From IMG/VR virus record IMGVR_UViG_3300030503_000315, positions 124,001 through 188,000 of that record: DNA of 64,000 bases. One strand, written 5' to 3'. Every line of letters starts with the position of its first letter. The stretch's first letter is position 1. The position numbers and the translations under genes are program-made. This DNA is from a virus. This document shows positions 1 through 64,000 of the stretch, piece by piece. Under the pieces are notes generated by a model that had not been told where the DNA came from, did no database searches, and saw only the letters and a program-made list of their open reading frames with translations.

Positions 1-304
1 GAACCTGTTTATCGACCTGAACCATACGAATTTTGAATTCGTTATGGAGGGGGTAATGGATCGCCTGACGTTTCGTTTTCCGAACCGGGAAGTTACCGCC
101 CCACTGAGCCTCACGTCGCAGCTGATACTTGCAAGCACAGTAGAACCCGATAGCCACCGATAGGAGGATCATCAGCGCGCAGATTACCAATGCAGCGATT
201 TGCTGCTCGACTGAGTTCGCGGTGACGAACAGGTAGGACGGAAATGCAATCGCCAGGAGAAGACCCAAGCCGGTGATCTTGCACATAAGTTTGAACGGTG
301 ACAT
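1..304 (-). CDS. small membrane protein, C-terminus beyond window
   Basis: The start is the ATG at 302-304, preceded on the minus strand by AAGGAGAATAAG. The protein begins MSPFKLMCKITGLGLLLAIA and shows two hydrophobic segments (about residues 8-28 and 36-58), then a basic tail. It is cut by the left edge of the window. It heads the downstream end of the leftward block. No family is recognised; it is probably an inner-membrane protein of unknown role. Confidence 0.75.
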   Translation of the reverse strand, partial: MSPFKLMCKITGLGLLLAIAFPSYLFVTANSVEQQIAALVICALMILLSVAIGFYCACKYQLRREAQWGGNFPVRKTKRQAIHYPLHNEFKIRMVQVDKQV

Positions 305-314
305 CTTATTCTCC

Positions 315-713
315 TTAATCGTCTTCGCCAGCATCATCACCTACTGTGTAGGTAACGACACCTTGTCGTTGCTTCATCTCAGCCAGCAGGATCTCCAGGC
401 TGGAGATCATGACCGGGCGCTGTTCGTCGTGCGGTTTGGACTTTTCCAAATCCAGCAAACTTTGGATCCAACCCACCTGGGCTGTGGCTAAACCATTGCT
501 GGAAGCACCCACAATGTCTTCCCATAACCCCTGAATCGTGCCACGACAATTGATTAAGGCAGAGAGCGCCCACAGTTCAATAGAACTGTCAGAGTTCGGC
601 TGCGCATGCATATAGTGCTTCTCCAAAAACGCGCGGAGCTCCTTATAGTCTGAGACTTCGCGGGAGTTGCGATGCAGGATCATCGGGTTAACCTTCTTGT
701 CTGCGTCTCTCAT
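315..713 (-). CDS. hypothetical protein, 132 aa
   Basis: The ATG at 713 follows GGAGTAAATC, and that Shine-Dalgarno contains the stop codon of the upstream gene, so the pair looks translationally coupled. The protein is soluble and mostly helical, with a very acidic C-terminus ending DDAGEDD. It contains the pair NCRG and CRG-like single cysteines but no complete metal-binding motif. Function is unknown. Confidence 0.7.
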   Translation of the reverse strand: MRDADKKVNPMILHRNSREVSDYKELRAFLEKHYMHAQPNSDSSIELWALSALINCRGTIQGLWEDIVGASSNGLATAQVGWIQSLLDLEKSKPHDEQRPVMISSLEILLAEMKQRQGVVTYTVGDDAGEDD

Positions 714-716
714 GAT

Positions 717-1043
717 TTACTCCGTAACGTATTTGACTCTGACATTGGTCCACGCCGATTGCTTCATCGGTACCTTCTTGCCCATCTTTGCGTAGAAGCG
801 CCGGACAGCCTCACCATTGATATCCATCCTGGAGCCCGGGACAAAGTCCAACTCCATGAGGAAATCATGCGGATCTGCAAACTGGAAATTCTCTCCAGCT
901 ACTTTTGCTTCGAGGAATTCTTCGAGCGACTGCGCTTCGGTTTTGATTTCCCTCAGACGTGCGGTCAACTTCGCTTGTTCTTCCTGCAGCTTGTGCAGCT
1001 CAAACGCGTAGTCTGAAATCTTCTTGCTCGAGACAAACTTCAT
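717..1043 (-). CDS. hypothetical coiled-coil protein, 108 aa
   Basis: The N-terminal half (residues 8-48) is a charged heptad-rich helix with repeated Leu, Glu and Lys (HKLQEEQAKLTARLREIK), followed by a compact C-terminal part. The start overlaps the end of the upstream gene by 4 nt, the usual coupled arrangement in this block. No family is recognised. Confidence 0.7.
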   Translation of the reverse strand: MKFVSSKKISDYAFELHKLQEEQAKLTARLREIKTEAQSLEEFLEAKVAGENFQFADPHDFLMELDFVPGSRMDINGEAVRRFYAKMGKKVPMKQSAWTNVRVKYVTE

Positions 1044-1495
1044 GATTCATCTCCCTCAAAATCAGTCCAGCCATCGTCTGTTTTCACATCTACGTGATCC
1101 AGCTTTTTCTTCCAAGCTTCGAACTCTTGCAGACGCTGGTCGTACACATTGCACGCAACCATAGCGGCCTTGTTGAGGCTCTCCATAACCTTCTTGAGAG
1201 AAATCGAACAACCACCAAGTAGCCGGTGGTAGTCTTTGACAGTCAAAGTCACACCGCTGTGCATCAATGCGGACTCATATCCACACAAACAGGATCCCGT
1301 GTCAAACGTCATAGCCACTCCATCCGCATCGACCTGAAGAAGTTCAAAGTCGTAGAAGCAGTCGCCTGTGTGTTCGGTCTTGACCAGGAACTCGCCAACA
1401 TGTTTTCTATCCCGACCTTCAGATTGACTGGTGCGGGACATCCCCGAAGGGTTCGCGATAACCCAAACTACATGATCGATTTTACCACGAATCAT
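1040..1495 (-). CDS. hypothetical protein, 151 aa
   Basis: The ATG at 1495 is preceded by CGGAGAATAAA, within a repeated 5' leader element (1501-1520). The protein begins MIRGKIDHVVWVIANP, has a Cys-rich centre (GSCLCGYES) and ends acidic. It is soluble with no membrane segment. Function is unknown. Confidence 0.7.
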   Translation of the reverse strand: MIRGKIDHVVWVIANPSGMSRTSQSEGRDRKHVGEFLVKTEHTGDCFYDFELLQVDADGVAMTFDTGSCLCGYESALMHSGVTLTVKDYHRLLGGCSISLKKVMESLNKAAMVACNVYDQRLQEFEAWKKKLDHVDVKTDDGWTDFEGDES

Positions 1496-1500
1496 TTTAT

Positions 1501-1520
1501 TCTCCGTTTCGTTAGGAGGT
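1501..1520 (-). promoter_or_regulatory. repeated leader element (copy 1)
   Basis: On the minus strand this reads ACCTCCTAACGAAACGGAGA, directly upstream of the start at 1495. Near-identical copies precede the starts at 2532 and 4858. CTCC can pair with the Shine-Dalgarno GGAG across an AACGAAAC loop, so it may form a hairpin that occludes the ribosome site. The role is inferred. Confidence 0.55.
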
Positions 1521-1525
1521 TGTGA

Positions 1526-1885
1526 TTACTTACTCAGGCAGATAGCCTTGGCACGACTTACCAATGTTTCTTCGCTGAGCTCAGGATGAGCATACGCGTA
1601 CGTGATTACGCGCATCGTTGCTGCCTTCCCTGCTGCATCTCCCGGTGCCTCGTCCATCTTCTGCTGCACCTGTGCAAGTGTAGGTGCAAGAGGAGGTCCC
1701 GTGCTAACCATTGCATACGCAGCATGCGCCGTGTCGTCCGCATGCTCGTTGCAGAACGAGGGGTCGAGACCACTAGGTGTCGTCCCGATTAAGTAGACAA
1801 TCCACAAAATTGTGGCGACTGTCCCGGCGCAGGCTAGACCCATGAGGGTGTATCCGAGACCCCGACCGAAGGATCTAATGTTCAT
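1526..1885 (-). CDS. membrane-anchored protein, 119 aa
   Basis: The start is taken at 1885 because CAGGAGTTCAGG precedes that ATG; an upstream in-frame ATG lacks a ribosome site. The N-terminus is basic, followed by one strong transmembrane segment (about residues 13-36), then a soluble domain with two cysteines (FCNEH and AKAICL). It is probably single-pass with the domain outside the cytoplasm, where the cysteines could form a disulfide. No family is recognised. Confidence 0.65.
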   Translation of the reverse strand: MNIRSFGRGLGYTLMGLACAGTVATILWIVYLIGTTPSGLDPSFCNEHADDTAHAAYAMVSTGPPLAPTLAQVQQKMDEAPGDAAGKAATMRVITYAYAHPELSEETLVSRAKAICLSK

Positions 1886-2081
1886 CCTGAACTCCTGTGG
1901 TAACAGGTCGAGCGTAGGTGAGTGTGACATCCCTGTGGTGAGATGTAGCGAGAAACAATTCTACCACAGCTCGCAGGAAAGATTTCCCTTCCCACCAGAT
2001 CAGGGTGTCCTGTTCCAAGCCATTATCCCACGAAGGATCTTCGTAGTGAAGAACTACTGTGATTACATACGTTCTCTTCAT
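1875..2081 (-). CDS. hypothetical protein, 68 aa
   Basis: The start MKRTYVITVV at 2081 overlaps the stop of the upstream gene (TAATATG), so it is probably translated by reinitiation. It is a small beta-rich protein with a WWEGKSF segment. Its end overlaps the next gene's ribosome site. Function is unknown. Confidence 0.6.
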   Translation of the reverse strand: MKRTYVITVVLHYEDPSWDNGLEQDTLIWWEGKSFLRAVVELFLATSHHRDVTLTYARPVTTGVQDEH

Positions 2082-2082
2082 A

Positions 2083-2532
2083 TTAGCCCCGTGCCCGATG
2101 GCCGAACTTTGCTGCCAGAGCTTCGAGCTTCGAAGGTGCAGGAGGCACATGCAGTGGCGTTGTTTTGCCGGACTGCTTGTCCTTGACCTGGAACTGATTC
2201 GTCTCGGACTGAAACGAGGTGATTTGCAGATTGGGATTTGCCTTGACGAGCAAGAGCTTGATCTCCTGATTCACGGCCGCAGTGTATTGCTTCGACCAGG
2301 CCTTCAGGATAACAAGTGCGTGGCGAAGTTTCTCAGCTGCGCGAAAGTCACGGGTGACGTCCATGCGGTACCAACCGAAGCCACGTTTGAAAAGATAGAC
2401 GCCGTGAGGGAAGCCAACATTCTTGCCAGCCTCGGTGTGCATCCAATAACGCAAATGTGCGTGCTCGTCTGCGCTGAGGTGGACAGTGATGTATGCGGTG
2501 TCGTCGTTCGTCAGGTGCGTGAAGTATTTCAT
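2083..2532 (-). CDS. hypothetical protein, 149 aa
   Basis: The ATG at 2532 follows CGGAGAGCATC, inside the second copy of the repeated leader element. An AGTAAATA promoter-like box lies about 47 nt upstream. The N-terminus (MKYFTHLTNDDTAYITVHLS) looks like a beta-rich fold, followed by helical and basic segments. No family is recognised. Confidence 0.7.
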   Translation of the reverse strand: MKYFTHLTNDDTAYITVHLSADEHAHLRYWMHTEAGKNVGFPHGVYLFKRGFGWYRMDVTRDFRAAEKLRHALVILKAWSKQYTAAVNQEIKLLLVKANPNLQITSFQSETNQFQVKDKQSGKTTPLHVPPAPSKLEALAAKFGHRARG

Positions 2533-2537
2533 GATGC

Positions 2538-2557
2538 TCTCCGTTTCGTTGGGAGGT
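2538..2557 (-). promoter_or_regulatory. repeated leader element (copy 2)
   Basis: The minus strand reads ACCTCCCAACGAAACGGAGA between the promoter-like box at 2579-2586 and the ATG at 2532. The conserved core is ACCTCCCAACGAAACGGAG. The GGAG doubles as the Shine-Dalgarno, and CTCC upstream can pair with it. Confidence 0.55.
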
Positions 2558-2578
2558 GGGGAAAACGTTGTTACAGGT

Positions 2579-2586
2579 TATTTACT
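2579..2586 (-). promoter_or_regulatory. AGTAAATA late-promoter-like box
   Basis: The minus strand reads TGTAGTAAATAACC, overlapping the TAG stop of the gene 2585-3019 and lying 47 nt upstream of the start at 2532. It matches the box that recurs upstream of many genes in this window. Confidence 0.6.
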
Positions 2587-3019
2587 ACAACCATTCTCTC
2601 TCTTCGTCCTCATCTTCGTCATCACCTTCTTCCCCATCACCTTCGCGTGCATCTCCCATAATGGAGGAAGCGGCTAGGATGGATTCTTCGGTAGGATCCG
2701 AGACGAATTCGAGATTGTCATGTTCATGCCACCAACTACCGCCGACACCATAAGTCGTCCCACTTGGATCGGCCGCTACTTCATGAACAACCTGAGCTAA
2801 CGCATCCGGAGGATCGCTCTTGAATCGCACCATAGTGCCGACTGCATAGATCGCACGGGGGTATTTTTCAACCGCCAAGCGGTAACCTGCGAATGCGCTG
2901 CTGGTGTCCTTCTTCAGGAACCCAACAAATTCGCGCGGCGTGTAGTCGTAGTAGTCGGGGAATTCCTTTTCCGAGTCTAGGATAAATTGCATTTCAAGAA
3001 ATGTGAGTTCACGTGCCAT
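2585..3019 (-). CDS. hypothetical protein, 144 aa
   Basis: The start MARELTFLEMQF at 3019 is chosen because GGAGATTTAAC precedes it; the open frame extends upstream without a good site. The centre contains VGTMVRFKSDPPDA, like a small beta-barrel. The C-terminus is extremely acidic (GDGEEGDDEDEDEE). It is soluble and of unknown function. Confidence 0.7.
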   Translation of the reverse strand: MARELTFLEMQFILDSEKEFPDYYDYTPREFVGFLKKDTSSAFAGYRLAVEKYPRAIYAVGTMVRFKSDPPDALAQVVHEVAADPSGTTYGVGGSWWHEHDNLEFVSDPTEESILAASSIMGDAREGDGEEGDDEDEDEEREWL

Positions 3020-3020
3020 G

Positions 3021-3242
3021 TTAAATCTCCTTGAGTTTTTCAAGACAAGCCATCTCCGGCGGAGCCTCGTACTTCTGTTGGAACTTTTCGGCAGTTTCGA
3101 GGTCATCAAAATAAGCGATAATGACCACGGCTCGGTCGTACATAGTCTCACCAGGGATATGCCAGAACGATACCGATGCTACAGACGTAGGTAGACGTTT
3201 TAGACTTCCACACTCACTAACAACCATCATGCGATTTGCCAT
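3021..3242 (-). CDS. hypothetical protein, 73 aa
   Basis: The start at 3242 (MANRMMVVSE) has an ideal GGAGGTAACTGAC ribosome site that contains the stop codon of the upstream small gene. It is a small soluble protein with an AVVIIAYFDDLETAEKF segment resembling a ferredoxin-like strand-helix unit. Function is unknown. Confidence 0.65.
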   Translation of the reverse strand: MANRMMVVSECGSLKRLPTSVASVSFWHIPGETMYDRAVVIIAYFDDLETAEKFQQKYEAPPEMACLEKLKEI

Positions 3243-3243
3243 G

Positions 3244-3369
3244 TCAGTTACCTCCATGCTTGTAGTTAACTTTACGGATGTGCCACCCAATGCCTCGCAC
3301 GTTTTCGTACAGGCACATGCTCTGCCACATATTACTCCAGAACACACAGAAATGCTTCATGTCTTCCAT
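3244..3369 (-). CDS. very small protein, 41 aa
   Basis: It starts MEDMKHFCVFWSN at 3369 after TGAGGTGCCAA, and its stop lies in the ribosome site of the next gene. It is rich in aromatic residues, cysteine and methionine. The tight spacing on both sides supports translation; there is no function call. Confidence 0.5.
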   Translation of the reverse strand: MEDMKHFCVFWSNMWQSMCLYENVRGIGWHIRKVNYKHGGN

Positions 3370-3377
3370 TTGGCACC

Positions 3378-3500
3378 TCAGATGAGGTCGTTGAGAATAC
3401 GAATCAGGTCGTGCGGTGCCCAGAAGCCGTACAGCGCAATAGCACCAAAAGCTCCAACCGCGCACGCCATCAAAACTTCCGTGAATGTTGTTTCTTTCAT
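3378..3500 (-). CDS. small membrane protein, 40 aa
   Basis: The ATG at 3500 follows GGAGCAACATC. The product, MKETTFTEVLMACAVGAFGA and onward, is one hydrophobic helix (residues 9-28) with a short polar tail ending RILNDLI. It ends 8 nt before the next start. Probably a single-pass inner-membrane peptide; role unknown. Confidence 0.6.
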   Translation of the reverse strand: MKETTFTEVLMACAVGAFGAIALYGFWAPHDLIRILNDLI

Positions 3501-3529
3501 GATGTTGCTCCTCTATACAACAGTTGAGA

Positions 3530-3916
3530 TTAACGAACGAACTTTCCGGCAATGTCTACTTTTGCCTTCGAACCGCCGGGAGACTTCAGGTTGAACACCG
3601 CGCCCTCGCGACCCACGACGTCGATGCCAGACAACTCCCAGCCCAACTTCGCGGCCTTGAGAATTGTTTGAGCCTGCTCATCGGTCATGCGTTCGGCTGC
3701 ATCAACAAGCGCTTTGATTTGCTTGCTCAGCTTTTCATCCATCTGAATGCCGTAGCCGTTGATCTGACAACCGAGGGCGATCAGTGCCCCGGTGGCGCGC
3801 AGACGTTGCGGGAAGTAATAGGTAACGTTGCCTTCCTTGACTTCGGTCAACCCATCGACCTTGATAAACTTCTCGAACGTCTCCAGCCCTTCTGCTTTGT
3901 TGCTGGGGATCCCCAT
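3530..3916 (-). CDS. hypothetical protein, 128 aa
   Basis: The start MGIPSNKAEG at 3916 follows AAGGAGCATGAC. The protein is soluble with mixed helices and strands; it contains EGNVTYYFPQRLRATGALIALG and then a helical stretch with DAAERMTDEQAQTILKAAK. No known domain is recognised. Confidence 0.7.
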   Translation of the reverse strand: MGIPSNKAEGLETFEKFIKVDGLTEVKEGNVTYYFPQRLRATGALIALGCQINGYGIQMDEKLSKQIKALVDAAERMTDEQAQTILKAAKLGWELSGIDVVGREGAVFNLKSPGGSKAKVDIAGKFVR

Positions 3917-3926
3917 GTCATGCTCC

Positions 3927-4250
3927 TTACGCAAAATACGAACGAATGACGCGGTGCATGTCATTCACGTTGTCAACAATCTCAACATCATGACCTCCGC
4001 ACGCTTCGAACGGTCGAGCGGTCACAAACGACTGAGCACTGAACGTTACCTTGCTTTCCTCAAAGTTGAGGTGCAACTCCAACGTGTGAGTCCACGTAGC
4101 CTGCTGCCGGGCCATCAATATGGTGTATCCACGCTCTTCAAACTTGCCGGCTTGATAGGTTGCGCTGATGCTGGGATAGCATTCAGCGAGCTGTGCGGCG
4201 AACCCACGCACGATCTGCCCCCTCGTAAGTTCAATGACGTCACTCATCAT
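3927..4250 (-). CDS. hypothetical protein, 107 aa
   Basis: It starts with two methionines (MMSDVIELTRGQIVRG), overlapping the end of the upstream gene. Polar segments alternate in a way that suggests a beta-rich C-terminal half (WTHTLELHLNFEESKVTFSA). The family is unknown. Confidence 0.65.
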   Translation of the reverse strand: MMSDVIELTRGQIVRGFAAQLAECYPSISATYQAGKFEERGYTILMARQQATWTHTLELHLNFEESKVTFSAQSFVTARPFEACGGHDVEIVDNVNDMHRVIRSYFA

Positions 4251-4476
4251 TGATAAGCCCCATGTTTACGAGATCGGCACGTACAGCTTCGCGCCATTCG
4301 CGATGTTTCAGCCACCGTTGCAACTGGTACTCTGCAACGTGCGCACAGTGTTCAGTCTGCGCAGCCTGCAGATTTTGCAGGAACAACAAGTTGCTTTCCG
4401 CTGCGAACCCCTGCCACACGCTTAGGCCACGGATTTTGTTCGAAGCGGAAGTCTGAAATGTTTTCGTGAGTTTCAT
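4240..4476 (-). CDS. hypothetical protein, 78 aa
   Basis: The start MKLTKTFQTSAS at 4476 follows AAGGAGCAAACG. It is a small helical protein with a WQGFAAESNLLFLQNL segment and basic and aromatic helices toward the C-terminus. Function is unknown. Confidence 0.65.
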   Translation of the reverse strand: MKLTKTFQTSASNKIRGLSVWQGFAAESNLLFLQNLQAAQTEHCAHVAEYQLQRWLKHREWREAVRADLVNMGLINDE

Positions 4477-4501
4477 CGTTTGCTCCTTGAGCAATGTTTG
4501 C

Positions 4502-4858
4502 TTAGACTGCGAACAGTTCGAGCCGCGCCCTGTCATCAATAACGCCAGCACGACGACTCCGAATGTGCGCGATGTATTTGCGCTTGGCGCTGGACGGTAT
4601 CGTGAGCTTACCGTTTGAAACGGTTGCCGGCAGACAGTCTAGATTGAACAGACAACGAATGTCCCACGCGTTCTCTTCACTGACAATAACAACACGATGG
4701 ATCGACGGCTGGAAGTGATCGCGGTGGATCAGAAATGCCTTCGAAACATCCAAAGCATTGTACGTCTTCGCGCGCTGAACAAGCAGCACGTCTTTGCTGA
4801 GACCGATTGTGAATTCGCTTTTCGTGTCGAATACTGCGCGGTTGTTTATGACTTGCAT
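4502..4858 (-). CDS. hypothetical protein, 118 aa
   Basis: The ATG at 4858 follows CGGAGTTCATC in the third copy of the repeated leader element. It is a mixed alpha/beta soluble protein beginning MQVINNRAVFDTKSEF and ending in a basic segment (SAKRKYIAHIRSRRAG). It is the first gene after the terminator at about 5.0 kb and so probably starts its own transcript. Function is unknown. Confidence 0.7.
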   Translation of the reverse strand: MQVINNRAVFDTKSEFTIGLSKDVLLVQRAKTYNALDVSKAFLIHRDHFQPSIHRVVIVSEENAWDIRCLFNLDCLPATVSNGKLTIPSSAKRKYIAHIRSRRAGVIDDRARLELFAV

Positions 4859-4864
4859 GATGAA

Positions 4865-4883
4865 CTCCGTTTCGTTGGGAGGT
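4865..4883 (-). promoter_or_regulatory. repeated leader element (copy 3)
   Basis: The minus strand reads ACCTCCCAACGAAACGGAG, identical to the core of copy 2. It lies immediately upstream of the ATG at 4858. No AGTAAATA box is visible upstream of this copy. The spacer 4884-4990 holds no open frame that I can support. Confidence 0.55.
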
Positions 4884-4990
4884 ATGAAAACGCGAACAAC
4901 GCGCGAATCGCACCTAGGTGCCGAATTTCGAAGATGCGTTGCCCCTGCAGAACCATTCTAACAGAAAAACCACCAACTGTGGCGAAGATG

Positions 4991-5055
4991 GAAAAAGCCG
5001 TTGTTTTTACGCAACGGCTTCAAACCACCATCTGAAGCGGGTTTCTGATGGTTTT
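4991..5055 (-). terminator. tandem hairpins with rho-independent terminator
   Basis: Directly after the stop at 5061 (reading leftward) comes hairpin 1 (5027-5032 with 5047-5052, extended by 5034-5036 with 5043-5045). Hairpin 2 follows: AAGCCGTTG (4995-5003) paired with CAACGGCTT (5012-5020), with a U-run on the minus strand. Hairpin 2 is a textbook terminator for the leftward operon ending at 5061. Hairpin 1 also has a T-run on the plus strand, so the site may work in both directions. Confidence 0.8.
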
Positions 5056-5060
5056 TCCGC

Positions 5061-5504
5061 TCAAACCACAACGTGTTTCTGCAGGTAACGCAGGTGTTCC
5101 ACAACATGCCACATCTCGTTAAGTTGCTTCACCAAATCGCTGTGGACCGGGCTCGAAAGCACAACATTGCCGAAATATCCGGAGTCTACCGAGACGATGC
5201 TCCCTACTTCAGATTTCTGATCGTACAGATTGTTAGGCATATGAGCACGCATGATTGCTTCGAGGCCACCGACTTCACGGGAAAGTACGCCCACCATCTC
5301 TCCAAGAGTAACCACCGCATTCGATGCGTTCAGACTCGGATCGGTGAACGCATCTTGCGGCGCTCCTTGTACAGGACCATCATTCATCTTCGTCTGTTGC
5401 TGTGCTGCCTGCATCTGTTGCTGTGCCATTGCCCTCATGACTGAGCTGACTGGGCGCACCGAAACTTTCTTTGCAGATGTTGCCTTGACATCACTCATCT
5501 TCAT
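5061..5504 (-). CDS. hypothetical Gln-rich protein, 147 aa
   Basis: It starts MKMSDVKATSAKK at 5504, overlapping the upstream gene by 14 nt, with GAGGAG as the ribosome site. The N-terminus is low-complexity and Gln-rich (AQQQMQAAQQQ) and likely disordered. The C-terminal half is helical (LVKQLNEMWHVVEHLRYLQK). It is the last gene before a strong terminator. Function is unknown. Confidence 0.7.
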   Translation of the reverse strand: MKMSDVKATSAKKVSVRPVSSVMRAMAQQQMQAAQQQTKMNDGPVQGAPQDAFTDPSLNASNAVVTLGEMVGVLSREVGGLEAIMRAHMPNNLYDQKSEVGSIVSVDSGYFGNVVLSSPVHSDLVKQLNEMWHVVEHLRYLQKHVVV

Positions 5505-6276
5505 TCTCCTCAGAGCTCGGAACTTCGCCGAGCAAACATTTGACCAACTTTACGCATGCGTGCATCTGATCGATGCGGCGCTGCACACTGGCGCGAGCAA
5601 ACAACATGTGGTAGATTTCATTGGCATCACTATTTCGCTCAGCCATGGTGATTCTCTTCGCCAGCTTGTGGTGATTAAGACCAAACAGAGCATTCGACTT
5701 CCACTTCTGATGCTCTGAAATGGATGAAGCATGGGGAACATACATCAACCATTCCAGCCTCTTAGCCTCACGATTCAGGTACCAGATGGCCTTGTTCAGA
5801 TCCTGCTCGGAATTTCCCTTGTCGCCCCGACGATAGATGTACTTGAAAGCGTTACCCGGGTTGAACTCCATCACCTCAGCGATATCTATACACTCAACCT
5901 CGGAAGGGTGATTGTTGTAATGCTTTGGGTGGTTCACCATCTCTTCGCTATCGAGAGCACGGCGTGCAGGGATCTCCATACTCATCATCGCATCCTTCGT
6001 TGCTTCATCTAACTGATGACATGTCCCGCACTGACCCCAGGTCAAACTCTGCAGGTCATTAGATTTCTGACAGACGATACAGTCTGCTTTCGCCTTTCCA
6101 AACCCATCGACCTCTGCTTCAGCCATCTTATCAATGGTGGTATTGAAGTCTCCTATTGCCTTGTCTACAACAACCTTCGCTTTCTTAGCCATACCAAGAG
6201 CCTGATCTACAAGCTGGTTGGCATACGCGAATGCTAGAGAAGGTTCTTCCTTTTTCTCTTTTCCATCTTCCATCAT
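5491..6276 (-). CDS. DUF3310-domain protein, 261 aa
   Basis: Residues about 113-175 contain the DUF3310 signature: NHPKHYNNHPSEVECIDIAE, then FKYIYRRGDKG and a KAIWYLNREAKRLEWL helix. DUF3310 is a common phage domain sometimes annotated as nucleotide-kinase-like; its activity is not established. Upstream (residues 60-90) a CIVCQKSND and CGTCHQL pair forms a likely CxxC...CxxC zinc site. The rest is helical. The start at 6276 (MMEDGKEKK) follows AAGGAAAAC. The fusion with a zinc knuckle is longer than the usual stand-alone DUF3310 protein. Confidence 0.8.
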   Translation of the reverse strand: MMEDGKEKKEEPSLAFAYANQLVDQALGMAKKAKVVVDKAIGDFNTTIDKMAEAEVDGFGKAKADCIVCQKSNDLQSLTWGQCGTCHQLDEATKDAMMSMEIPARRALDSEEMVNHPKHYNNHPSEVECIDIAEVMEFNPGNAFKYIYRRGDKGNSEQDLNKAIWYLNREAKRLEWLMYVPHASSISEHQKWKSNALFGLNHHKLAKRITMAERNSDANEIYHMLFARASVQRRIDQMHACVKLVKCLLGEVPSSEENEDE

Positions 6277-6324
6277 GTTTTCCTTTTCATCAATGCTAGG
6301 GTAAAGTAAACCTCACAACATTGC

Positions 6325-6660
6325 TTACTCGTCTACATACTCAGATGCTTCAACCTCGGCATGCTCAACCTCGAGATCGTCACCATCCATGTCTTCAACT
6401 TCAGGGAAGTTTACGATCAGGAAGTTTTCTATATCTTCGATAGCACCGAGATGCCGCGAAGGTACACCACAGGTCATCAAACATTGCTTCAGACCTTCTT
6501 CTCGGATCAAAGCTAGAGCATCGTACGCGTGATTCACCAGGTTCTGCCTGTGTGCAAAGTTCAGATTCTGAATAAGAGTTGCATCCGCGTAGACGTTAGC
6601 TCTAAGGACATTCATGATCTTCTCTTTATTAGACAGGGTTTCTTCACCAGTGTTGTCCAT
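6325..6660 (-). CDS. hypothetical acidic protein, 111 aa
   Basis: The start is at 6660 after AAGAGGTGAGCC. The protein has a helical centre and a strongly acidic C-terminus (EVEDMDGDDLEVEHAEVEAS). It lies between the DUF3310 gene and a 238-aa gene and is likely cotranscribed with them. Function is unknown. Confidence 0.65.
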   Translation of the reverse strand: MDNTGEETLSNKEKIMNVLRANVYADATLIQNLNFAHRQNLVNHAYDALALIREEGLKQCLMTCGVPSRHLGAIEDIENFLIVNFPEVEDMDGDDLEVEHAEVEASEYVDE

Positions 6661-6670
6661 GGCTCACCTC

Positions 6671-7387
6671 TTACTCAGCAGCGGCTTCAGCAGCCTTGCG
6701 CAACTCAATCAAACGACTCTTGATGAGCTTGACCGTGCGCGGATGTGCCGGAAGATTGTCACGCAGATAACGGAGCTCCTTGCGACTCAACTTAGCCTTG
6801 CCCTGAACCAGACCAAGCGTGTTGGTGTCCGGTTGTTGTTTAAGGCGCTGGAAGAACGCTTCGAAGTTTGCACTTAGGCCACCTACTCCTGTCGTCACAC
6901 CTGCCTTGACCTGAGCGGTGACATTATCGTTATGCACCGAAACAGACGGAGCATTGCCTTCGCGGCCAGACAGCTCACGAGAGTTGACCACGTCAACATT
7001 TGCATCACTGATTTTACGAACCGAACCGGCTTCGCGGATTTGCTGTGACAGGTTTTGCATGCGCAGTTGTTCCTCACGGGCACCCGGCGACTTCAGAATC
7101 TTGGAAGCCGTAGGTTCGTCAATGAGAGTGACCAACTCTTCAACCACTGCGTTACGAAACTCTGTTGACTCAAGCAAACGCTTCTTTGTAAAACGTCCGG
7201 TAGCATTGTAGGGGAGCCATGACTGCGGAACGCGCATGAGCTCTGCACGACCTTGTGCAGTGGGAATGTTGATGAGAAGTTCACCTTCCATCTGCAGCTT
7301 CGAATCTGCCGCAGAGTTAAGAAGCCATATCGACTTCTTGTCTTCGTTTGCTTCCAGTTCATCCAGGGAAATTGCGATTATACTCAC
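6671..7387 (-). CDS. hypothetical protein, 238 aa
   Basis: The start codon is GTG at 7387 (MSIIAISLDELEANED), chosen because AGGAGTTTCAAA precedes it. Three parts are visible: an N-terminal beta-rich region (residues 1-60), a helical middle with many polar residues, and a basic helical C-terminus (AKLSRKELRYLRDNLP). It might bind nucleic acid through the basic tail; this is only inferred. No family is recognised. Confidence 0.7.
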   Translation of the reverse strand: MSIIAISLDELEANEDKKSIWLLNSAADSKLQMEGELLINIPTAQGRAELMRVPQSWLPYNATGRFTKKRLLESTEFRNAVVEELVTLIDEPTASKILKSPGAREEQLRMQNLSQQIREAGSVRKISDANVDVVNSRELSGREGNAPSVSVHNDNVTAQVKAGVTTGVGGLSANFEAFFQRLKQQPDTNTLGLVQGKAKLSRKELRYLRDNLPAHPRTVKLIKSRLIELRKAAEAAAE

Positions 7388-7472
7388 TTTGAAACTCCTA
7401 ACTGTTTTACGCTTATTAGCGCGAGTTGTGATGTCAGGTATGTTAGGGAAGGGTTTACCTGCGGCTTCGCTG

Positions 7473-7736
7473 TTAGGTAGCGAGCTCTTTTTTGAGTCTC
7501 TTCTTAAGACTTCTACGTCCTATATTTACTACATCTACGGGTAGGACGGGGAGTCCGACACGCCTTGCATACTCATGGGATGGAATTGGGGTTTGTGCGA
7601 ACGTACAACCTCCGTGCAAACGATGTTGCCACATACAACTTCCCTTAGCTAAGGGACATCGCGAAACTGCCAATTGCTGTTGAATCACACCACAGAATGT
7701 TCCTCCTTCCTTGGGTAACTGGTCATCATGATCCAT
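7473..7736 (-). CDS. small Cys/His protein, putative zinc-binding, 87 aa
   Basis: The ATG at 7736 lies within the last codons of the upstream gene and follows AAGGACTTAAAAG. The centre has spaced ligands (SRCPLAKGSCMWQHRLHGGC) that look like a metal site; the C-terminus is basic (RRSLKKRLKKEL). Such Cys/His-plus-basic small proteins are common in phages, but no family was identified. Confidence 0.55.
   Translation of the reverse strand: MDHDDQLPKEGGTFCGVIQQQLAVSRCPLAKGSCMWQHRLHGGCTFAQTPIPSHEYARRVGLPVLPVDVVNIGRRSLKKRLKKELAT
7523..7530 (-). promoter_or_regulatory. AGTAAATA box inside a gene (weak candidate)
   Basis: The minus strand reads GATGTAGTAAATATAGG inside the gene 7473-7736, 136 nt upstream of the start at 7387. 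It matches the recurrent box exactly, but the distance to the next start is longer than at other sites. Confidence 0.35.
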
Positions 7737-8049
7737 CTTTTAAGTCCTTGGGTTTCATTGTTACTTTATAAGGCTTGCCAAGATCGTATCGAGAATTTTC
7801 TGTCTCCACCCTTACTGCATCCCCTTCTTCATTGTACCCAATAGCTACAACAAGACTTGTTCGGATCCACTCGCCCGAACGAATAGCCCAGTCTGGATAG
7901 TCATAGATATCGCCCATCACTACAAAGTCAAGACTGTTGTCCATGGGCTTATGGAATGTCCAATTCTCTATCCGGCCCTTATGGGGTTTCAGGTCTTGGG
8001 CTGAGTTTTGCGAGGAGTCGCCTTCCGTCTTCTGCGTTTCGTTGCTCAT
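7726..8049 (-). CDS. hypothetical protein, 107 aa
   Basis: The start MSNETQKTEGDSS at 8049 follows AAGGAGAAACAG. The protein begins with a polar, probably disordered stretch and then becomes beta-rich (SLDFVVMGDIYDYPDW, IRTSLVVAIGYNEEG), like a small beta-barrel. It overlaps the upstream gene by 71 nt in another frame. Function is unknown. Confidence 0.65.
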   Translation of the reverse strand: MSNETQKTEGDSSQNSAQDLKPHKGRIENWTFHKPMDNSLDFVVMGDIYDYPDWAIRSGEWIRTSLVVAIGYNEEGDAVRVETENSRYDLGKPYKVTMKPKDLKDGS

Positions 8050-8542
8050 CTGTTTCTCCTTCTTTATCAGATTTGTTAGCCATGCGTTCCCTAAATCCTT
8101 CCATCTCTTTGTCAACGTGTTCCCGTGCCATGTCGAATGCCTCGTAGTGTGCAAACACCAATTCATCCTTTTCTTCTGGTTGTTCCTCAGGATCTTTCTT
8201 GCCAAGAAATAACTTGATAACGTCCTCACGACGAACCCAATCACCTTGCTGCATACGGAAAGACTCACCATCGAAGTGATCGTAGTTCTCAATGGTTGCC
8301 AATATCCTCTCCAGGTGGTTCCTGTTGAACCTATTATTCCTCAGGATGTCCTCGGTCATCCATTCCGGATATTGCGTGCGGATCATCAAGATACGTTCCA
8401 TTCTATCCGTTATGCAAGGATAGTCCAAACCACCTATGGGACCCCACTGAATTTGCATCTCAGGATGATCGGACCAAACTTCATCCTCGTCAAACATCTC
8501 AGGGATGTCAGCGACGAATCTCTTAAGTTCTTTAACGTTCAT
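7979..8542 (-). CDS. hypothetical protein, 187 aa
   Basis: The start at 8542 (MNVKELKRFVADIPEM) lies inside the end of the previous gene after GAGGAAAGCTCGG. The N-terminal 60 residues resemble the small beta/alpha phage proteins that begin with a helix and an ELxxxFxxDIP-type segment. The C-terminal third is charged and probably disordered. The overlap with 7726-8049 is real in both frames, since both starts have good ribosome sites. Confidence 0.7.
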   Translation of the reverse strand: MNVKELKRFVADIPEMFDEDEVWSDHPEMQIQWGPIGGLDYPCITDRMERILMIRTQYPEWMTEDILRNNRFNRNHLERILATIENYDHFDGESFRMQQGDWVRREDVIKLFLGKKDPEEQPEEKDELVFAHYEAFDMAREHVDKEMEGFRERMANKSDKEGETDEQRNAEDGRRLLAKLSPRPETP

Positions 8543-8729
8543 CCGAGCTTTCCTCCAGCTTTGATATGCTTAGAAAGTATTCAAACAGGATTGCCATTTC
8601 TGAACAATCTCTTCCCGAGAAGAAAGGTCTGCCTTCGTCAAGATAGACATAAGCTCGACGAAGGTCCACAATGTATTCCTGTACAATTTCTTTGAGTTCC
8701 CAAGGCTCCATCTCTGACGGATGCATCAT
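8532..8729 (-). CDS. small protein, paralogue of a domain in 14577-15815
   Basis: This 65-aa protein carries the motif VDLRRAYVYLDEGRPFFSGR followed by DCSEMAILFEYFLS. The same segment (NDLHRAHEYLDAGKPFFTGK, then DCSELAEFLESLLG) occurs at about residues 283-320 of the 412-aa product of 14577-15815, so the two share a domain by duplication. The role of the domain is unknown. The start at 8729 (MMHPSEM) lies just downstream of the previous gene. Confidence 0.65.
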   Translation of the reverse strand: MMHPSEMEPWELKEIVQEYIVDLRRAYVYLDEGRPFFSGRDCSEMAILFEYFLSISKLEESSDER

Positions 8730-8731
8730 TT

Positions 8732-8935
8732 CTATAGCTCCAAAAATTTCTTGTAGAAGGACTCGAACTCTTTCTCACACGCTATGATGGCCATCTGTTC
8801 CTCGTCCGGTCTCCCCTTCAGTTGCTTACGTCTGCGGCGTATATCTTCGAAGTCTTGAAGCATGAACTTGTAGAATACAGGATCTATGAATTCCCTGTTC
8901 TGTATCTCATGAGGAGGCTTCTTTTTGTCATCCAC
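8732..8935 (-). CDS. hypothetical helical protein, 67 aa
   Basis: It begins MDDKKKPPHEIQNREF and is highly charged and helical (DFEDIRRRRKQLKGRPDEEQ). It sits tightly between two other small genes. Function is unknown. Confidence 0.6.
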   Translation of the reverse strand: MDDKKKPPHEIQNREFIDPVFYKFMLQDFEDIRRRRKQLKGRPDEEQMAIIACEKEFESFYKKFLEL

Positions 8936-8936
8936 C

Positions 8937-9140
8937 CTATACCTCCACCACTATCAAGAGAGCAAGATGCAGGAAAGTTAAGTATATAGTGATAACAATC
9001 AAGGCAGATATAAGGAGAACTACGAAGGCAAAACTTCTCTTCTCATTCCACTCCATTTTTGCGTAGAAACCTATGAGGCTCAGCTCTAGGATAGTAGCTA
9101 GGGTTAACGTAGCAATTCCACCCCACAACGTATAATCCAT
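8937..9140 (-). CDS. two-pass membrane protein, 67 aa
   Basis: Two hydrophobic segments (residues 5-26 and 38-65) flank a short basic loop (KMEWNEKRS). It begins MDYTLWGGIATLTL and is adjacent to a second small membrane protein. Role unknown. Confidence 0.65.
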   Translation of the reverse strand: MDYTLWGGIATLTLATILELSLIGFYAKMEWNEKRSFAFVVLLISALIVITIYLTFLHLALLIVVEV

Positions 9141-9142
9141 AA

Positions 9143-9334
9143 CTACCTCAGTACGATAGAAACATGATGTATGCCATACGCTATAGATTCGAGAAGTACG
9201 GCAACGGCAGCTATGCAGATGAAGAATACAAACGCGATGAACGACCTAGCTGCCTGCTCACCATCTTTTGATGCTCCAGCTATGACCAAGAAGATCATAG
9301 CTATCGCAAAAATTGCTAGAAGAAATTTTGTCAC
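9143..9334 (-). CDS. two-pass membrane protein, 63 aa
   Basis: It begins MTKFLLAIFAIAMIFLVIAG, with a second hydrophobic segment at residues 32-55 and a polar connector (SKDGEQAARS). Its start overlaps the end of 9331-9645 by 4 nt. Role unknown. Confidence 0.65.
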   Translation of the reverse strand: MTKFLLAIFAIAMIFLVIAGASKDGEQAARSFIAFVFFICIAAVAVLLESIAYGIHHVSIVLR

Positions 9335-9645
9335 ATTTGCTCCTTTAGCTTTCTGAGGTATTCTTTCTGATCGGCATCCCGTCGCTCAAACTCGAGGTCA
9401 AGAATCGGCTCACAGGCCTTGAGGAGTTTGTTAACCTGATTTTCTGCATCCTCAGGACCATCGAGATCATTCATGCAATCATAGATTCCGTTACTGATAA
9501 GAGCGAGGCCTAGAGACGCATGGAACTTGAGTCGGGTGTATGCTTCTTCCCGTTCATCTATAGAATGGCCACAACCATCATCCGATTCTTCGATTGCCTG
9601 TTCGTGCTTGTAGCAAATCGGACAAGGAAAATATAGATCAGTCAT
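9331..9645 (-). CDS. zinc-knuckle protein, 104 aa
   Basis: The N-terminus has CPICYKHE followed by DDGCGHS, a CxxC...CxH pattern consistent with one zinc site (residues 8-26). The rest is helical with many acidic and basic residues. It is cotranslated with the neighbouring membrane proteins. No family is recognised. Confidence 0.65.
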   Translation of the reverse strand: MTDLYFPCPICYKHEQAIEESDDGCGHSIDEREEAYTRLKFHASLGLALISNGIYDCMNDLDGPEDAENQVNKLLKACEPILDLEFERRDADQKEYLRKLKEQM

Positions 9646-9997
9646 GATACTTCCTATGGAGAACAGCTAGTTCCTGATATAGAGCATAAGAATCTTCAAA
9701 CAGTACATCGTAGGAGGATTGAAGATGTGTCATACTGTTGCAAGAATACTTGTGCAAGGTTTCAATCAGTTCGTCTTCTTCCTCAGATGACATCCTCGTA
9801 ATTACCTCAGCCCACTTTTGCCTTTGTGCGGCCTTTCGAACTTTATAATCAAAGTTTTTCTTGGCTTTCTCTGCCCTGACCTCTTTAATATCCCGCTTAA
9901 GTTTCCTGCGAAGCTTTATGGTCTTATAAAGCAACCAACATGCCAGGATAAAACATACTCCACTACATGCAAAGGATATCCAAACATCGATAGGCAT
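9638..9997 (-). CDS. membrane-anchored coiled-coil protein, 119 aa
   Basis: The start MPIDVWISFACSGV at 9997 follows GGAGGACTGAA. One N-terminal transmembrane segment (residues 5-26) is followed by a strongly basic helix (RRKLKRDIKEVRAEKAKKN) and a polar helical tail. The general shape resembles small phage membrane-anchored helical proteins; no function is assigned. Confidence 0.65.
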   Translation of the reverse strand: MPIDVWISFACSGVCFILACWLLYKTIKLRRKLKRDIKEVRAEKAKKNFDYKVRKAAQRQKWAEVITRMSSEEEDELIETLHKYSCNSMTHLQSSYDVLFEDSYALYQELAVLHRKYHD

Positions 9998-9998
9998 T

Positions 9999-10265
9999 TC
10001 AGTCCTCCGTCCATGCATGTTGCCAAAGCTTGTATTGACCACAACGGAGACACTTCCAACCACAAGCTGCAGGGTAGGCTTCTTTGTTAGACATCTCTTG
10101 CTTGTTATGTCCGAAATACTGACAGACGAGTTGATCGAAAGGATCAACTGGGGTGCGCTCAGGAGGAATGTTCTTGTCTGCTTTCTTGATCTCTTTCCAA
10201 CTCAAGTCACTAAACACTAAAACGATCAACCTGCGGAACAGATACATCGCGAACTTTTTCAGCAT
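9999..10265 (-). CDS. small protein with CxxC knuckle, 88 aa
   Basis: The ATG at 10265 follows AAGGAGAAGGGTG; a GTG one codon earlier is an alternative. The N-terminus is hydrophobic and basic (KKFAMYLFRRLIVLVF). The C-terminus has CGWKCLRCGQYKLWQHAW, a probable zinc knuckle. It overlaps the upstream gene by 56 nt in another frame. Confidence 0.55.
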   Translation of the reverse strand: MLKKFAMYLFRRLIVLVFSDLSWKEIKKADKNIPPERTPVDPFDQLVCQYFGHNKQEMSNKEAYPAACGWKCLRCGQYKLWQHAWTED

Positions 10266-10398
10266 CACCCTTCTCCTTGAGTAGGTCGGACAGTTCCTTC
10301 AGACGATAAGCAATCTTAGTACATACTGAACAATTGGCATCCCACAGATGGTGGATCATTTCCTCATCGGTGTTTACTTCATCTCTGTTGAATTGCAT
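10210..10398 (-). CDS. hypothetical protein, 62 aa
   Basis: It begins MQFNRDEVNTDEEMIHH and contains a CSVCTK pair. The second half is helical (YRLKELSDLLKEKGDAEK). It overlaps the next gene downstream. Function is unknown. Confidence 0.55.
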   Translation of the reverse strand: MQFNRDEVNTDEEMIHHLWDANCSVCTKIAYRLKELSDLLKEKGDAEKVRDVSVPQVDRFSV

Positions 10399-10399
10399 T

Positions 10400-10636
10400 T
10401 TATGATGTTAGTCGATAGAATTTGGGAGGATTAAGAATACACGAAGCACACAGATGTGCGCCTTCCGATCTTTCCTTGCTCCGCTCAGAATTAACATCAC
10501 TGACATAACCGTTAGCTATTGCCTGACACATTTCTGCAGCATCATGCATAGCACCCTTCCATACCCTCTCACAATAAGCCCACTCACTTTCTCCACGCAT
10601 TCTTGCGTGCGTCCTTTCCCACTCTTCAAATGTCAT
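10400..10636 (-). CDS. hypothetical protein, 78 aa
   Basis: The start MTFEEWERTHARMRG at 10636 follows CATGAGGTTATC, a leader shared almost exactly with the next gene upstream (TGAGGTTATCATGAC at both). The protein has a helical N-terminus and a C-terminal CASCIL pair. The shared leader suggests local duplication. Function is unknown. Confidence 0.6.
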   Translation of the reverse strand: MTFEEWERTHARMRGESEWAYCERVWKGAMHDAAEMCQAIANGYVSDVNSERSKERSEGAHLCASCILNPPKFYRLTS

Positions 10637-10643
10637 GATAACC

Positions 10644-10784
10644 TCATGGTAGGCAGTACAGGATGGAACCAATGGCAACACAGATCACACCACACAACAT
10701 CGCTTCAGGCCAGTCACGAGTGCAGACGAACGCTAAAGTAAACACTAGGGCTACAAATAGCAAGAAGATACAGAAAAAGGTCAT
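10644..10784 (-). CDS. small membrane protein, 46 aa
   Basis: The ATG at 10784 follows CTGAGGTTATC and the stop is at 10644. The product (MTFFCIFLLFVALVFTLAFV and onward) has two hydrophobic stretches around a polar CTRDWPEA linker. It lies 7 nt after the metallophosphoesterase stop in the same operon. Role unknown. Confidence 0.6.
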   Translation of the reverse strand: MTFFCIFLLFVALVFTLAFVCTRDWPEAMLCGVICVAIGSILYCLP

Positions 10785-10791
10785 GATAACC

Positions 10792-11820
10792 TCAGGCAGC
10801 CTTCACTGAATTCAGGACACGTCTACGTACGCTCTTTATGTGTTGACGCATCTTGTCCGGTACATCATATGACTCTATCCATGCGGAAAAGAACTCTGCT
10901 ACTTCGAACTTGATCGCTTGCCCATCTGTCAGATCCTCGGTTAACACCGACGCAAGATCCTGCTTCGTTTTGAAGTTCTTGTTCTCAACAATGTTGTTGA
11001 ACTTTGCATAGTCACCCGGGGAGACGTCACAACCATCCTGGATGATAAGCTTCACCAGATCGGTGGGTGAATCAGGGATAAGACTTATGTCATCCCGCGT
11101 CTGTAGAACGATGTTGTGCAGCTTGTATTTCGGATCGTTCTTTACAAGCCGGATCTCGAAGTCTTCCGGTGAGTTGAATTCAATATGGTGAAAGTACTTT
11201 GGAAGGCTCTCTCCAAAATTTGTTTGATATAGTGTTCCTGAGTAATACGTGTTACGTACTCGATGAGCGGTATGCAAATGTCCACCGCAGATGACGGCTT
11301 TGGACTTTGTGAGTCCATCGGATTCAAAAGCTTTGCCATGATCGTTCTTTGAACCATGAGCTTCGAGGTGAAAAACATTCAGAGCTTCCCTATCGAACGA
11401 CGCATGAGGAAACGGCAAAAACCGAACCTTCGCTCCATGCACCTCGACTGTCTTTGGCCTGGTGTAGAAGCGAACGTTCGGCTTATGATAAAGCAACTTC
11501 AAAATCTCAAGACTGTGCCCGGCAGATGCTTCGGTACCGAGCATATCGTGATTACCTAGGATGAAGTCGAACTCGAAGTCATCATTAGTAGAGAGGAAAC
11601 GTGCTAGAGATGTTGTAGCTGGGTAAGACAGCCGATACATGTCTCCAGAGATATCTCCATACTGGAACACACGATTGATACCCCTGTCCCTACCATAGTC
11701 CAACACCTTTGAGAATTCATCGAGCACCATCTTGTCTGGTTCCTCGATGTACTTCGACAAGGCACCGCGCCCTGCCGCATCGGTCATGTGCAAATCCCCG
11801 ACCCCAAGAAACTCAGCCAT
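10792..11820 (-). CDS. metallophosphoesterase (SbcD/calcineurin-like), 342 aa
   Basis: The five metallophosphoesterase motifs appear in order: GDLH (residues 7-10), GDISGD (about 60), GNHDML (about 94), a histidine in the central region, and GGHLHTAH (about 178). This is the dinuclear-metal core of calcineurin-like enzymes, closest in style to the SbcD/Mre11 nuclease subunits used in recombination. A C-terminal domain of about 130 residues would be the capping or interaction region. No SbcC/gp46-like ATPase gene is seen in the window, so the partner is either elsewhere or absent; a stand-alone phosphodiesterase is the alternative. An AGTAAATA box lies about 45 nt upstream of the start. Confidence 0.85.
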   Translation of the reverse strand: MAEFLGVGDLHMTDAAGRGALSKYIEEPDKMVLDEFSKVLDYGRDRGINRVFQYGDISGDMYRLSYPATTSLARFLSTNDDFEFDFILGNHDMLGTEASAGHSLEILKLLYHKPNVRFYTRPKTVEVHGAKVRFLPFPHASFDREALNVFHLEAHGSKNDHGKAFESDGLTKSKAVICGGHLHTAHRVRNTYYSGTLYQTNFGESLPKYFHHIEFNSPEDFEIRLVKNDPKYKLHNIVLQTRDDISLIPDSPTDLVKLIIQDGCDVSPGDYAKFNNIVENKNFKTKQDLASVLTEDLTDGQAIKFEVAEFFSAWIESYDVPDKMRQHIKSVRRRVLNSVKAA

Positions 11821-11823
11821 TCA

Positions 11824-12174
11824 TTATTCCTTATCCACCAAAGCAACTAGATCTATGTCGGGTTTATTTACTTCATGCCAAACTGCTTTGAGGATCTCAC
11901 TGGAGACGGCGTCCGGATGGTTAGGGTGATGGTCTACACCGCTCAGGATATACGTGATATCGTTGTTTTCATGTGCTTCGAACCAAAGCTGAACCAGAGG
12001 ATTATCTTTTTCCCAAAGACCATAGTGATTGCGGATGTGCATACCAACCGAATGATGGAACTGTCCCATCTTTTCAGCAGTATCAACTTCTTCGCTTCGG
12101 AGGAATTTGATATCATCCTCTTTGAGGTTTGCTACGAGTTCCTTAATGATCTCTTCTTTACTTAGGTACGACAT
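11824..12174 (-). CDS. DUF6794-like protein, 116 aa
   Basis: The start MSYLSKEEIIKE at 12174 follows AAGGAGCTAGCA. The centre reads FHHSVGMHIRNHYGLW, followed by HHPNHPDAVSSEIL. This HxxGxxIRNxxGLW...HPDxxSxxIL pattern is one I associate with the DUF6794 family of phage and bacterial proteins of unknown function. The family call is from memory of the motif. It is cotranscribed with the metallophosphoesterase. Confidence 0.7.
   Translation of the reverse strand: MSYLSKEEIIKELVANLKEDDIKFLRSEEVDTAEKMGQFHHSVGMHIRNHYGLWEKDNPLVQLWFEAHENNDITYILSGVDHHPNHPDAVSSEILKAVWHEVNKPDIDLVALVDKE
11865..11872 (-). promoter_or_regulatory. AGTAAATA box upstream of metallophosphoesterase
   Basis: The minus strand reads CATGAAGTAAATAAACC within the 3' part of 11824-12174, 45 nt upstream of the start at 11820. 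It matches the recurrent promoter-like box in sequence and spacing. Confidence 0.5.
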
Positions 12175-12391
12175 TGCTAGCTCCTTGTTGGTTATCATAC
12201 TTGAAATGCGTGTCCCGCCAATCTTCACAAACAGATTCTACGTGATGCGCGCCATCGATACCTATGTAAGTTAGGTCATGACCTTTGTAGCAATACTGTC
12301 CATCATCGTTGCATCCAGAAATTACAGCAGCTATAAGCAAGAGAGTTATCACAAACAAAGTAGGGGCCCACGCGGGATAAGTGTTCTTCAT
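12158..12391 (-). CDS. probable small lipoprotein or secreted protein, 77 aa
   Basis: The N-terminus has a short polar region, a hydrophobic segment (residues 9-25) and a lipobox-like AAVISGC ending at Cys27, which suggests lipid attachment. The mature part contains two further cysteines. It is located just upstream of 11824-12174 and overlaps it. No family is recognised. Confidence 0.6.
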   Translation of the reverse strand: MKNTYPAWAPTLFVITLLLIAAVISGCNDDGQYCYKGHDLTYIGIDGAHHVESVCEDWRDTHFKYDNQQGASNVVPK

Positions 12392-12449
12392 GTTCGCCTC
12401 TAGTTACAAGTTTGAGTAAGCTTATTTAGCGCCAGAGCTATGAGGATGT

Positions 12450-12653
12450 TCATTCTTCAACTTCATGCCATCCTTCTGCCGGAGTGTGTTCAATCATTAC
12501 TGGCTTGTGACCCAAAGCTATCAACTCTTCAGCCGTCATCTCATACCAAGGCTTGCTGTTAATCCCGGGAATGGGAAGAGGCGATGATTCGATTTTCATG
12601 TCCAAAGGATCGTAGATAGGATTACCTTTGATGTCATGATCTACGGGATTCAT
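12450..12653 (-). CDS. hypothetical protein, 67 aa
   Basis: The start at 12653 follows CTGGAGAAGAA. The sequence contains KPWYEMTAEELIALGHKPVM, a helix-turn segment, and ends acidic. It overlaps the upstream gene by 4 nt. Function is unknown. Confidence 0.65.
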   Translation of the reverse strand: MNPVDHDIKGNPIYDPLDMKIESSPLPIPGINSKPWYEMTAEELIALGHKPVMIEHTPAEGWHEVEE

Positions 12654-12946
12654 TTCTTCTCCAGTTCATCTCTTATGAGGTTGAGGGCTAGCCGCTCGTA
12701 ACTTCCTTCCTCGGTCATGTCTTCAAGGTACCGTAACGCGTCATCAACGGAAGTAAAGTCAGGCCGTTTGCTGTCAGATGTATCCACTGGGATGCTGTAT
12801 CGGTTTCGGAGGGGATACTTTTTGGGATCGCTCCAAGAAGTAGAGCCGCACTTACGACAAGACCAACAATGAGTGCCACTGCCGGTATAAGAATCCGAGT
12901 ATTCAAACCAATCATGTTTGTCCTCGTCGCACGGAATGACAGGCAT
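12650..12946 (-). CDS. zinc-knuckle protein, 98 aa
   Basis: Residues about 4-34 hold CDEDKHDW and then HCWSCRKCG, a C/H...CxxCxxC arrangement typical of a small zinc ribbon. The C-terminal half is helical (DDALRYLEDMTEEGSYERLA). No family is recognised. Confidence 0.65.
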   Translation of the reverse strand: MPVIPCDEDKHDWFEYSDSYTGSGTHCWSCRKCGSTSWSDPKKYPLRNRYSIPVDTSDSKRPDFTSVDDALRYLEDMTEEGSYERLALNLIRDELEKK

Positions 12947-12947
12947 G

Positions 12948-13343
12948 TTAGTGACCCATGTTCTCTAGTTTAGCTAAGGCAGCGAGTCTTTCTCTTTCCC
13001 ACTCATCCCTAGCCTTGGTGATTTCTTCAATGAAGATGTTAAGATTGTAGATGGACATGTGGTCACCCATCATGTCAAGGAAATTCTGTGTAAACTCTCG
13101 TGCATCTTTTGCTGAGATATCTATATCCTGTTCCGCAGCTTCCTCACTTCTCTGTAGACCGAACCCAGCTTCAGAGTGATGCTCATAGATGATGCGAAAA
13201 CGATTCCACGGGTTAAGATACAACGTTTGCTCAGGTTGGTCTGGGTTGCCCGGAAGCCACGTTCCCCAATCAGGATGTACCTCTTTATGATACTCAGCGT
13301 GCCTAGCCATCGACATTGCTGCGAGCTCAAGTTTGATCTTCAT
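12948..13343 (-). CDS. hypothetical protein, 131 aa
   Basis: It starts MKIKLELAAMSMARHA at 13343, overlapping the preceding gene. The protein is soluble and rich in helices, with a central IDISAKDAREFTQNFLDMMG segment. Function is unknown. Confidence 0.65.
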   Translation of the reverse strand: MKIKLELAAMSMARHAEYHKEVHPDWGTWLPGNPDQPEQTLYLNPWNRFRIIYEHHSEAGFGLQRSEEAAEQDIDISAKDAREFTQNFLDMMGDHMSIYNLNIFIEEITKARDEWERERLAALAKLENMGH

Positions 13344-13629
13344 TTTGGAAACTCCTTAATTCTGCATTAACGTTCTCGATACTACCATACTTCTTCACAA
13401 TACGATCATGCTCAATCTTAACGAGTTCTCTACGATTCTTCCTCTCTTCGACGGAGAGATTAGGATAGAGATAACGATCCTCTGCAAGCCTCTGGTAATA
13501 GAGATAGATATGTTCGTATGGGTTTCTGATTTTGTATTGCCTAAGAGCCTCGTCGATTTCTTCATCCGATGGCTCGGGTATTTCCTGAACTACCTTCCTA
13601 CCACAGGTCTCGCAGGATGAGACCTTCAC
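13327..13629 (-). CDS. hypothetical CxxC protein, 100 aa
   Basis: The N-terminus SSCETCGRKVV supplies a single CxxC, perhaps half of an intermolecular zinc site. The rest is charged and helical with many tyrosines and glutamates. It overlaps its neighbours at both ends by a few bases. Confidence 0.65.
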   Translation of the reverse strand: MKVSSCETCGRKVVQEIPEPSDEEIDEALRQYKIRNPYEHIYLYYQRLAEDRYLYPNLSVEERKNRRELVKIEHDRIVKKYGSIENVNAELRSFQNEDQT

Positions 13630-14078
13630 TCGGGAAAGTCCGACATCGGACGATTCAAATCCTCTGGATGAATCTGACGTTCTCTATCCAACTGTTCGAT
13701 GGATTTCTTCGCCAAACTTAATCCTTTCTTGATTCCTTCTACTATCACCTTACTGTCAACATCGGCAACAAGATCGTGGAGCTCAGAGTCAACAAATCTC
13801 GCTATGTCAGCATCTATATTTGTAGATGAGATATGAGATTGGTCAACGGGAGAGGATATGTCAACCACGTTTGGATCTTTATCAGCTGCGCATGTCACGG
13901 TAAAACTTTTGCCACACATAAAGTTCTGACACGTCGAGGCCCACGGTGCATTTCCTGTTCCACATACAGGACATTTCCATCCAGTCTGTACCGGTTGTGG
14001 TGCAGGTTCACATCCCTGGAATGGTGCGCACATCCCGGGCGTCGGACACTCAGACATAGTCTTTCTGCAGATCATCAT
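13626..14078 (-). CDS. double zinc-knuckle protein, 150 aa
   Basis: The start MMICRKTMSECPT at 14078 follows GGAGGTAAGAAT. Residues 35-62 form a zinc ribbon (WKCPVCGTGNAPWASTCQ followed by MCG), resembling RanBP2-type or ribbon fingers. A preceding CPTPGMCAPFQGC cluster may add another site. The C-terminal half is helical and ends with a short Pro-rich tail. It could bind RNA or protein; no function is assigned. Confidence 0.65.
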   Translation of the reverse strand: MMICRKTMSECPTPGMCAPFQGCEPAPQPVQTGWKCPVCGTGNAPWASTCQNFMCGKSFTVTCAADKDPNVVDISSPVDQSHISSTNIDADIARFVDSELHDLVADVDSKVIVEGIKKGLSLAKKSIEQLDRERQIHPEDLNRPMSDFPE

Positions 14079-14082
14079 ATTC

Positions 14083-14205
14083 TTACCTCCTGGTGGTCTG
14101 GAGTATTCTAACTCCAAAAAGATACCATGTTGTTACCTGAGCGTATCCGTAGAACTCTCTCGGTCTACCTGGCAGTTCAACCTGGTTCCAGGTTTTGGAA
14201 ATCAT
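14083..14205 (-). CDS. small basic protein, 40 aa
   Basis: The ATG at 14205 follows TGAGGTCCAG, which contains the stop of the upstream gene, and its own TAA lies in the ribosome site of the next gene. The product begins MISKTWNQVELPGRPREF and ends VRILQTTRR. The tight coupling supports translation. Confidence 0.5.
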   Translation of the reverse strand: MISKTWNQVELPGRPREFYGYAQVTTWYLFGVRILQTTRR

Positions 14206-14212
14206 CTGGACC

Positions 14213-14575
14213 TCACACGTAATCTTCGAAGTCAGGCGGAAAGAAAAGGACAGGATCGTCTTCCGGATCACCAGAAAATGGAATGCCTTGGAATTTCTTC
14301 GTAAAGAAACGCCCTTCCTTACCACAACGTTTGAGCAATTTCGTTTCCATCCAACTTGCCGAACGTTGGATGGAACATTCAGTTAGGTAGTCAGAGTGGT
14401 GTTCTCTGTATTTCGTCTTCCCATCTACAAGATCTATGTAGGAAGATTTCTCTATCCTTCTATGCTCCATGGTTACCGCGTACGCACAGGTATCCGGCTT
14501 CCGACCATGAACAGTCATTGCACCTTGTATATGATGGACGCAATCTTTGCACAACGGTATGTTGTTATTTACCAT
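14213..14575 (-). CDS. Cys-rich protein, 120 aa
   Basis: The start MVNNNIPLCKDCVHH at 14575 follows GGAGAATGAT. Cysteines occur as CKDC (residues 9-12), CAY (about 31), ECSIQR (about 66) and RCG (about 83), a spacing reminiscent of phage CxxC...C...CxxxR proteins. It probably binds a metal. The family is not certain. Confidence 0.65.
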   Translation of the reverse strand: MVNNNIPLCKDCVHHIQGAMTVHGRKPDTCAYAVTMEHRRIEKSSYIDLVDGKTKYREHHSDYLTECSIQRSASWMETKLLKRCGKEGRFFTKKFQGIPFSGDPEDDPVLFFPPDFEDYV

Positions 14576-14576
14576 A

Positions 14577-15815
14577 TCATTCTCCACAGAACCCGAAGGA
14601 ACGTTCGACCACAGAGTCATCTACATGCTCGAAACGAGGGATCCACAGACCATCTCGCTTCACGTATTCCCGCCACTCTGAGACAGGACGCAACCAGTCC
14701 GAAAGTTTCGACACTGACTCGTAGTCAACGTAGGATACACCCGTAGCTTCCATCGTGCTGATCTTCGTCACACGATAGAACCCACCATTGTAGTGACGGT
14801 AGTATTCGTTGACCTCAGGCATGGGAGACAGTTCAGGAAACTTCGGCTGTTCCTTTTTAGAATCTAACCCGAGCAAAGATTCGAGGAACTCTGCAAGTTC
14901 GCTACAATCTTTGCCGGTGAAGAATGGTTTACCCGCATCAAGATACTCATGTGCGCGATGAAGATCGTTAATCCATTCGGTCGCATACTGTCTCTTTTCC
15001 TCCTCATCCGCCCACCACATGTTGCCCGGCGCATGTAGAAGGGGTTCTACGGCTAGACGTCTCTTCTCTACCTGTTCTTGAGTGTCGGCCAGCTGACATT
15101 GAAGCGAAAGATCCGACGCAGACTCACGAATCAGGCCATAGGTAGGGTCTGCATCTTCCAAAGGATCACCATAGACTACTTCCGGAAGAATCTCTTCAGG
15201 ATCGTCAATGCTCCAACTCTGCACTTCCTGCCACCAAGGCTTCTGCTCAATTCTTGTCCCCAATGTTTCTTCCAGGCTAGGATTAACTCCGAAAACAGGA
15301 ACCTCTTTTGTGTCTACAGGTTTCTCCTCTTGTTCTATCAGGAAATCTATCAGGAAATCTTTCTTTAGTCCAGACGCTGCCTGGTGTTTGTTGTCCAACC
15401 GAAACCACACCCCGGTAAATTTCCTATGTACATGAAAGTGTCCGACTGCAGGGGCAGGTACACTCAATGGTTTGGACTGTCTGCGAAACCCCGGAAATTC
15501 CATCTGAGCTAACTGACGAAATGCCGAGGCTTCACCTGATATCGTAGAGTCGTATGGCAGAACATGAAGGAGGATACATTCATTAAAAATTCCCTCAGTT
15601 TCCAGCTCACGTTTCAGGTGATTCATTGCCGCGTTGTAGGTGTTCCACAGGAACTGGTTGTAAGGATGAACGGGGTAGAAAATCAGGTAACCTTTCTGTG
15701 ATGGCAACCATCGTGGATCTGAACCTAGGACATCGTGGAGAATTCGAGCCTCATCCACCTGGTAAACCTTCTTCCAGATACGTCCTTCCCGACCTTCCTC
15801 AATCGTAAAATGCAT
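14577..15815 (-). CDS. multidomain protein with C-terminal DUF1653, 412 aa
   Basis: The start MHFTIEEGREGRIWKK at 15815 follows GGAGGGAGTT; upstream in-frame codons would run into the divergent control region. Residues 1-150 contain a domain with IFYPVHPYNQFLWNTYNAAM and a central HFHVHRKF, unknown. Residues about 283-320 duplicate the small protein of 8532-8729. Residues about 340-400 match DUF1653: YRHYNGGFYRVTKIS, then VSYVDYE, WLRPVSEW and IPRFEH. DUF1653 is a short domain of unknown function found in phages and bacteria. This is the first gene of the leftward block and lies just below an AGTAAATA box. Confidence 0.75.
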   Translation of the reverse strand: MHFTIEEGREGRIWKKVYQVDEARILHDVLGSDPRWLPSQKGYLIFYPVHPYNQFLWNTYNAAMNHLKRELETEGIFNECILLHVLPYDSTISGEASAFRQLAQMEFPGFRRQSKPLSVPAPAVGHFHVHRKFTGVWFRLDNKHQAASGLKKDFLIDFLIEQEEKPVDTKEVPVFGVNPSLEETLGTRIEQKPWWQEVQSWSIDDPEEILPEVVYGDPLEDADPTYGLIRESASDLSLQCQLADTQEQVEKRRLAVEPLLHAPGNMWWADEEEKRQYATEWINDLHRAHEYLDAGKPFFTGKDCSELAEFLESLLGLDSKKEQPKFPELSPMPEVNEYYRHYNGGFYRVTKISTMEATGVSYVDYESVSKLSDWLRPVSEWREYVKRDGLWIPRFEHVDDSVVERSFGFCGE

Positions 15816-15843
15816 AACTCCCTCCTCTGGTTGTTGACCTCCA

Positions 15844-15851
15844 TATTTACT
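15844..15851 (-). promoter_or_regulatory. leftward AGTAAATA promoter-like box
   Basis: The minus strand reads AAACAGTAAATATGGAGG, 29 nt upstream of the start at 15815. It is placed like the rightward copies and would fire the leftward block. Confidence 0.6.
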
Positions 15852-15859
15852 GTTTCTAG

Positions 15860-16073
15860 GTACTGTCAACATCCACTGTAAGTACTTCCTGTACCCCAGG
15901 ATATAACGTAACAATATACTATATGTGACAGTACCTAAATGTCGACAAGTACCCAAGAGTACTGTCAACATCCACTGTAAGTACCACCACCTACTTACAG
16001 TAACCACTGACAGTACATCCTCAAACGTAGGAAATGGTAAATATGAGGTACTTACAACAAATACTGACAGTAC
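15860..16073. repeat. iteron-like repeat cluster, possible origin or operator
   Basis: Two exact 26-bp direct repeats (15860-15885 and 15959-15984, 99 bp apart) begin GTACTGTCAACATC and end ACTGTAAGTAC. The core also appears inverted as TGACAGTAC at 15926-15934, 16008-16016 and 16065-16073, and TACTTACAGT at 15992-16001 inverts the repeat's other end. The cluster lies between divergent genes and just before a Rep-like gene. AT-rich sequence (ATATAACGTAACAATATACT) sits in the middle at about 15901-15920. This is the arrangement of an iteron origin or a repressor operator array; which one is not decided by the sequence. Confidence 0.75.
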
Positions 16074-16089
16074 CAAAACGGAGTTTAAG

Positions 16090-17430
16090 TTGAACAGATA
16101 TGCAATGTTGGATGGGGCAGCAATAGGTACCGAATATGACCCAGCATTAGACTCTGGTCGTGTGGTTTGCAAGAATCCAAAAGCCCTATGGAAAGCGATC
16201 GAGGAATCACGGGAAATCACAATCATAGCCAAGAAAGCTGATGAACTTGTTGCTCGAATGGATCCATGGGATAACGAGAGTGGTCGGGGTTGTCGTGATC
16301 TACCAATCAAACGAACGATCTACCTCGATCTAAAGATGAGTGCGGATAAGAAAGGTAAGAAAAGGTGGCATTTCAACATTCGTACGAATCCTGCGTCGGT
16401 CTTCACTGGGGATAACACATTTGGATCCTTGATGGTTGTTCGGCAAATCAGGGAAGTGTTCAACTTCATCCTGGATTACTTCGAGGACATGGGGGTAAAT
16501 GTCGAGGTGATGAGGAAGCAGGTACAACGAGGGGACATAGTTCTGTCTTCCATAGCATTTGCTGTCTACTCTGACAAGGTGAAAAACTCTGATATAGTTC
16601 GGCGACTGCTGGACAAGTGGTACTTCATGTACGAGACAAGGGTGGAGTACGAAGGACGGTATGTGACTCTGTTGGAAGCTCTTGGTTTGTCCAGGTCATC
16701 TGGGGAACAGTTCGCAGATTCCTTGGGGCTGAATATCTTTGGGTATAACCTGGCGGCAAAGGCGAAGTCGGCTACCGACAGAGGGCACAAGCTGATGCAC
16801 CTTTGCCTGTACGATAAGGCGGCAGAACTTCGTGCCAAGGACAACCTGGCGGATAATGATGATGAACTAGTGGATGATCTTGAACGCAGGATACGGTTTG
16901 ACCTGACGATCTCTCGCTATTACTTCAACACCGCATGGAACATGAAGCACGTAACATTGCGTAACCTCTACATGAAGATGAAGGAAAAGGGGTCGTGGGA
17001 AAATGTTGTGCTGGAACTAATGAACTATGCCATTGATCGTACCTGCCTGCAGTACATGGCGGTGGCTCCGAATGTCTATGCGGCGGAACATTCGGAGATA
17101 CTTGATCTGTGGACCAGGCAGATAGAGCAGAGGAAAGGTAGAGGGTCAGGGAAGTGGGACCCGAAGTTGATTCGATGGGCGGAAGAACTGGGCGTCAAGT
17201 TGAAGGTGAGTCCAATAGCACATCTGATAATGCACCAAGGTAGGCTTGGTCTGCATATGAATCGTATGGATAAGGCGAAGGAATGGTTGTCGTCACCCGA
17301 AGGCGCAAAGAAGTACGGCCTGTCGGTAACCAAGGCGGCGGAGCTTGAGCGTAAGCAGAGCAATTTCGCGAGAGCAGTGTCAAAGCTTGAGCTAGACTTC
17401 TCCAGTCCAACTTACGTGAGGTTAGGATGA
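16090..17430 (+). CDS. gene II/X-type replication initiator-like protein (Phage_CRI-like), 446 aa
   Basis: It resembles the replication initiators of filamentous phages (gpII/X, Phage_CRI family), which nick DNA at the origin for rolling-circle replication. Points of similarity: HFNIRTNPASVFTGDNTFGS corresponds to the gpII signature SPAKVLQGHNVFGT; a following LSSIAFAVYSD strand takes the place of SRIDATFSA; LMHLCLYDKAAEL matches VAYLKHVEL; and RRIRFDLTISRYYFN matches VRFEARIKTRYL. The start is set at TTG 16090 (GGAG 6 nt before it); ATG 16105 and GTG 15925 are alternatives, but the GTG start would place the repeat cluster inside the gene. The repeat cluster directly upstream fits an initiator with its origin. 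The catalytic tyrosine cannot be assigned by eye. The next gene overlaps by 4 nt. Confidence 0.6.
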   Translation: MNRYAMLDGAAIGTEYDPALDSGRVVCKNPKALWKAIEESREITIIAKKADELVARMDPWDNESGRGCRDLPIKRTIYLDLKMSADKKGKKRWHFNIRTNPASVFTGDNTFGSLMVVRQIREVFNFILDYFEDMGVNVEVMRKQVQRGDIVLSSIAFAVYSDKVKNSDIVRRLLDKWYFMYETRVEYEGRYVTLLEALGLSRSSGEQFADSLGLNIFGYNLAAKAKSATDRGHKLMHLCLYDKAAELRAKDNLADNDDELVDDLERRIRFDLTISRYYFNTAWNMKHVTLRNLYMKMKEKGSWENVVLELMNYAIDRTCLQYMAVAPNVYAAEHSEILDLWTRQIEQRKGRGSGKWDPKLIRWAEELGVKLKVSPIAHLIMHQGRLGLHMNRMDKAKEWLSSPEGAKKYGLSVTKAAELERKQSNFARAVSKLELDFSSPTYVRLG

Positions 17431-18131
17431 AGGACAATGAAAAATCTTACGTCTACATGTATCGGGTAGATGGCGTACCTATCTATGTTGGAATAGGGAC
17501 CGAAGATAATGGGAACTTTGTACGCGCGCGGAGTCTGGTAGGACATAAGGGTATTAAACCTGACGAATTCGATAAGGTTCAGATAGATGTGATCCAGCGT
17601 AACATTTCTAGAACACAAGCTAGAACATTTGAATCCGTACTTATCCAGGTTCTGGGTCAGGATTTCAGGTTAAGGAATAAGAAGATCTCAGACCGCAAAG
17701 TAAATGTTCGCACCATAGTGGCCGACCCAAATTCGAAAAAGAGAATTGTAAGAGGACAGGTTGCGGATGAGATGATTCGGAAAGAATTAGTCACAGAACA
17801 ATTACAACTATTCTCGAGCGACAGCGGACTAGCTTCTCATAATATATTTTTAGAACCTAGCAAGACTTCTTCGGGTAATTTGGTAGCAGCCTTGTGTACT
17901 GGGTATGATCCGGAATTGGATTCACTCTTGACAAAGTTTCATAAGTGGTGGAGATCCGTCGGGTTCGACCCGATGTATGAGAAAGTAATGATTATAGTAC
18001 CATGGGAATCTCAAGCCGAAAATTTTCGGAAAGCTACCAAAGATATTTGTTTCCATGGATCAGATAGGCCTGCGGTTCTGATTACTTCAGTTGAGCGTTG
18101 GGCAGAGTTTATGTTGGGGCACAAGAAGTGA
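17427..18131 (+). CDS. GIY-YIG-like endonuclease candidate, 234 aa
   Basis: The N-terminal 90 residues begin YVYMYRVDGVPIYVGIGT, then RARSLVGHK and QARTFESVLIQVLG, the strand-YVG...R...E layout of GIY-YIG nucleases (the variant type with YVGIGT, as in LEM-3-like enzymes). The C-terminal half (about residues 95-234) is a separate domain with VMIIVPWESQAENFRK, unknown. The start overlaps the stop of the Rep-like gene (ATGA), so they are cotranslated; a nuclease linked with an initiator could act in replication or homing. Activity is inferred. Confidence 0.65.
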   Translation: MKDNEKSYVYMYRVDGVPIYVGIGTEDNGNFVRARSLVGHKGIKPDEFDKVQIDVIQRNISRTQARTFESVLIQVLGQDFRLRNKKISDRKVNVRTIVADPNSKKRIVRGQVADEMIRKELVTEQLQLFSSDSGLASHNIFLEPSKTSSGNLVAALCTGYDPELDSLLTKFHKWWRSVGFDPMYEKVMIIVPWESQAENFRKATKDICFHGSDRPAVLITSVERWAEFMLGHKK

Positions 18132-18141
18132 CGTTAGGACA

Positions 18142-18149
18142 AGTAAATA
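18142..18149 (+). promoter_or_regulatory. AGTAAATA promoter-like box
   Basis: It reads GACAAGTAAATATGAACG, 32 nt upstream of the first DLLxL-tail gene. It appears to start the transcript for the tandem family. Confidence 0.65.
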
Positions 18150-18180
18150 TGAACGATCCCTAAACCTAGAGGAGCAACGA

Positions 18181-18558
18181 ATGACGATACTTTGCAGGAT
18201 ACGGAAGGACAAACAAAACAACTGGTGGGACCTTGATTCGGTTCTCATAAGTGTGGATGGCATCCTGGGCATGCCCTTCGCCCGCGGATTCAAAGATCAG
18301 TTTCATGCAGTGTCGTGGTTAAGTCATCATGTAACGAGATGCTTAGGCATCGATTGCTCACACCTGTTTAATGGATACTCCGTACCTTACGATGATCTGG
18401 ACGTTGAGGTATCATACACTTTTGGTGTAGCTTATCCAACGGTGAGTTTCCATGCGTTCAATATTAGCCTGTCAACCTTTGAAGTGATCTGTGACGAGTC
18501 ACAGACTAAGGAAGACCTGGATCTTCTACAACTCATGAAAGACATTTGTCAGGGATAA
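18181..18558 (+). CDS. DLLxL-tail family protein 1, 125 aa
   Basis: The start MTILCRIRKDKQN at 18181 follows AGAGGAGCAACGA. Its C-terminus DLLQLMKDICQG is shared with the following genes. The N-terminal region (VLISVDGILGMP, then AVSWLSHHV) aligns with the third member (LVSRDGILGMP, AYEWLISEI), so the two are paralogues. It is a small alpha/beta soluble protein. Function is unknown; the shared tail suggests a common docking site. Confidence 0.7.
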   Translation: MTILCRIRKDKQNNWWDLDSVLISVDGILGMPFARGFKDQFHAVSWLSHHVTRCLGIDCSHLFNGYSVPYDDLDVEVSYTFGVAYPTVSFHAFNISLSTFEVICDESQTKEDLDLLQLMKDICQG

Positions 18559-18561
18559 CCA

Positions 18562-18948
18562 ATGAATCAATGTAGTGGATGCGTCTACCAGGCCAGAAAG
18601 CAGAATGACCTGTGGCATCTTTTCTATGAGATGTTATACACCGAAAAGTCATCTGGTCTTCGTCATCTTATGAGAGGTCAGTTCACAAGTAGGGATGAAG
18701 CTGAGCGTCATCTTGTTGAAACCTTTGGTCGTTGTACAGACCAACTCGAGGCCGACAGGGTGTCTTGTCTTGTCCTGCTTATTCCACGAGAACAGGAATG
18801 GGATCTTCAAGTGAAATGGGATCCAGTTCCTACCACCAGCATGTTGTGTTATCCAAATATTGCAAACCTAAAGTACAAGATCACCAAACATGCTGCACAA
18901 CCTGATCTTCTGCAACTCATGCACGATATCCTTGGAGATAACCAATGA
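18562..18948 (+). CDS. DLLxL-tail family protein 2, 128 aa
   Basis: It starts MNQCSGCVYQARKQ and ends PDLLQLMHDILGDNQ. The middle has EWDLQVKWDPVP, also found as ILNWDPVP in member 5 and INFDPIDP in member 6, so members 2, 5 and 6 form one subgroup. It overlaps the next gene by 4 nt. Function is unknown. Confidence 0.7.
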   Translation: MNQCSGCVYQARKQNDLWHLFYEMLYTEKSSGLRHLMRGQFTSRDEAERHLVETFGRCTDQLEADRVSCLVLLIPREQEWDLQVKWDPVPTTSMLCYPNIANLKYKITKHAAQPDLLQLMHDILGDNQ

Positions 18949-19307
18949 CGATCCTTGTTCATTTTCGAAAATCTACGAACCCGCAAAAGTGGAGCGTGAG
19001 TACAACTCTGGTGTCTCGTGATGGCATCCTCGGTATGCCCGAACGCGGTGCCTTCGCGACGCAAGCCGGAGCCTACGAGTGGCTTATAAGTGAGATAGCC
19101 GTGGCGACCAATTATGACGTAAAACAGGTTTTTGAAGAGGCACGTGCCGAGGTGCGTATCGATATCGAAGAGGAGTTCGACATCGTAATTTCTGTACCAA
19201 ACGGGCACAGTACCCTTCCTATAGTGGAGTTCAAAAGACTCAACATGGTGGGAGATGTAACCACCGTGGACCTCCTGCAGTTGATGAACGACATCTGCTC
19301 TAACTGA
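18945..19307 (+). CDS. DLLxL-tail family protein 3, 120 aa
   Basis: It begins MTILVHFRKSTNPQKW and ends VDLLQLMNDICSN. It is a clear paralogue of member 1 through the MTIL start, the DGILGMP motif and the tail. The start overlaps the previous stop (ATGA). Function is unknown. Confidence 0.7.
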   Translation: MTILVHFRKSTNPQKWSVSTTLVSRDGILGMPERGAFATQAGAYEWLISEIAVATNYDVKQVFEEARAEVRIDIEEEFDIVISVPNGHSTLPIVEFKRLNMVGDVTTVDLLQLMNDICSN

Positions 19308-19315
19308 GGTATAGA

Positions 19316-19675
19316 ATGGCAATCAGAAAATGTGAGTGGAGTATAATGCGAGTAGGGAACATCGCTAGCTCTGGGACTTACTCGGGTTATGAAATCTATG
19401 ATGACGCTACACAGAAACTCTTAGATACAGCTCCTCGTGGATTTCTTTCGACGACTTTGCGCCGCTTGATGTTATGTATTGGATATCCTAGAGATCAGAT
19501 AGACGCCCTTGTGGATCCCTTGGTTGTTCAGTTGATGAAAGATGAAACAACACCTCTGTACCTTCACTTCGAAGCAGACCTTGAGATGTGCTGCCGACTT
19601 CTGGATGTACCTTACAAGGGTCCGGTGGTTCCCACTCCAGACCTCCTGCAAATCATGAATGATATCTGTTCCTAA
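19316..19675 (+). CDS. DLLxL-tail family protein 4, 119 aa
   Basis: It starts MAIRKCEWSIMRVG after TGAGGTATAGA and ends TPDLLQIMNDICS. The body differs strongly from the neighbours while the tail is kept, which argues that the tail itself is selected. Function is unknown. Confidence 0.7.
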   Translation: MAIRKCEWSIMRVGNIASSGTYSGYEIYDDATQKLLDTAPRGFLSTTLRRLMLCIGYPRDQIDALVDPLVVQLMKDETTPLYLHFEADLEMCCRLLDVPYKGPVVPTPDLLQIMNDICS

Positions 19676-19685
19676 GGACTAGCAT

Positions 19686-20084
19686 ATGGATCTCATAGGA
19701 TGTATTTTTAAAGTTAGGATGTTACGAAACGCAGCCCATTGGGAAATTCTTAATCAGTACATCTATGAGGATGGATCTCTAACTCGAGAGACTTACTTTA
19801 GTTCGAGTTTAGGCTCAAGGTTACAGGCGGATTCATACCTCGCTGGACATGTCCGAAGCTGTTTTGACGACATTCGCTACTCCATGGCGCTCTCTACTAT
19901 AGATAGAGTAGGGAAAGATCTTGAGTACGACTTTATCCTGAACTGGGATCCTGTACCTCCCATCTTTCCAGGTGGTAATGCCGCATTGAAGAATCTGAGC
20001 ATGAGAGTTGAAGTTCCTGGTGATGATGGACAGCAAACAACACCTGATCTTTTATCCATCATGAATGATGTTTGTAGAGGATGA
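19686..20084 (+). CDS. DLLxL-tail family protein 5, 132 aa
   Basis: It starts MDLIGCIFKVRM and ends PDLLSIMNDVCRG. It shares NWDPVP and NAALKNL with the subgroup formed by members 2 and 6 (NIANLKY, TSLTNVR). It overlaps the next gene by 4 nt. Confidence 0.7.
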   Translation: MDLIGCIFKVRMLRNAAHWEILNQYIYEDGSLTRETYFSSSLGSRLQADSYLAGHVRSCFDDIRYSMALSTIDRVGKDLEYDFILNWDPVPPIFPGGNAALKNLSMRVEVPGDDGQQTTPDLLSIMNDVCRG

Positions 20085-20476
20085 AGATGAAATACGTTAC
20101 ATGCACGTTCAAGGTATTGAAGAACCCAGATGTATCTAGTGCGTCAAAGTGGGTAGTCAAGTACATGTACAAGCAGGAATTCGGTCTTGCTACAGTTCCG
20201 CAAACATTTGGTACTTATCTCACAAGAGGTGAGGCTATGGATAGTCTTGTCTATCATATAGGATCTGTCCTTGGTGATTTGTCGAACCACTACTATGATC
20301 TACCTCCGGATGTTGAATTCAGGATTGACATCAATTTCGACCCTATCGATCCGGACATTCATCCTCTGAATCATACTTCCCTCACAAATGTTCGACTAGA
20401 TCTAACGTGGAAAGATGACAAGAGCCTGGATGGTTCGGCCTTGCTTGATCTCATGTACGACATCTTGGGAAACTGA
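20081..20476 (+). CDS. DLLxL-tail family protein 6, 131 aa
   Basis: It starts MKMKYVTCTFKVLKN, like the KCEW/CIFKV starts of its relatives, and ends ALLDLMYDILGN. INFDPIDP aligns with members 2 and 5. Function is unknown. Confidence 0.7.
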   Translation: MKMKYVTCTFKVLKNPDVSSASKWVVKYMYKQEFGLATVPQTFGTYLTRGEAMDSLVYHIGSVLGDLSNHYYDLPPDVEFRIDINFDPIDPDIHPLNHTSLTNVRLDLTWKDDKSLDGSALLDLMYDILGN

Positions 20477-20477
20477 C

Positions 20478-20903
20478 ATGCTAGTGACCAATATGCAGTA
20501 TCTTGTTCAACCTAAGAAATCTGGTATCTGCGATTTTCATGTCGATGCCAAGTGGGTGGATACGAATGGAGTATCCCATCTGTATGATTCTTTCTATCCG
20601 ATTGACCGGGAAAACCTTTTGGTAACCCTTGCATGGTTGTCGCACCACAAGATCGGCAGCAACTGTGGGGCTTCCGATTACGCATGGCGTCAACTCTTTG
20701 ATAACTATGTGCAGCCCAAGGACAATTTCTATACACACGAGTGTTTGATAACCTTGGGTTGGGGTCTCAAAGCTTACGACGAATCGTCTGTCACTCCTAC
20801 CCATGTGCGTATCGATGAAGCTACGTGGACCAAAGTTGGTATCCATGGGGGAAGCTTAAGAACAAATCTCCTCGACCTGGCCAAAGATTTGTGTCAGTTC
20901 TAG
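20478..20903 (+). CDS. DLLxL-tail family protein 7, 141 aa
   Basis: The start is taken as ATG 20478 (MLVTNMQYLVQPKK), one base after the preceding stop; ATG 20493 is possible. It ends TNLLDLAKDLCQF. A VTLAWLSHHKIG segment resembles VSWLSHHVTR of member 1. Function is unknown. Confidence 0.65.
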   Translation: MLVTNMQYLVQPKKSGICDFHVDAKWVDTNGVSHLYDSFYPIDRENLLVTLAWLSHHKIGSNCGASDYAWRQLFDNYVQPKDNFYTHECLITLGWGLKAYDESSVTPTHVRIDEATWTKVGIHGGSLRTNLLDLAKDLCQF

Positions 20904-20906
20904 GAA

Positions 20907-20914
20907 AGTAAATA
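20907..20914 (+). promoter_or_regulatory. AGTAAATA promoter-like box
   Basis: It reads AGGAAAGTAAATATTGATG immediately after member 7 and 29 nt before the start at 20943. It splits the tandem family into two transcription units. Confidence 0.65.
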
Positions 20915-20942
20915 TTGATGTCGATCTTAGGAGGTGCCCGCG

Positions 20943-21314
20943 GTGAAAGATAACTGTTTCAACATTTACTACAACTCAAGGCTTGATACTTGGGAACTGT
21001 ACGAGTCCAGCGGCCATGCAATCTTGGGTTGGAGCAGGTCTCAAGATCAGGTCGTGTGGTTTGCAAAGAATGCTGCTCAACGAAATAACGGTGGCGAACC
21101 CGTAGAGTTCGATATCGAACGCTATGGCGCCGTGGTTTATATGTCTCCCAAGCCCACCTCGGCTATTTGGCAAGAAATTGTAGACCGGGAAGATGCCGAG
21201 TGGAAGAGGAAGGTTGACGAGATGATAGCGGGTTATGTTCCTGGATCTCTACTGGATCCTACAAAGGTCTGGTCTACTGAGCCAGACCTTTTGCAGTTGA
21301 TGCATGATCTCTAA
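20943..21314 (+). CDS. DLLxL-tail family protein 8, 123 aa
   Basis: The GTG at 20943 (MKDNCFNIYYNSRLD) is preferred because AGGAGG lies 7 nt upstream; GTG 20934 overlaps that site. The protein ends PDLLQLMHDL. It is a small alpha/beta protein with a helical KRKVDEMIAG segment. Function is unknown. Confidence 0.65.
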   Translation: MKDNCFNIYYNSRLDTWELYESSGHAILGWSRSQDQVVWFAKNAAQRNNGGEPVEFDIERYGAVVYMSPKPTSAIWQEIVDREDAEWKRKVDEMIAGYVPGSLLDPTKVWSTEPDLLQLMHDL

Positions 21315-21322
21315 GGAGAACC

Positions 21323-21790
21323 ATGATGGTTTTGGAGAAGCTTGAATTTCGTTTCAATAGAAGTTGGATGGCGCCACACTCAATGTTGTTCATTGATAGT
21401 GGAGGAGGTCAAACTGTTTGGGCTACATTCGATGAAGATCAGATGGAAGCTACCCTCGACACCTTCATTCGCAACCGGTTTGCTGGACTAGACTTTGTCA
21501 AAGAAGCGTTTGATGACTGGTTAACCGATGCTGTCTCGGGTGGTCCTGAAATCTCAGATGAAGAGGCATGGAATTTTGATGTCTATTTTGGACCCCAGCA
21601 GATAGATGGTATGGATCCAAATTTCGATTCCAAGAAATTTGCCATAGCAGAGTGGGATCTTCCTGATGATGAAATAGAACAATTGAGTAGTGTTCGTGGT
21701 TGTACTTTCTCCAAAGACACCATCATCCAGTTTGTAGAAGTCACTTACGGGAGTAAAGTAGTTGATCTCCTTTCCTTAATCCCCTTTTAA
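21323..21790 (+). CDS. DLLxL-tail family protein 9, 155 aa
   Basis: It starts MMVLEKLEFRFNRSW after AAGGAGAACC. The tail has changed to VVDLLSLIPF, the same as member 10. The body is acidic, with helices around residues 35-65. The SLIPF ending is closer to a Q/DLxLxF sliding-clamp-type peptide, an inference only. Confidence 0.7.
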   Translation: MMVLEKLEFRFNRSWMAPHSMLFIDSGGGQTVWATFDEDQMEATLDTFIRNRFAGLDFVKEAFDDWLTDAVSGGPEISDEEAWNFDVYFGPQQIDGMDPNFDSKKFAIAEWDLPDDEIEQLSSVRGCTFSKDTIIQFVEVTYGSKVVDLLSLIPF

Positions 21791-21802
21791 GCTGAGACAT
21801 TT

Positions 21803-22438
21803 ATGGTCGCGTTATTCCTTACCGGGATGTCGTTTGTAGAATCTCTTCTCTTCATACCATTTGTGTTTTATGGTTTGGTGTTGGTTCTCGTTGTCCTATC
21901 TGCTTGGGCAATAGATGAATCACCAGGTAACAAACGTGAAGGTTGGTTTATTGCAACTTTGCTATCTGCGTTGCTTGTTCTACTTATTGGCTGGAAGTTT
22001 GGTGTTCATTTCTCGGGCCTGGTGAACCACCCGGTGTTCTCTATCGAAGCTTTTGTGGTATATCTTGTTGTAGGTGTGCTGTGGAGTTTTGGTAAGTGGT
22101 ATTTCTTTCTCTCTAAGGTCAGAGAGAAATACTTAGAACTCAAGGATGAATATTCATCTAGCTTACAAAGCCTTTATCATGCTGTGGATTCAGAGTTGAA
22201 TTTCTACAAGAGAGTTGACTATAATTCTTTGGATAAAAATCCAAATCAAATCTCTGAAGCGATCAAACCCCAGGTATCGGCGCATAAAGCGAGTATCACC
22301 CGTTGGATCATTTGTTGGCCTTTGAGTTTCGTGTGGACTATGCTTAATGATCCACTGCGCAAACTTGCCGATACAATCTTCTCGCATATCAAAAGTGTAT
22401 TCCAGAAGATGTCTGATAAGATGTTCCATGGAGTATGA
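21803..22438 (+). CDS. multi-pass membrane protein, 211 aa
   Basis: Three hydrophobic segments (about residues 10-35, 47-65 and 78-100) are followed by a long charged cytoplasmic-type domain with a coiled-coil stretch (REKYLELKDEYSSSLQSLYH) and a further amphipathic region. It sits between two DLLxL-tail genes but lacks the tail. Function is unknown. Confidence 0.7.
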   Translation: MVALFLTGMSFVESLLFIPFVFYGLVLVLVVLSAWAIDESPGNKREGWFIATLLSALLVLLIGWKFGVHFSGLVNHPVFSIEAFVVYLVVGVLWSFGKWYFFLSKVREKYLELKDEYSSSLQSLYHAVDSELNFYKRVDYNSLDKNPNQISEAIKPQVSAHKASITRWIICWPLSFVWTMLNDPLRKLADTIFSHIKSVFQKMSDKMFHGV

Positions 22439-22439
22439 G

Positions 22440-22796
22440 ATGGCAATTTCTGACAGATACAAGTTTGTGATGTTTAGGACAGATATTGGTTTTCAGGTGG
22501 ATAAATTTCTAGGATTCAATGATCTTAGCTACGAGAGTGAACCTGTATCCAAAACCTATAGTTCATTTGTCCTGGCATGCGATTCAATCCTGCTTATTAT
22601 TCGTCCGTTCTTGCCGGACACCATGAAGCCAGTTCCAACTTGTATGAAGGGGCTGGATTCATCCAGGAATCATGAGTTCATTGTAATTTATGATACTTTT
22701 AATATAGTTGCTGTCGGTGCCCGATGTTTCAAGGAACATCCATATAACCCAAACCTAATCGAGGAAGTTGATCTGCTTTCTCTCATTCCATTCTAA
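22440..22796 (+). CDS. DLLxL-tail family protein 10, 118 aa
   Basis: The start MAISDRYKFVMFRTD at 22440 follows GGAGTATGAG and overlaps the end of the membrane protein. It ends EVDLLSLIPF, identical in the last eight residues to member 9. Function is unknown. Confidence 0.7.
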   Translation: MAISDRYKFVMFRTDIGFQVDKFLGFNDLSYESEPVSKTYSSFVLACDSILLIIRPFLPDTMKPVPTCMKGLDSSRNHEFIVIYDTFNIVAVGARCFKEHPYNPNLIEEVDLLSLIPF

Positions 22797-22805
22797 GGAT
22801 AAGAT

Positions 22806-23909
22806 ATGAGTACTCAAGATGTTCAAGACGTTGACTTCAAGGAAGTAACGGAATCAAAGATGATCGATAGCACCAAACAGGAAGTAAAACCAAAGCATCG
22901 AATCCTTCATGTTCAGGTGCAGGGCAATCCCAGTTCGGAAGACTTGTTGAGCACCGCTCAGGCGTTTGAGAAGGCTCTACAATCTGGATCGTCCTCAGTG
23001 GTATCCACGACCCCGAACGTTCAGACGTTCCACATCTATGGCGAAGGTGAAGCTCCGTTCAATGGTGTTCTGGTTCGTGGGGCTATTACCCTCGAAGACA
23101 TCGCAAGGACAATCCATGATGCGGAGATGGCGTACAGCAAGCAAGGCTTCAAATATTGGTTCGATCTTGCGGATGATCGACGCCGCGAGTACGTCAAGTT
23201 GGTTAAGAATGAGCTGCGTGGTATCACAACTACGTCTGACGACCAGGTGAAGAATCAGCTTGTCTATAACATCGTTACCGCATTGAAGTCTTGCCTCCCT
23301 GCTCCGCAACTTACCAACCTTATCCAGGCTAAGGTGTGGAATGGTTCTCAGGATTATGAGAGCGACGATGCTTGGACGACGATCGGGTTCCCTGATCTGA
23401 AGAAGGGTCATGTGTGGATCAACCCTGAAGAATCTCCTGTGGTGTATCGTCACTGCCAGTCTGATTCATATGTCAACTACGATGGTGGAACATCGTTCGT
23501 TACCGTAGATGTACTGGAAGTCGTTCCTTGTACTGGAACCATTGAGGACAAGATCGTTCTTCAATGGAAGCCCAAGGCGTTGATCGAGCACGAAGTTCGT
23601 GAAGCTTTTTCGAAGTCCGAAGAAAGTGCGGACGCTGAATTGCTAGCCCAAGCTAACGAAGCACGCGATGAAGGCTTTGCACCGGATGAAGAAGTACAGG
23701 CACTACAAGATTCATTAGTTTTGTCTGATGAAGATTCCAAACCTGCGGGTGAAGAAGTTCTCAAGCCCTTCAGTGACACTAGCGATGCAGTGGATCAACC
23801 ACAAACTGCTGTTGATACGAATGGTGTAGAACACAAGGTGAATCCTGTTACCGACACCTGGCAGAAAGAATTGAACGTTCAAGGAGAGCAGGATGCGTCT
23901 TCAGTGTAA
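22806..23909 (+). CDS. hypothetical protein with disordered acidic tail, 367 aa
   Basis: It starts MSTQDVQDVDFKEV. Residues 30-260 appear folded, with an AMAYSKQGFKYWFDLADDRR-like helical part and a beta-rich VSFVTVDVLEVVPCTG part. Residues 275-367 are acidic and low in hydrophobics, probably disordered. It is the largest gene of this stretch, located directly after the tail family. A DNA- or protein-binding role is possible but not supported by a known motif. Confidence 0.65.
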   Translation: MSTQDVQDVDFKEVTESKMIDSTKQEVKPKHRILHVQVQGNPSSEDLLSTAQAFEKALQSGSSSVVSTTPNVQTFHIYGEGEAPFNGVLVRGAITLEDIARTIHDAEMAYSKQGFKYWFDLADDRRREYVKLVKNELRGITTTSDDQVKNQLVYNIVTALKSCLPAPQLTNLIQAKVWNGSQDYESDDAWTTIGFPDLKKGHVWINPEESPVVYRHCQSDSYVNYDGGTSFVTVDVLEVVPCTGTIEDKIVLQWKPKALIEHEVREAFSKSEESADAELLAQANEARDEGFAPDEEVQALQDSLVLSDEDSKPAGEEVLKPFSDTSDAVDQPQTAVDTNGVEHKVNPVTDTWQKELNVQGEQDASSV

Positions 23910-24138
23910 AGTCACTTCCTGGAAGGTAGCGGAGTTCGGTGCAGTATCTGGAAACCATTTCCTCCTCGAATTCCAGGCTACCCATCTCGAATGGAAAACC
24001 GTAGTCGTTCCTTTTCCCTCTTCTCCTTCTTCGGCGTTTGAAGAGATGAGGAAGATGTATGAAAAGCACGTCCACACCTCGATGGCTATCCCAGGTCATC
24101 TTCTGACAACCGAAGGAGAAACGCGTGGATTACATTAA
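23893..24138 (+). CDS. small protein with KVTS start, 81 aa
   Basis: It starts MRLQCKVTSWKVAEF after AAGGAGAGCAGG. The N-terminal MRxxxKVTS pattern recurs in several other small genes here (24890, 57052, 57292, 60827). The body is beta-rich (HFLLEFQATHLEWKTVVV). Function is unknown. Confidence 0.65.
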   Translation: MRLQCKVTSWKVAEFGAVSGNHFLLEFQATHLEWKTVVVPFPSSPSSAFEEMRKMYEKHVHTSMAIPGHLLTTEGETRGLH

Positions 24139-24382
24139 CAATGCAATAACGTTGGAAGAAATGCAAGTTGAGTATGGTATCCTTCATTCCGATTTGGGAG
24201 AGACGGATCTGTGCGAAATGGTCACCGCAAGGCTGAATGAAGGTTGGGAGCTGCAAGGTGGCGTAGCTTTGATGAGTTTTATGTTACCGCCATCCACTAT
24301 TCCAACGATTCGCTATGCGCAGGCAATCGTTCGTTATGTGCCGTTACCGAAGGAAGATCAACCAGAGCAAATTGAAGCGTAA
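24125..24382 (+). CDS. DUF1737-like small protein, 85 aa
   Basis: The start is GTG 24125 after GAAGGAGAAACGC. The centre (CEMVTARLNEGWELQGGVAL) matches the L..GWELxGG pattern of DUF1737-type small proteins; the family name is from memory of the motif. It overlaps the previous gene by 14 nt. Confidence 0.65.
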   Translation: MDYINNAITLEEMQVEYGILHSDLGETDLCEMVTARLNEGWELQGGVALMSFMLPPSTIPTIRYAQAIVRYVPLPKEDQPEQIEA

Positions 24383-24405
24383 GAAAACTTAAGGAGTAGT
24401 ATAGC

Positions 24406-24915
24406 ATGCAGAAAAGAATCAAGGTTAGTTCCTTTAACAACACAGTCAAAACTGTTGTAGCAGGCGAGACCGAACGTGAAGTTAAGGTGGGGTGGAAAAA
24501 GATAGATCAGAGTCAGATTTTATTCACTGGAGCACCCACTCTTGGTCGTGTTACGGTTGGGCAGGGCCTTAGCTTCGACAGCACTTACGGTGTGATCGGA
24601 ATCCAAGACAATACTAGTATCACCTCAGCACCTGTTATCTGCAAGGAATATGTTGAGAAAGAAGCGTTCGATCAGTTGAAGATGCAGTGCGACCTCATGA
24701 TGGGACAAATCTCAATGCTTGAAATGGCGCGCCAGCGCTTCGAGATGCTGGAGAGTATATCTGGTGGTTCGTATGTGCTTCAGGAAAAGATCAATAAGAT
24801 CCGTAACCTGGAAACTGAACTACTGAATACTCAACGCAAACTTGAGTGGGACGGCAACAGTGTGATTAATCAACTTCGGGAGGTTCGCGGTGACCAATAT
24901 CGACAAATCTACTAG
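24406..24915 (+). CDS. hypothetical protein, 169 aa
   Basis: It starts MQKRIKVSSFNNTVKTVV, related to the KVTS starts. Residues 30-80 are beta-rich; residues 85-169 form long helices with heptads (KINKIRNLETELLNTQRKLE), likely a coiled coil. Function is unknown. Confidence 0.65.
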   Translation: MQKRIKVSSFNNTVKTVVAGETEREVKVGWKKIDQSQILFTGAPTLGRVTVGQGLSFDSTYGVIGIQDNTSITSAPVICKEYVEKEAFDQLKMQCDLMMGQISMLEMARQRFEMLESISGGSYVLQEKINKIRNLETELLNTQRKLEWDGNSVINQLREVRGDQYRQIY

Positions 24916-25300
24916 GCCGAAGGTCAAGGTCACTTCTGTCAATCAGGAAAAGGTTAACAAAGCTTGTGGTGAGATGGTAGATTTCCTTTCGAAGTCTATC
25001 GAATCTTACCTGTCATCCCTACTTGGTTTTTCGGAAGATGAGTTTACAAGGTCGTTAGCTCTCAACATGCTAGCACCTTCGTCTCGGGAACTTGTGGTCG
25101 GTAGTCCTGTTGTCGGGAAAACCTTGGTTGATAATAATCTTAAAGCCATAAACTATTTGACCTACGGTAACCAACTGTGGGTTCAACGTGTGAATCCTGC
25201 GTTCCCGGGCGACATTAACAGCTTTGAACACCAACTGGTTGGTGACGTCATTGAAGACGAAGATTGTGCCAAGGACGAATCTTTCGCCCTGAAACCATAG
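24890..25300 (+). CDS. KVTS-start protein, 136 aa
   Basis: The GTG start at 24890 follows CGGGAGGTTCGCG and overlaps the previous gene by 26 nt. The N-terminus STRPKVKVTSVNQE carries the shared motif. The middle is helical (MVDFLSKSIESYLSSLLGFS). The tail is acidic. Function is unknown. Confidence 0.65.
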   Translation: MTNIDKSTRPKVKVTSVNQEKVNKACGEMVDFLSKSIESYLSSLLGFSEDEFTRSLALNMLAPSSRELVVGSPVVGKTLVDNNLKAINYLTYGNQLWVQRVNPAFPGDINSFEHQLVGDVIEDEDCAKDESFALKP

Positions 25301-25308
25301 GGGTGGGG

Positions 25309-25731
25309 ATGAGTAAGAGAAAGCAGAAGGTACTTCCTCCGGGCATAGTTGCTCAGTCTCAGAAGAACAAATGCCTGGACGGAACTTTCATCGACCACAA
25401 GAAGTACATGAAGTTGTATCGTCACCACACCATGCGGATTATCCGTGACGTTCGCAAGGGCGTGGTGAACGAGGTTGATATGGACAAGCTACAGAACTTC
25501 ATCCAGTTTTCTCTCGCTCTGATGGATCGTGCTAATATGGAGGACATAGACAAGGCATGGCGTAATGCTGAAGCCATGTCCTTCATCCACGCGGACATGG
25601 GAATCGAGATTGTGGAGACCGTGGATGAACGGGAAAACTACGAGGGGATCCTCGACCCAGTGGTTCAAGCGACGGCAACGCAAGAAGGAAAACCAGATGG
25701 CAAACCCTCCCAACCCATTACCACCGAGTAA
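25309..25731 (+). CDS. hypothetical protein, 140 aa
   Basis: The start MSKRKQKVLPPGIV at 25309 follows GGGGTGGGG. A basic N-terminus is followed by helices (MKLYRHHTMRIIRDVRKG, FIQFSLALMDRANMED). The C-terminus is polar. Function is unknown. Confidence 0.65.
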   Translation: MSKRKQKVLPPGIVAQSQKNKCLDGTFIDHKKYMKLYRHHTMRIIRDVRKGVVNEVDMDKLQNFIQFSLALMDRANMEDIDKAWRNAEAMSFIHADMGIEIVETVDERENYEGILDPVVQATATQEGKPDGKPSQPITTE

Positions 25732-25966
25732 ACAGAATCTGTTGCCGGATTACGCGGTCATCTCCATCGCAAACAAACACTCCGCTGCGTCCCTGTCCGA
25801 CCCATCAAAACCCTCGATCTACACCGAACAGTTCATTGCTGCTATAACAGAAGCTTTGATCGAGGCGGAGATACGCTCAGAAATTCTGATGCAGAATGCT
25901 ACGGCAAGATTTATTTGCGTGTGCGGGCAAAAAGGTCCGCATTCCTGTCAGTACATCAAAACTTAG
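25697..25966 (+). CDS. small protein, 89 aa
   Basis: The start MANPPNPLPPSKQN at 25697 follows GAAGGAAAACCAG. It has a Pro-rich N-terminus, an amphipathic helix (FIAAITEALIEAEIRSEIL) and a C-terminal FICVCGQKGPHSC, a possible metal site. It overlaps the gene before it. Confidence 0.6.
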   Translation: MANPPNPLPPSKQNLLPDYAVISIANKHSAASLSDPSKPSIYTEQFIAAITEALIEAEIRSEILMQNATARFICVCGQKGPHSCQYIKT

Positions 25967-25974
25967 GAACCAAC

Positions 25975-26529
25975 ATGACCCAAGAAATCCCCGCGCACGT
26001 TCAGCGTATGCAAGCTGAATTCTTCGAACTGACGGGCAGGATAGAAAAACTTCTAGACTTCATCCGCAACAATCCTATCTTCCACACCCTCGACGAGGAA
26101 GAGCAAACCGACATGGAATTGCAATGTCACTACATGCAACTGTATAGTTTTCGACTTGAGTCGAGAATTGATCGCGCCAGGTTCAATCTGATAGACGGAA
26201 CAGAGACGGACGATGAGGACGCGAATGAGATCATCGAAAGCTGGGAAAAACCTGTTCCGGATTCCAGGATGCCTGAGTCGTTTGTCTTCGGAGACAACAC
26301 GAAGAACATCGCCAAGATAGTTACTCCAGAGACCATGAAGGCTGCGATGCGCCTGGATGAGATGCAGGAAATGAAACATCCTGACAAAGCTATACCAGAC
26401 TCGTTCAAGATCATAGATGATGGTGAAGTAGCTGGTCATGTTGCCTTAAAAGTAAGTGATCCTACAAAGCTGTGGCCATTTCCTACTGGTTCTCGTGGGT
26501 TTATCGGGAAATCCAAGGATAGTAAATAG
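25975..26529 (+). CDS. phage protein with crAss001_48-like N-terminus, 184 aa
   Basis: The start MTQEIPAHVQRMQAEF at 25975 follows TAGGAACCAAC. Residues 5-65 (VQRMQAEFFELTGRIEKLLD, then Q..YMQLYSFRLESRI) fit the helical PxxQxRxxxE...L..FI...M..Y...LxxR pattern common in small phage proteins sometimes labelled crAss001_48-related. The C-terminal part is polar, ends GKSKDSK, and its last codons contain an AGTAAATA box. Confidence 0.6.
   Translation: MTQEIPAHVQRMQAEFFELTGRIEKLLDFIRNNPIFHTLDEEEQTDMELQCHYMQLYSFRLESRIDRARFNLIDGTETDDEDANEIIESWEKPVPDSRMPESFVFGDNTKNIAKIVTPETMKAAMRLDEMQEMKHPDKAIPDSFKIIDDGEVAGHVALKVSDPTKLWPFPTGSRGFIGKSKDSK
26521..26528 (+). promoter_or_regulatory. AGTAAATA promoter-like box overlapping a stop codon
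   Basis: The final codons AGT AAA TAG of the previous gene form the box. A second box lies 200 bp downstream, and between them is a tRNA-like segment, so this box may drive a short non-coding transcript. Confidence 0.55.
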
Positions 26530-26611
26530 TGTTGTCAACAATGACACTAATCCAAACCTGGGCTCACACTCGAGCTTCAGTCAGGAATGCCGGTTCATGT
26601 AGACGTTGAAA

Positions 26612-26686
26612 GCGATGGTGATAGTAGATCGGATGTGAACGCCGGGTCGATCCGGAAAGGTGGGTTCGACTCCCACAATCCATCGT
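26612..26686 (+). ncRNA. tRNA-like segment or decayed tRNA
   Basis: A perfect T-arm is present (GTGGG TTCGACT CCCAC, 26660-26676). GCGATGG (26612-26618) can pair with CCATCGT (26680-26686) as an acceptor-like stem, but three unpaired bases separate it from the T-arm, and no canonical D or anticodon arm forms (CCGG with CCGG gives a 6-nt loop). It looks like a degenerate tRNA or a tRNA-mimic. The rest of 26530-26850 holds no coding frame I can support. Confidence 0.4.
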
Positions 26687-26721
26687 GACAAAAATTCGTG
26701 GTTCTCTGGATTTTCCAGAAT

Positions 26722-26729
26722 AGTAAATA
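26722..26729 (+). promoter_or_regulatory. AGTAAATA promoter-like box upstream of prkA
   Basis: It reads CAGAATAGTAAATAGTGTGG, 122 nt upstream of the PrkA start, leaving a leader of about 110 nt. The leader contains no obvious open frame. Confidence 0.6.
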
Positions 26730-26850
26730 GTGTGGTAGGGCAGGATGTTGTAGAGGGAAGTATCATGTCTTGTCCGTACAGATTTTTCAAGTAGCACTGG
26801 TGTAACCTTGTTGGTATCATTCACGCAACGACACTACAGAGGGAACTGAA

Positions 26851-28791
26851 ATGTCGAGTATTCTTAATTCTTTCGCATCGGACTTCGACCAATCGCTGAA
26901 CGAAAAGTACAGCGTCCTGGAATATCTGGAAAACTGCCGTACGGACAAATCGTTCTACGCAACGGCAGCGGAACGGATGTTGAAAGCAATCGGTGAACCG
27001 CGCATGCTGGATACGTCGAAAGATGCGCGTCTCGGTCGTATCTTTGACAACCGGACAATCAAGGTGTACCCGGCGTTCGAAGAAGAGTTCTTCGGTATCG
27101 AGGACACAATTGAACGTCTAGTTGGTTTCTTCCGCGCAGCAGCACAGGGTCTGGAAGAACGCAAACAGGTTCTGTACATGCTTGGACCGGTAGGCTCTGC
27201 AAAGTCGAGTCTGGCAGAGAAGTTGAAGTACCTGATGGAACTCAACCCCATCTACGTGCTGAGCTACAAAAATCAGTTGTCCCCGGTGTTCGAATCTCCG
27301 CTCGGCCTCTTCCCGGTTCACAAGTATGGTGAACGTCTGGAAAAGGAATACGGAATTCATCGTCGTTACCTGACGAACCTGATCCCTTCGCCATGGGCTC
27401 TGAAACGTCTGAAGGAAACTAATGGTGATCTGTCTGATTTCAGCGTGGTCAAGATGTACCCGTCCAAGCTGAACCAGCAGGCAATCATGAAGGTCGAACC
27501 GGGGGATGAAAACAATCAGGACATCTCATCCTTGGTTGGTAAGATCAACCTTCGTCGTATCGATGCGCACGACCAGAACGACAGCGATGCATATCTGTAC
27601 TCGGGTGGCCTCTGCCGCTCCAATCAGGGCATGCTCGAATTCGTGGAAATGTTCAAGGCACCTATCAAGGTTCTTCACCCGTTGCTGACGGCGACGCAGG
27701 AAGGTAACTACGTTGGTACCGAAGCGCTTCCTCCTATTCCGTTCAGTGGTGTAGTAGTTGCGCACTCGAACGAAAGCGAATGGGAAACGTTCAAGAACAA
27801 CAAGAACAACGAGGCTTTCCTGGATCGTGTGTCCCTTGTGTCTGTACCGTATTGCAAACGCGTTGATGAAGAAATCAACATCTACAAGAAGATGCTTGGT
27901 GCTTCGTCATTGGCACAGTCGCCGATTGCACCGCAGACCTTGAAGTACCTGGCGCAATGGTCGATCTCTACACGGCTGAAGGAGCCGGAGAATTCCCTGC
28001 TGTTTTCTAAAGTCCGAGTCTACAACGGTGAGAACCTCAAGGACATCGATCCGCGAGCAAAGTCGACGCGTGAGTATCGCGATCACGCAGGTGTAGCTGA
28101 GGGAATGACAGGGATGTCTACCCGCTTCGCATTCAAGATCCTGTCGAAGACATTCAACAACGATGCGGAAGAAGTTGCAGCTGATCCGCTTCAGCTGATG
28201 GTTGTCCTGCAGAATGAGATCAAGCGCGAGCAGATGTCGAAGGAACAGGAAGAGAAGTACGAGTCGTTCGTCAAGGAAATGTCGCAACGTTACCTTGAGG
28301 ATCTGACGAAGGACATCCAGAAGGCATTCATCGAGAATAGCGAAGACTATTGCCAGAACCTGTTCGAACGTTATATCCAGTTGGCAGATGCCTGGTGCCA
28401 GGATTCGACGTTCAAGGACGATAACACCGGTTCGACAATGAACAAGGCAGAGATGGATCAGGAGCTGTCGAAGATCGAAAAGCCGGCGGGTATCGCGAAC
28501 CCGAAGGATTTCCGCCCTGAAGTCGTGCAGTTCGTACTGCGCGTTCAAGCTCGTAATGGTGGCAAGATGCCGCGCTGGAATTCGTATGAAAAGATGAAGC
28601 AGGTCATCGAAAGCAAGATGAGCGCTTCTCTGGACGAACTCCTCCCGGTGATCTCGTTCGAAACGAAGAAGGAAGTGAAGCTGCAGAAGGATCACGACTC
28701 GTTCGTGGAGCGTATGGAGAAGATCGGCTACACCTCACGTCAAGTTCGTCGTGTAGTCGAATGGTTCAGCCGCGCACGCAAGGCTAACTAA
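26851..28791 (+). CDS. prkA: PrkA-family serine protein kinase, 646 aa
   Basis: The protein has the length of bacterial PrkA/YeaG (about 640 aa). An AAA-type P-loop GPVGSAKSSLAEKL lies at about residue 112, preceded by VYPAFEEEFFGIEDTIERLV, and followed by long stretches typical of the family (FSGVVVAHSNESEWETFKNN, and RDHAGVAEGMTGMSTRFAFK). The C-terminal kinase-homology half is present. PrkA is a cytoplasmic Ser kinase with an AAA domain linked to stress and stationary-phase physiology in bacteria. Here its usual partners YeaH/YhbH and SpoVR follow, after a terminator and three small genes. The start follows AGAGGGAACTGAA. Confidence 0.93.
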   Translation: MSSILNSFASDFDQSLNEKYSVLEYLENCRTDKSFYATAAERMLKAIGEPRMLDTSKDARLGRIFDNRTIKVYPAFEEEFFGIEDTIERLVGFFRAAAQGLEERKQVLYMLGPVGSAKSSLAEKLKYLMELNPIYVLSYKNQLSPVFESPLGLFPVHKYGERLEKEYGIHRRYLTNLIPSPWALKRLKETNGDLSDFSVVKMYPSKLNQQAIMKVEPGDENNQDISSLVGKINLRRIDAHDQNDSDAYLYSGGLCRSNQGMLEFVEMFKAPIKVLHPLLTATQEGNYVGTEALPPIPFSGVVVAHSNESEWETFKNNKNNEAFLDRVSLVSVPYCKRVDEEINIYKKMLGASSLAQSPIAPQTLKYLAQWSISTRLKEPENSLLFSKVRVYNGENLKDIDPRAKSTREYRDHAGVAEGMTGMSTRFAFKILSKTFNNDAEEVAADPLQLMVVLQNEIKREQMSKEQEEKYESFVKEMSQRYLEDLTKDIQKAFIENSEDYCQNLFERYIQLADAWCQDSTFKDDNTGSTMNKAEMDQELSKIEKPAGIANPKDFRPEVVQFVLRVQARNGGKMPRWNSYEKMKQVIESKMSASLDELLPVISFETKKEVKLQKDHDSFVERMEKIGYTSRQVRRVVEWFSRARKAN

Positions 28792-28865
28792 GATTGTAGT
28801 TGCACCGGGTAGTTCCCCTGTAGTACCGTGTGAAGTGTAGTACGTAGTCTTGTAAGTTGTGAAGG

Positions 28866-28896
28866 GGGCAGCCTGTTTAAGTTAGGCTGCCCTTTT
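28866..28896 (+). terminator. rho-independent terminator after prkA
   Basis: GGGCAGCCT (28866-28874) pairs with AGGCTGCCC (28884-28892) across a 9-nt loop, followed by TTTT. It lies 75 nt after the prkA stop. Confidence 0.85.
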
Positions 28897-28928
28897 CCTT
28901 TTTGTTTTCGAATTTCATAGGTACCACC

Positions 28929-29057
28929 ATGGAAACAATTGATAAGATTTTCAATTGGATGAATCAAGACGGGGCAAGATTCGGAGTAGGAATGTGGATC
29001 ATAGGTGTAGCGTTTGGTCTCTTCCTGTCCTTGATTATCAAGTGGGTCAATCCATGA
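28929..29057 (+). CDS. small membrane protein, 42 aa
   Basis: ATG 28929 begins METIDKIFNWMNQDG; the protein has one transmembrane helix (residues 20-38, VGMWIIGVAFGLFLSLII) and a KWVNP tail. Its stop overlaps the next start (ATGA). It lies within the prkA-yeaH interval. Confidence 0.6.
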   Translation: METIDKIFNWMNQDGARFGVGMWIIGVAFGLFLSLIIKWVNP

Positions 29058-29347
29058 GTGTTCTTCGCAAAGAAATCTCTCGTCTGAACCATGTTATTGA
29101 GCGCACCGAGCAAGAGATGATTAATCTAGAGGAAGATTTCTGGCAGAATGGTGGCATCTGTTGTCCGGGTTGTGGTGTACCTGGATTCTCAGAGATGGAA
29201 GAGAAGCAAGAGCGTAGGAAAAAGCAACTTAGATATCTTATCAAGAAGTACGAGAAGGACAGTGGGAGGAAATATGAAGATCATCCGGAAGCTCGTAGCC
29301 TGGCCAGCCGCATATTCAATTTTCTTCTTGGGCTTGATCCTGACTAG
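29054..29347 (+). CDS. helical protein with CPGC knuckle, 97 aa
   Basis: The start MSVLRKEISRLNHV overlaps the previous stop. A coiled-coil helix (residues 3-30) is followed by ICCPGCGVPGF and a second basic helix (EEKQERRKKQLRYLIKK), an alpha-hairpin with a zinc or redox turn. Function is unknown. Confidence 0.65.
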   Translation: MSVLRKEISRLNHVIERTEQEMINLEEDFWQNGGICCPGCGVPGFSEMEEKQERRKKQLRYLIKKYEKDSGRKYEDHPEARSLASRIFNFLLGLDPD

Positions 29348-29489
29348 GTTGGGTTGGTACAAAGGTCAGTGGCATTGGTTTATGGACTTAGCGATGCATA
29401 TCAGGATTGGGGTGGTTGCCCGGGTCCATGGCTTCGCACAGAAGATGTTCATAATGCACGAAAGAACAGGTGATGTAGTAAATATTTGA
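29274..29489 (+). CDS. small membrane protein, 71 aa
   Basis: The start MKIIRKLVAWPAAYSI at 29274 has GGAGG 4 nt upstream, within the last part of the previous gene (other frame). One transmembrane segment (residues 8-26) is followed by a basic and aromatic domain (WYKGQWHWFMDLAMH). The ribosome site supports the overlap. Confidence 0.55.
   Translation: MKIIRKLVAWPAAYSIFFLGLILTRLGWYKGQWHWFMDLAMHIRIGVVARVHGFAQKMFIMHERTGDVVNI
29477..29484 (+). promoter_or_regulatory. AGTAAATA promoter-like box upstream of yeaH
   Basis: It reads GATGTAGTAAATATTTGATG, 62 nt upstream of the YeaH start, within the last codons of the preceding small gene. Confidence 0.6.
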
Positions 29490-29545
29490 TGGGCGGTATA
29501 AAACCGGGTGACGGGTAGATCGTCACCTCAACTGGAGGGTTGAAA

Positions 29546-30817
29546 ATGTTTAGTCGGACTATTGTTGATGCACGACCACAATCGCAGTCTAAGACCTCGG
29601 CAGACCGGCAGAGGTTTGTTCGTCGGGCTAAATCTCAGATTCGTGAAGCAGTTAAGAAGGCAATCTCTACTGGCGATATCAAGTCATTGGAGAAGGGTCG
29701 CATTCGTGTTCCAGTCAAGGACATGAATGAACCCACGTTTGAGAACGACAGGGAATCCGGGTCCCGTGATCGCGTCTACACCGGGAACAAAGAATGGATT
29801 CCAGGTGACACGATTGCACGTCCTGAGGAAGGTGGAGGTAATGGTACTCAAGGATCGGATGATCCAAGCATTGGCAATGATGACTTCGCCTTCATTCTGA
29901 CTCCAGAGGAATTCTACGATATCTTGTTCGAGGATTTGGGTCTTCCTGATCTAATGAAGAAGACGATGAAGGATATCACGAAGGTCACTCGCAAACGCGC
30001 GGGCTTCGTTATCACGGGTAATCCTTCGCAGCTGGATATTCGCCAGACTTACAAGTTCGCATTCGCACGTCACAAGGCATTGGGTCGTCCTTCGAATGTA
30101 GACATCGAAGAAGCTGAAGAGGATCTCAAGGAAGCACAGGAGTGTGGAACACAATTCGATGCAGAACTAGTTGAAGATGCATTGAAGGAAATGAAAATCG
30201 CACAGAAACGTATCCCGCTCATTGATACAATTGATCTGCGATATCGCAACTATCCACCGCGTCCTGAGCCGATCACCAAGGCAGTGATGATTTGCTGTAT
30301 GGATGTTTCTGGGTCGATGGATGAGGATCGAAAGGATCTGGCAAAACGATTCTATCTCTTGCTATATGTCTGGTTGATGAAGCAGTACAATCAAAGGGTT
30401 GATATCGTGTTCATCCGTCATCACACGCGTGCGGAAGAAGTAGACGAACAAAAATTCTTCTACGATCAAGAATCAGGTGGTACAGTCGTAAGTCCAATCT
30501 TTGAACTCGCAGCTAAGATCATCAAAGATCGTTACAATCCTTCTGATTGGAACATCTACATGTGTCATGCATCTGACGGTGACAACTGGACAGATGACAA
30601 CAAGAAGGTTGTCGAGGCATTGGATGGTATGGCGTCTACCTTGCAATACTTTGCATATCTTCAGGTTACGGAAGAAGACGAGGACGAAGGAGATACGTTG
30701 TGGAACGCCTATCAAAAGGTGAGTGAACGACACAACCATATTCGTATGGTGTCCGCGGATGAACCTTCGGAAATCTGGCCGGTGTTTAAAGAGTTGTTCA
30801 CCAAGGATATGGCGTAA
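29546..30817 (+). CDS. yeaH: YeaH/YhbH-family protein (DUF444, VWA domain), 423 aa
   Basis: Length and layout match E. coli YeaH (about 427 aa). A basic N-terminus (TIVDARPQSQSKTSADRQRF) with a GNKEWIPGDTI segment leads to a C-terminal von Willebrand A domain with the MIDAS motif CMDVSGSMDEDRKDLAKRF (about residue 251), then FIRHHTRAEEVDEQKFFY and GGTVVSPIFELAAKII. In bacteria YeaH/YhbH is encoded with PrkA and SpoVR; its molecular role is not well defined. The ATG at 29546 follows GGAGGGTTGAAA. Confidence 0.92.
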   Translation: MFSRTIVDARPQSQSKTSADRQRFVRRAKSQIREAVKKAISTGDIKSLEKGRIRVPVKDMNEPTFENDRESGSRDRVYTGNKEWIPGDTIARPEEGGGNGTQGSDDPSIGNDDFAFILTPEEFYDILFEDLGLPDLMKKTMKDITKVTRKRAGFVITGNPSQLDIRQTYKFAFARHKALGRPSNVDIEEAEEDLKEAQECGTQFDAELVEDALKEMKIAQKRIPLIDTIDLRYRNYPPRPEPITKAVMICCMDVSGSMDEDRKDLAKRFYLLLYVWLMKQYNQRVDIVFIRHHTRAEEVDEQKFFYDQESGGTVVSPIFELAAKIIKDRYNPSDWNIYMCHASDGDNWTDDNKKVVEALDGMASTLQYFAYLQVTEEDEDEGDTLWNAYQKVSERHNHIRMVSADEPSEIWPVFKELFTKDMA

Positions 30818-30829
30818 GGAGAATTGGAA

Positions 30830-32347
30830 ATGAAATCCGCTATCAAGACAATCAAGCCCGATTACCTGTTCACCACTTCTGAGTGGACATTCGAGATGCT
30901 TGAGAACACCCTTCGTCTTTGTGAAGACATTGGCAAGGAAGAGCTCGGCCTCAAGCTCATGCGTAATCAGGTTGAGATCATCACCAGCGATCAAATGCTT
31001 GAAGCCTACACTTCGGTAGGAATGCCGATTCACTATCATCACTGGTCGAACGGCAAGTCGTATCTTCAGCAAAAGCAAGCGTACAAGGGCGGTAACATGG
31101 GTCTGGCTTATGAGATCGTTATCAATAGCGATCCATGCATCGCCTACTGCATGGAAGAGAACAGCTCTGCTATGCAAACTCTCGTATTGGCCCATGCTTC
31201 GGTTGGACACAACTCAGTTTTCAACATGAATTATCTGTTCAAGCACTGGACGGATGCAACGGCTATTGTCGATTACCTGATCTTTGCGCGCAACTACATT
31301 CGTCAGTGTGAAGAGCGTTATGGTCTGGATGAAGTCGAAGAGATTCTCGACTCAGCTCATGCACTTCGCTACATGTCGTTCGATCGCCGCAAACGTCAGT
31401 CGACTTTGACGGAAGACCAGGAACAAAAGCGTCGCATGGATTTGTTGGAAGCGCTGGAGCGTGAGCGTTCACAGTATGATGATCTCATCCCAGTGGATGA
31501 ACGGGAGGATGAAGCTAAGGACAAGGATCGTGGTGATCTCAAAGAGCCGGAAGAGAACCTCCTGTATTTCCTTGAGAAGAACTCTCCTAATCTGAAGGCG
31601 TGGCAGCGTGAAATCCTTCGGATTGTACGGACAATCCAGCAGTACTTCTACCCGCAGATGCAGACGCAGGTGGTGAATGAAGGATGGGCGACATTCACTC
31701 ACTACTACATTCTCAATCGTCTGTATGAGATGGGAAAGATTACGGAAGGTGCGTTGCTTGAATGCATGACTTCGCATTCGCAGGTCCTTTTTCAACAGCC
31801 AATGAGTCCCAACCTGAATCCGTATGCACTTGGATTTTCTATCTACAAGGATATCAAACGGATGTGCGAGGAACCCACAGATGAAGATCGTGAGTGGTTC
31901 CCTAATCTGGTTGGTAAAGATTGGAAGGAAGAATGCCTGTTCGCCATGATGAACTTCAAGGACGAGTCGTTCATTCTTCAGTACCTTAGCCCAAAGGTTA
32001 TGCGTGACTTCCGCATGTTTGCCTTGACGGATGATGCAGACGAGGATCACTATCTGGTGAATAAGATTCACAACGATCCTGGGTATAAAGAGATTCGTTC
32101 GATGTTGAGTCAGCAGTATCGTATGGAAAACCGCATGCCGAACATGATGGTTGTCCGTGCAGACATGAAAGGCAATCGTCTTCTAACCGTACAGAACAAG
32201 ACGCAGAATAAGATTCTTCTTAAAGACGATCCCGCGAAAGATTCTGTGCAACATCTGGCGTATCTGTGGGGATACGACGTTAGAGTGGAAACCGTGGATG
32301 AGAGTGGTAAGGTCCTGCAATACTACACAGCTGAGGTGGAGAACTAA
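30830..32347 (+). CDS. spoVR: SpoVR-family protein, 505 aa
   Basis: SpoVR/YcgB family, about 510 aa in E. coli. Recognisable segments: GMPIHYHHWSNGKSY (about residue 65), AYEIVINSDPCIAYCMEENS (about 95), HASVGHNSVFNMN, then LQPWQREILRIVR-like and VVNEGWATFTHYYILNRLYE at about 285. It is the third member of the PrkA-YeaH-SpoVR group, immediately after yeaH with AAGGAGAATTGGAA. In Bacillus SpoVR affects spore cortex formation; a common biochemical role for the trio is not settled. Confidence 0.92.
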   Translation: MKSAIKTIKPDYLFTTSEWTFEMLENTLRLCEDIGKEELGLKLMRNQVEIITSDQMLEAYTSVGMPIHYHHWSNGKSYLQQKQAYKGGNMGLAYEIVINSDPCIAYCMEENSSAMQTLVLAHASVGHNSVFNMNYLFKHWTDATAIVDYLIFARNYIRQCEERYGLDEVEEILDSAHALRYMSFDRRKRQSTLTEDQEQKRRMDLLEALERERSQYDDLIPVDEREDEAKDKDRGDLKEPEENLLYFLEKNSPNLKAWQREILRIVRTIQQYFYPQMQTQVVNEGWATFTHYYILNRLYEMGKITEGALLECMTSHSQVLFQQPMSPNLNPYALGFSIYKDIKRMCEEPTDEDREWFPNLVGKDWKEECLFAMMNFKDESFILQYLSPKVMRDFRMFALTDDADEDHYLVNKIHNDPGYKEIRSMLSQQYRMENRMPNMMVVRADMKGNRLLTVQNKTQNKILLKDDPAKDSVQHLAYLWGYDVRVETVDESGKVLQYYTAEVEN

Positions 32348-32548
32348 ATGGGACAAGAATGCAATGATATCCGATGGTCCTTGGATGATATAAAAAGAAC
32401 TGTAGTGAGAATTGAAGAGAGACAAAGAGGACGAAGAGAACAGATGATGGTTAACCTACTAAAGCAGGCTGTGGATAGTAAGGTGGTGCAGGCTGCCCTA
32501 GGTGACACTTGGGTTACTCTAGTCTGCGATTTGCTTAATACCTATTAG
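32348..32548 (+). CDS. small helical protein, 66 aa
   Basis: It starts MGQECNDIRWSLDDIKR directly after the SpoVR stop, with GGAG as ribosome site. It is helical, with a basic middle (RIEERQRGRREQMM). It ends CDLLNTY, which only loosely recalls the DLLxL tail. Confidence 0.6.
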   Translation: MGQECNDIRWSLDDIKRTVVRIEERQRGRREQMMVNLLKQAVDSKVVQAALGDTWVTLVCDLLNTY

Positions 32549-32558
32549 GAGTAGAGTG

Positions 32559-33107
32559 ATGGATGACGATTCAGGTGAAAGGAAAATAGTCTGGGGTGCG
32601 CTTCCACTAGACGAATTCGTAATTGGTATGACCGCGGAAGAACTTGCTATCAGGAACAAGCCGAGTGCGAAGGGTCTTGCTGGTGAGGAAGCTGTGAGGA
32701 TTGCCTGGCTAACCAGGGAATCTCGGTCTCAGCATGAATGGGTTGAACTGCAGAGTCCGGATTTCACAGGCAGAGTAACCTTTGATCTACACTCGCACCT
32801 GAATCGTCAGTATGAATTCTCTCAACGAATCTTTGGTCCTGGCACAAAGACGGCGAGTGTTCTCGATCATATCAGGAAAGAATTGGTAGAGATCGAAAAG
32901 GATCCTCTTGATCTTGAAGAGTGGGTAGACGTAATTATTCTTGCATTGGATGGGGCAATGCGTACTGGTCGGACTTCACTCGAAGTCATCGAAGCATTGA
33001 TTGCTAAGCAGACCAAGAACGAGAAGCGCAAGTGGCCTGACTGGAGAACGATTGATCCCGATAAGGCAATCGAGCATGACCGTAGTAAGGACGAGGAGGC
33101 TCAGTAA
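32559..33107 (+). CDS. dATP/dGTP pyrophosphohydrolase-domain protein (MazG-like, DUF550), 182 aa
   Basis: Residues 70-175 match the all-alpha dATP/dGTP diphosphohydrolase domain: LNRQYEFSQRIFGPGTKT, HIRKELVEIEKDPLDLEEW (metal ligands EE..E..D), VDVIILALDGAMRTG, and KWPDWRTIDPDKAIEHDR. Such enzymes hydrolyse (d)NTPs to monophosphates and shape nucleotide pools in phages with unusual DNA. The N-terminal 60 residues are extra. The start at 32559 follows AGGAGTAGAGTG. Confidence 0.8.
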   Translation: MDDDSGERKIVWGALPLDEFVIGMTAEELAIRNKPSAKGLAGEEAVRIAWLTRESRSQHEWVELQSPDFTGRVTFDLHSHLNRQYEFSQRIFGPGTKTASVLDHIRKELVEIEKDPLDLEEWVDVIILALDGAMRTGRTSLEVIEALIAKQTKNEKRKWPDWRTIDPDKAIEHDRSKDEEAQ

Positions 33108-33280
33108 TGGATTTCGATGCGATAATTAAGGATGCCAAGGAGCACATTCGTTCTTTGAAGAAAGTGTCACCTCAAATCTATCCTGAGTATTCGAGATTAC
33201 GTACTGCACAGATTGACTTCGCCAAAGCAAGGTTGGAGTTGCAGGAAGCGGAGGAGGCGTGGGAAAAGTTAGGAAATTGA
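33107..33280 (+). CDS. small helical protein, 57 aa
   Basis: ATG 33107 overlaps the TAA of the previous gene and follows GGAGGCTC. The product, MDFDAIIKDAKEHIRSLKK and onward, is fully helical with a coiled-coil C-terminus (LELQEAEEAWEKLGN). Function is unknown. Confidence 0.65.
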   Translation: MDFDAIIKDAKEHIRSLKKVSPQIYPEYSRLRTAQIDFAKARLELQEAEEAWEKLGN

Positions 33281-33663
33281 AAGAGAAACGTTTGGCACTA
33301 CGCCTCCTCGTTACTGGAGGTCGCGACTATAACGACGAAGAATTCGTTGCGCTAGTGCTTAAGCGTTACAACCGCAAAGCCAAATCCATTGGAAGAGTTC
33401 TTGTAGTCATAAATGGTGGTGCCCGCGGTTTGGATACCTTGGCCAAGAATTGGTGTTTAAAGCATGGAGTTCCTTGTATCACTATGGATGCTTCGTGGGA
33501 TTACTACAGAAATTCTGCTGGACCAATTCGCAATGGTTGGATGTTAGAATTCTGTGCTCCAACACACTGCTACGTGTTCCCGGGTGGGACGGGAACAAAT
33601 GACATGATGAAACAGGCTAAGGCAGACAATCTTATCATGGCAAGTCATGAAGACGAGGAATAA
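33259..33663 (+). CDS. SLOG-family protein (DUF2493, YspA-like), 134 aa
   Basis: A Rossmann-like SLOG domain is evident: LLVTGGRDYNDEEFV (residues 15-29), VINGGARGLDTLAKNWC (about 50-66), DASWDYYRNSAGPIRN, and VFPGGTGTNDMMKQA. This is the cpYpsA-related DUF2493 pattern of nucleotide-binding proteins, frequent in phages. SLOG domains bind nucleotide-derived ligands; which ligand is unknown here. GTG 33259 is the assigned start, overlapping the previous gene; an internal TTG is possible. Confidence 0.85.
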   Translation: MGKVRKLKEKRLALRLLVTGGRDYNDEEFVALVLKRYNRKAKSIGRVLVVINGGARGLDTLAKNWCLKHGVPCITMDASWDYYRNSAGPIRNGWMLEFCAPTHCYVFPGGTGTNDMMKQAKADNLIMASHEDEE

Positions 33664-33664
33664 G

Positions 33665-33871
33665 ATGAGTATCGGCGTAGTACAGGAACCAGATGGGAAA
33701 TACACCGTCTACATGGATGAATGTGACTACCTGCTTGGGGTAAATGCCCACAAAAAGGTGACACTAAAAGATTTGATCGATCTCGAGGGTAAGATTCATT
33801 ACCTGGTTTTGAAGCACGAGATGGGTGATAAGTTTGATACGCCGAAAGAACATGTTCCCAGAACTGATTGA
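33665..33871 (+). CDS. small protein, 68 aa
   Basis: The start MSIGVVQEPDGKYTVY at 33665 overlaps the SLOG stop and follows GAGGAATAAG. It is beta-rich in its first half, with a KKVTLKDLIDLEGK helix. Function is unknown. Confidence 0.6.
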   Translation: MSIGVVQEPDGKYTVYMDECDYLLGVNAHKKVTLKDLIDLEGKIHYLVLKHEMGDKFDTPKEHVPRTD

Positions 33872-34049
33872 CATCCATTGGTGTATCAGTCCCACCACCG
33901 GTTTAGGAAAGGTCAGAAATACCACCAGTACCTTTGCTCGATGCATATACCAGGTGATCCTCGTTGCTATGATTCCTGAAGACACGTATGAAGAAGTAAA
34001 AGCAAGGTTGGAGAATCCTCCTGTGAGATTTGGAGAAAGCAATGACTAA
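33852..34049 (+). CDS. small protein, 65 aa
   Basis: The start MFPELIDIHWCISPTT at 33852 overlaps the previous gene in another frame; the ribosome site is weak (GAAAG). It is alpha/beta, with VAMIPEDTYEEVKARLEN near the end. The gene is supported mainly by its position between coupled genes. Confidence 0.5.
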   Translation: MFPELIDIHWCISPTTGLGKVRNTTSTFARCIYQVILVAMIPEDTYEEVKARLENPPVRFGESND

Positions 34050-34248
34050 TAGTCAGGGATTTGCACTCATTTGTTACCTCTTCCTTGTGGCTTCAATCTT
34101 AAGCTCTGGCATTGCCTTAGCCACAATAGTTAGGAACAAAGAGAAGGGGGCCATCCCAGCATCCATTGCAGTACTTTCCTATGGAACCTTCTTCCTATCC
34201 ATAGCAGTAATGTTTATGTTTCTGAAGTTAGCTAAACTTCTTGGGTAA
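34042..34248 (+). CDS. two-pass membrane protein, 68 aa
   Basis: The start MTNSQGFALICYLFLV at 34042 follows TTTGGAGAAAGCA. Hydrophobic segments span residues 6-28 and 40-63, separated by a basic loop (RNKEKG). Role unknown. Confidence 0.65.
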   Translation: MTNSQGFALICYLFLVASILSSGIALATIVRNKEKGAIPASIAVLSYGTFFLSIAVMFMFLKLAKLLG

Positions 34249-34264
34249 GATTTGGAGATTCAAA

Positions 34265-34399
34265 ATGAACAATCATAACATTGGCGTATTCTTCATCCCG
34301 AACTTCGGAGCCGTTGGTCCTCCTCGGCGAGTTCGGTTGGAGAATCATCATGCGTCAATCGTCAAGGGCGGAGCGTCGCCATCATGTTCAACGCCTTAA
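34265..34399 (+). CDS. possible small protein, 44 aa
   Basis: ATG 34265 follows TTTGGAGATTCAAA and gives MNNHNIGVFFIPNFGAV, ending with a basic, polar tail. It overlaps the next gene by 50 nt in a different frame. The ribosome site is good, but the composition is not typical of a folded protein. Confidence 0.35.
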   Translation: MNNHNIGVFFIPNFGAVGPPRRVRLENHHASIVKGGASPSCSTP

Positions 34400-34664
34400 A
34401 CATAAACGACGTACTTATTGGGGCTATCCTAATAATTATCACGTTTCATCTTTGGATCATCCTCCTATTTCTCCCGTTGAGATGGATGCACGTCAACTGG
34501 GTCAGGTCGTTTCTACGCCTCAGCTATGTTCATGTCTTGGTTGCGGTAATCCGCGCCATAATACTGCTGGGTGGACGCCAACTATTAAAGAGCTTCGGTG
34601 GCTCCAACAATATCGAGAACAGGTCGAAGAGACCGAGGAAGATTTAAAGGAAAAAGATGAGTGA
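34350..34664 (+). CDS. phage protein with CSC..CGNPR motif, 104 aa
   Basis: The start MRQSSRAERRHHVQRLK at 34350 begins a basic helix, then LGQVVSTPQLCSCLGCGNPR. This arrangement (basic helix, TPxxCSCxxCGNPR, Thr-Glu C-terminus) is a widespread small phage and bacterial protein of unknown role, probably zinc-binding. An alternative frame across the same DNA is rejected. Confidence 0.75.
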   Translation: MRQSSRAERRHHVQRLKHKRRTYWGYPNNYHVSSLDHPPISPVEMDARQLGQVVSTPQLCSCLGCGNPRHNTAGWTPTIKELRWLQQYREQVEETEEDLKEKDE

Positions 34665-35037
34665 GACGGATATCGTGAAAAAGAAAACAATAAGAGGGTA
34701 TGAAGAATTTCAGAACCGTATCATGACTCTTCGCAAGGTTACGTTGATCCTTGGAGATCTTGAAGGGCATGTGGCGAAATTCTTCATCAATGATACGTGG
34801 AAGACTGCGTTCCCTAGAGAGCAATATAAACTCTGCTCAATGGTAGTTGTGGCTGATCCTTATAAGGTCGATGTAGGTGTTCTCCTTCCTCTTGAAGAAG
34901 CTACTGCCTTATATGGTATCTATGAGGGATCTGGCCCATTCGTATCACAGGTCAATTATGTCTCTGCAAAGAATGGCTTCAAGCTTAAAGAGAGTGGTCA
35001 AACAACTGGTTTGCAGGAATTCATCAAAGGTAACTAA
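34657..35037 (+). CDS. hypothetical protein, 126 aa
   Basis: It starts MSETDIVKKKTIRGYEE, overlapping the previous stop by 8 nt. It is alpha/beta: MTLRKVTLILGDLEGHVAKF, then VVVADPYKVDVGVLLPLEEA. Function is unknown. Confidence 0.65.
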   Translation: MSETDIVKKKTIRGYEEFQNRIMTLRKVTLILGDLEGHVAKFFINDTWKTAFPREQYKLCSMVVVADPYKVDVGVLLPLEEATALYGIYEGSGPFVSQVNYVSAKNGFKLKESGQTTGLQEFIKGN

Positions 35038-35038
35038 C

Positions 35039-35260
35039 GTGATCCTCTTCGGTTCAGGACATTGCCGTAGTCCTTCTATAGTATCTCAGTGTCCGATGGT
35101 CTTCTGCAATTGTGATTGTCATCGAGATGGTTCGGGTATGAAGCATTTCATGCAATGTTGTAGCATTGGTACCTGTCCTGTTTGCAACGAAGTGATGGAT
35201 AAGGTCAAGTATATTTTTCCGGTCAACAAGGACGAGAATAATGAGCCTGTGGAAAAGTGA
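35039..35260 (+). CDS. zinc-binding small protein, 73 aa
   Basis: The GTG start at 35039 overlaps the previous TAA closely. Cysteine clusters MVFCNCDCHRDG and QCCSIGTCPVCNEVMD provide eight or more potential ligands (CxCxCH...CC...CxxC), strongly suggesting a zinc protein. The family is not recognised. Confidence 0.6.
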   Translation: MILFGSGHCRSPSIVSQCPMVFCNCDCHRDGSGMKHFMQCCSIGTCPVCNEVMDKVKYIFPVNKDENNEPVEK

Positions 35261-35552
35261 TGAAGAGGAACTTGAGTTCGAACGACCCGAACCTTATGGG
35301 TGGTTCACCATCGTGTTCCCAAAGATAGATGACAGGAATACCAACATAGATGTATGGTTCAACACAGCAACAAGTTGGATCAATGGTGAGTGCATGCGTC
35401 AAACTTTCTCGTGCTTCACTCCTTCTGTTAAAAAGAAAAAGGGAATGCCCTTAGCAATCTCTCCCGTGTTCTTCTTCAAAGAATTGATGGACGCCAAGAG
35501 GTTTGAGTGGCGCTTCAGCGGTGAGATTGTCAACAATATAGTTGAACAGTAA
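35241..35552 (+). CDS. hypothetical protein, 103 aa
   Basis: It starts MSLWKSDEEELEFERPE within the end of the previous gene. It is beta-rich, with WFTIVFPKIDDRNTNIDVWF and a Lys-rich loop. Its last codons overlap an AGTAAATA box. Function is unknown. Confidence 0.65.
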   Translation: MSLWKSDEEELEFERPEPYGWFTIVFPKIDDRNTNIDVWFNTATSWINGECMRQTFSCFTPSVKKKKGMPLAISPVFFFKELMDAKRFEWRFSGEIVNNIVEQ

Positions 35553-35555
35553 ATA
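35548..35555 (+). promoter_or_regulatory. AGTAAATA promoter-like box overlapping a stop
   Basis: It reads GAACAGTAAATAAAGTG; the TAA stop of the previous gene is part of the box. It is 29 nt upstream of the GNAT start. Confidence 0.65.
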
Positions 35556-35583
35556 AAGTGACACGTATAAGAGTGAGAGACAG

Positions 35584-36015
35584 ATGAGCAATATCAAAAT
35601 CAGACCCCTGCAAGACGACGACAAGCAAGTTTGGACCATGATGCTTCTCGACTACTACCCTCCCCTCAAGGACAAATTGCAGGTGAGTTGGTGGAACGCG
35701 ATGCAAGGCGACGTGCAGTGGAACCTTGCCGAGCTAGATAATACGGTAGTCGGTTTCTCCGCAGTAGTCTTGCACTACACCGCGTTCTCGAGCGGAGAAA
35801 TAGCTTATCTGTCTGACCTCTATACGCATCCAAAATATCGAAGGATGGGAGTTGCGCGCGCCCTGCTTGAAGATGTGATTGCCACGTGCCGCACCCTAAA
35901 GTTGGAACGTGTTTATTGGAACACCGAGCATGACAATCCAGCGCGAAAATTATACGACCAGTACGCTCGAGCAGACTTCACCAGGTATCATCTTGACCTT
36001 TTCGGACCAACATGA
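35584..36015 (+). CDS. GNAT-family N-acetyltransferase, 143 aa
   Basis: The GNAT fold order is clear: IKIRPLQDDDKQVW (beta1-alpha1), TVVGFSAVVLHYTAF (beta4), AYLSDLYTHPKYRRMGVARA (motif A acetyl-CoA loop, RxxGxA), and RVYWNTEHDNPARKLYDQ (motif B, Tyr at the end). It transfers acetyl from acetyl-CoA to an amine; the substrate could be a host protein, a small molecule or a toxin-like tRNA target. It is preceded by its own AGTAAATA box. Confidence 0.87.
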   Translation: MSNIKIRPLQDDDKQVWTMMLLDYYPPLKDKLQVSWWNAMQGDVQWNLAELDNTVVGFSAVVLHYTAFSSGEIAYLSDLYTHPKYRRMGVARALLEDVIATCRTLKLERVYWNTEHDNPARKLYDQYARADFTRYHLDLFGPT

Positions 36016-36374
36016 AGCTAGACATCGTTGATGCGTTGAACAGGATAGAGCAGTACAGACAGTTGAATCGCCCGGAACTAGAGGATCTTGAGTTTTACCA
36101 TGATGGGGCGAAGATTGAAATTCCGCCAAACCAATTGCGGGAATTTATATTCCTCGGTTTGAACAACACGGATTTTATCCGATGGTATTTTGGCAAGGAA
36201 GAGTTCTTTACTTCTCTTATGATCTACAAGAAAGGTGAAGATCAACCGGGTGATGAATCTATTGATAGCTGGATGGAGAAGAAGCATGGCGGAAAGAATG
36301 GAGATGGTGGTGAAGATGCAAGTCACAGAAGCACAGGGGCTAGCACTTCAAGCAATGTTCAAGACGTGGAATAG
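36012..36374 (+). CDS. hypothetical protein, 120 aa
   Basis: It starts MKLDIVDALNRIEQYR, overlapping the acetyltransferase stop (ATGA). Residues 1-85 look folded; the remainder is Gly/Ser/Lys-rich and disordered. Function is unknown. Confidence 0.6.
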   Translation: MKLDIVDALNRIEQYRQLNRPELEDLEFYHDGAKIEIPPNQLREFIFLGLNNTDFIRWYFGKEEFFTSLMIYKKGEDQPGDESIDSWMEKKHGGKNGDGGEDASHRSTGASTSSNVQDVE

Positions 36375-36591
36375 CTTAGCTTCGATGGGATGTTCCCGAA
36401 TGGTAGCGTTCTATGTTGATGGTGATGGAAATTTCAAACCGAAGTGTGAGGTGTCGTTTTCAGAACCGGTGCAGGATCTTACACCTGAATTAGAGAAGGC
36501 CGCCATGGTTATGAGTGAGAACGATAACCCAAGGCGTGATATTCAATTTGACTTTGATCCTATTGCGTGGAATATAAACAAGGGAAAGTAA
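36286..36591 (+). CDS. hypothetical protein, 101 aa
   Basis: The start MAERMEMVVKMQVTEA at 36286 follows GGAGAAGAAGC and overlaps the previous gene by 89 nt in another frame. A helix (QGLALQAMFKTWNSLAS) is followed by a beta part. Its stop overlaps the next start. Confidence 0.6.
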   Translation: MAERMEMVVKMQVTEAQGLALQAMFKTWNSLASMGCSRMVAFYVDGDGNFKPKCEVSFSEPVQDLTPELEKAAMVMSENDNPRRDIQFDFDPIAWNINKGK

Positions 36592-36788
36592 TGTGGATCC
36601 TCATTGTGACAATGATGTTCGATACCTCCGGTCCTCGTCCAGACGTGAGGTTTCAGGAATTCAGTACAGAGCAGTCTTGTAAGGACGCAGCGAATTGGAT
36701 TGCTACGGATATGAAGTACGAGATTTCGAATTCTAGTTACGCCAGTAGCAGCAATGTGCAATTTCACGTTCAGTGCAAAAAGAAATAG
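36591..36788 (+). CDS. small probable secreted protein, 65 aa
   Basis: ATG 36591 overlaps the previous TAA. The N-terminus MWILIVTMMFDTSG is hydrophobic, and two cysteines (SCKDA and VQCKKK) could bond outside the cytoplasm. It ends five bases before the tRNA-Ile gene. Confidence 0.6.
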   Translation: MWILIVTMMFDTSGPRPDVRFQEFSTEQSCKDAANWIATDMKYEISNSSYASSSNVQFHVQCKKK

Positions 36789-36793
36789 AAGAC

Positions 36794-36869
36794 GGTGAGA
36801 TAGCTCAGTTGGTAGAGCACCGTGTTGATAACGCGGTGGTCGCAGGTTCGAGCCCTGCTCTCACTACCA
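36794..36869 (+). tRNA. tRNA-Ile (anticodon GAT)
   Basis: A full 76-nt cloverleaf: acceptor GGTGAGA with TCTCACT, D-arm TAGCTCAGTTGGTAGAGC, anticodon arm CCGTG-TTGATAA-CGCGG with GAT, T-arm GCAGGTTCGAGCCCTGC, and encoded CCA. It would decode AUC/AUU. Confidence 0.95.
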
Positions 36870-36884
36870 GTTTTATGTTTTATA

Positions 36885-36961
36885 GGGACCGTAGCTCAGT
36901 GTGATAGAGTAGTGGCCTACGAAGCCATTGGTCGGGGGTTCGAATCCCTCCGGTCCCACCA
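36885..36961 (+). tRNA. tRNA-Arg (anticodon ACG)
   Basis: A 77-nt cloverleaf: acceptor GGGACCG with CGGTCCC, anticodon arm GTGGC-CTACGAA-GCCAT with ACG (read as ICG after deamination), T-arm GGGGGTTCGAATCCCTC and encoded CCA. It lies 15 nt after the tRNA-Ile gene, as one tandem unit. Confidence 0.95.
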
Positions 36962-37037
36962 AATGTGCAGTTTCCGGATTCTGCCAAGTGTTGATAAAGA
37001 ACACATAAACAACACCGGTTTGATTTAAGGAGATAAG

Positions 37038-37163
37038 ATGAAAAAGATGAGCATGTATGTAACCTCCCGATCGGATAAGATCAATGGAGGTTCGAATGTC
37101 CAGAACAAAACGTTGCAAAAACTATGTCGTGGAAAACAATACGACCTGGGATCGACGGGGTAA
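37038..37163 (+). CDS. possible small basic protein, 41 aa
   Basis: ATG 37038 follows AAGGAGATAAG and gives MKKMSMYVTSRSDKING and onward. It overlaps the next gene by 68 nt in another frame. The start site is good; it may be a leader peptide for 37096-37548. It is weakly supported. Confidence 0.35.
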   Translation: MKKMSMYVTSRSDKINGGSNVQNKTLQKLCRGKQYDLGSTG

Positions 37164-37548
37164 GAAGGTAGCTTTGGAGTATACGGAAGACGATACACCG
37201 TACGAAGAAACAGGGCGCATGGTCCAGACTACCTTTTACGAAATGGTGATGAGAGGTGGAGTCACCGATTGGGTTCCCAAGGTTGGACCGAAAAGGCCGG
37301 AACGTGTTGCCCGGACGATCGAGTATCGTCCAATGGATAAGGGTGAACGTTGGTGGAAGGATCGCATGATGCATGGCGAATCTTCAACTGCTAACTCTCG
37401 TTCTCCTAGTCATTGGCATCGTCTCAACCGTCAGAAGCAAAACCGTTCGATCAACAAGCAAGAGATGTTGAAGTGGCTTAAAGCGAACGGTGAGTACGAA
37501 CCCATGTTCGAAGATAATCCCCGTGATTGTTGGTGGGATTGGTCCTGA
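37096..37548 (+). CDS. hypothetical basic protein, 150 aa
   Basis: The start MSRTKRCKNYVVENN at 37096 follows GGAGGTTCGA. It is rich in basic and aromatic residues (RPMDKGERWWKDRMMHG, SHWHRLNRQKQNRSINKQEM), suggesting nucleic-acid contact, and ends in a Trp-rich tail (DCWWDWS). The family is not recognised. Confidence 0.65.
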   Translation: MSRTKRCKNYVVENNTTWDRRGKKVALEYTEDDTPYEETGRMVQTTFYEMVMRGGVTDWVPKVGPKRPERVARTIEYRPMDKGERWWKDRMMHGESSTANSRSPSHWHRLNRQKQNRSINKQEMLKWLKANGEYEPMFEDNPRDCWWDWS

Positions 37549-37602
37549 AAATAAGGAGGCTATCATGAGTACAATCTAATCTCTAAAGAAAGGAGATGTA
37601 CT

Positions 37603-37914
37603 ATGAAAGCAAAAGCGTTTCACCACAAGGTAATAAGCTATGGTCCGGGCGGGTACAAGTGCCCGTGCTGCGGACCACACCCAAAGAAGCGTCAGGAAGA
37701 AAGACGCTTCTTGCGTCGTGCCTTCAATCGTGTCCTGGACGACATTGAGAAGGACGACGAAAGCAATATTGATTGGTATATGTTCCCGGAGTTCGATCAA
37801 CATAACTTGTGGATCGAGGCAGAAGAGAACTATTACCAATGGCTCTTGAAAGAAGGCCTTCTCGAAGACGTGTGGTGGTACAAAGAATGGTTGAAGCAGC
37901 AAGAAGAGAAGTGA
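37603..37914 (+). CDS. small protein with CPCCGPHP motif, 103 aa
   Basis: It starts MKAKAFHHKVISYGPG after AAAGGAGATGTACT. KCPCCGPHPKKRQEERRFLR gives a Cys/His cluster followed by a basic helix; the C-terminal part is acidic and aromatic helical. A short open frame (MSTI) with its own GGAGG precedes it and could be a leader. Function is unknown. Confidence 0.65.
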   Translation: MKAKAFHHKVISYGPGGYKCPCCGPHPKKRQEERRFLRRAFNRVLDDIEKDDESNIDWYMFPEFDQHNLWIEAEENYYQWLLKEGLLEDVWWYKEWLKQQEEK

Positions 37915-37982
37915 ACGCCTTCCCTCCATCAATCTGTGTGGAAATCTCGGCCAGAGCGGGTTGGTGTCAGGGAAACTCCAAA

Positions 37983-38066
37983 GTTGACGAGCGTTAAGGA
38001 AGGACGCGCCTGATTCCTCGGTCAGGCAAGTAGCGCTGAGAGGTCCACTCGCGCTAAATCGTCAAC
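37983..38066 (+). ncRNA. structured RNA with four-way junction (cloverleaf-like), unknown
   Basis: Four helices pair in order: P1 GTTGACGA (37983-37990) with TCGTCAAC (38059-38066); P2 GCGT (37991-37994) with ACGC (38004-38007); P3 GCCTGA (38008-38013) with TCAGGC (38022-38027); P4 TAGCGC (38031-38036) with GCGCTA (38051-38056). The helices abut with 0, 0, 3 and 2 unpaired bases. It is not a tRNA: the arms have the wrong sizes and there is no T-loop. The interval 37915-38223 has no coding frame; the RNA is followed by a strong terminator, so it is likely a stable transcript. Confidence 0.65.
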
Positions 38067-38110
38067 AGCTCAACGCTGGGTGGTTACAGCCCTCCCTCTG
38101 TTGGCCCAGT

Positions 38111-38172
38111 GTACAGCCTGCGCTATCTACCCCCCATCAAGATTAGGTAGCGTGGGCTGTACATTTCTTTTC
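38111..38172 (+). terminator. long-stem rho-independent terminator
   Basis: GTACAGCC (38111-38118) pairs with GGCTGTAC (38155-38162), and the stem continues inward through TGCGCTATCTA with TAGGTAGCGTG to about 19 bp with a CCCCCATCAAGA-type loop. It is followed by ATTTCTTTT. It closes the transcript that contains the cloverleaf RNA. Confidence 0.85.
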
Positions 38173-38182
38173 CATAAGAAAC

Positions 38183-38190
38183 AGTAAATA
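38183..38190 (+). promoter_or_regulatory. AGTAAATA promoter-like box
   Basis: It reads AGAAACAGTAAATATGTGTTG, right after the terminator and 34 nt upstream of the next start. The terminator-promoter order marks a transcription unit boundary. Confidence 0.7.
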
Positions 38191-38223
38191 TGTGTTGTTG
38201 TTCAACTTCATAAAGGACGTAGA

Positions 38224-38595
38224 ATGAATGCCAAGCAGGTGAAGAAGATTCGCAAAGACCTCTTCAAGGAAGGTATCGACATTGCGAGTATTGTGTACTG
38301 CCAAATCGGCGGTAAGGTTTCGCAAGGTCGCATGATGTACCAGAAGGCAAAGAAAGATGCCAAGGCCTCGCCGACTATACTATCGCCGTATGCTCCTTCT
38401 CACGGTGTTGGTGTTCCTTCGGAAGGTAAGGCCTCGAAGTTCAAGGGTTTCACGAAGAAGGGTGAGAAGTGGCGCGATAACTACGGCGACACTCACCTAA
38501 TGTACGAGGAACGTCCTTACCGCCGCCTTGTCCGCGAACTCGAAGAATCGCAACGTGTAGCTAATAAGGCATTCTTGCCTAAGCAAGGAGACTAA
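38224..38595 (+). CDS. hypothetical protein, 123 aa
   Basis: It starts MNAKQVKKIRKDLFKEG after AAAGGACGTAGA. It is basic throughout (RMMYQKAKKDAKASP, KASKFKGFTKKGEKW), with a helical C-terminus (RRLVRELEESQRVANK). It is adjacent to GroES and possibly cotranscribed. Function is unknown. Confidence 0.65.
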   Translation: MNAKQVKKIRKDLFKEGIDIASIVYCQIGGKVSQGRMMYQKAKKDAKASPTILSPYAPSHGVGVPSEGKASKFKGFTKKGEKWRDNYGDTHLMYEERPYRRLVRELEESQRVANKAFLPKQGD

Positions 38596-38596
38596 G

Positions 38597-38965
38597 ATGC
38601 CCATTATCGCACTGTATGACAACGTAATTATTCGTCGGATAGAATCCCCGAACACGACTGCGTCTGGTCTTATCATTTCTTCTACGTCATCCCCGGATCA
38701 ATGGACAGGTGAAGTAGTTGCAACTGGTGAAGGAAAGATCCTTCAGGACGGATGTTTGTTCCCTCTAACCGTCAAAGAAGGTGATAAGGTTATCATCAGC
38801 ACTAAGTCAGAGTACCGTGCTCCTATATCGGTCGACGGTGAAGAACTTTACGCGTTCAAGGAACATGAACTAGTTGGTATCATCTATCCATATGGAACGG
38901 AATTGAATAATAGTTTCGGGATCGATGAAGAACTGGAAGACGAAGGGGAAGAGGAGGAAGAATGA
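38597..38965 (+). CDS. GroES-like co-chaperonin, 122 aa
   Basis: The Cpn10 fold is visible: IIALYDNVIIRRIESPNTTA at the N-terminus (usually LHDRVLVRR..), the mobile loop GLIISSTSSPD (residues 23-33), GEVVATGEGK, and VKEGDKVIISTKSEY leading to EELYAFKEHELVGII. It is longer than bacterial GroES (97 aa) because of an acidic C-terminal tail. Phage GroES-like proteins pair with host GroEL to fold capsid proteins (T4 gp31 is the model). No GroEL gene is visible here, so host GroEL is the presumed partner. Confidence 0.9.
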   Translation: MPIIALYDNVIIRRIESPNTTASGLIISSTSSPDQWTGEVVATGEGKILQDGCLFPLTVKEGDKVIISTKSEYRAPISVDGEELYAFKEHELVGIIYPYGTELNNSFGIDEELEDEGEEEEE

Positions 38966-39180
38966 CTACTACACAGGTAGTTTGTGATCTGCTAGAAATT
39001 CGTCGATCGCTGTTTATGTGGAAGATGAACCTGGCAGCTGTGGATCGTTTGCTTCGTCACGTCGACTACGATACGACTACACTAGAGCAATACGACTTCA
39101 GCAAAGTCAACTACGAAGGCCAATCTGCGGGTTATCAGCGGGTAATCAAAGTTGACTTACTTGCTTTGTTGACCAAGTAA
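38962..39180 (+). CDS. DLLxL-tail protein, 72 aa
   Basis: It starts MTTTQVVCDLLEIRRSL, overlapping the GroES stop. It ends VIKVDLLALLTK, a variant of the tail found in the 18-23 kb family but here in a smaller helical body. It shows that the tail is not confined to the tandem cluster. Confidence 0.65.
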   Translation: MTTTQVVCDLLEIRRSLFMWKMNLAAVDRLLRHVDYDTTTLEQYDFSKVNYEGQSAGYQRVIKVDLLALLTK

Positions 39181-39187
39181 GTAGTAA

Positions 39188-39263
39188 GGGCCGTTAGCTC
39201 ATTGGTTAAGAGCCGGGTACTCATAATACTCAGGTGAAGGTTCGATTCCTTCACGGCCCACCA
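39188..39263 (+). tRNA. tRNA with anticodon CAT (elongator Met or Ile2)
   Basis: A 76-nt cloverleaf: acceptor GGGCCGT with ACGGCCC, anticodon arm GGGTA-CTCATAA-TACTC with CAT, T-arm GAAGGTTCGATTCCTTC, and encoded CCA. A paired first base pair argues against an initiator. Whether it is Met or the lysidine-dependent Ile2 species cannot be settled by eye. Confidence 0.95.
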
Positions 39264-39276
39264 ACGAAGGATTGCT

Positions 39277-39603
39277 ATGCCTTGGATACAAGAACCCTAC
39301 GCTCCTCCTGCAACACAGAAAGTCATATTCAACACCTACGATATAGATCAAGCGAACGTTTGGATGAGAATAATCCAGATGCATATCTGTGATGAGAAGT
39401 TAAGGAATAAGCCAGGAACTTTCGAGTTCGGACATATAACGTTGCACGACGTCATCCTTGTCTCATGCTGTACGGATCAGGAACCTTCTTATTTGGTTTC
39501 CAGATCTCCCAAGACAGAGATTGAACTCGCGTTCATCCACTTCCCGGAAGAAAAGAAGGTTGAGAAGACAAACTTGCTGAGGTTGATCCATGAACCACGA
39601 TAG
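39277..39603 (+). CDS. DLLxL-like tail protein, 108 aa
   Basis: It starts MPWIQEPYAPPATQKV just after the tRNA gene, and ends EKTNLLRLIHEPR, related to the tail motif ([DN]LLxLI). The body is alpha/beta with MRIIQMHICDEKLRNK. Function is unknown. Confidence 0.65.
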   Translation: MPWIQEPYAPPATQKVIFNTYDIDQANVWMRIIQMHICDEKLRNKPGTFEFGHITLHDVILVSCCTDQEPSYLVSRSPKTEIELAFIHFPEEKKVEKTNLLRLIHEPR

Positions 39604-46629: not shown

Positions 46630-47146
46630 GATCCTATTCATGGATATCGATGGAGTACTTAACTCCAGACGATCCGAGATCGCGCACGCGGCTGGCTTCC
46701 TACCCAGCCCAAACTCTCCTTGGCAGGAACAACTTCCTCGCGCATTCCAGGATATCGATTGGATTGCCGTTGGGATGATTCATGTTCTCTGCACCAGGCT
46801 AGACGCAAAGATTGTCATAAGCTCAAGCTGGCGCGCAAACTACAAGCCGGAACAGTTGGCTAAGTACTTCAACTTACCAATGATTATCGATGCCACGGAT
46901 CAGTTGGAAAGTAATCGTGGTGGCCAGATTCAGCGATGGCTGAATGCCCATCCTGAAGTCACCCAGTATGCAATCGTGGATGACAACTCAGGGATGCTTG
47001 AATCACAGGCAGATCATTTTGTGCAGGTGGATTGGGACGAGGGTTTGACATATAAAGACTGTTCTCGTCTGCGTGATATCCTTCAGGGCATCTTTGCACC
47101 TCAACCTCGTAATCCTGCACGGTTCATTCTCTTTGACGAGATCTAA
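46622..47146 (+). CDS. HAD-superfamily phosphatase (RNA-repair-type HAD), 174 aa
   Basis: HAD motifs: ILFMDIDGVLNSRRS (motif I, DxDGV with extra N), KIVISSSWRANYKPEQ (motif II, Ser), and YAIVDDNSGMLESQADHF (motif IV, DD). This matches the HAD domain found in bacterial and phage RNA-repair proteins, PNK-phosphatase-like. It could remove 3' phosphates from RNA ends. The start is MSKILFMDIDG at 46622 (an ATG at 46610 is possible), overlapping the membrane gene. Confidence 0.8.
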   Translation: MSKILFMDIDGVLNSRRSEIAHAAGFLPSPNSPWQEQLPRAFQDIDWIAVGMIHVLCTRLDAKIVISSSWRANYKPEQLAKYFNLPMIIDATDQLESNRGGQIQRWLNAHPEVTQYAIVDDNSGMLESQADHFVQVDWDEGLTYKDCSRLRDILQGIFAPQPRNPARFILFDEI

Positions 47147-47148
47147 TA

Positions 47149-47502
47149 ATGAATATGAATAAAGGTTCTTGGATAGGCGTAGATTTTGACGGGACGCTTG
47201 CCTATTACGACCATTGGCGTGGTAAAGATCATCTAGGAAAACCAATCCCTTTGATGGTCGCCAGAGTAAAACGACTATTAGAAAAAGGTCTAACCGTAAA
47301 GATTTTCACTGCTCGTGCCTACATGGCAACACAAGAAGAGATTGATGCAATCAAGGCGTGGTGTCTAGAGCATATTGGCCAGGAACTTGAAGTAACGTGC
47401 ATCAAAGATATGGGCATGGTTCAACTTTACGATGACCGTGCAACTCAGGTTGTTCTCAACACCGGAAAGATTGTCTACCTAAAGAAGGACAAAGTAAAAT
47501 GA
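47149..47502 (+). CDS. HAD-like hydrolase, 117 aa
   Basis: A short HAD fold: WIGVDFDGTLAYYDHW (motif I), KIFTARAYMATQEEID (motif II, Thr), and DMGMVQLYDDRATQVV (motif IV, DD). It lies next to another HAD phosphatase, and both may act on nucleotides or RNA ends. The start MNMNKGS overlaps nothing upstream by more than a few bases; the end overlaps the next gene by 4 nt. Confidence 0.8.
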   Translation: MNMNKGSWIGVDFDGTLAYYDHWRGKDHLGKPIPLMVARVKRLLEKGLTVKIFTARAYMATQEEIDAIKAWCLEHIGQELEVTCIKDMGMVQLYDDRATQVVLNTGKIVYLKKDKVK

Positions 47503-48245
47503 ATGACTTACATCGATCCCTGAATACCGAAGTGGAGTTCCTGCCTGACGAAGAATTCCGACCTTCAGTTGAAGCACTCAATATTTTGCTTGAGACTTTT
47601 GGTGACACCACCAGAACGGTGCTTAGACTTGCATCGTCGGGTTTCCATCGCCTTAACCCTTACCACAATATTAAACATGAGTTGCAGCATGTGTACTGGT
47701 CTCATGCATGTTTGATGAATGAACCGTACATATCTGCGGATGGTCTTACCCAGGCAGATCAATATCATCTTGCTATAGCATCTATTTTCCACGACCACAA
47801 TCATTCTGGTGGTAAGAAATCGGATGCTGAGAATATTCAAATAGCACTTCAGATCCTTCCGGTGGTGGCTAATGAACTAGCCTTTCTCGATGGCAGCATC
47901 CTCCTAAATCAGGATGTGGTAACGCGATTGATCCAGGTCACTCAATATAACAAGCGTGATGGGTTTGAAAAGGAACCCACGACGTGCCTTGAGCAATGTA
48001 TGCGCGACGCCGATCTCATGTCAATCTACACAGAGGAAGGACGGGATCTTCTCATAGGTCTTTACTCAGAGCTGGGTATGGATCTTCAAGAAATGAAGAC
48101 GAGCGAACTCAATGCAGCTCTTGACGCGAATGCGGAGTTCCTTCGTAATGCCAAAATGTATACTTTCTATGGCATCAAGATGAAGGAGTACTACCTAGAT
48201 GATTGCCTGAAATTCTTCGCAGATCAGGTTCGCGCTTCATTGTAA
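47499..48245 (+). CDS. HD/PDEase-like phosphohydrolase, 248 aa
   Basis: The central region carries PYHNIKHELQHVYWSHACLM (residues 52-71) and IASIFHDHNHSGGKKSDAEN (residues 94-113), with a later MRDADLMSIY. The YHNxxH...HDxxHxG(x)xN...D set is the metal-binding signature of class I cyclic-nucleotide phosphodiesterases and related HD enzymes. This suggests hydrolysis of a phosphodiester, perhaps a cyclic nucleotide signal or a nucleotide. The last codons merge with a GTAAATA variant of the promoter box. Confidence 0.75.
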   Translation: MNDLHRSLNTEVEFLPDEEFRPSVEALNILLETFGDTTRTVLRLASSGFHRLNPYHNIKHELQHVYWSHACLMNEPYISADGLTQADQYHLAIASIFHDHNHSGGKKSDAENIQIALQILPVVANELAFLDGSILLNQDVVTRLIQVTQYNKRDGFEKEPTTCLEQCMRDADLMSIYTEEGRDLLIGLYSELGMDLQEMKTSELNAALDANAEFLRNAKMYTFYGIKMKEYYLDDCLKFFADQVRASL

Positions 48246-48248
48246 ATA
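48242..48248 (+). promoter_or_regulatory. GTAAATA promoter-like box (variant)
   Basis: It reads CATTGTAAATAAGGG at the stop of the HD gene, 30 nt upstream of the polymerase start. It lacks the A at the first box position. Confidence 0.5.
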
Positions 48249-48277
48249 AGGGTATGTAGTTCATAGAAGGATAAGCA

Positions 48278-50602
48278 ATGCTCGAGAGTCAGTTTTCCTT
48301 TAATCCTTCCTACATTTCAGATGATAAGAATCCCTATAATCTGAAGCTCAAGAGGGACGTCAATTGGTCAACATCTAATCGGCGTCTTCTTGTCATCTTC
48401 CAAACCATTGATGGACGAGACCTAAAGTCAGGGGAATTACTGACGGGCGATGTAGGAAAAACATTCCAACGCGTCTATAAGTATGCAAGAAAGATAGCCA
48501 ACAACTACCTAGACAATCAGACGCCTTTGTATTCTGTAGCTGTAGCGAATTTCGGCGCGTATCGTCATCTACACCTTAAGGGTAGCAGGCGTTCGGACGC
48601 AGAAGCGCAATTCGCCGAGCGTGTCCATGATCTCATAAAGAAGATCAAGCCAACGCACATCCTGGTCGCTGGCGACAACGCAATGATCGCACTATACCCT
48701 AAGATAAAGGATCCTCAATATAAGAAGGGTTGGGTCCACAAGATCAAGGTAGATGATGAAGTAGTGAAAGTAGTCTCTACCGTAGACTACTCCCGTCTTC
48801 TCGAGAAGCATGGAGTTTATGCAAATCTTCTTGGACTGTTTAGCCGCCATCTAGCGTTCTTGATGATGGGCCGCAATCCACATAATCTTTCGCAGATCAA
48901 GTTGGATGCGAGGTACATCAAAACGATTGCAGAGTTCGATCAGTTGATGCACAAGTTCGATACGGCGACTGAGGTTGCAATCGATACGGAGACTCGCAAT
49001 CTCTCTGTGCTACACAACAAGATCTATACGATTCAGTTTGCAACAAATCACAACAAGGAAGTCGGATATGTCCTTGTTCTCGATCACCCTCAGGCGCATT
49101 GGGATTCGAAAGAACGAAAGTATATCAAGTCGGAGTTGAGGAAACGATTCGGAGCGAAGACGGGACCAACTCTAATCACCTTCAATGGTTTCATGTTTGA
49201 CCTGCACGTTATCCGGGTGGCTTTGAAGCTTCCCATCATCTGGCTAAAGGTGTGGGAGATCATGTTCGCAGAGCATTTGTTGGATGAGAACGTATCCTTG
49301 CAGAACGATATCTCATCTACTGTGGATCAACGTTCAGGTAAGATGTCAAAGTATGGGGGCTTGAACCCCATCTTCTGCTCATATGGCAACTCGCATTATC
49401 TTGATGCAGTCTTTGGTAAGGAAGAGCGGGGATCTATCGGCGCTATCGATCCCTCGCGCAAGGATGCAGTAGAGTATATGGCAATGGATACGGTGTCTAT
49501 CCTTAACATGCGGGATCAGGAAATTGCCAGAGCAGAGCATATGGATATCGAAGGGAAGAACTACAAGCCTTTCTTTATTCGACATATGAAGCATCAGATG
49601 TCAGATGCAGCGCATGCGATGTCACAAATGCGTCAGGATGGATCCTTCATAGATATCAAATATCTGAGCTATCTGTTGTCGAAGCAATCTCCATTGCGTC
49701 AGGAACTAAAACGCGTTGAGAAGCAGATGTTTGAGTGGAAAGAAGTGCAGCAAGCCAATAAAGAACTTCTAGGAACAACGGGGTTCAAGGCAGGGTCACT
49801 ATTCTCCAGAGCTATTGGGACGGCAACGAATTGGATCTTCAAGCTGAGTAAGCCAGACCATAAGAAGAAGTTGTTTATAGATATCATGGAACTTGAACCC
49901 GTCAACAAGACGGCGACAGGTGAAGATGCAATTGACAAAGACTTCATCGCCCACTACAAGGACACGAACAAAATTGTCGCTCTGTACGGGGATCACCAGG
50001 GTTTATCAAAACTTATCTCGACCTATGTTAAGGGATGGCGTAGGATACTAACAAACAATGTCGATGCTATCACTGATCTCTGTTTACGTGCAGCGTATTT
50101 CATAGTTGATACAGGTCGACTGGGATCCAATAAGCCGAACCTTCAACAGATTCCATCGCGTGGAAAGTCAGCCAAGTCTATAAAACGTTCATTCGTAGCT
50201 GAGCCCGGTCGCATTCCAATCCAGTTCGACTATTCAGCACACGAAGTGCGAATGTGGTCTGTTGCATCAAACGATTTGAATCTTGCAGCGGTGTTCAAGA
50301 TAGGCCAGAAGCTAAGGAAGATGTATGTTAAAAATCCTACAGACGAACTCAAGGCGCGTATCAAAACGGAAGGAGACGTACACATTCTTAACGTTAAACG
50401 AATCTTCGGTAAGATCGTTGACAAGGCGCACCCGCTCCGATACGCGATCAAGGCGGTTATCTTTGGCCTTATCTACGGAAAAAGTGCGAAGTCGCTAGGT
50501 GAAGATACAAAGCAGGCAGAGATCGAAGAAGTTAGAGAGAAGCTCTCGGAACTATACAACGAGAAGCTAGATCTTCAGGCAGCTCTAAAGAAGGCAGCAT
50601 GA
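48278..50602 (+). CDS. DNA polymerase A, N-terminal part (exonuclease and fingers), 774 aa
   Basis: An N-terminal domain (residues 30-190, with THILVAGDNAMIALYP) looks like a uracil-DNA-glycosylase-type fold, tentative. The 3'-5' exonuclease follows: VAIDTETRNLS (Exo I), TFNGFMFDLHV (Exo II), VEYMAMDTVSILN (Exo III). The polymerase part has QFDYSAHEVRMWS (motif A) and RYAIKAVIFGLIYGKSAKSL (motif B). The reading frame stops after a charged helix (EIEEVREKLSELYNEKLDLQ) before motif C, which lies in the next gene. It is the phage replicase. It begins with an AGTAAATA-like box upstream. Confidence 0.93.
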   Translation: MLESQFSFNPSYISDDKNPYNLKLKRDVNWSTSNRRLLVIFQTIDGRDLKSGELLTGDVGKTFQRVYKYARKIANNYLDNQTPLYSVAVANFGAYRHLHLKGSRRSDAEAQFAERVHDLIKKIKPTHILVAGDNAMIALYPKIKDPQYKKGWVHKIKVDDEVVKVVSTVDYSRLLEKHGVYANLLGLFSRHLAFLMMGRNPHNLSQIKLDARYIKTIAEFDQLMHKFDTATEVAIDTETRNLSVLHNKIYTIQFATNHNKEVGYVLVLDHPQAHWDSKERKYIKSELRKRFGAKTGPTLITFNGFMFDLHVIRVALKLPIIWLKVWEIMFAEHLLDENVSLQNDISSTVDQRSGKMSKYGGLNPIFCSYGNSHYLDAVFGKEERGSIGAIDPSRKDAVEYMAMDTVSILNMRDQEIARAEHMDIEGKNYKPFFIRHMKHQMSDAAHAMSQMRQDGSFIDIKYLSYLLSKQSPLRQELKRVEKQMFEWKEVQQANKELLGTTGFKAGSLFSRAIGTATNWIFKLSKPDHKKKLFIDIMELEPVNKTATGEDAIDKDFIAHYKDTNKIVALYGDHQGLSKLISTYVKGWRRILTNNVDAITDLCLRAAYFIVDTGRLGSNKPNLQQIPSRGKSAKSIKRSFVAEPGRIPIQFDYSAHEVRMWSVASNDLNLAAVFKIGQKLRKMYVKNPTDELKARIKTEGDVHILNVKRIFGKIVDKAHPLRYAIKAVIFGLIYGKSAKSLGEDTKQAEIEEVREKLSELYNEKLDLQAALKKAA

Positions 50603-50603
50603 T

Positions 50604-51521
50604 ATGGCTGAAGTAAAAGAACGCGAATTACCGAAAACGAGAATAGACATAAAGAAGAGGATCGCACATATCGATGCAGAGATGCATAAACTGGACTCAA
50701 GGCTGAACGTATTGTATGGAGAGAACAGATCTGACTATGCTCAAGGCATAATGGACAAAATCTTCAAAGAGTTTGGCAAGGGAAAAAGTTGGCTGGATAG
50801 GATGCGTTCGAATGTAGCTGAGCATCTTCATTCCTACTCACCGAATGGTCGCGTTCGACATCTCTATGGTTATCTCTATACAGACAGAGAGTGTCAAGGT
50901 ACGCAGGAACGTCGAGGCATCAATGCACCTATTCAGGGTTTTGCATCTGAGGTAGGCGTTAAGGCTGACAGGTTGATTGTCGAGTCTTACTATCGTGAGC
51001 TTCCAAAGTTGAAGAAGATGTTGGGTATCGTAGAATCTACGTGGGCCAAGTTTCGATTGAAATGTAGTCGCGCAGTTCACGATGCACTGTACAAACAAAT
51101 CCCGTATGAATTTGTTATCCCATTCATCCACATTCTTCAGTATCAGGCAACGTACGGTGTCGCTCGAGCGTACGAGAAAGCGTTTGGAATTAGATTTACA
51201 GTGGAACCTGAAATAGAAATAGGTATTGGTGCATCTTCTGACAATGAATCAGATTGGGATTGGTCGATGTCAGATCTTGTTCGCATCATTGTCAAGACAG
51301 TAGAGGATATCGACAAGGTTGGTCAGTTGGTAGGTACTAAGAAGGAAGTGTTGGATAAGATCTTCGAGCCTTGGAGGAACAAGGAAGTACGGGACTACCT
51401 TCAAGCAAAATACCCAATTCTGGGAGTCAAGGATCTGGACGATCAGATTGAGATTGCGCTCAAGGTTCTGAAAAAGATGCAAATTGAAATGAAGAAGAAA
51501 GATGCAACCGATTCCAATTGA
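50604..51521 (+). CDS. DNA polymerase A, C-terminal part (palm, motif C), 305 aa
   Basis: It starts MAEVKERELPKTRIDIKKR one base after the first part's stop, in another frame. Helical residues 5-45 (AHIDAEMHKLDSRLNVLY) precede ERRGINAPIQGFASEVG (the INxPIQG segment) and SRAVHDALYKQIP (motif C, HD). Both broken ends are charged helices, which could pair to rebuild the enzyme. The break lies between motif B and motif C. A sequencing frameshift cannot be fully excluded, but the extra helices on both sides argue for a genuine split. Confidence 0.9.
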   Translation: MAEVKERELPKTRIDIKKRIAHIDAEMHKLDSRLNVLYGENRSDYAQGIMDKIFKEFGKGKSWLDRMRSNVAEHLHSYSPNGRVRHLYGYLYTDRECQGTQERRGINAPIQGFASEVGVKADRLIVESYYRELPKLKKMLGIVESTWAKFRLKCSRAVHDALYKQIPYEFVIPFIHILQYQATYGVARAYEKAFGIRFTVEPEIEIGIGASSDNESDWDWSMSDLVRIIVKTVEDIDKVGQLVGTKKEVLDKIFEPWRNKEVRDYLQAKYPILGVKDLDDQIEIALKVLKKMQIEMKKKDATDSN

Positions 51522-51978
51522 TCTGGTTATCGACCCAGACGAAGATGAGGACGATGAGTACGAGGAACCTCAGCAGATAGAAAGTGGAGAAAATGTTGTC
51601 TCCAAGAGGTTCGACATAAATAAAATCGGTCCACTTGATTACCTGCTATTAGACTTGCAGGCCGAAGGTGGTCCACTGGTGCATTGGCTATACCTGGTTG
51701 CTATCGAGAACAAATGGTGCAATTGGCAAGTCATTTTGTCTGCATTTGATCCTTCATTGCAGACAGGTAGCATACCGATGCTTGGTCGAGAGATATGGAG
51801 TACATTCCTCTACTCCGACATGGAAGGGTTGGTTCGTCTTTGTCCACGTATAATTTCATTGCTCGAATCACTCGACGTGAATTATCCGGTCGAGTTGACA
51901 TATACGTTCGGCGGACAAGCCAACCCTCCACCTTTTCAGGCAAGCAAAAAGAAACAGGTGGAGGCTACAAACCCCTAG
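51502..51978 (+). CDS. hypothetical protein, 158 aa
   Basis: It starts MQPIPIDLVIDPDEDED, within the end of the polymerase part, with an acidic N-terminus. The middle reads LDYLLLDLQAEGGPLVHWL and WCNWQVILSAFDPSLQ. No family is recognised; its location suggests a replication accessory. Confidence 0.6.
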   Translation: MQPIPIDLVIDPDEDEDDEYEEPQQIESGENVVSKRFDINKIGPLDYLLLDLQAEGGPLVHWLYLVAIENKWCNWQVILSAFDPSLQTGSIPMLGREIWSTFLYSDMEGLVRLCPRIISLLESLDVNYPVELTYTFGGQANPPPFQASKKKQVEATNP

Positions 51979-51986
51979 AGGTTACA

Positions 51987-52721
51987 GTGTCTCACATCTA
52001 CGGCTCCTTGTGCATCTCAGCAACAACGCCTCAGCAACAATTCCCACAGTTCAATGATATTGGTACGCGCTATAACGGTTCCCATACGCCTCATCGCTTT
52101 AGAGGTCAGTATCATATAGCTCGAGAAGGTGAGGATCATGTGGTCAGCACAACACATATCCCTCAGCGCTCAAAGTCTTTTCTTATCACTACATCGTCTG
52201 TTACCGACTTTGCTGAAAAGGCAAACCAGAAAATGATCGAATGGCTACCAGTCATGGAATCTGAGTACGAAGATGCACGTCAGCTGTACAAGTTTAACGA
52301 GATACAGAAGCGCCTGAAGGATTTGCCCGGCGCTCAACCCTTTACAGCCACAATCGTAAATACAGGTGAGCACGGACACTTTGGAATTCTCTCACAGTGG
52401 AAGGACGTCTATACGTACGGAGTTTACGACACACAAAACTTCGGCGTTCGATTTGTCTGGACCACGGATGAATGGTTCATGAATGATGTCAAGGCTGTTG
52501 ACTTTACGCGGTATGTGTTTTATCGGTTCCCTACATTGCAGGATCGTCCCTTGTTTATCTATAGTCAAGCCGTGTGTTCTAAATGGTTTGGCTGGATGAA
52601 GATCTTCAAGGGGCAGCCCGATTGCATTCTTCGGGCATTTTGTAGTCTGGAGAATTATCTTTTCAAAGAAGCTGAGTTGAGGAATCTTCAGGTTAGCCAT
52701 GCCAATCGACCCGCTTACTAA
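51987..52721 (+). CDS. hypothetical protein, 244 aa
   Basis: The GTG start at 51987 follows AGAGGTTACA; a longer in-frame reading would overlap the previous gene. The protein begins MSHIYGSLCISATTPQQ, with a His-rich NGSHTPHRFRGQYHIAREGE segment, then a beta-rich C-terminal half. Located between polymerase and primase. Function unknown. Confidence 0.65.
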   Translation: MSHIYGSLCISATTPQQQFPQFNDIGTRYNGSHTPHRFRGQYHIAREGEDHVVSTTHIPQRSKSFLITTSSVTDFAEKANQKMIEWLPVMESEYEDARQLYKFNEIQKRLKDLPGAQPFTATIVNTGEHGHFGILSQWKDVYTYGVYDTQNFGVRFVWTTDEWFMNDVKAVDFTRYVFYRFPTLQDRPLFIYSQAVCSKWFGWMKIFKGQPDCILRAFCSLENYLFKEAELRNLQVSHANRPAY

Positions 52722-53736
52722 CGCATCGAATTTGGATTTTGTACTTGGTCAGTTATCGCAGTACGCAGGTAAGAAGATAGAGAGCAACGGTCGGGTCATG
52801 GTGATCTGCCCATTCCATTCAGAAAACACACCGTCGGGTGCGATCAACACCGGACCACAATATGCACCTGGGTACTTTACATGCTTTGCATGTGGACACA
52901 AAGCATCTTGGAATGAAGTAGCACCAAAGCTTAGCCTTTTACCTTATGGTAAAATCAAACCTTCCGAACAGAGCTCCATGGATTTGTTGATGGAGAGAAT
53001 GGAAGATGACATGATGGCAGAGCAGCGTTATAAACCTTTCCAAGGTAAACGCTGGGCAGTACCCAAGAATAAGAAGTGGCGTCAAATACCGACCAACCTT
53101 ATGATCGAACTCGACGCCCAAATGTGTCGGAGGAAATTCGATAATGGTTGGGATACTGAGAAGATGTTGTACCTACCTGTCATGGTCAACGGTGAGCAGG
53201 AAGGATATTTCCTCGCGCGGTTGAGGAAGAGTGATGATCCCAATGTACCATCATACCTTTTGGCAAAGAAGACGACAAGTCGTGGATGGTCGAGGACGCA
53301 CGGGCTATGGCCTTTCGATCATAGTATTAAGATGATGCGGGAACTAGAGGTGTCATCGATCGTCCTTGTGGAAGGTCAGAGAGATGCCCTTCGATTGATA
53401 ATGAATGGAATCCCTGCAATGTGTATCTTCGGAACACAAAGCTGGTCAGACTCCAAAGCGCAATTGTTAGAGACTGCTGGGGTCGAACAAATCATTCTAT
53501 TCTTCGATGGTGATGGTGCGGGCATCGGAGCTACAAAGAAGATAAGACCACAGCTGACAAAGTGGTTTGACACACGGGTTTATAAATTGTGGAAGGCTAA
53601 AGGCTCGCCTTACCTCAAGTTTGCGCATCTACCAGAACCCACCAAGGCTGCCAAGAAAGCTGGCGTGCAATTGTGGGACCCTTTCAACTGTCCTCTGCAC
53701 ATTATTGATGGAATTCAACAAGAGTATTTCCTCTAG
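52699..53736 (+). CDS. DNA primase (CHC2 zinc finger and TOPRIM), 345 aa
   Basis: The N-terminal zinc finger reads ICPFHSENTPSGAI, then GYFTCFACGHKASW, the C..H...C..C of CHC2 primases (residues 37-68). The TOPRIM core follows: SSIVLVEGQRDALRLI (E motif, about 220) and IILFFDGDGAGIGATKK (DxD motif, about 265). It synthesises RNA primers for lagging-strand replication. No helicase domain is fused, so the helicase must be elsewhere. It overlaps the upstream gene by 23 nt. Confidence 0.92.
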   Translation: MPIDPLTNASNLDFVLGQLSQYAGKKIESNGRVMVICPFHSENTPSGAINTGPQYAPGYFTCFACGHKASWNEVAPKLSLLPYGKIKPSEQSSMDLLMERMEDDMMAEQRYKPFQGKRWAVPKNKKWRQIPTNLMIELDAQMCRRKFDNGWDTEKMLYLPVMVNGEQEGYFLARLRKSDDPNVPSYLLAKKTTSRGWSRTHGLWPFDHSIKMMRELEVSSIVLVEGQRDALRLIMNGIPAMCIFGTQSWSDSKAQLLETAGVEQIILFFDGDGAGIGATKKIRPQLTKWFDTRVYKLWKAKGSPYLKFAHLPEPTKAAKKAGVQLWDPFNCPLHIIDGIQQEYFL

Positions 53737-53745
53737 GAGTTTAGA

Positions 53746-54165
53746 ATGCCCACTGCCTTACTAGGTATAATCTTAAAGTACGTCGTTCCTGTACTTGGAG
53801 TCGTAGCGATTCTTTTTGGTGCGTATGAGTATGGACGCACTGCAGGGTATAATGCAGGCCATCTTGCTGCATGGAATACTCAGCAAGAGACGATCAACAA
53901 GATGGTCACTGCGGAAAACGCACAAGCCGATGCGAACAACAAACAGATAGCCTCGATTGAGCAAGATTCATTTAACGACGCTTTCGCTGCAAAGGCCGCC
54001 CAAGCTAAACTTGATGCCACGCGCACCGATATTGTTCAATCTTATACGAAAGCCAATCCGCAGACCTCACAAACCTGTGGATTCGATATCCCGATGGTTC
54101 AGGCAATCAATGCAATCATTCAAGCCGACCCGTCTAATGCTCAACCTTCAGGAGACACCAAATGA
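53746..54165 (+). CDS. Rz-like inner-membrane spanin, 139 aa
   Basis: One N-terminal transmembrane segment (residues 7-25, ILKYVVPVLGVVAILFGAYE) is followed by a long periplasmic helix rich in Ala, Gln and Asn (KMVTAENAQADANNKQIASI), the shape of i-spanins such as Rz. The next gene starts within its last codons and encodes a lipoprotein with a Cys-rich core, the usual Rz/Rz1 arrangement. Spanins fuse the inner and outer membranes at the end of lysis. Confidence 0.75.
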   Translation: MPTALLGIILKYVVPVLGVVAILFGAYEYGRTAGYNAGHLAAWNTQQETINKMVTAENAQADANNKQIASIEQDSFNDAFAAKAAQAKLDATRTDIVQSYTKANPQTSQTCGFDIPMVQAINAIIQADPSNAQPSGDTK

Positions 54166-54509
54166 AGATGAGACCTATAAATGTTCTTTGCATTCTTGTT
54201 GTTGCATTTGCAATATGCGCTTGTGCGACTAAGCCTGTTGTACCAGTCGCACCGCAGCCGACGGTCGAGACGAAACAAACGGTAGACATTGATCCATCCC
54301 TGATTCAAGATTGTCCAAGTCTTAATTCCCTAGACGTACGTAATTACTCTAAGGCGGAGACCCTGCAGGTTATGAATGAGTGGGCTAATCAGTACTCTGT
54401 ATGTAAGCGTAATCATCATAGCCTTTCGGGAATAGTAATTAAAGCCTTTAACATAGATCCCGCATCAGCTCCCGTGGCTGCCTCAACACCGACAACGAAT
54501 AGTAAATAA
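54162..54509 (+). CDS. Rz1-like outer-membrane spanin lipoprotein, 115 aa
   Basis: It starts MKMRPINVLCILVVAF and has a signal peptide with lipobox ending AICAC, mature start at about residue 20, then a Pro-rich stretch (KPVVPVAPQPTVE). DCPSL...YSVCKRNHHSLSG provides two cysteines in the pattern of Rz1-like proteins. It overlaps the Rz gene by 4 nt (ATGA). It marks a Gram-negative host. It ends TTNSK with the AGTAAATA box. Confidence 0.75.
   Translation: MKMRPINVLCILVVAFAICACATKPVVPVAPQPTVETKQTVDIDPSLIQDCPSLNSLDVRNYSKAETLQVMNEWANQYSVCKRNHHSLSGIVIKAFNIDPASAPVAASTPTTNSK
54501..54508 (+). promoter_or_regulatory. AGTAAATA promoter-like box overlapping a stop
   Basis: It reads ACGAATAGTAAATAATACG, where AAT AGT AAA TAA ends the spanin gene. 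It is 52 nt upstream of the next start. Confidence 0.65.
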
Positions 54510-54559
54510 TACGCACGGTTGCGCAAACCTGTTAATAAAACACTTCCTAGGAAATGAAG

Positions 54560-55750
54560 ATGAACAACGAAGCTTTTGAACTCTTGACCCCGGCTTCTGT
54601 GTGGATCAAAGAGGATGGTAAGCAGGCTAAAGTCCTGTTTGTAACCAACACGACACTGCCGGAACGCCATCAACAAAAACATCCGGTGCAAGTGGTGTAT
54701 CTGAATGAAGAAGCGAATATCTATAGCCGCACTTTGGATTCGTTCTTCAAGATTTATCAGTTCTTTAACATCGATCCTGAACTCGAAGAGCGTCTCGTTA
54801 ATCTAGTCACCTTCTCGGAAGATGATTACGATAATGAAGACGAAGATCAAGAGAACTTGCAGAAGGAAGAAAGTACTGAAGATGATGAGAGCGATGGTCC
54901 TCTGCTTCTGCCTCTAGGTTCTGTAGAAGAAACTGCGGCACAGATTACCGCCGCGGCTCTTAAGATCACGGAAGAAGATACTACCAAGCTGACCAAGCCG
55001 TTGGCGGATTACCTGGCTGAAGAGATTAGCGATGAAACACAATATCCGTATGAAGATGAAGTAGATGATCCGGATGATGAGGTACCCGCGGTTACCTTCA
55101 TCATGTCGCAAGGTTCAGAAGCTGCCGTACCTCTGAAAACTCTTCAGGACAATCTGGTATCGTATGTTCAAGAGCCTAACAAACAGTTGAACCTAACGCA
55201 CCATAAGCTGACTTTCCTGTTGGGTGGCGGTCTGAATATTCCTGCATTGAAGGATTCGTTTATCCCCGACGACATTAGGTCAATTGTTGACGCGTTCCTC
55301 ATCAAGAATGATTACCACGAAGAGCTCGTAGCTTGGACGGATTACATCGGTACTTTCCCTGAGATCGTCTATGGTCGAGCATTTGCATCGGTGATCGTTG
55401 CTACGGAAAATTCCCCGTTGATTAGTGAGGAAGAAGCTCAGGCTCACATCCACGGCACCGCGGTAGAAGCTGTGGAAGATACTGAATTCGAAGAAGTTGA
55501 CTATGCATCCTTGGTAGAGACTATGGAACAGGCTCAGGAAGGATTCTCTGATTTGCCGGATATGCCCGCTGAGTTGTTCATCCCGCAATTGAGTACCCAG
55601 GAAGTTGTTGCCCAACAGATAGAAGAGTTGAATCGACAACAGGCTGGTCCGTTGAACCTCATTGGGAATGAACTTAATTCTGGATTTAGCGTTGTTATGA
55701 TAGACGGCGTTCCTCATGTAATCCAGAACGAGACTCCACAAGCACAGTAA
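54560..55750 (+). CDS. hypothetical acidic protein, 396 aa
   Basis: ATG 54560 is used because AGGAA lies 8 nt before it; ATG 54554 is too close to that site. N-terminal residues 1-85 look folded (KVLFVTNTTLPERHQQKH). An acidic stretch (NEDEDQENLQKEESTEDDES) follows, and a second folded part (LLGGGLNIPALKDSFIPDDI). The C-terminus is mixed. The role is unknown; acidic phage proteins sometimes mimic DNA or bind host factors, an inference. Confidence 0.65.
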   Translation: MNNEAFELLTPASVWIKEDGKQAKVLFVTNTTLPERHQQKHPVQVVYLNEEANIYSRTLDSFFKIYQFFNIDPELEERLVNLVTFSEDDYDNEDEDQENLQKEESTEDDESDGPLLLPLGSVEETAAQITAAALKITEEDTTKLTKPLADYLAEEISDETQYPYEDEVDDPDDEVPAVTFIMSQGSEAAVPLKTLQDNLVSYVQEPNKQLNLTHHKLTFLLGGGLNIPALKDSFIPDDIRSIVDAFLIKNDYHEELVAWTDYIGTFPEIVYGRAFASVIVATENSPLISEEEAQAHIHGTAVEAVEDTEFEEVDYASLVETMEQAQEGFSDLPDMPAELFIPQLSTQEVVAQQIEELNRQQAGPLNLIGNELNSGFSVVMIDGVPHVIQNETPQAQ

Positions 55751-55829
55751 GGATCACAACAAATAAAAGGAGCCTACAGGAGCGAATCCCGTGGGCTCTA
55801 TCCATATTGGTGGTAGAAGGAGTCTGGTA

Positions 55830-56858
55830 ATGCAGAGTGTATCTCGTGGTGATTACGTCGTGGCACACGACGGATCAGGAAACAAAAAGAAGTCATTTCT
55901 TTTCAAGGTAGAGTCGATTAGCAAAGGTATAGCGGAGGGGACGATAGAGAAGGATTCACATATCAAGTCGCGGAGATTCACAATAGAGGCACCAGTCAAG
56001 AATGTGATAGTCAACCTGGGTGCGGATCCTTATCCGGGAAAAGCATATGGACATGACCTATCCACAATCTATCGTGGACGGAAGACTCATGATTTCTTTG
56101 GCCCAACCTATTGGATGTACTCTCCTAGCAACGAGATTAAAACCGAGTTGTTCAAAGCGATGGATAGGGCGGCGAAGGTATTGAAGACCCATCAGCTAGA
56201 GTTCGTCGTGAATCCCAATACATGCATCTGGGAAATCCAACCGAACAACGGTGAGCTTTATGCGGGAATGTATAAGCGCATGAAGAACCCGGAGAAGAGC
56301 CCGCATCGTTTGCAGATTCGCCCGGAGGTCCTTCCCTCAACCGAGTTCCCCTATGTTATCTACCATGAGCTTGGGCATCATCTTCACTATGAACATGTCA
56401 CTGGTAAGAAATTGAATGCGCAATGGATTGAATTGTTCAACACTACCATTGCAGTCACTTCGATAAAGAAAGAGAAAAGTCAGGAACTTCTTGATGCCCT
56501 TCTAGCGCAGCAGGACGATCTACCGTCTACCTTCAAGTCCAATTTGAGCGAAGAGGATACGTTGGTCTATAAGACTATCCTGAAGACTATAACAACGCAA
56601 CACTCAGTGACCGTCAAGGAATTGGATATCCTGTTCGAAGCAGACTACAAGGATGAGATCAAAGGCGTGTGGCCAGTTCGTGGATTCTCTAAGAAGGATC
56701 TTGCACCTGTTGTTTCGGACTACGCCTGCAAGAACTATAGAGAGTTATTCGCTGAATCCTTCGCGTTCCGTATGTCAGGAAAGAAGCTGCCAAAGGCAGT
56801 AGATGCTCTTCTAGATAAATCCATTAGCTATGCCAAAGCAAATAGGGAGAGGAATTGA
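55830..56858 (+). CDS. zincin-like metallopeptidase (HExxH), 342 aa
   Basis: ATG 55830 (MQSVSRGDYVVAHDG) follows AGAAGGAGTCTGGTA. The zinc site reads FPYVIYHELGHHLHYEH (about residue 173), an HExxH with a following His, and NYRELFAESFAFRMSG near the C-terminus supplies the third ligand (E). It is therefore a gluzincin-like fold. The first 110 residues look like a separate beta-rich domain. The target is unknown; it may process phage or host protein. Confidence 0.75.
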   Translation: MQSVSRGDYVVAHDGSGNKKKSFLFKVESISKGIAEGTIEKDSHIKSRRFTIEAPVKNVIVNLGADPYPGKAYGHDLSTIYRGRKTHDFFGPTYWMYSPSNEIKTELFKAMDRAAKVLKTHQLEFVVNPNTCIWEIQPNNGELYAGMYKRMKNPEKSPHRLQIRPEVLPSTEFPYVIYHELGHHLHYEHVTGKKLNAQWIELFNTTIAVTSIKKEKSQELLDALLAQQDDLPSTFKSNLSEEDTLVYKTILKTITTQHSVTVKELDILFEADYKDEIKGVWPVRGFSKKDLAPVVSDYACKNYRELFAESFAFRMSGKKLPKAVDALLDKSISYAKANRERN

Positions 56859-57055
56859 TGACTAAACAAGGTGCACCCAATATCTTTACCGCTGAAGATC
56901 TACGCGAATGGAATACTTCTCGGAAGAATGCAAATAACAGGTGGGTCCAAGCACGTCCACTAGGGTGGCAGGGTTGGAAACTTTGGTATCGCCTGAAGTT
57001 AGCGTGGGGTGTATTCACTGCTAAATACGATGTAGTCAAATGGGATGAATCATGA
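56858..57055 (+). CDS. conserved small phage protein, 65 aa
   Basis: ATG 56858 follows AGAGGAATTG. The body (LREWNTSRKNANNRWVQARP, then LAWGVFTAKYDVVKWD) matches the WN...GKWxxARP...AWxVFxGxYDxxxW pattern of a common small phage protein of unknown function. Confidence 0.7.
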   Translation: MTKQGAPNIFTAEDLREWNTSRKNANNRWVQARPLGWQGWKLWYRLKLAWGVFTAKYDVVKWDES

Positions 57056-57288
57056 GAGCCAATGTCAAAGTATCAAGCAATAAAGATAACGTTATCAAAG
57101 AATTAGATTTCGATGCAATCATCGAGAATTTCAGGAAGGCTCACATTCCAATCCCACTAAAGCTGTATATGGCAGCCGGTGGCATAGATTTTCAATACCT
57201 TGAACATTCTCTTCTGCAGGAAAAGAATATTAAGGACGTAGCAACGAAAGAAGACCTTTCCTTCTTCGCAACACAGTACAACGGATAA
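57052..57288 (+). CDS. KVxS-start protein, 78 aa
   Basis: It starts MRANVKVSSNKDNVIKE, a member of the MRxxVKVxS group. A helical middle (FDAIIENFRKAHIPIPLKLY) follows. It overlaps the previous gene by 4 nt. Function is unknown. Confidence 0.65.
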   Translation: MRANVKVSSNKDNVIKELDFDAIIENFRKAHIPIPLKLYMAAGGIDFQYLEHSLLQEKNIKDVATKEDLSFFATQYNG

Positions 57289-57291
57289 ACC

Positions 57292-57552
57292 ATGCGCCCC
57301 ACAGTTAGAGTAACAAGTCACGGTCACCCAAAGAATCAGATTGCTACTACCTCCTTTGTCCACACTGCACTTCGAGGTGAAACAAGGTATTTTGCACATA
57401 TAGATGAGCTAGCATTCTTCCCTACAGCGGAGTCGAAAAGTTTTTGGAAAATGGCTGATCTAGATCTCACAGCACGGAAACTTAGATTGCTCGGGATAAG
57501 TCCTTGTTTTCTTTCCAATGAACCCGAAACCGAAGCACCGCATTACTGGTGA
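57292..57552 (+). CDS. KVTS-start protein, 86 aa
   Basis: It starts MRPTVRVTSHGHPKNQI, sharing the N-terminal motif with 57052, 60827 and 24890. The body has GETRYFAHIDELAFFPTAES. Function is unknown. Confidence 0.65.
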   Translation: MRPTVRVTSHGHPKNQIATTSFVHTALRGETRYFAHIDELAFFPTAESKSFWKMADLDLTARKLRLLGISPCFLSNEPETEAPHYW

Positions 57553-57555
57553 AAA

Positions 57556-57765
57556 ATGAGTAAAGAGATTCGACGCGCATTGAAAGTTAAGTTGGTTGGT
57601 ACGTCGACCACCCTAGAGCTGACCAAGTTTGCCACACCCGCGGTTGAAAAGCAGTTCATTCACTTTGACGAATTGCCAGATGGAACGTGGCGACTCCTCT
57701 TCAACTTGGAGGGGCATGACGTCCAGGACATTGAATCTTTTGAGTTCCTTAGAGATGACGATTGA
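57556..57765 (+). CDS. small protein, 69 aa
   Basis: It starts MSKEIRRALKVKLVGTS, loosely like the KVTS group. It is beta-rich (GTWRLLFNLEGHDVQDIESF) with an acidic end. The end overlaps the next gene. Function is unknown. Confidence 0.6.
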   Translation: MSKEIRRALKVKLVGTSTTLELTKFATPAVEKQFIHFDELPDGTWRLLFNLEGHDVQDIESFEFLRDDD

Positions 57766-59797
57766 TCTTAATATCGAAGCAGTACCTCGCCTCGTTGAAG
57801 ATTCATTCCTGAATGCTTTGATGATAATGGCTGATACCAAGGGCGTAGTGTCGATAGACATGTTCGATACCTTGGTGACTCGCCGAGTGACTAGTCCGGT
57901 AGATGTATTCGCTGAGGTGGAGAAGCGCCTAGGTCTAAAGTATGGTTCCAAGGTAGAAGGGTTTGCCAAAGAGCGTGAGACTGTTGAACGCCAACTCTAC
58001 TCTGAACGTGGGGATACTGGCCATGAAGACGTCACGCTTGACATGATCTATTCTAGACTTACCTCTTACCCTTTAGAGGCTAAGCAGGTTGAGATGGATG
58101 CCGAGTTGGATGTCCTTGTTGCCTCGAAAGATCTTCTTAAGTTCACTCGACAACTCAACGCCCTCGATAAGCCATGGATAGTCGTGTCAGATATGTATCT
58201 GCCTGGCGAATTCCTAGCCAAGGCGCTGACCAAGTGTGGGTTCTCCGGATGGAAAAAGATTTATGTATCTGGAGACCTAGGAGCTACTAAGAATTCAGGA
58301 TCGATTTGGAAGTTGCATATTGGATGGTCCTATCCGTTAAATACTATTCTTCATGTCGGAGATAATGCACACTCTGATCTGAATATCCCATTGAGCTTAG
58401 GTATCGCAGTTCTTCCGTATAATCGGTTGAGGACAGTTACCCGAACTGGAGCACAGTTAGATCCCCATCTTCTTCCTTACTCTTATCTCAACCGTGATCT
58501 AGAGTTGAACATGATAGAGGACGCGACTGAGGATGACCAATGGCAACACCTCGGGCGTACGATGGGCGCGATCTTCATCAGTGCATTTATCAAGTGGATC
58601 GTCGAGAGGGCTAAGGCTACTGGGATAAAGCGTCTATACTTTTGCGCACGAGACGGTCACCTGTTGCACCGGGTGTGGAATTTACCTGGATCGGCTATAA
58701 GGTTCCCAGGTATAGAAGCCCGTTACCTAGATATCTCCCGGGCTCCACTGCAAATAGCGCGCGGGTACCTTGAATCGAATCCGAATTGGTTGTGTCCGCA
58801 GTTGATTGACTTCCTCATCATGGTGGATGAGAAAACTACGGTGGAGACTATCCAACGAAGAATTTCATCGGAGACGAATTCATATCTCGATCAGGATCTT
58901 CGAAAGGAATTCCCGACCATTATAATGGATAGACCTTATGGTGAGGCGATGGCAGCCTTGAGGGTAATCCTAAGTCGTTACTCTGAATGGATTTACGAGG
59001 CTATAAGACCCCTGGCTGAACGAACAAAATCTTATCTTCTCCAGGAAGGACTCGGAGAAGATATCAAGAGTGCTATCGTTGATACCGGATGGCATGCCAA
59101 TCAACAACGCTGCATAAGTACGATTGTTGATCGCCAGATCTCCGGCCTGTACCTTGGACTGTGGCGTAAAGCTTTGGGTGCAATTCCTAAAGCAGGATTC
59201 GCAGAGGGTGCGTACTCATCTCCTTTTGCGCACCAAGGAAAGGAAGAAGTGTCAGAGCTAATGATGTCAGTCAACATTATCGAATCATTGTTCACCTCAT
59301 GTGAAGGTTCGACATTTGACTACAAGCTTGACACCCGTTCCCGATGGATAGCAGTAACGAGAACGAACGATCTTGAGTATCAACAATACTGTACGAAGGT
59401 AAAGTGGTTCCAGCAGGGTGTGATGGATGTCGTTAGTGAGATTTTCAATGGGAGGAAGTATGCTACACTCTCACTTGAAGACTGCACCATCGAGGCAGGA
59501 CGATCGGCATTGAGTTATGTTTGCATGGGACCAACCTGGGATCAGCTACAGTTGATAGGAGGTCTGAATCATGCGTTCCTCTCAGATCACGATAACACTC
59601 AGACTCTAATAGATCAACAGTGGCCAGTAACAGACGATCAAGCAAACGCAGTATTGGCAACAAAGGGATGGGTGTTTGGAGTTCTCCTTAACTGGTATGC
59701 GATGGCTCCGATTCCGCAGAAGGGATGGATTCGTCGCATGGTCAATGAGAGGCTTGGCAACCTTAACGAAAGACGACTACGACCATTTTGGAAATGA
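57755..59797 (+). CDS. HAD-superfamily hydrolase, COG5610-like, 680 aa
   Basis: ATG 57755 lies within the previous gene's last codons. HAD motif I reads GVVSIDMFDTLVTRRVTSP (about residue 28), motif II KPWIVVSDMYLPGEFLAKA, motif III KIYVSGDLGATKNSGSIW, motif IV ILHVGDNAHSDLNIP. This order is characteristic of COG5610-type hydrolases that accompany glycosyltransferases in surface-polysaccharide loci. The 400-residue C-terminal half (RLYFCARDGHLLHRVW, IKSAIVDTGWHANQQR) belongs to the same family. The activity is likely on a phosphosugar or glycan; the substrate is unknown. It overlaps the GT2 gene by 4 nt. Confidence 0.8.
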   Translation: MTIDLNIEAVPRLVEDSFLNALMIMADTKGVVSIDMFDTLVTRRVTSPVDVFAEVEKRLGLKYGSKVEGFAKERETVERQLYSERGDTGHEDVTLDMIYSRLTSYPLEAKQVEMDAELDVLVASKDLLKFTRQLNALDKPWIVVSDMYLPGEFLAKALTKCGFSGWKKIYVSGDLGATKNSGSIWKLHIGWSYPLNTILHVGDNAHSDLNIPLSLGIAVLPYNRLRTVTRTGAQLDPHLLPYSYLNRDLELNMIEDATEDDQWQHLGRTMGAIFISAFIKWIVERAKATGIKRLYFCARDGHLLHRVWNLPGSAIRFPGIEARYLDISRAPLQIARGYLESNPNWLCPQLIDFLIMVDEKTTVETIQRRISSETNSYLDQDLRKEFPTIIMDRPYGEAMAALRVILSRYSEWIYEAIRPLAERTKSYLLQEGLGEDIKSAIVDTGWHANQQRCISTIVDRQISGLYLGLWRKALGAIPKAGFAEGAYSSPFAHQGKEEVSELMMSVNIIESLFTSCEGSTFDYKLDTRSRWIAVTRTNDLEYQQYCTKVKWFQQGVMDVVSEIFNGRKYATLSLEDCTIEAGRSALSYVCMGPTWDQLQLIGGLNHAFLSDHDNTQTLIDQQWPVTDDQANAVLATKGWVFGVLLNWYAMAPIPQKGWIRRMVNERLGNLNERRLRPFWK

Positions 59798-60825
59798 CAA
59801 TGGAACTTTATCCGACCTCAATGAGGAAGGTCTCGCCAGATGGCATGGATGGTGGAAAGGTTGGCATCATAATGCGAACGCAGAATCGCCCTATCCTGTT
59901 ATCTCGCGCACTGGCTTCAGTGTTGCATCAGAAGTACACCAACTGGAATCTCTTCCTCATCAACGATGGTGGCTCTATAGGTGATCTGGAAGCCGTAGTC
60001 GATCCCGTACGTTCTTCCTTGACCAATCGTTTGACGGTGATTCATCACGGAACGGCTAAGGGAATGGAAGCGGCAAGCAACGCAGGGCTGCAGAAAGCTT
60101 TTGATAGTCAGTGTCAATACATTTGCGTACATGATGACGACGATGCCTGGGACCCTGACTTCCTTTTCGAGACGGTGAAGTTCCTCGAAGATGATCCGAC
60201 GATGGCTGCTGTGGTGACAGAGAAGGTGATCATTAGGGAACGTATAGAAGGCGAATACGTCATCGAAGAAGGACAGGAACCAGGATTCGTCCCACCTCGT
60301 ATCACCTTCGCCAATCTGTGTGAGGCTAATCAGTTCCCACCTATCTGTTTGCTATTTCGTTCTTCCGTTGCCAAAAAGATAGGGATGTTCAATGCATCCC
60401 TGCCTGTACTTGGAGACTGGGACTATCACCTGAGAATTTTATTGGAAGGCGATATCGGAGTTATCCCGAAGAAGTTAGCTTACTATCATCACCGTCGTGC
60501 ATCAACTGATGCATACGGCAACACAGTAACTGCAGGTGCTGAAAGGCATGAGACGTATGGTGGATTGTTCATCAACTCTATGGTGCGACAACTAGCTCAG
60601 GAAAATCCTGGCTACATTGGGATACTCCATATCGTCCTGAAACGTCAGGCAGATTTGCATGTCAAGATGCGCGAACGGATCGATTACTATGAGAAGGCGC
60701 TACTTGATCTGCGTCCTATCATCCAGGATCAGAACAAGAAGGTGACGGATCTCACACAGAAGATTGACGCTCTACTGGGTTCACAACCTTGGTGGAAATT
60801 TTGGGACAAGAACAAAGGGAATTGA
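59794..60825 (+). CDS. GT2-family glycosyltransferase, 343 aa
   Basis: The GT-A fold is clear: VGIIMRTQNRPILLSRALAS (residues about 21-40), NWNLFLINDGGSIGDL, YICVHDDDDAWDPDFLF (DxD metal site), FRSSVAKKIGMFN, and VLGDWDYHLRILLEGD (acceptor side ED/DW motif). A C-terminal helical part (DLTQKIDALLGSQPWWKFW) may bind a partner. It is coupled to the HAD hydrolase and adjacent to the 7-deazaguanine genes; it could decorate a phage glycan or a modified base. Confidence 0.85.
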   Translation: MTMELYPTSMRKVSPDGMDGGKVGIIMRTQNRPILLSRALASVLHQKYTNWNLFLINDGGSIGDLEAVVDPVRSSLTNRLTVIHHGTAKGMEAASNAGLQKAFDSQCQYICVHDDDDAWDPDFLFETVKFLEDDPTMAAVVTEKVIIRERIEGEYVIEEGQEPGFVPPRITFANLCEANQFPPICLLFRSSVAKKIGMFNASLPVLGDWDYHLRILLEGDIGVIPKKLAYYHHRRASTDAYGNTVTAGAERHETYGGLFINSMVRQLAQENPGYIGILHIVLKRQADLHVKMRERIDYYEKALLDLRPIIQDQNKKVTDLTQKIDALLGSQPWWKFWDKNKGN

Positions 60826-60826
60826 A

Positions 60827-61021
60827 ATGCGAGCTAAAGTTAAGGTAACAAGTAGTATCAAAACAAATCCAATGGACATTCTTGGGATGTATCCCGGTGC
60901 AACAGAAAAGTTCACCATCACGTTCCCCGCATCCCTGTGGCCTAACGTTACCGTACTGAAAGTCTACATGCCAGACGGAACTATCCTATCTCTTGATAAT
61001 GCACAAGTCTCAATGCAGTAA
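60827..61021 (+). CDS. KVTS-start protein, 64 aa
   Basis: It starts MRAKVKVTSSIKTNPM after AAGGGAATTGAA. It has the shared MRxKVKVTS motif and a beta-rich body (FTITFPASLWPNVTVLKVYM). The stop overlaps the next AGTAAATA box. Confidence 0.65.
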   Translation: MRAKVKVTSSIKTNPMDILGMYPGATEKFTITFPASLWPNVTVLKVYMPDGTILSLDNAQVSMQ

Positions 61022-61026
61022 ATAAG
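61019..61026 (+). promoter_or_regulatory. AGTAAATA promoter-like box for the modification genes
   Basis: It reads ATGCAGTAAATAAGAGTTAC, overlapping the stop of the small gene and 21 nt upstream of the queD-like start. It appears to begin the 7-deazaguanine unit. Confidence 0.7.
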
Positions 61027-61046
61027 AGTTACATAAAGGAGGATTT

Positions 61047-61529
61047 ATGCCTTGGCAATCAACAAAAACTTTCGGGCATGAGCTTGGCATCTCATGTGCC
61101 TTCCGACAATGGAGAGCCACTCATTCTCATTGTCGCTTCCTCCATGGGTACGCACTAAGCTTCAAGTTTACATTCGAAGCTGATACACTGGACGATAAGA
61201 ATTGGGTCCAGGATTTTGGTTCCATGAAGCGCATCAAGGAAGAACTGCAGTATGACTTTGACCACAAGACAGTAGTGGCTCACGACGATCCGGAGTTTCA
61301 TTGGTTCGAAGAAGCGGCTGCTGCAGGGATTCTTGAGCTTACGGTTCTTCCTGCAGTAGGATGTGAGAAGTTTGCAGAGCACGCATATAATCTGGCCTAT
61401 AAACACCTGATCCAGGAAAAGCTAGATCACCGCATCCGAATTATTTCATGTGAAGTAGCGGAGCATGGTGCTAATTCTGCAATCTATACTCCTCGGCGTG
61501 AGTATAAAGACGCAATGACACAACCATAA
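61047..61529 (+). CDS. queD: QueD-like 6-carboxy/6-pyruvoyl-tetrahydropterin synthase, 160 aa
   Basis: The fold and zinc ligands match the PTPS/QueD family: ISCAFRQWRATHSHCRFLHG (His residues of the Zn site), a FKFTFEADTLDDKNWVQDFG strand, and YDFDHKTVVAHDDPEFHWFE (catalytic Asp-His). QueD makes 6-carboxytetrahydropterin, the first committed step from GTP-derived dihydroneopterin to preQ0. Its location with a DpdA-like gene points to 7-deazaguanine DNA modification. The start follows AAGGAGGATTT. A second PTPS-like gene begins at 63732. Confidence 0.88.
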   Translation: MPWQSTKTFGHELGISCAFRQWRATHSHCRFLHGYALSFKFTFEADTLDDKNWVQDFGSMKRIKEELQYDFDHKTVVAHDDPEFHWFEEAAAAGILELTVLPAVGCEKFAEHAYNLAYKHLIQEKLDHRIRIISCEVAEHGANSAIYTPRREYKDAMTQP

Positions 61530-61541
61530 CAAGGATAGTAC

Positions 61542-62855
61542 ATGCCCGCTTACATCTGGGTTCCTGCCGGGTTTGATACCATGGGGCAGTTGAAGAAAGT
61601 AGGCATCAAGAAAGTCCCAAGGAAAAATGGTCGGTTCCAGATGAGTAAGAATGGGCTGACCGTTCAGGTAGAGGACAGAATCATAACGACGGACAAGGCG
61701 CAATTAAAGAAGTGCGACAAGGTTCTGAAGTATGGTCTATGGACTCCAGAGTTGATCGAGGAACATAACCTGAAGTTGGTCATGTTCAATTCAGCAACCG
61801 CAAGTCCAAGGATGCGTCCTCAAGATTTCGGAGTGGATGTCCTGACGGACTCCGGTGGGTATCAGCTAAAGACCGGGGTGAAGAAGTTCCTCGATCCAGC
61901 TGAAGTTGCACAGAAGCATAACAAGATGGGTTCTATAGGAATTTCATTGGACCTCCCGGTGACACCCGGTGAGCAGACGATTCTTCTTGATCGTCTGGCT
62001 CAGATGCAGCGCCGTAATAATGAGGTCTTCAAGAAAGAGTTGACGATCTCAGGGATGAATGTCAGTCACGGGTTCGACCTTATCAATCGTCAAAGATACA
62101 TCGAGCAAGTGTTTGACCCACACTTTGAGCGCATGGCCGTTGCTGGTTTGATTGGTCACCCACCAATTGACATCGTAGCACACCTTATCTGGATGCACGA
62201 CAAATATGGTAAAGGCGGTAAGATCAAGCACTACCATTTCCTTGGTATCTCCGGGTACGGAATCTTCTTCACCTTGTCGTACCTGGCTAAGCTATTGGGT
62301 CCTGAAGTAACGATTAGCTCAGATTCAACAACGTATCTGATGCATTCGAAGAATGTTCTTTTCTTCGACCCATTACGTTATTCAGGTTCACTGGATGTGT
62401 CGTCACGCAAGGTCATTCTGACACCCTCGACCCGTCTCCCCTGTACCTGCAGGCATTGTCGAGATCTCGAATATCTTAAGCCTATTGTTGATGGTCCAAA
62501 GGGGTTGACTATTTGCGTAGCTCACCACAACATGCTTGAGGCGACACGTCGAGTTCGTTCAGTAAATGATATGGTAGATGCTAATGATGCAGCAGGTCTG
62601 GCAAACATTATCAAGTTCATTAACCCCGTTAAAGCAGACGAGATAAATCGCGCACTACGTTTCGCAGACTCATTGATGCAGGCAGGACCTAAAGAGCGGC
62701 AGAGGATGTTGAGGCCTTGGGTTAAGACTAAATCGTTGTTCCAGATAAAGGCACATACGAAGAAAGATGTCGTACCCAAGACGAAGAGTGGGCAGCGATT
62801 CGTAAATATACTGGACGCATACGATGCCTACCATAACGAACATGGAATAAAGTGA
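61542..62855 (+). CDS. dpdA: DpdA/TGT-like DNA or RNA 7-deazaguanine transglycosylase, 437 aa
   Basis: The TGT fold: VLTDSGGYQLKTGVKKFLDP (the DSGGxQ substrate loop, about residue 105), SIGISLDLPVTPGEQ (nucleophile Asp region), and HFLGISGYGIFFTLSYLAKL with SDSTTYLMHSKN. A C-terminal CTCRHCRDLEYL provides zinc ligands like tRNA-guanine transglycosylase. In phages this family (DpdA) exchanges guanine for preQ0-type bases in DNA. It lies directly after queD and before a DUF5591 gene. tRNA rather than DNA remains a possible substrate. Confidence 0.85.
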   Translation: MPAYIWVPAGFDTMGQLKKVGIKKVPRKNGRFQMSKNGLTVQVEDRIITTDKAQLKKCDKVLKYGLWTPELIEEHNLKLVMFNSATASPRMRPQDFGVDVLTDSGGYQLKTGVKKFLDPAEVAQKHNKMGSIGISLDLPVTPGEQTILLDRLAQMQRRNNEVFKKELTISGMNVSHGFDLINRQRYIEQVFDPHFERMAVAGLIGHPPIDIVAHLIWMHDKYGKGGKIKHYHFLGISGYGIFFTLSYLAKLLGPEVTISSDSTTYLMHSKNVLFFDPLRYSGSLDVSSRKVILTPSTRLPCTCRHCRDLEYLKPIVDGPKGLTICVAHHNMLEATRRVRSVNDMVDANDAAGLANIIKFINPVKADEINRALRFADSLMQAGPKERQRMLRPWVKTKSLFQIKAHTKKDVVPKTKSGQRFVNILDAYDAYHNEHGIK

Positions 62856-62862
62856 GAACACA

Positions 62863-63729
62863 ATGACTATCAATGTAGAGCAAGAGTATCTGAAGGTCGA
62901 AGGGCGTTATGAAGACCAGTATGGCCACTACTTGAAGTTCTTCCAACGGTTGGCTGAAGCTAATTTCAAAGAGCATCTGGCGTTCTGTCCTGCTTCATGG
63001 AAGCCGTTCGCAGAGTACATGGGTCACATGGTTACATCGGTCATTCATCACTTTGATTCCTGCAAAGTAATCGAAGCAATGTATCCGCACTATCATGAGT
63101 TCCCTGACCAACGTCATTTCATCGAAGTAGTATCTACGTTCCGGCCAGAGCTAGTTGATGCTCTGTGGAAATTTGACATGCAATGGGAAGTTCCCGATCA
63201 CATTCTTCTGGAACAACCGAGAGTACCGGCAGGTGAGGAAATCATTATCTCGAACAATGGTTCGTATCACCGCCGAGAGATTCTTGAGTACTTCCCCAAG
63301 CTTGATGACTACGTCCCACAGAAGGATAAGGTAGTACTGGTACCGTGCGCCGCAGATAAGCCTTATCCGGCTCCGCTGCACAAGGCAGTTCTCGAACGCA
63401 TGCCTTCGGATTTTTATCTAGCCAATATTACCGGAGTGATCGGTGTAGTTCCACAAGATCTGTGGTCAGAGATGCCCATGTATGATTCGGGCATCCCGAA
63501 TGAATGGCGTCTGGTGAATGTAGCTACAGAGTATTTCAAGAAGCACCGTCATACGAAGATCATTGTGTACCTTGACTTCTATTCGATTCCACTTAAGACA
63601 GCGTTCGAAAAGGCGGGTGTCGATCTTGATATGGTGACTTGGGTTAACCCTGTAGAATTTTATGCAGACTACCTGGACCTCCTCGATCCGTATCGCCTCC
63701 ACCAACTAGAGCAAGCATTCAAGAACTGA
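62863..63729 (+). CDS. DUF5591-domain protein (ArcS-like amidation/editing), 288 aa
   Basis: The signature VVLVPCAADKPYPAPLHKAV, then FYLANITGVIGVVPQDLWSE and KIIVYLDFYSIPLKTAFEKAG, matches the DUF5591 domain found in archaeosine synthase ArcS and its phage homologues. ArcS-type proteins convert preQ0 to amidine-type products after transglycosylation. This suggests the phage makes a G+-like or related base. A helical N-terminal domain precedes it. The start is close to the DpdA stop. Confidence 0.78.
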   Translation: MTINVEQEYLKVEGRYEDQYGHYLKFFQRLAEANFKEHLAFCPASWKPFAEYMGHMVTSVIHHFDSCKVIEAMYPHYHEFPDQRHFIEVVSTFRPELVDALWKFDMQWEVPDHILLEQPRVPAGEEIIISNNGSYHRREILEYFPKLDDYVPQKDKVVLVPCAADKPYPAPLHKAVLERMPSDFYLANITGVIGVVPQDLWSEMPMYDSGIPNEWRLVNVATEYFKKHRHTKIIVYLDFYSIPLKTAFEKAGVDLDMVTWVNPVEFYADYLDLLDPYRLHQLEQAFKN

Positions 63730-63731
63730 CC

Positions 63732-64000
63732 ATGTATATCCAGTACAAACGAACTCACGAATTCCAAGCGTCGCATTTCAACGAAACAAACTATGGTCGT
63801 TTTGAAGATACCGTAAATTTTCAAAACATCAATGTTGAAAAACGCGTAGCCTGGACTTATGACAACTCCGTAGAATACTACTTGAGTGCAGAACTCCTCA
63901 TTGGTTTGTTACGTGATATCCATGGGCACAACTTCAAAGCTGAAGTCGTGTTGCTGGCGGAAGTGGACGATAGTTACTCATCCTACATCCTAGCAGACGA
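63732..64000 (+). CDS. second QueD/PTPS-like protein, truncated by window end
   Basis: ATG 63732 begins MYIQYKRTHEFQASHFNETN; the central part has LLRDIHGHNFKAEVVLL, the HGHN zinc/substrate motif of the 6-pyruvoyltetrahydropterin synthase family. It continues past base 64000. It is a paralogue of the queD-like gene 2.7 kb upstream, so two pterin-type enzymes flank DpdA and the DUF5591 protein. They may perform different pathway steps. Confidence 0.78.
   Translation, partial: MYIQYKRTHEFQASHFNETNYGRFEDTVNFQNINVEKRVAWTYDNSVEYYLSAELLIGLLRDIHGHNFKAEVVLLAEVDDSYSSYILAD

Follow-up and report, generated by a model that had tools for sequence, protein, structure and literature searches.

Why would a row of small phage proteins with largely divergent bodies end in one and the same short hydrophobic peptide? 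The question is raised by a gene cluster at positions 18181-22796 of the window analysed here, a stretch of 64,000 nucleotides corresponding to positions 124001-188000 of the 215,315-bp virus record IMGVR_UViG_3300030503_000315 (IMG/VR), a jumbo phage with a bacterial host. Positions are counted from the window start, except those marked "record", which are counted from the start of the full record. The family A polymerase of this phage is 52% identical to that of the Burkholderia phages BcepSaruman and BcepSauron, 43% identical to that of Achromobacter phage Motura and 53% identical to that of IMG/VR contig 642918914_000001 (hereafter G001).

All ten small tailed reading frames listed in a preliminary description of the locus were found in place on the plus strand, and the tail sequences quoted there were correct. 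The genes (m1 to m10) and the one untailed frame among them are as follows:

18181..18558, plus strand: m1, 125 aa, tail DLLQLMKDICQG, DGILGMP body homologous to that of m3; AGGAG before the ATG
18562..18948, plus strand: m2, 128 aa, tail DLLQLMHDILGDNQ, WDPVP body homologous to that of m5
18945..19307, plus strand: m3, 120 aa, tail DLLQLMNDICSN, DGILGMP body; overlaps the m2 stop
19316..19675, plus strand: m4, 119 aa, tail DLLQIMNDICS; tied to the other members by the tail only
19686..20084, plus strand: m5, 132 aa, tail DLLSIMNDVCRG; modelled with AlphaFold2
20081..20476, plus strand: m6, 131 aa, tail ALLDLMYDILGN, body homologous to that of m5
20478..20903, plus strand: m7, 141 aa, tail NLLDLAKDLCQF
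20943..21314, plus strand: m8, 123 aa, GTG start preceded by GGAGG, tail DLLQLMHDL
21323..21790, plus strand: m9, 155 aa, AAGGAG before the ATG, tail DLLSLIPF
21803..22438, plus strand: membrane-type ORF, 211 aa, no tail
22440..22796, plus strand: m10, 118 aa, tail DLLSLIPF

Most of these genes possess a ribosome-binding site, and their stops and starts mostly overlap or abut. The arrangement had been described as ten in tandem; we count nine, because the membrane-type ORF separates m9 from m10. The ten tails follow the consensus [DNA]LLx[LI][MIA], with A replacing D in m6 (ALLDLM). Promoter and terminator scans gave results at chance level. No match above the cut-off was obtained for m1-m10 against Pfam and PHROG profiles, a PADLOC scan of four cluster members returned no match, a search of phage records for homologues of the m5 body gave no useful match, and an IMG/VR search with the m3 and m9 bodies matched only the same phage. 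The tandem tail cluster was likewise not found in relatives in the region around the DUF2303-like neighbour gene.

The two body subgroups recognised earlier proved real: with the tails removed, m1 matches m3 (DGILGMP type) at 2e-11 and m2 matches m5 (WDPVP type) at 2e-8, while the m6 body groups with m5 (1e-6). These five paralogous members form a family with beta/alpha bodies. The strong divergence of the remaining bodies was also borne out, as m4 and m7-m10 showed no clear body similarity by BLAST or phmmer, and the m1/m7 body match reached merely 0.002. When the profile of the family was compared with all phage proteins, only the tail matched, on m4, m7 and m8, and the comparison gave no link between the window bodies and structural proteins. 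In the AlphaFold2 model of m5 (mean pLDDT 77), a mostly well-predicted core (residues 1-109; three strands, two helices, two strands) is followed by a disordered linker (114-121, pLDDT below 50) and by the tail as a separate, detached helix of low confidence (122-131). Since m9 was modelled poorly from its single sequence (pLDDT 45), the separation of tail and core is seen for one subgroup; the order of elements at the m9 start matches that of m5, a hint that the window bodies may be of a common fold.

A tail common to neighbouring genes could be the mere leftover of recent gene duplication, and m1-m3, m5 and m6 are indeed paralogous. This explanation is contradicted by the codons: among 229 pairs of identical residues in the ten cluster tails, the codon is the same in 86, where synonymous saturation predicts 88.7. 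As the tail codons are saturated, the peptide has outlived the similarity of the DNA and, to judge from this comparison, is kept by selection at the protein level. Moreover, the bodies have diverged far beyond the tails, and the tail also stands on unrelated bodies elsewhere in the genome, which makes a duplication leftover scarcely credible.

The search for the tail in other proteins of the same phage, suggested in the preliminary description, yielded further C-terminal copies at several loci. The relaxed motif [DN]L[LVF]x[LI][AMIVL] occurs 23 times in the 350 predicted proteins of the 215-kb phage, and 16 of them are no more than 9 residues away from the C-terminus, with a binomial p of about 1e-15. 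Of the 14 occurrences that are not part of the cluster, 7 are C-terminal (p about 3e-6); both p values are optimistic because the pattern was written after the tails had been seen. Of 318 predicted proteins, 13 have the motif [DN]LLx[LIM] among their final 14 residues, where its internal frequency would lead one to expect 0.64. A tail profile trained on these same tails scored at least 10.5 for 19 of 2,747 ORFs screened here, whereas three related phages gave 0, 2 and 1. If the profile is trained solely on the ten tails of the cluster, each outside tail is weak (0.3-4 chance matches expected), so that the case for the outside tails rests on their number, their adjacency and one conserved orthologue. 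The carriers outside the cluster are:

window 38962..39180, plus strand: 72-aa protein, tail VDLLALLTK, adjoining a GroES-like ORF
window 39277..39603, plus strand: 108-aa protein, tail NLLRLIHEPR
record 7975-9343: four genes, tails NLLNLAQQV, DLVNLAKQV, NLFNLVKEI and QWLKLASEV
record 25055-25297: portal-fragment protein, tail DLLKLAANV
window 11824..12228, minus strand: 134-aa protein ending DLVALVDKE, a doubtful further tail from the relaxed-motif scan only
window 3378..3500, minus strand: 40-aa ORF ending DLIRILNDLI, a doubtful further tail

The earlier remark that the tail is kept while the bodies diverge thus extends beyond the cluster, to at least 16 small, mostly unlike proteins. Pattern matches at record 5932 and 65767 were rejected, as they fall in antisense or non-coding frames. 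In IMG/VR the tail pattern gave, besides the same phage, only unrelated matches.

The hydrophobic residues of the tail fall on one face, in an amphipathic pattern, and the D or N at the start of the putative helix, often preceded by P or T, probably acts as its N-cap. The tail could in principle be a degradation signal that shortens the life of early proteins, as its C-terminal position and hydrophobic residues would allow. However, the core motif stands at no fixed distance from the free C-terminus (about 2 to 9 residues), unlike in degrons read from the carboxy end, and we consider this role very improbable. Self-association, with the amphipathic helices of the small proteins packing together in need of no outside partner, would agree with the amphipathic pattern and with the presence of all carriers in one phage, many of them as neighbours; given that the motif is very short for a stable coil, we regard it as possible but quite unlikely.

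The preliminary description had favoured docking and named a sliding clamp and a polymerase among its examples of partners. Among the proteins of the phage itself is a DnaN-type clamp (42% identical to the Motura clamp), and the clamp loader gene adjoins a second tail cluster, so a peptide that brings small proteins to replication forks deserves consideration; the hydrophobic spacing of DLLSLIPF resembles that of the C-terminal clamp-binding peptide of RB69 polymerase. The clamp-binding peptides of T4 and RB69 are likewise short, hydrophobic and C-terminal, with similar spacing and several proteins per phage, but here the peptide sits on small proteins and the clamp belongs to the bacterial DnaN type. 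None of the phage replication enzymes carries the motif: the C-termini of the two polymerase halves read ...LQAALKKAA and ...KKKDATDSN, and the clamp loader has no such tail either, and for this reason we find the sliding clamp not supported. The Q of the canonical beta-clamp motif (QL[SD]LF type) is also missing, its place being taken by L in almost every tail and by Q in none; relatives with homologous clamps have no tail; and clamp peptides do not usually bind as N-capped amphipathic helices. Taken with these observations, clamp docking appears improbable. The m9 and m10 ends also recall the SSB C-terminal tip, an acidic run followed by IPF, but they lack the acidic run, and this candidate was set aside.

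How far the tail reaches beyond this phage was judged from relatives. In the close relative IMGVR_UViG_3300013296_000029, whose capsid protein is 97-98% identical, the syntenic orthologue of the record 25055 protein has a body about 47% identical and keeps the tail as DLLRLAQVV, with DLLRLAQVVTGV standing for DLLKLAANVIGE. The record 7975-9343 group is missing at the matching place on that contig, and the region of the window cluster does not lie on the contigs of this relative. No such tail was found in the searches made of relatives with a capsid protein 53-81% identical, and any partner would therefore have to be peculiar to this lineage or to its host. A tail-like end of the Motura sigma factor was taken as chance, because the orthologues here and in Saruman do not share it. 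Bodies kept without tails, which the preliminary description had named as evidence against docking, do occur in part, among the distant portal-fragment proteins (Motura gp019, BcepSaruman gp209). Since these distant relatives keep the portal-fragment body and not the tail, the tail appears, as far as we have seen, to be lineage-specific and under selection.

Beyond the window, several carriers unexpectedly proved to contain pieces of the phage's own portal and major capsid proteins. The record 25055-25297 protein consists mostly of a piece of the portal protein; it matches the PHROG portal family phrog_16240 (E 1.7e-8) over profile positions 290-337 of 643, hence a fragment and not a portal. 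The protein at record 9146-9343 contains a 29-residue segment of capsid protein, 20 of 29 residues being identical to the phage's own capsid protein. At these 20 residues 5 codons coincide, where 6.9 would be expected, so that the synonymous sites of the segment are randomised. Two capsid segments in changed order are present at record 8914-9162, and a weaker one (E 0.011) at record 8358-8738; against the phrog_2522 major head protein profile, record 9146-9343 and 8914-9162 reach borderline values of E 0.06 and 0.03. Segments of phrog_16240, phrog_11049 and, at these borderline values, phrog_2522 build carriers outside the window, though unlike the members of these families the carriers hold only fragments, some 25-50 residues long, to which the tail is fused. 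The family phrog_11049 has no known function. In other phages the portal segment is present twice in each of Motura gp019 and BcepSaruman gp209 and once in Lu11 gp133, and capsid segments occur in Motura gp073 and one G001 ORF; all of these proteins lack the tail. The reuse of the same segments in separate phages, together with the conservation of their protein sequence, argues for function rather than debris. We found no description of such portal or capsid mini-proteins in the literature, whose coverage was incomplete.

Given these fragments, the tail could also serve head targeting, as a signal for loading the small proteins into the prohead, a role that would suit one label common to many small carriers in a phage whose relatives encode a head maturation protease. 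The capsid-targeting sequences of T4 internal head proteins are likewise a short label common to a number of small proteins of one phage, but they are N-terminal and cleaved, whereas all tails here are C-terminal, on bodies that may hold capsid or portal segments. Furthermore, the capsid and portal mimics of related phages carry no tail, and the carriers lie among replication and hypervariable small genes, outside the head gene block. Head targeting is possible, then, though on balance unlikely.

We somewhat favour the reading of the tail as an autonomous C-terminal docking motif by which adaptor or mimic bodies are attached to a partner common to them all. The docking part of the earlier proposal gains from the position of the tail outside the predicted m5 core, its presence on unlike bodies at several loci, the signs of selection and its retention in the orthologue of the close relative; the sliding clamp and the polymerase named there as partners are not supported. 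The tail would consist of an N-cap-suited residue (D or N) and, after it, a short amphipathic helix of the pattern L-[LVF]-x-[LI]-[MAIVL]-x-x-[IVL], joined to the body by a flexible linker, and at least 16 small proteins with many different bodies would be hooked to one phage or host partner with a hydrophobic groove. A second partner would be chosen by the body, which may bring in or block other factors. Carriers built round portal or capsid segments would most likely act by mimicry, occupying a host or phage factor that recognises those segments; the mimicry idea rests on the carriers outside the window, because none of the bodies in the window could be linked to a structural protein. A bolder version would be a decoy array, in which one tail tethers the portal- and capsid-segment proteins to a single hub, host sensors or other factors are caught away from virion assembly, and m1-m10 are further baits or adaptors; we regard it as a long shot.

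If the tail does bind one partner, more than a dozen phage genes of unassigned function would gain a physical context at once. In addition, small non-structural proteins with pieces of portal or capsid protein, recurring in several jumbo phages, point to a layer of self-mimicry not recognised before. Because capsid proteins are known to be sensed by bacterial immune systems (CapRel, PMC9712102), a counter-defence role, in which the mimics might serve as decoys, is directly testable. Docking tails as such are already known. The cargo encapsulation peptides of bacterial microcompartments, for example, are short amphipathic helices on flexible linkers that serve as docking labels, but they belong to another class of organism, differ in sequence, and no shell protein is implicated here. 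What is new, to our knowledge, is the number of unlike small phage proteins that have one tail in common, some of them built from the phage's own virion proteins; we found no description of such a tail in the literature, within the same incomplete coverage.

Foldseek searches against the PDB and viral models gave nothing at E 0.001 or better. The best structural neighbour of the m5 core is ChmB of phage PA1C (Z 5.7 over 78 residues, rmsd 3.6; the next row 4.2), a likeness between model and structure that falls below the level showing relatedness and is accompanied by no sequence similarity; nucleus formation is not known for the present phage. We note it as a weak lead, ChmB (PhiPA3 and PA1C gp2) being the portal-binding hub of the phage nucleus shell (PMC10643120).

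Four of the ten small ORFs that share a C-terminal DLLxL(M/I)-type tail, namely m1, m2, m5 and m10 (window 18181-20084 and 22440-22796), were not accepted when long genes of the studied phage served as the training set for a gene caller based on codon usage, and their codon use is therefore atypical.

In several jumbo phages, a conserved segment of the portal protein, G[DNS]xxWxPT with TRN/TRR after it in most cases, is present once or twice in small proteins of 77-196 aa, whose genes are separate from the true portal gene:

record 25055-25297 (L035:5055-5297), studied phage
Motura gp019
BcepSaruman gp209
L057:1168-1758, Lu11 gp133
L104:1495-1728, minus strand

Segments of the major capsid protein are present in small proteins of the studied phage, Motura and the related jumbo phage contig G001, the order of two segments being changed in one case:

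record 8358-9343, several proteins of the studied phage
209113-209463, Motura gp073
193528-194031, minus strand, G001

Five small proteins of the studied phage (record 8735, 8914, 9146, 22607 and 22948) have similar N-termini (MRPKVKV, MRPRVKV, MRPKIKI, MRPKVRI and MRRQVKV), which resemble that of the capsid protein, MVRQKVKVRAS.

Elsewhere in the window, four copies of a 26-nt repeat of the GTACTGTCAACATCCACTGTAAGTAC type, some of them inverted, lie at 15860-16073, at the start of a gene weakly matching the filamentous-phage replication protein G2P; possibly, the repeats and this gene constitute an origin with its initiator. The consecutive genes for PrkA kinase, DUF444 and SpoVR (26851-32347) are a phage-borne operon of the bacterial stress type. 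At 48278-51521, two ORFs (774 and 305 aa) make up a family A DNA polymerase, which, unlike this split arrangement, is encoded by a single ORF in BcepSaruman and Motura.
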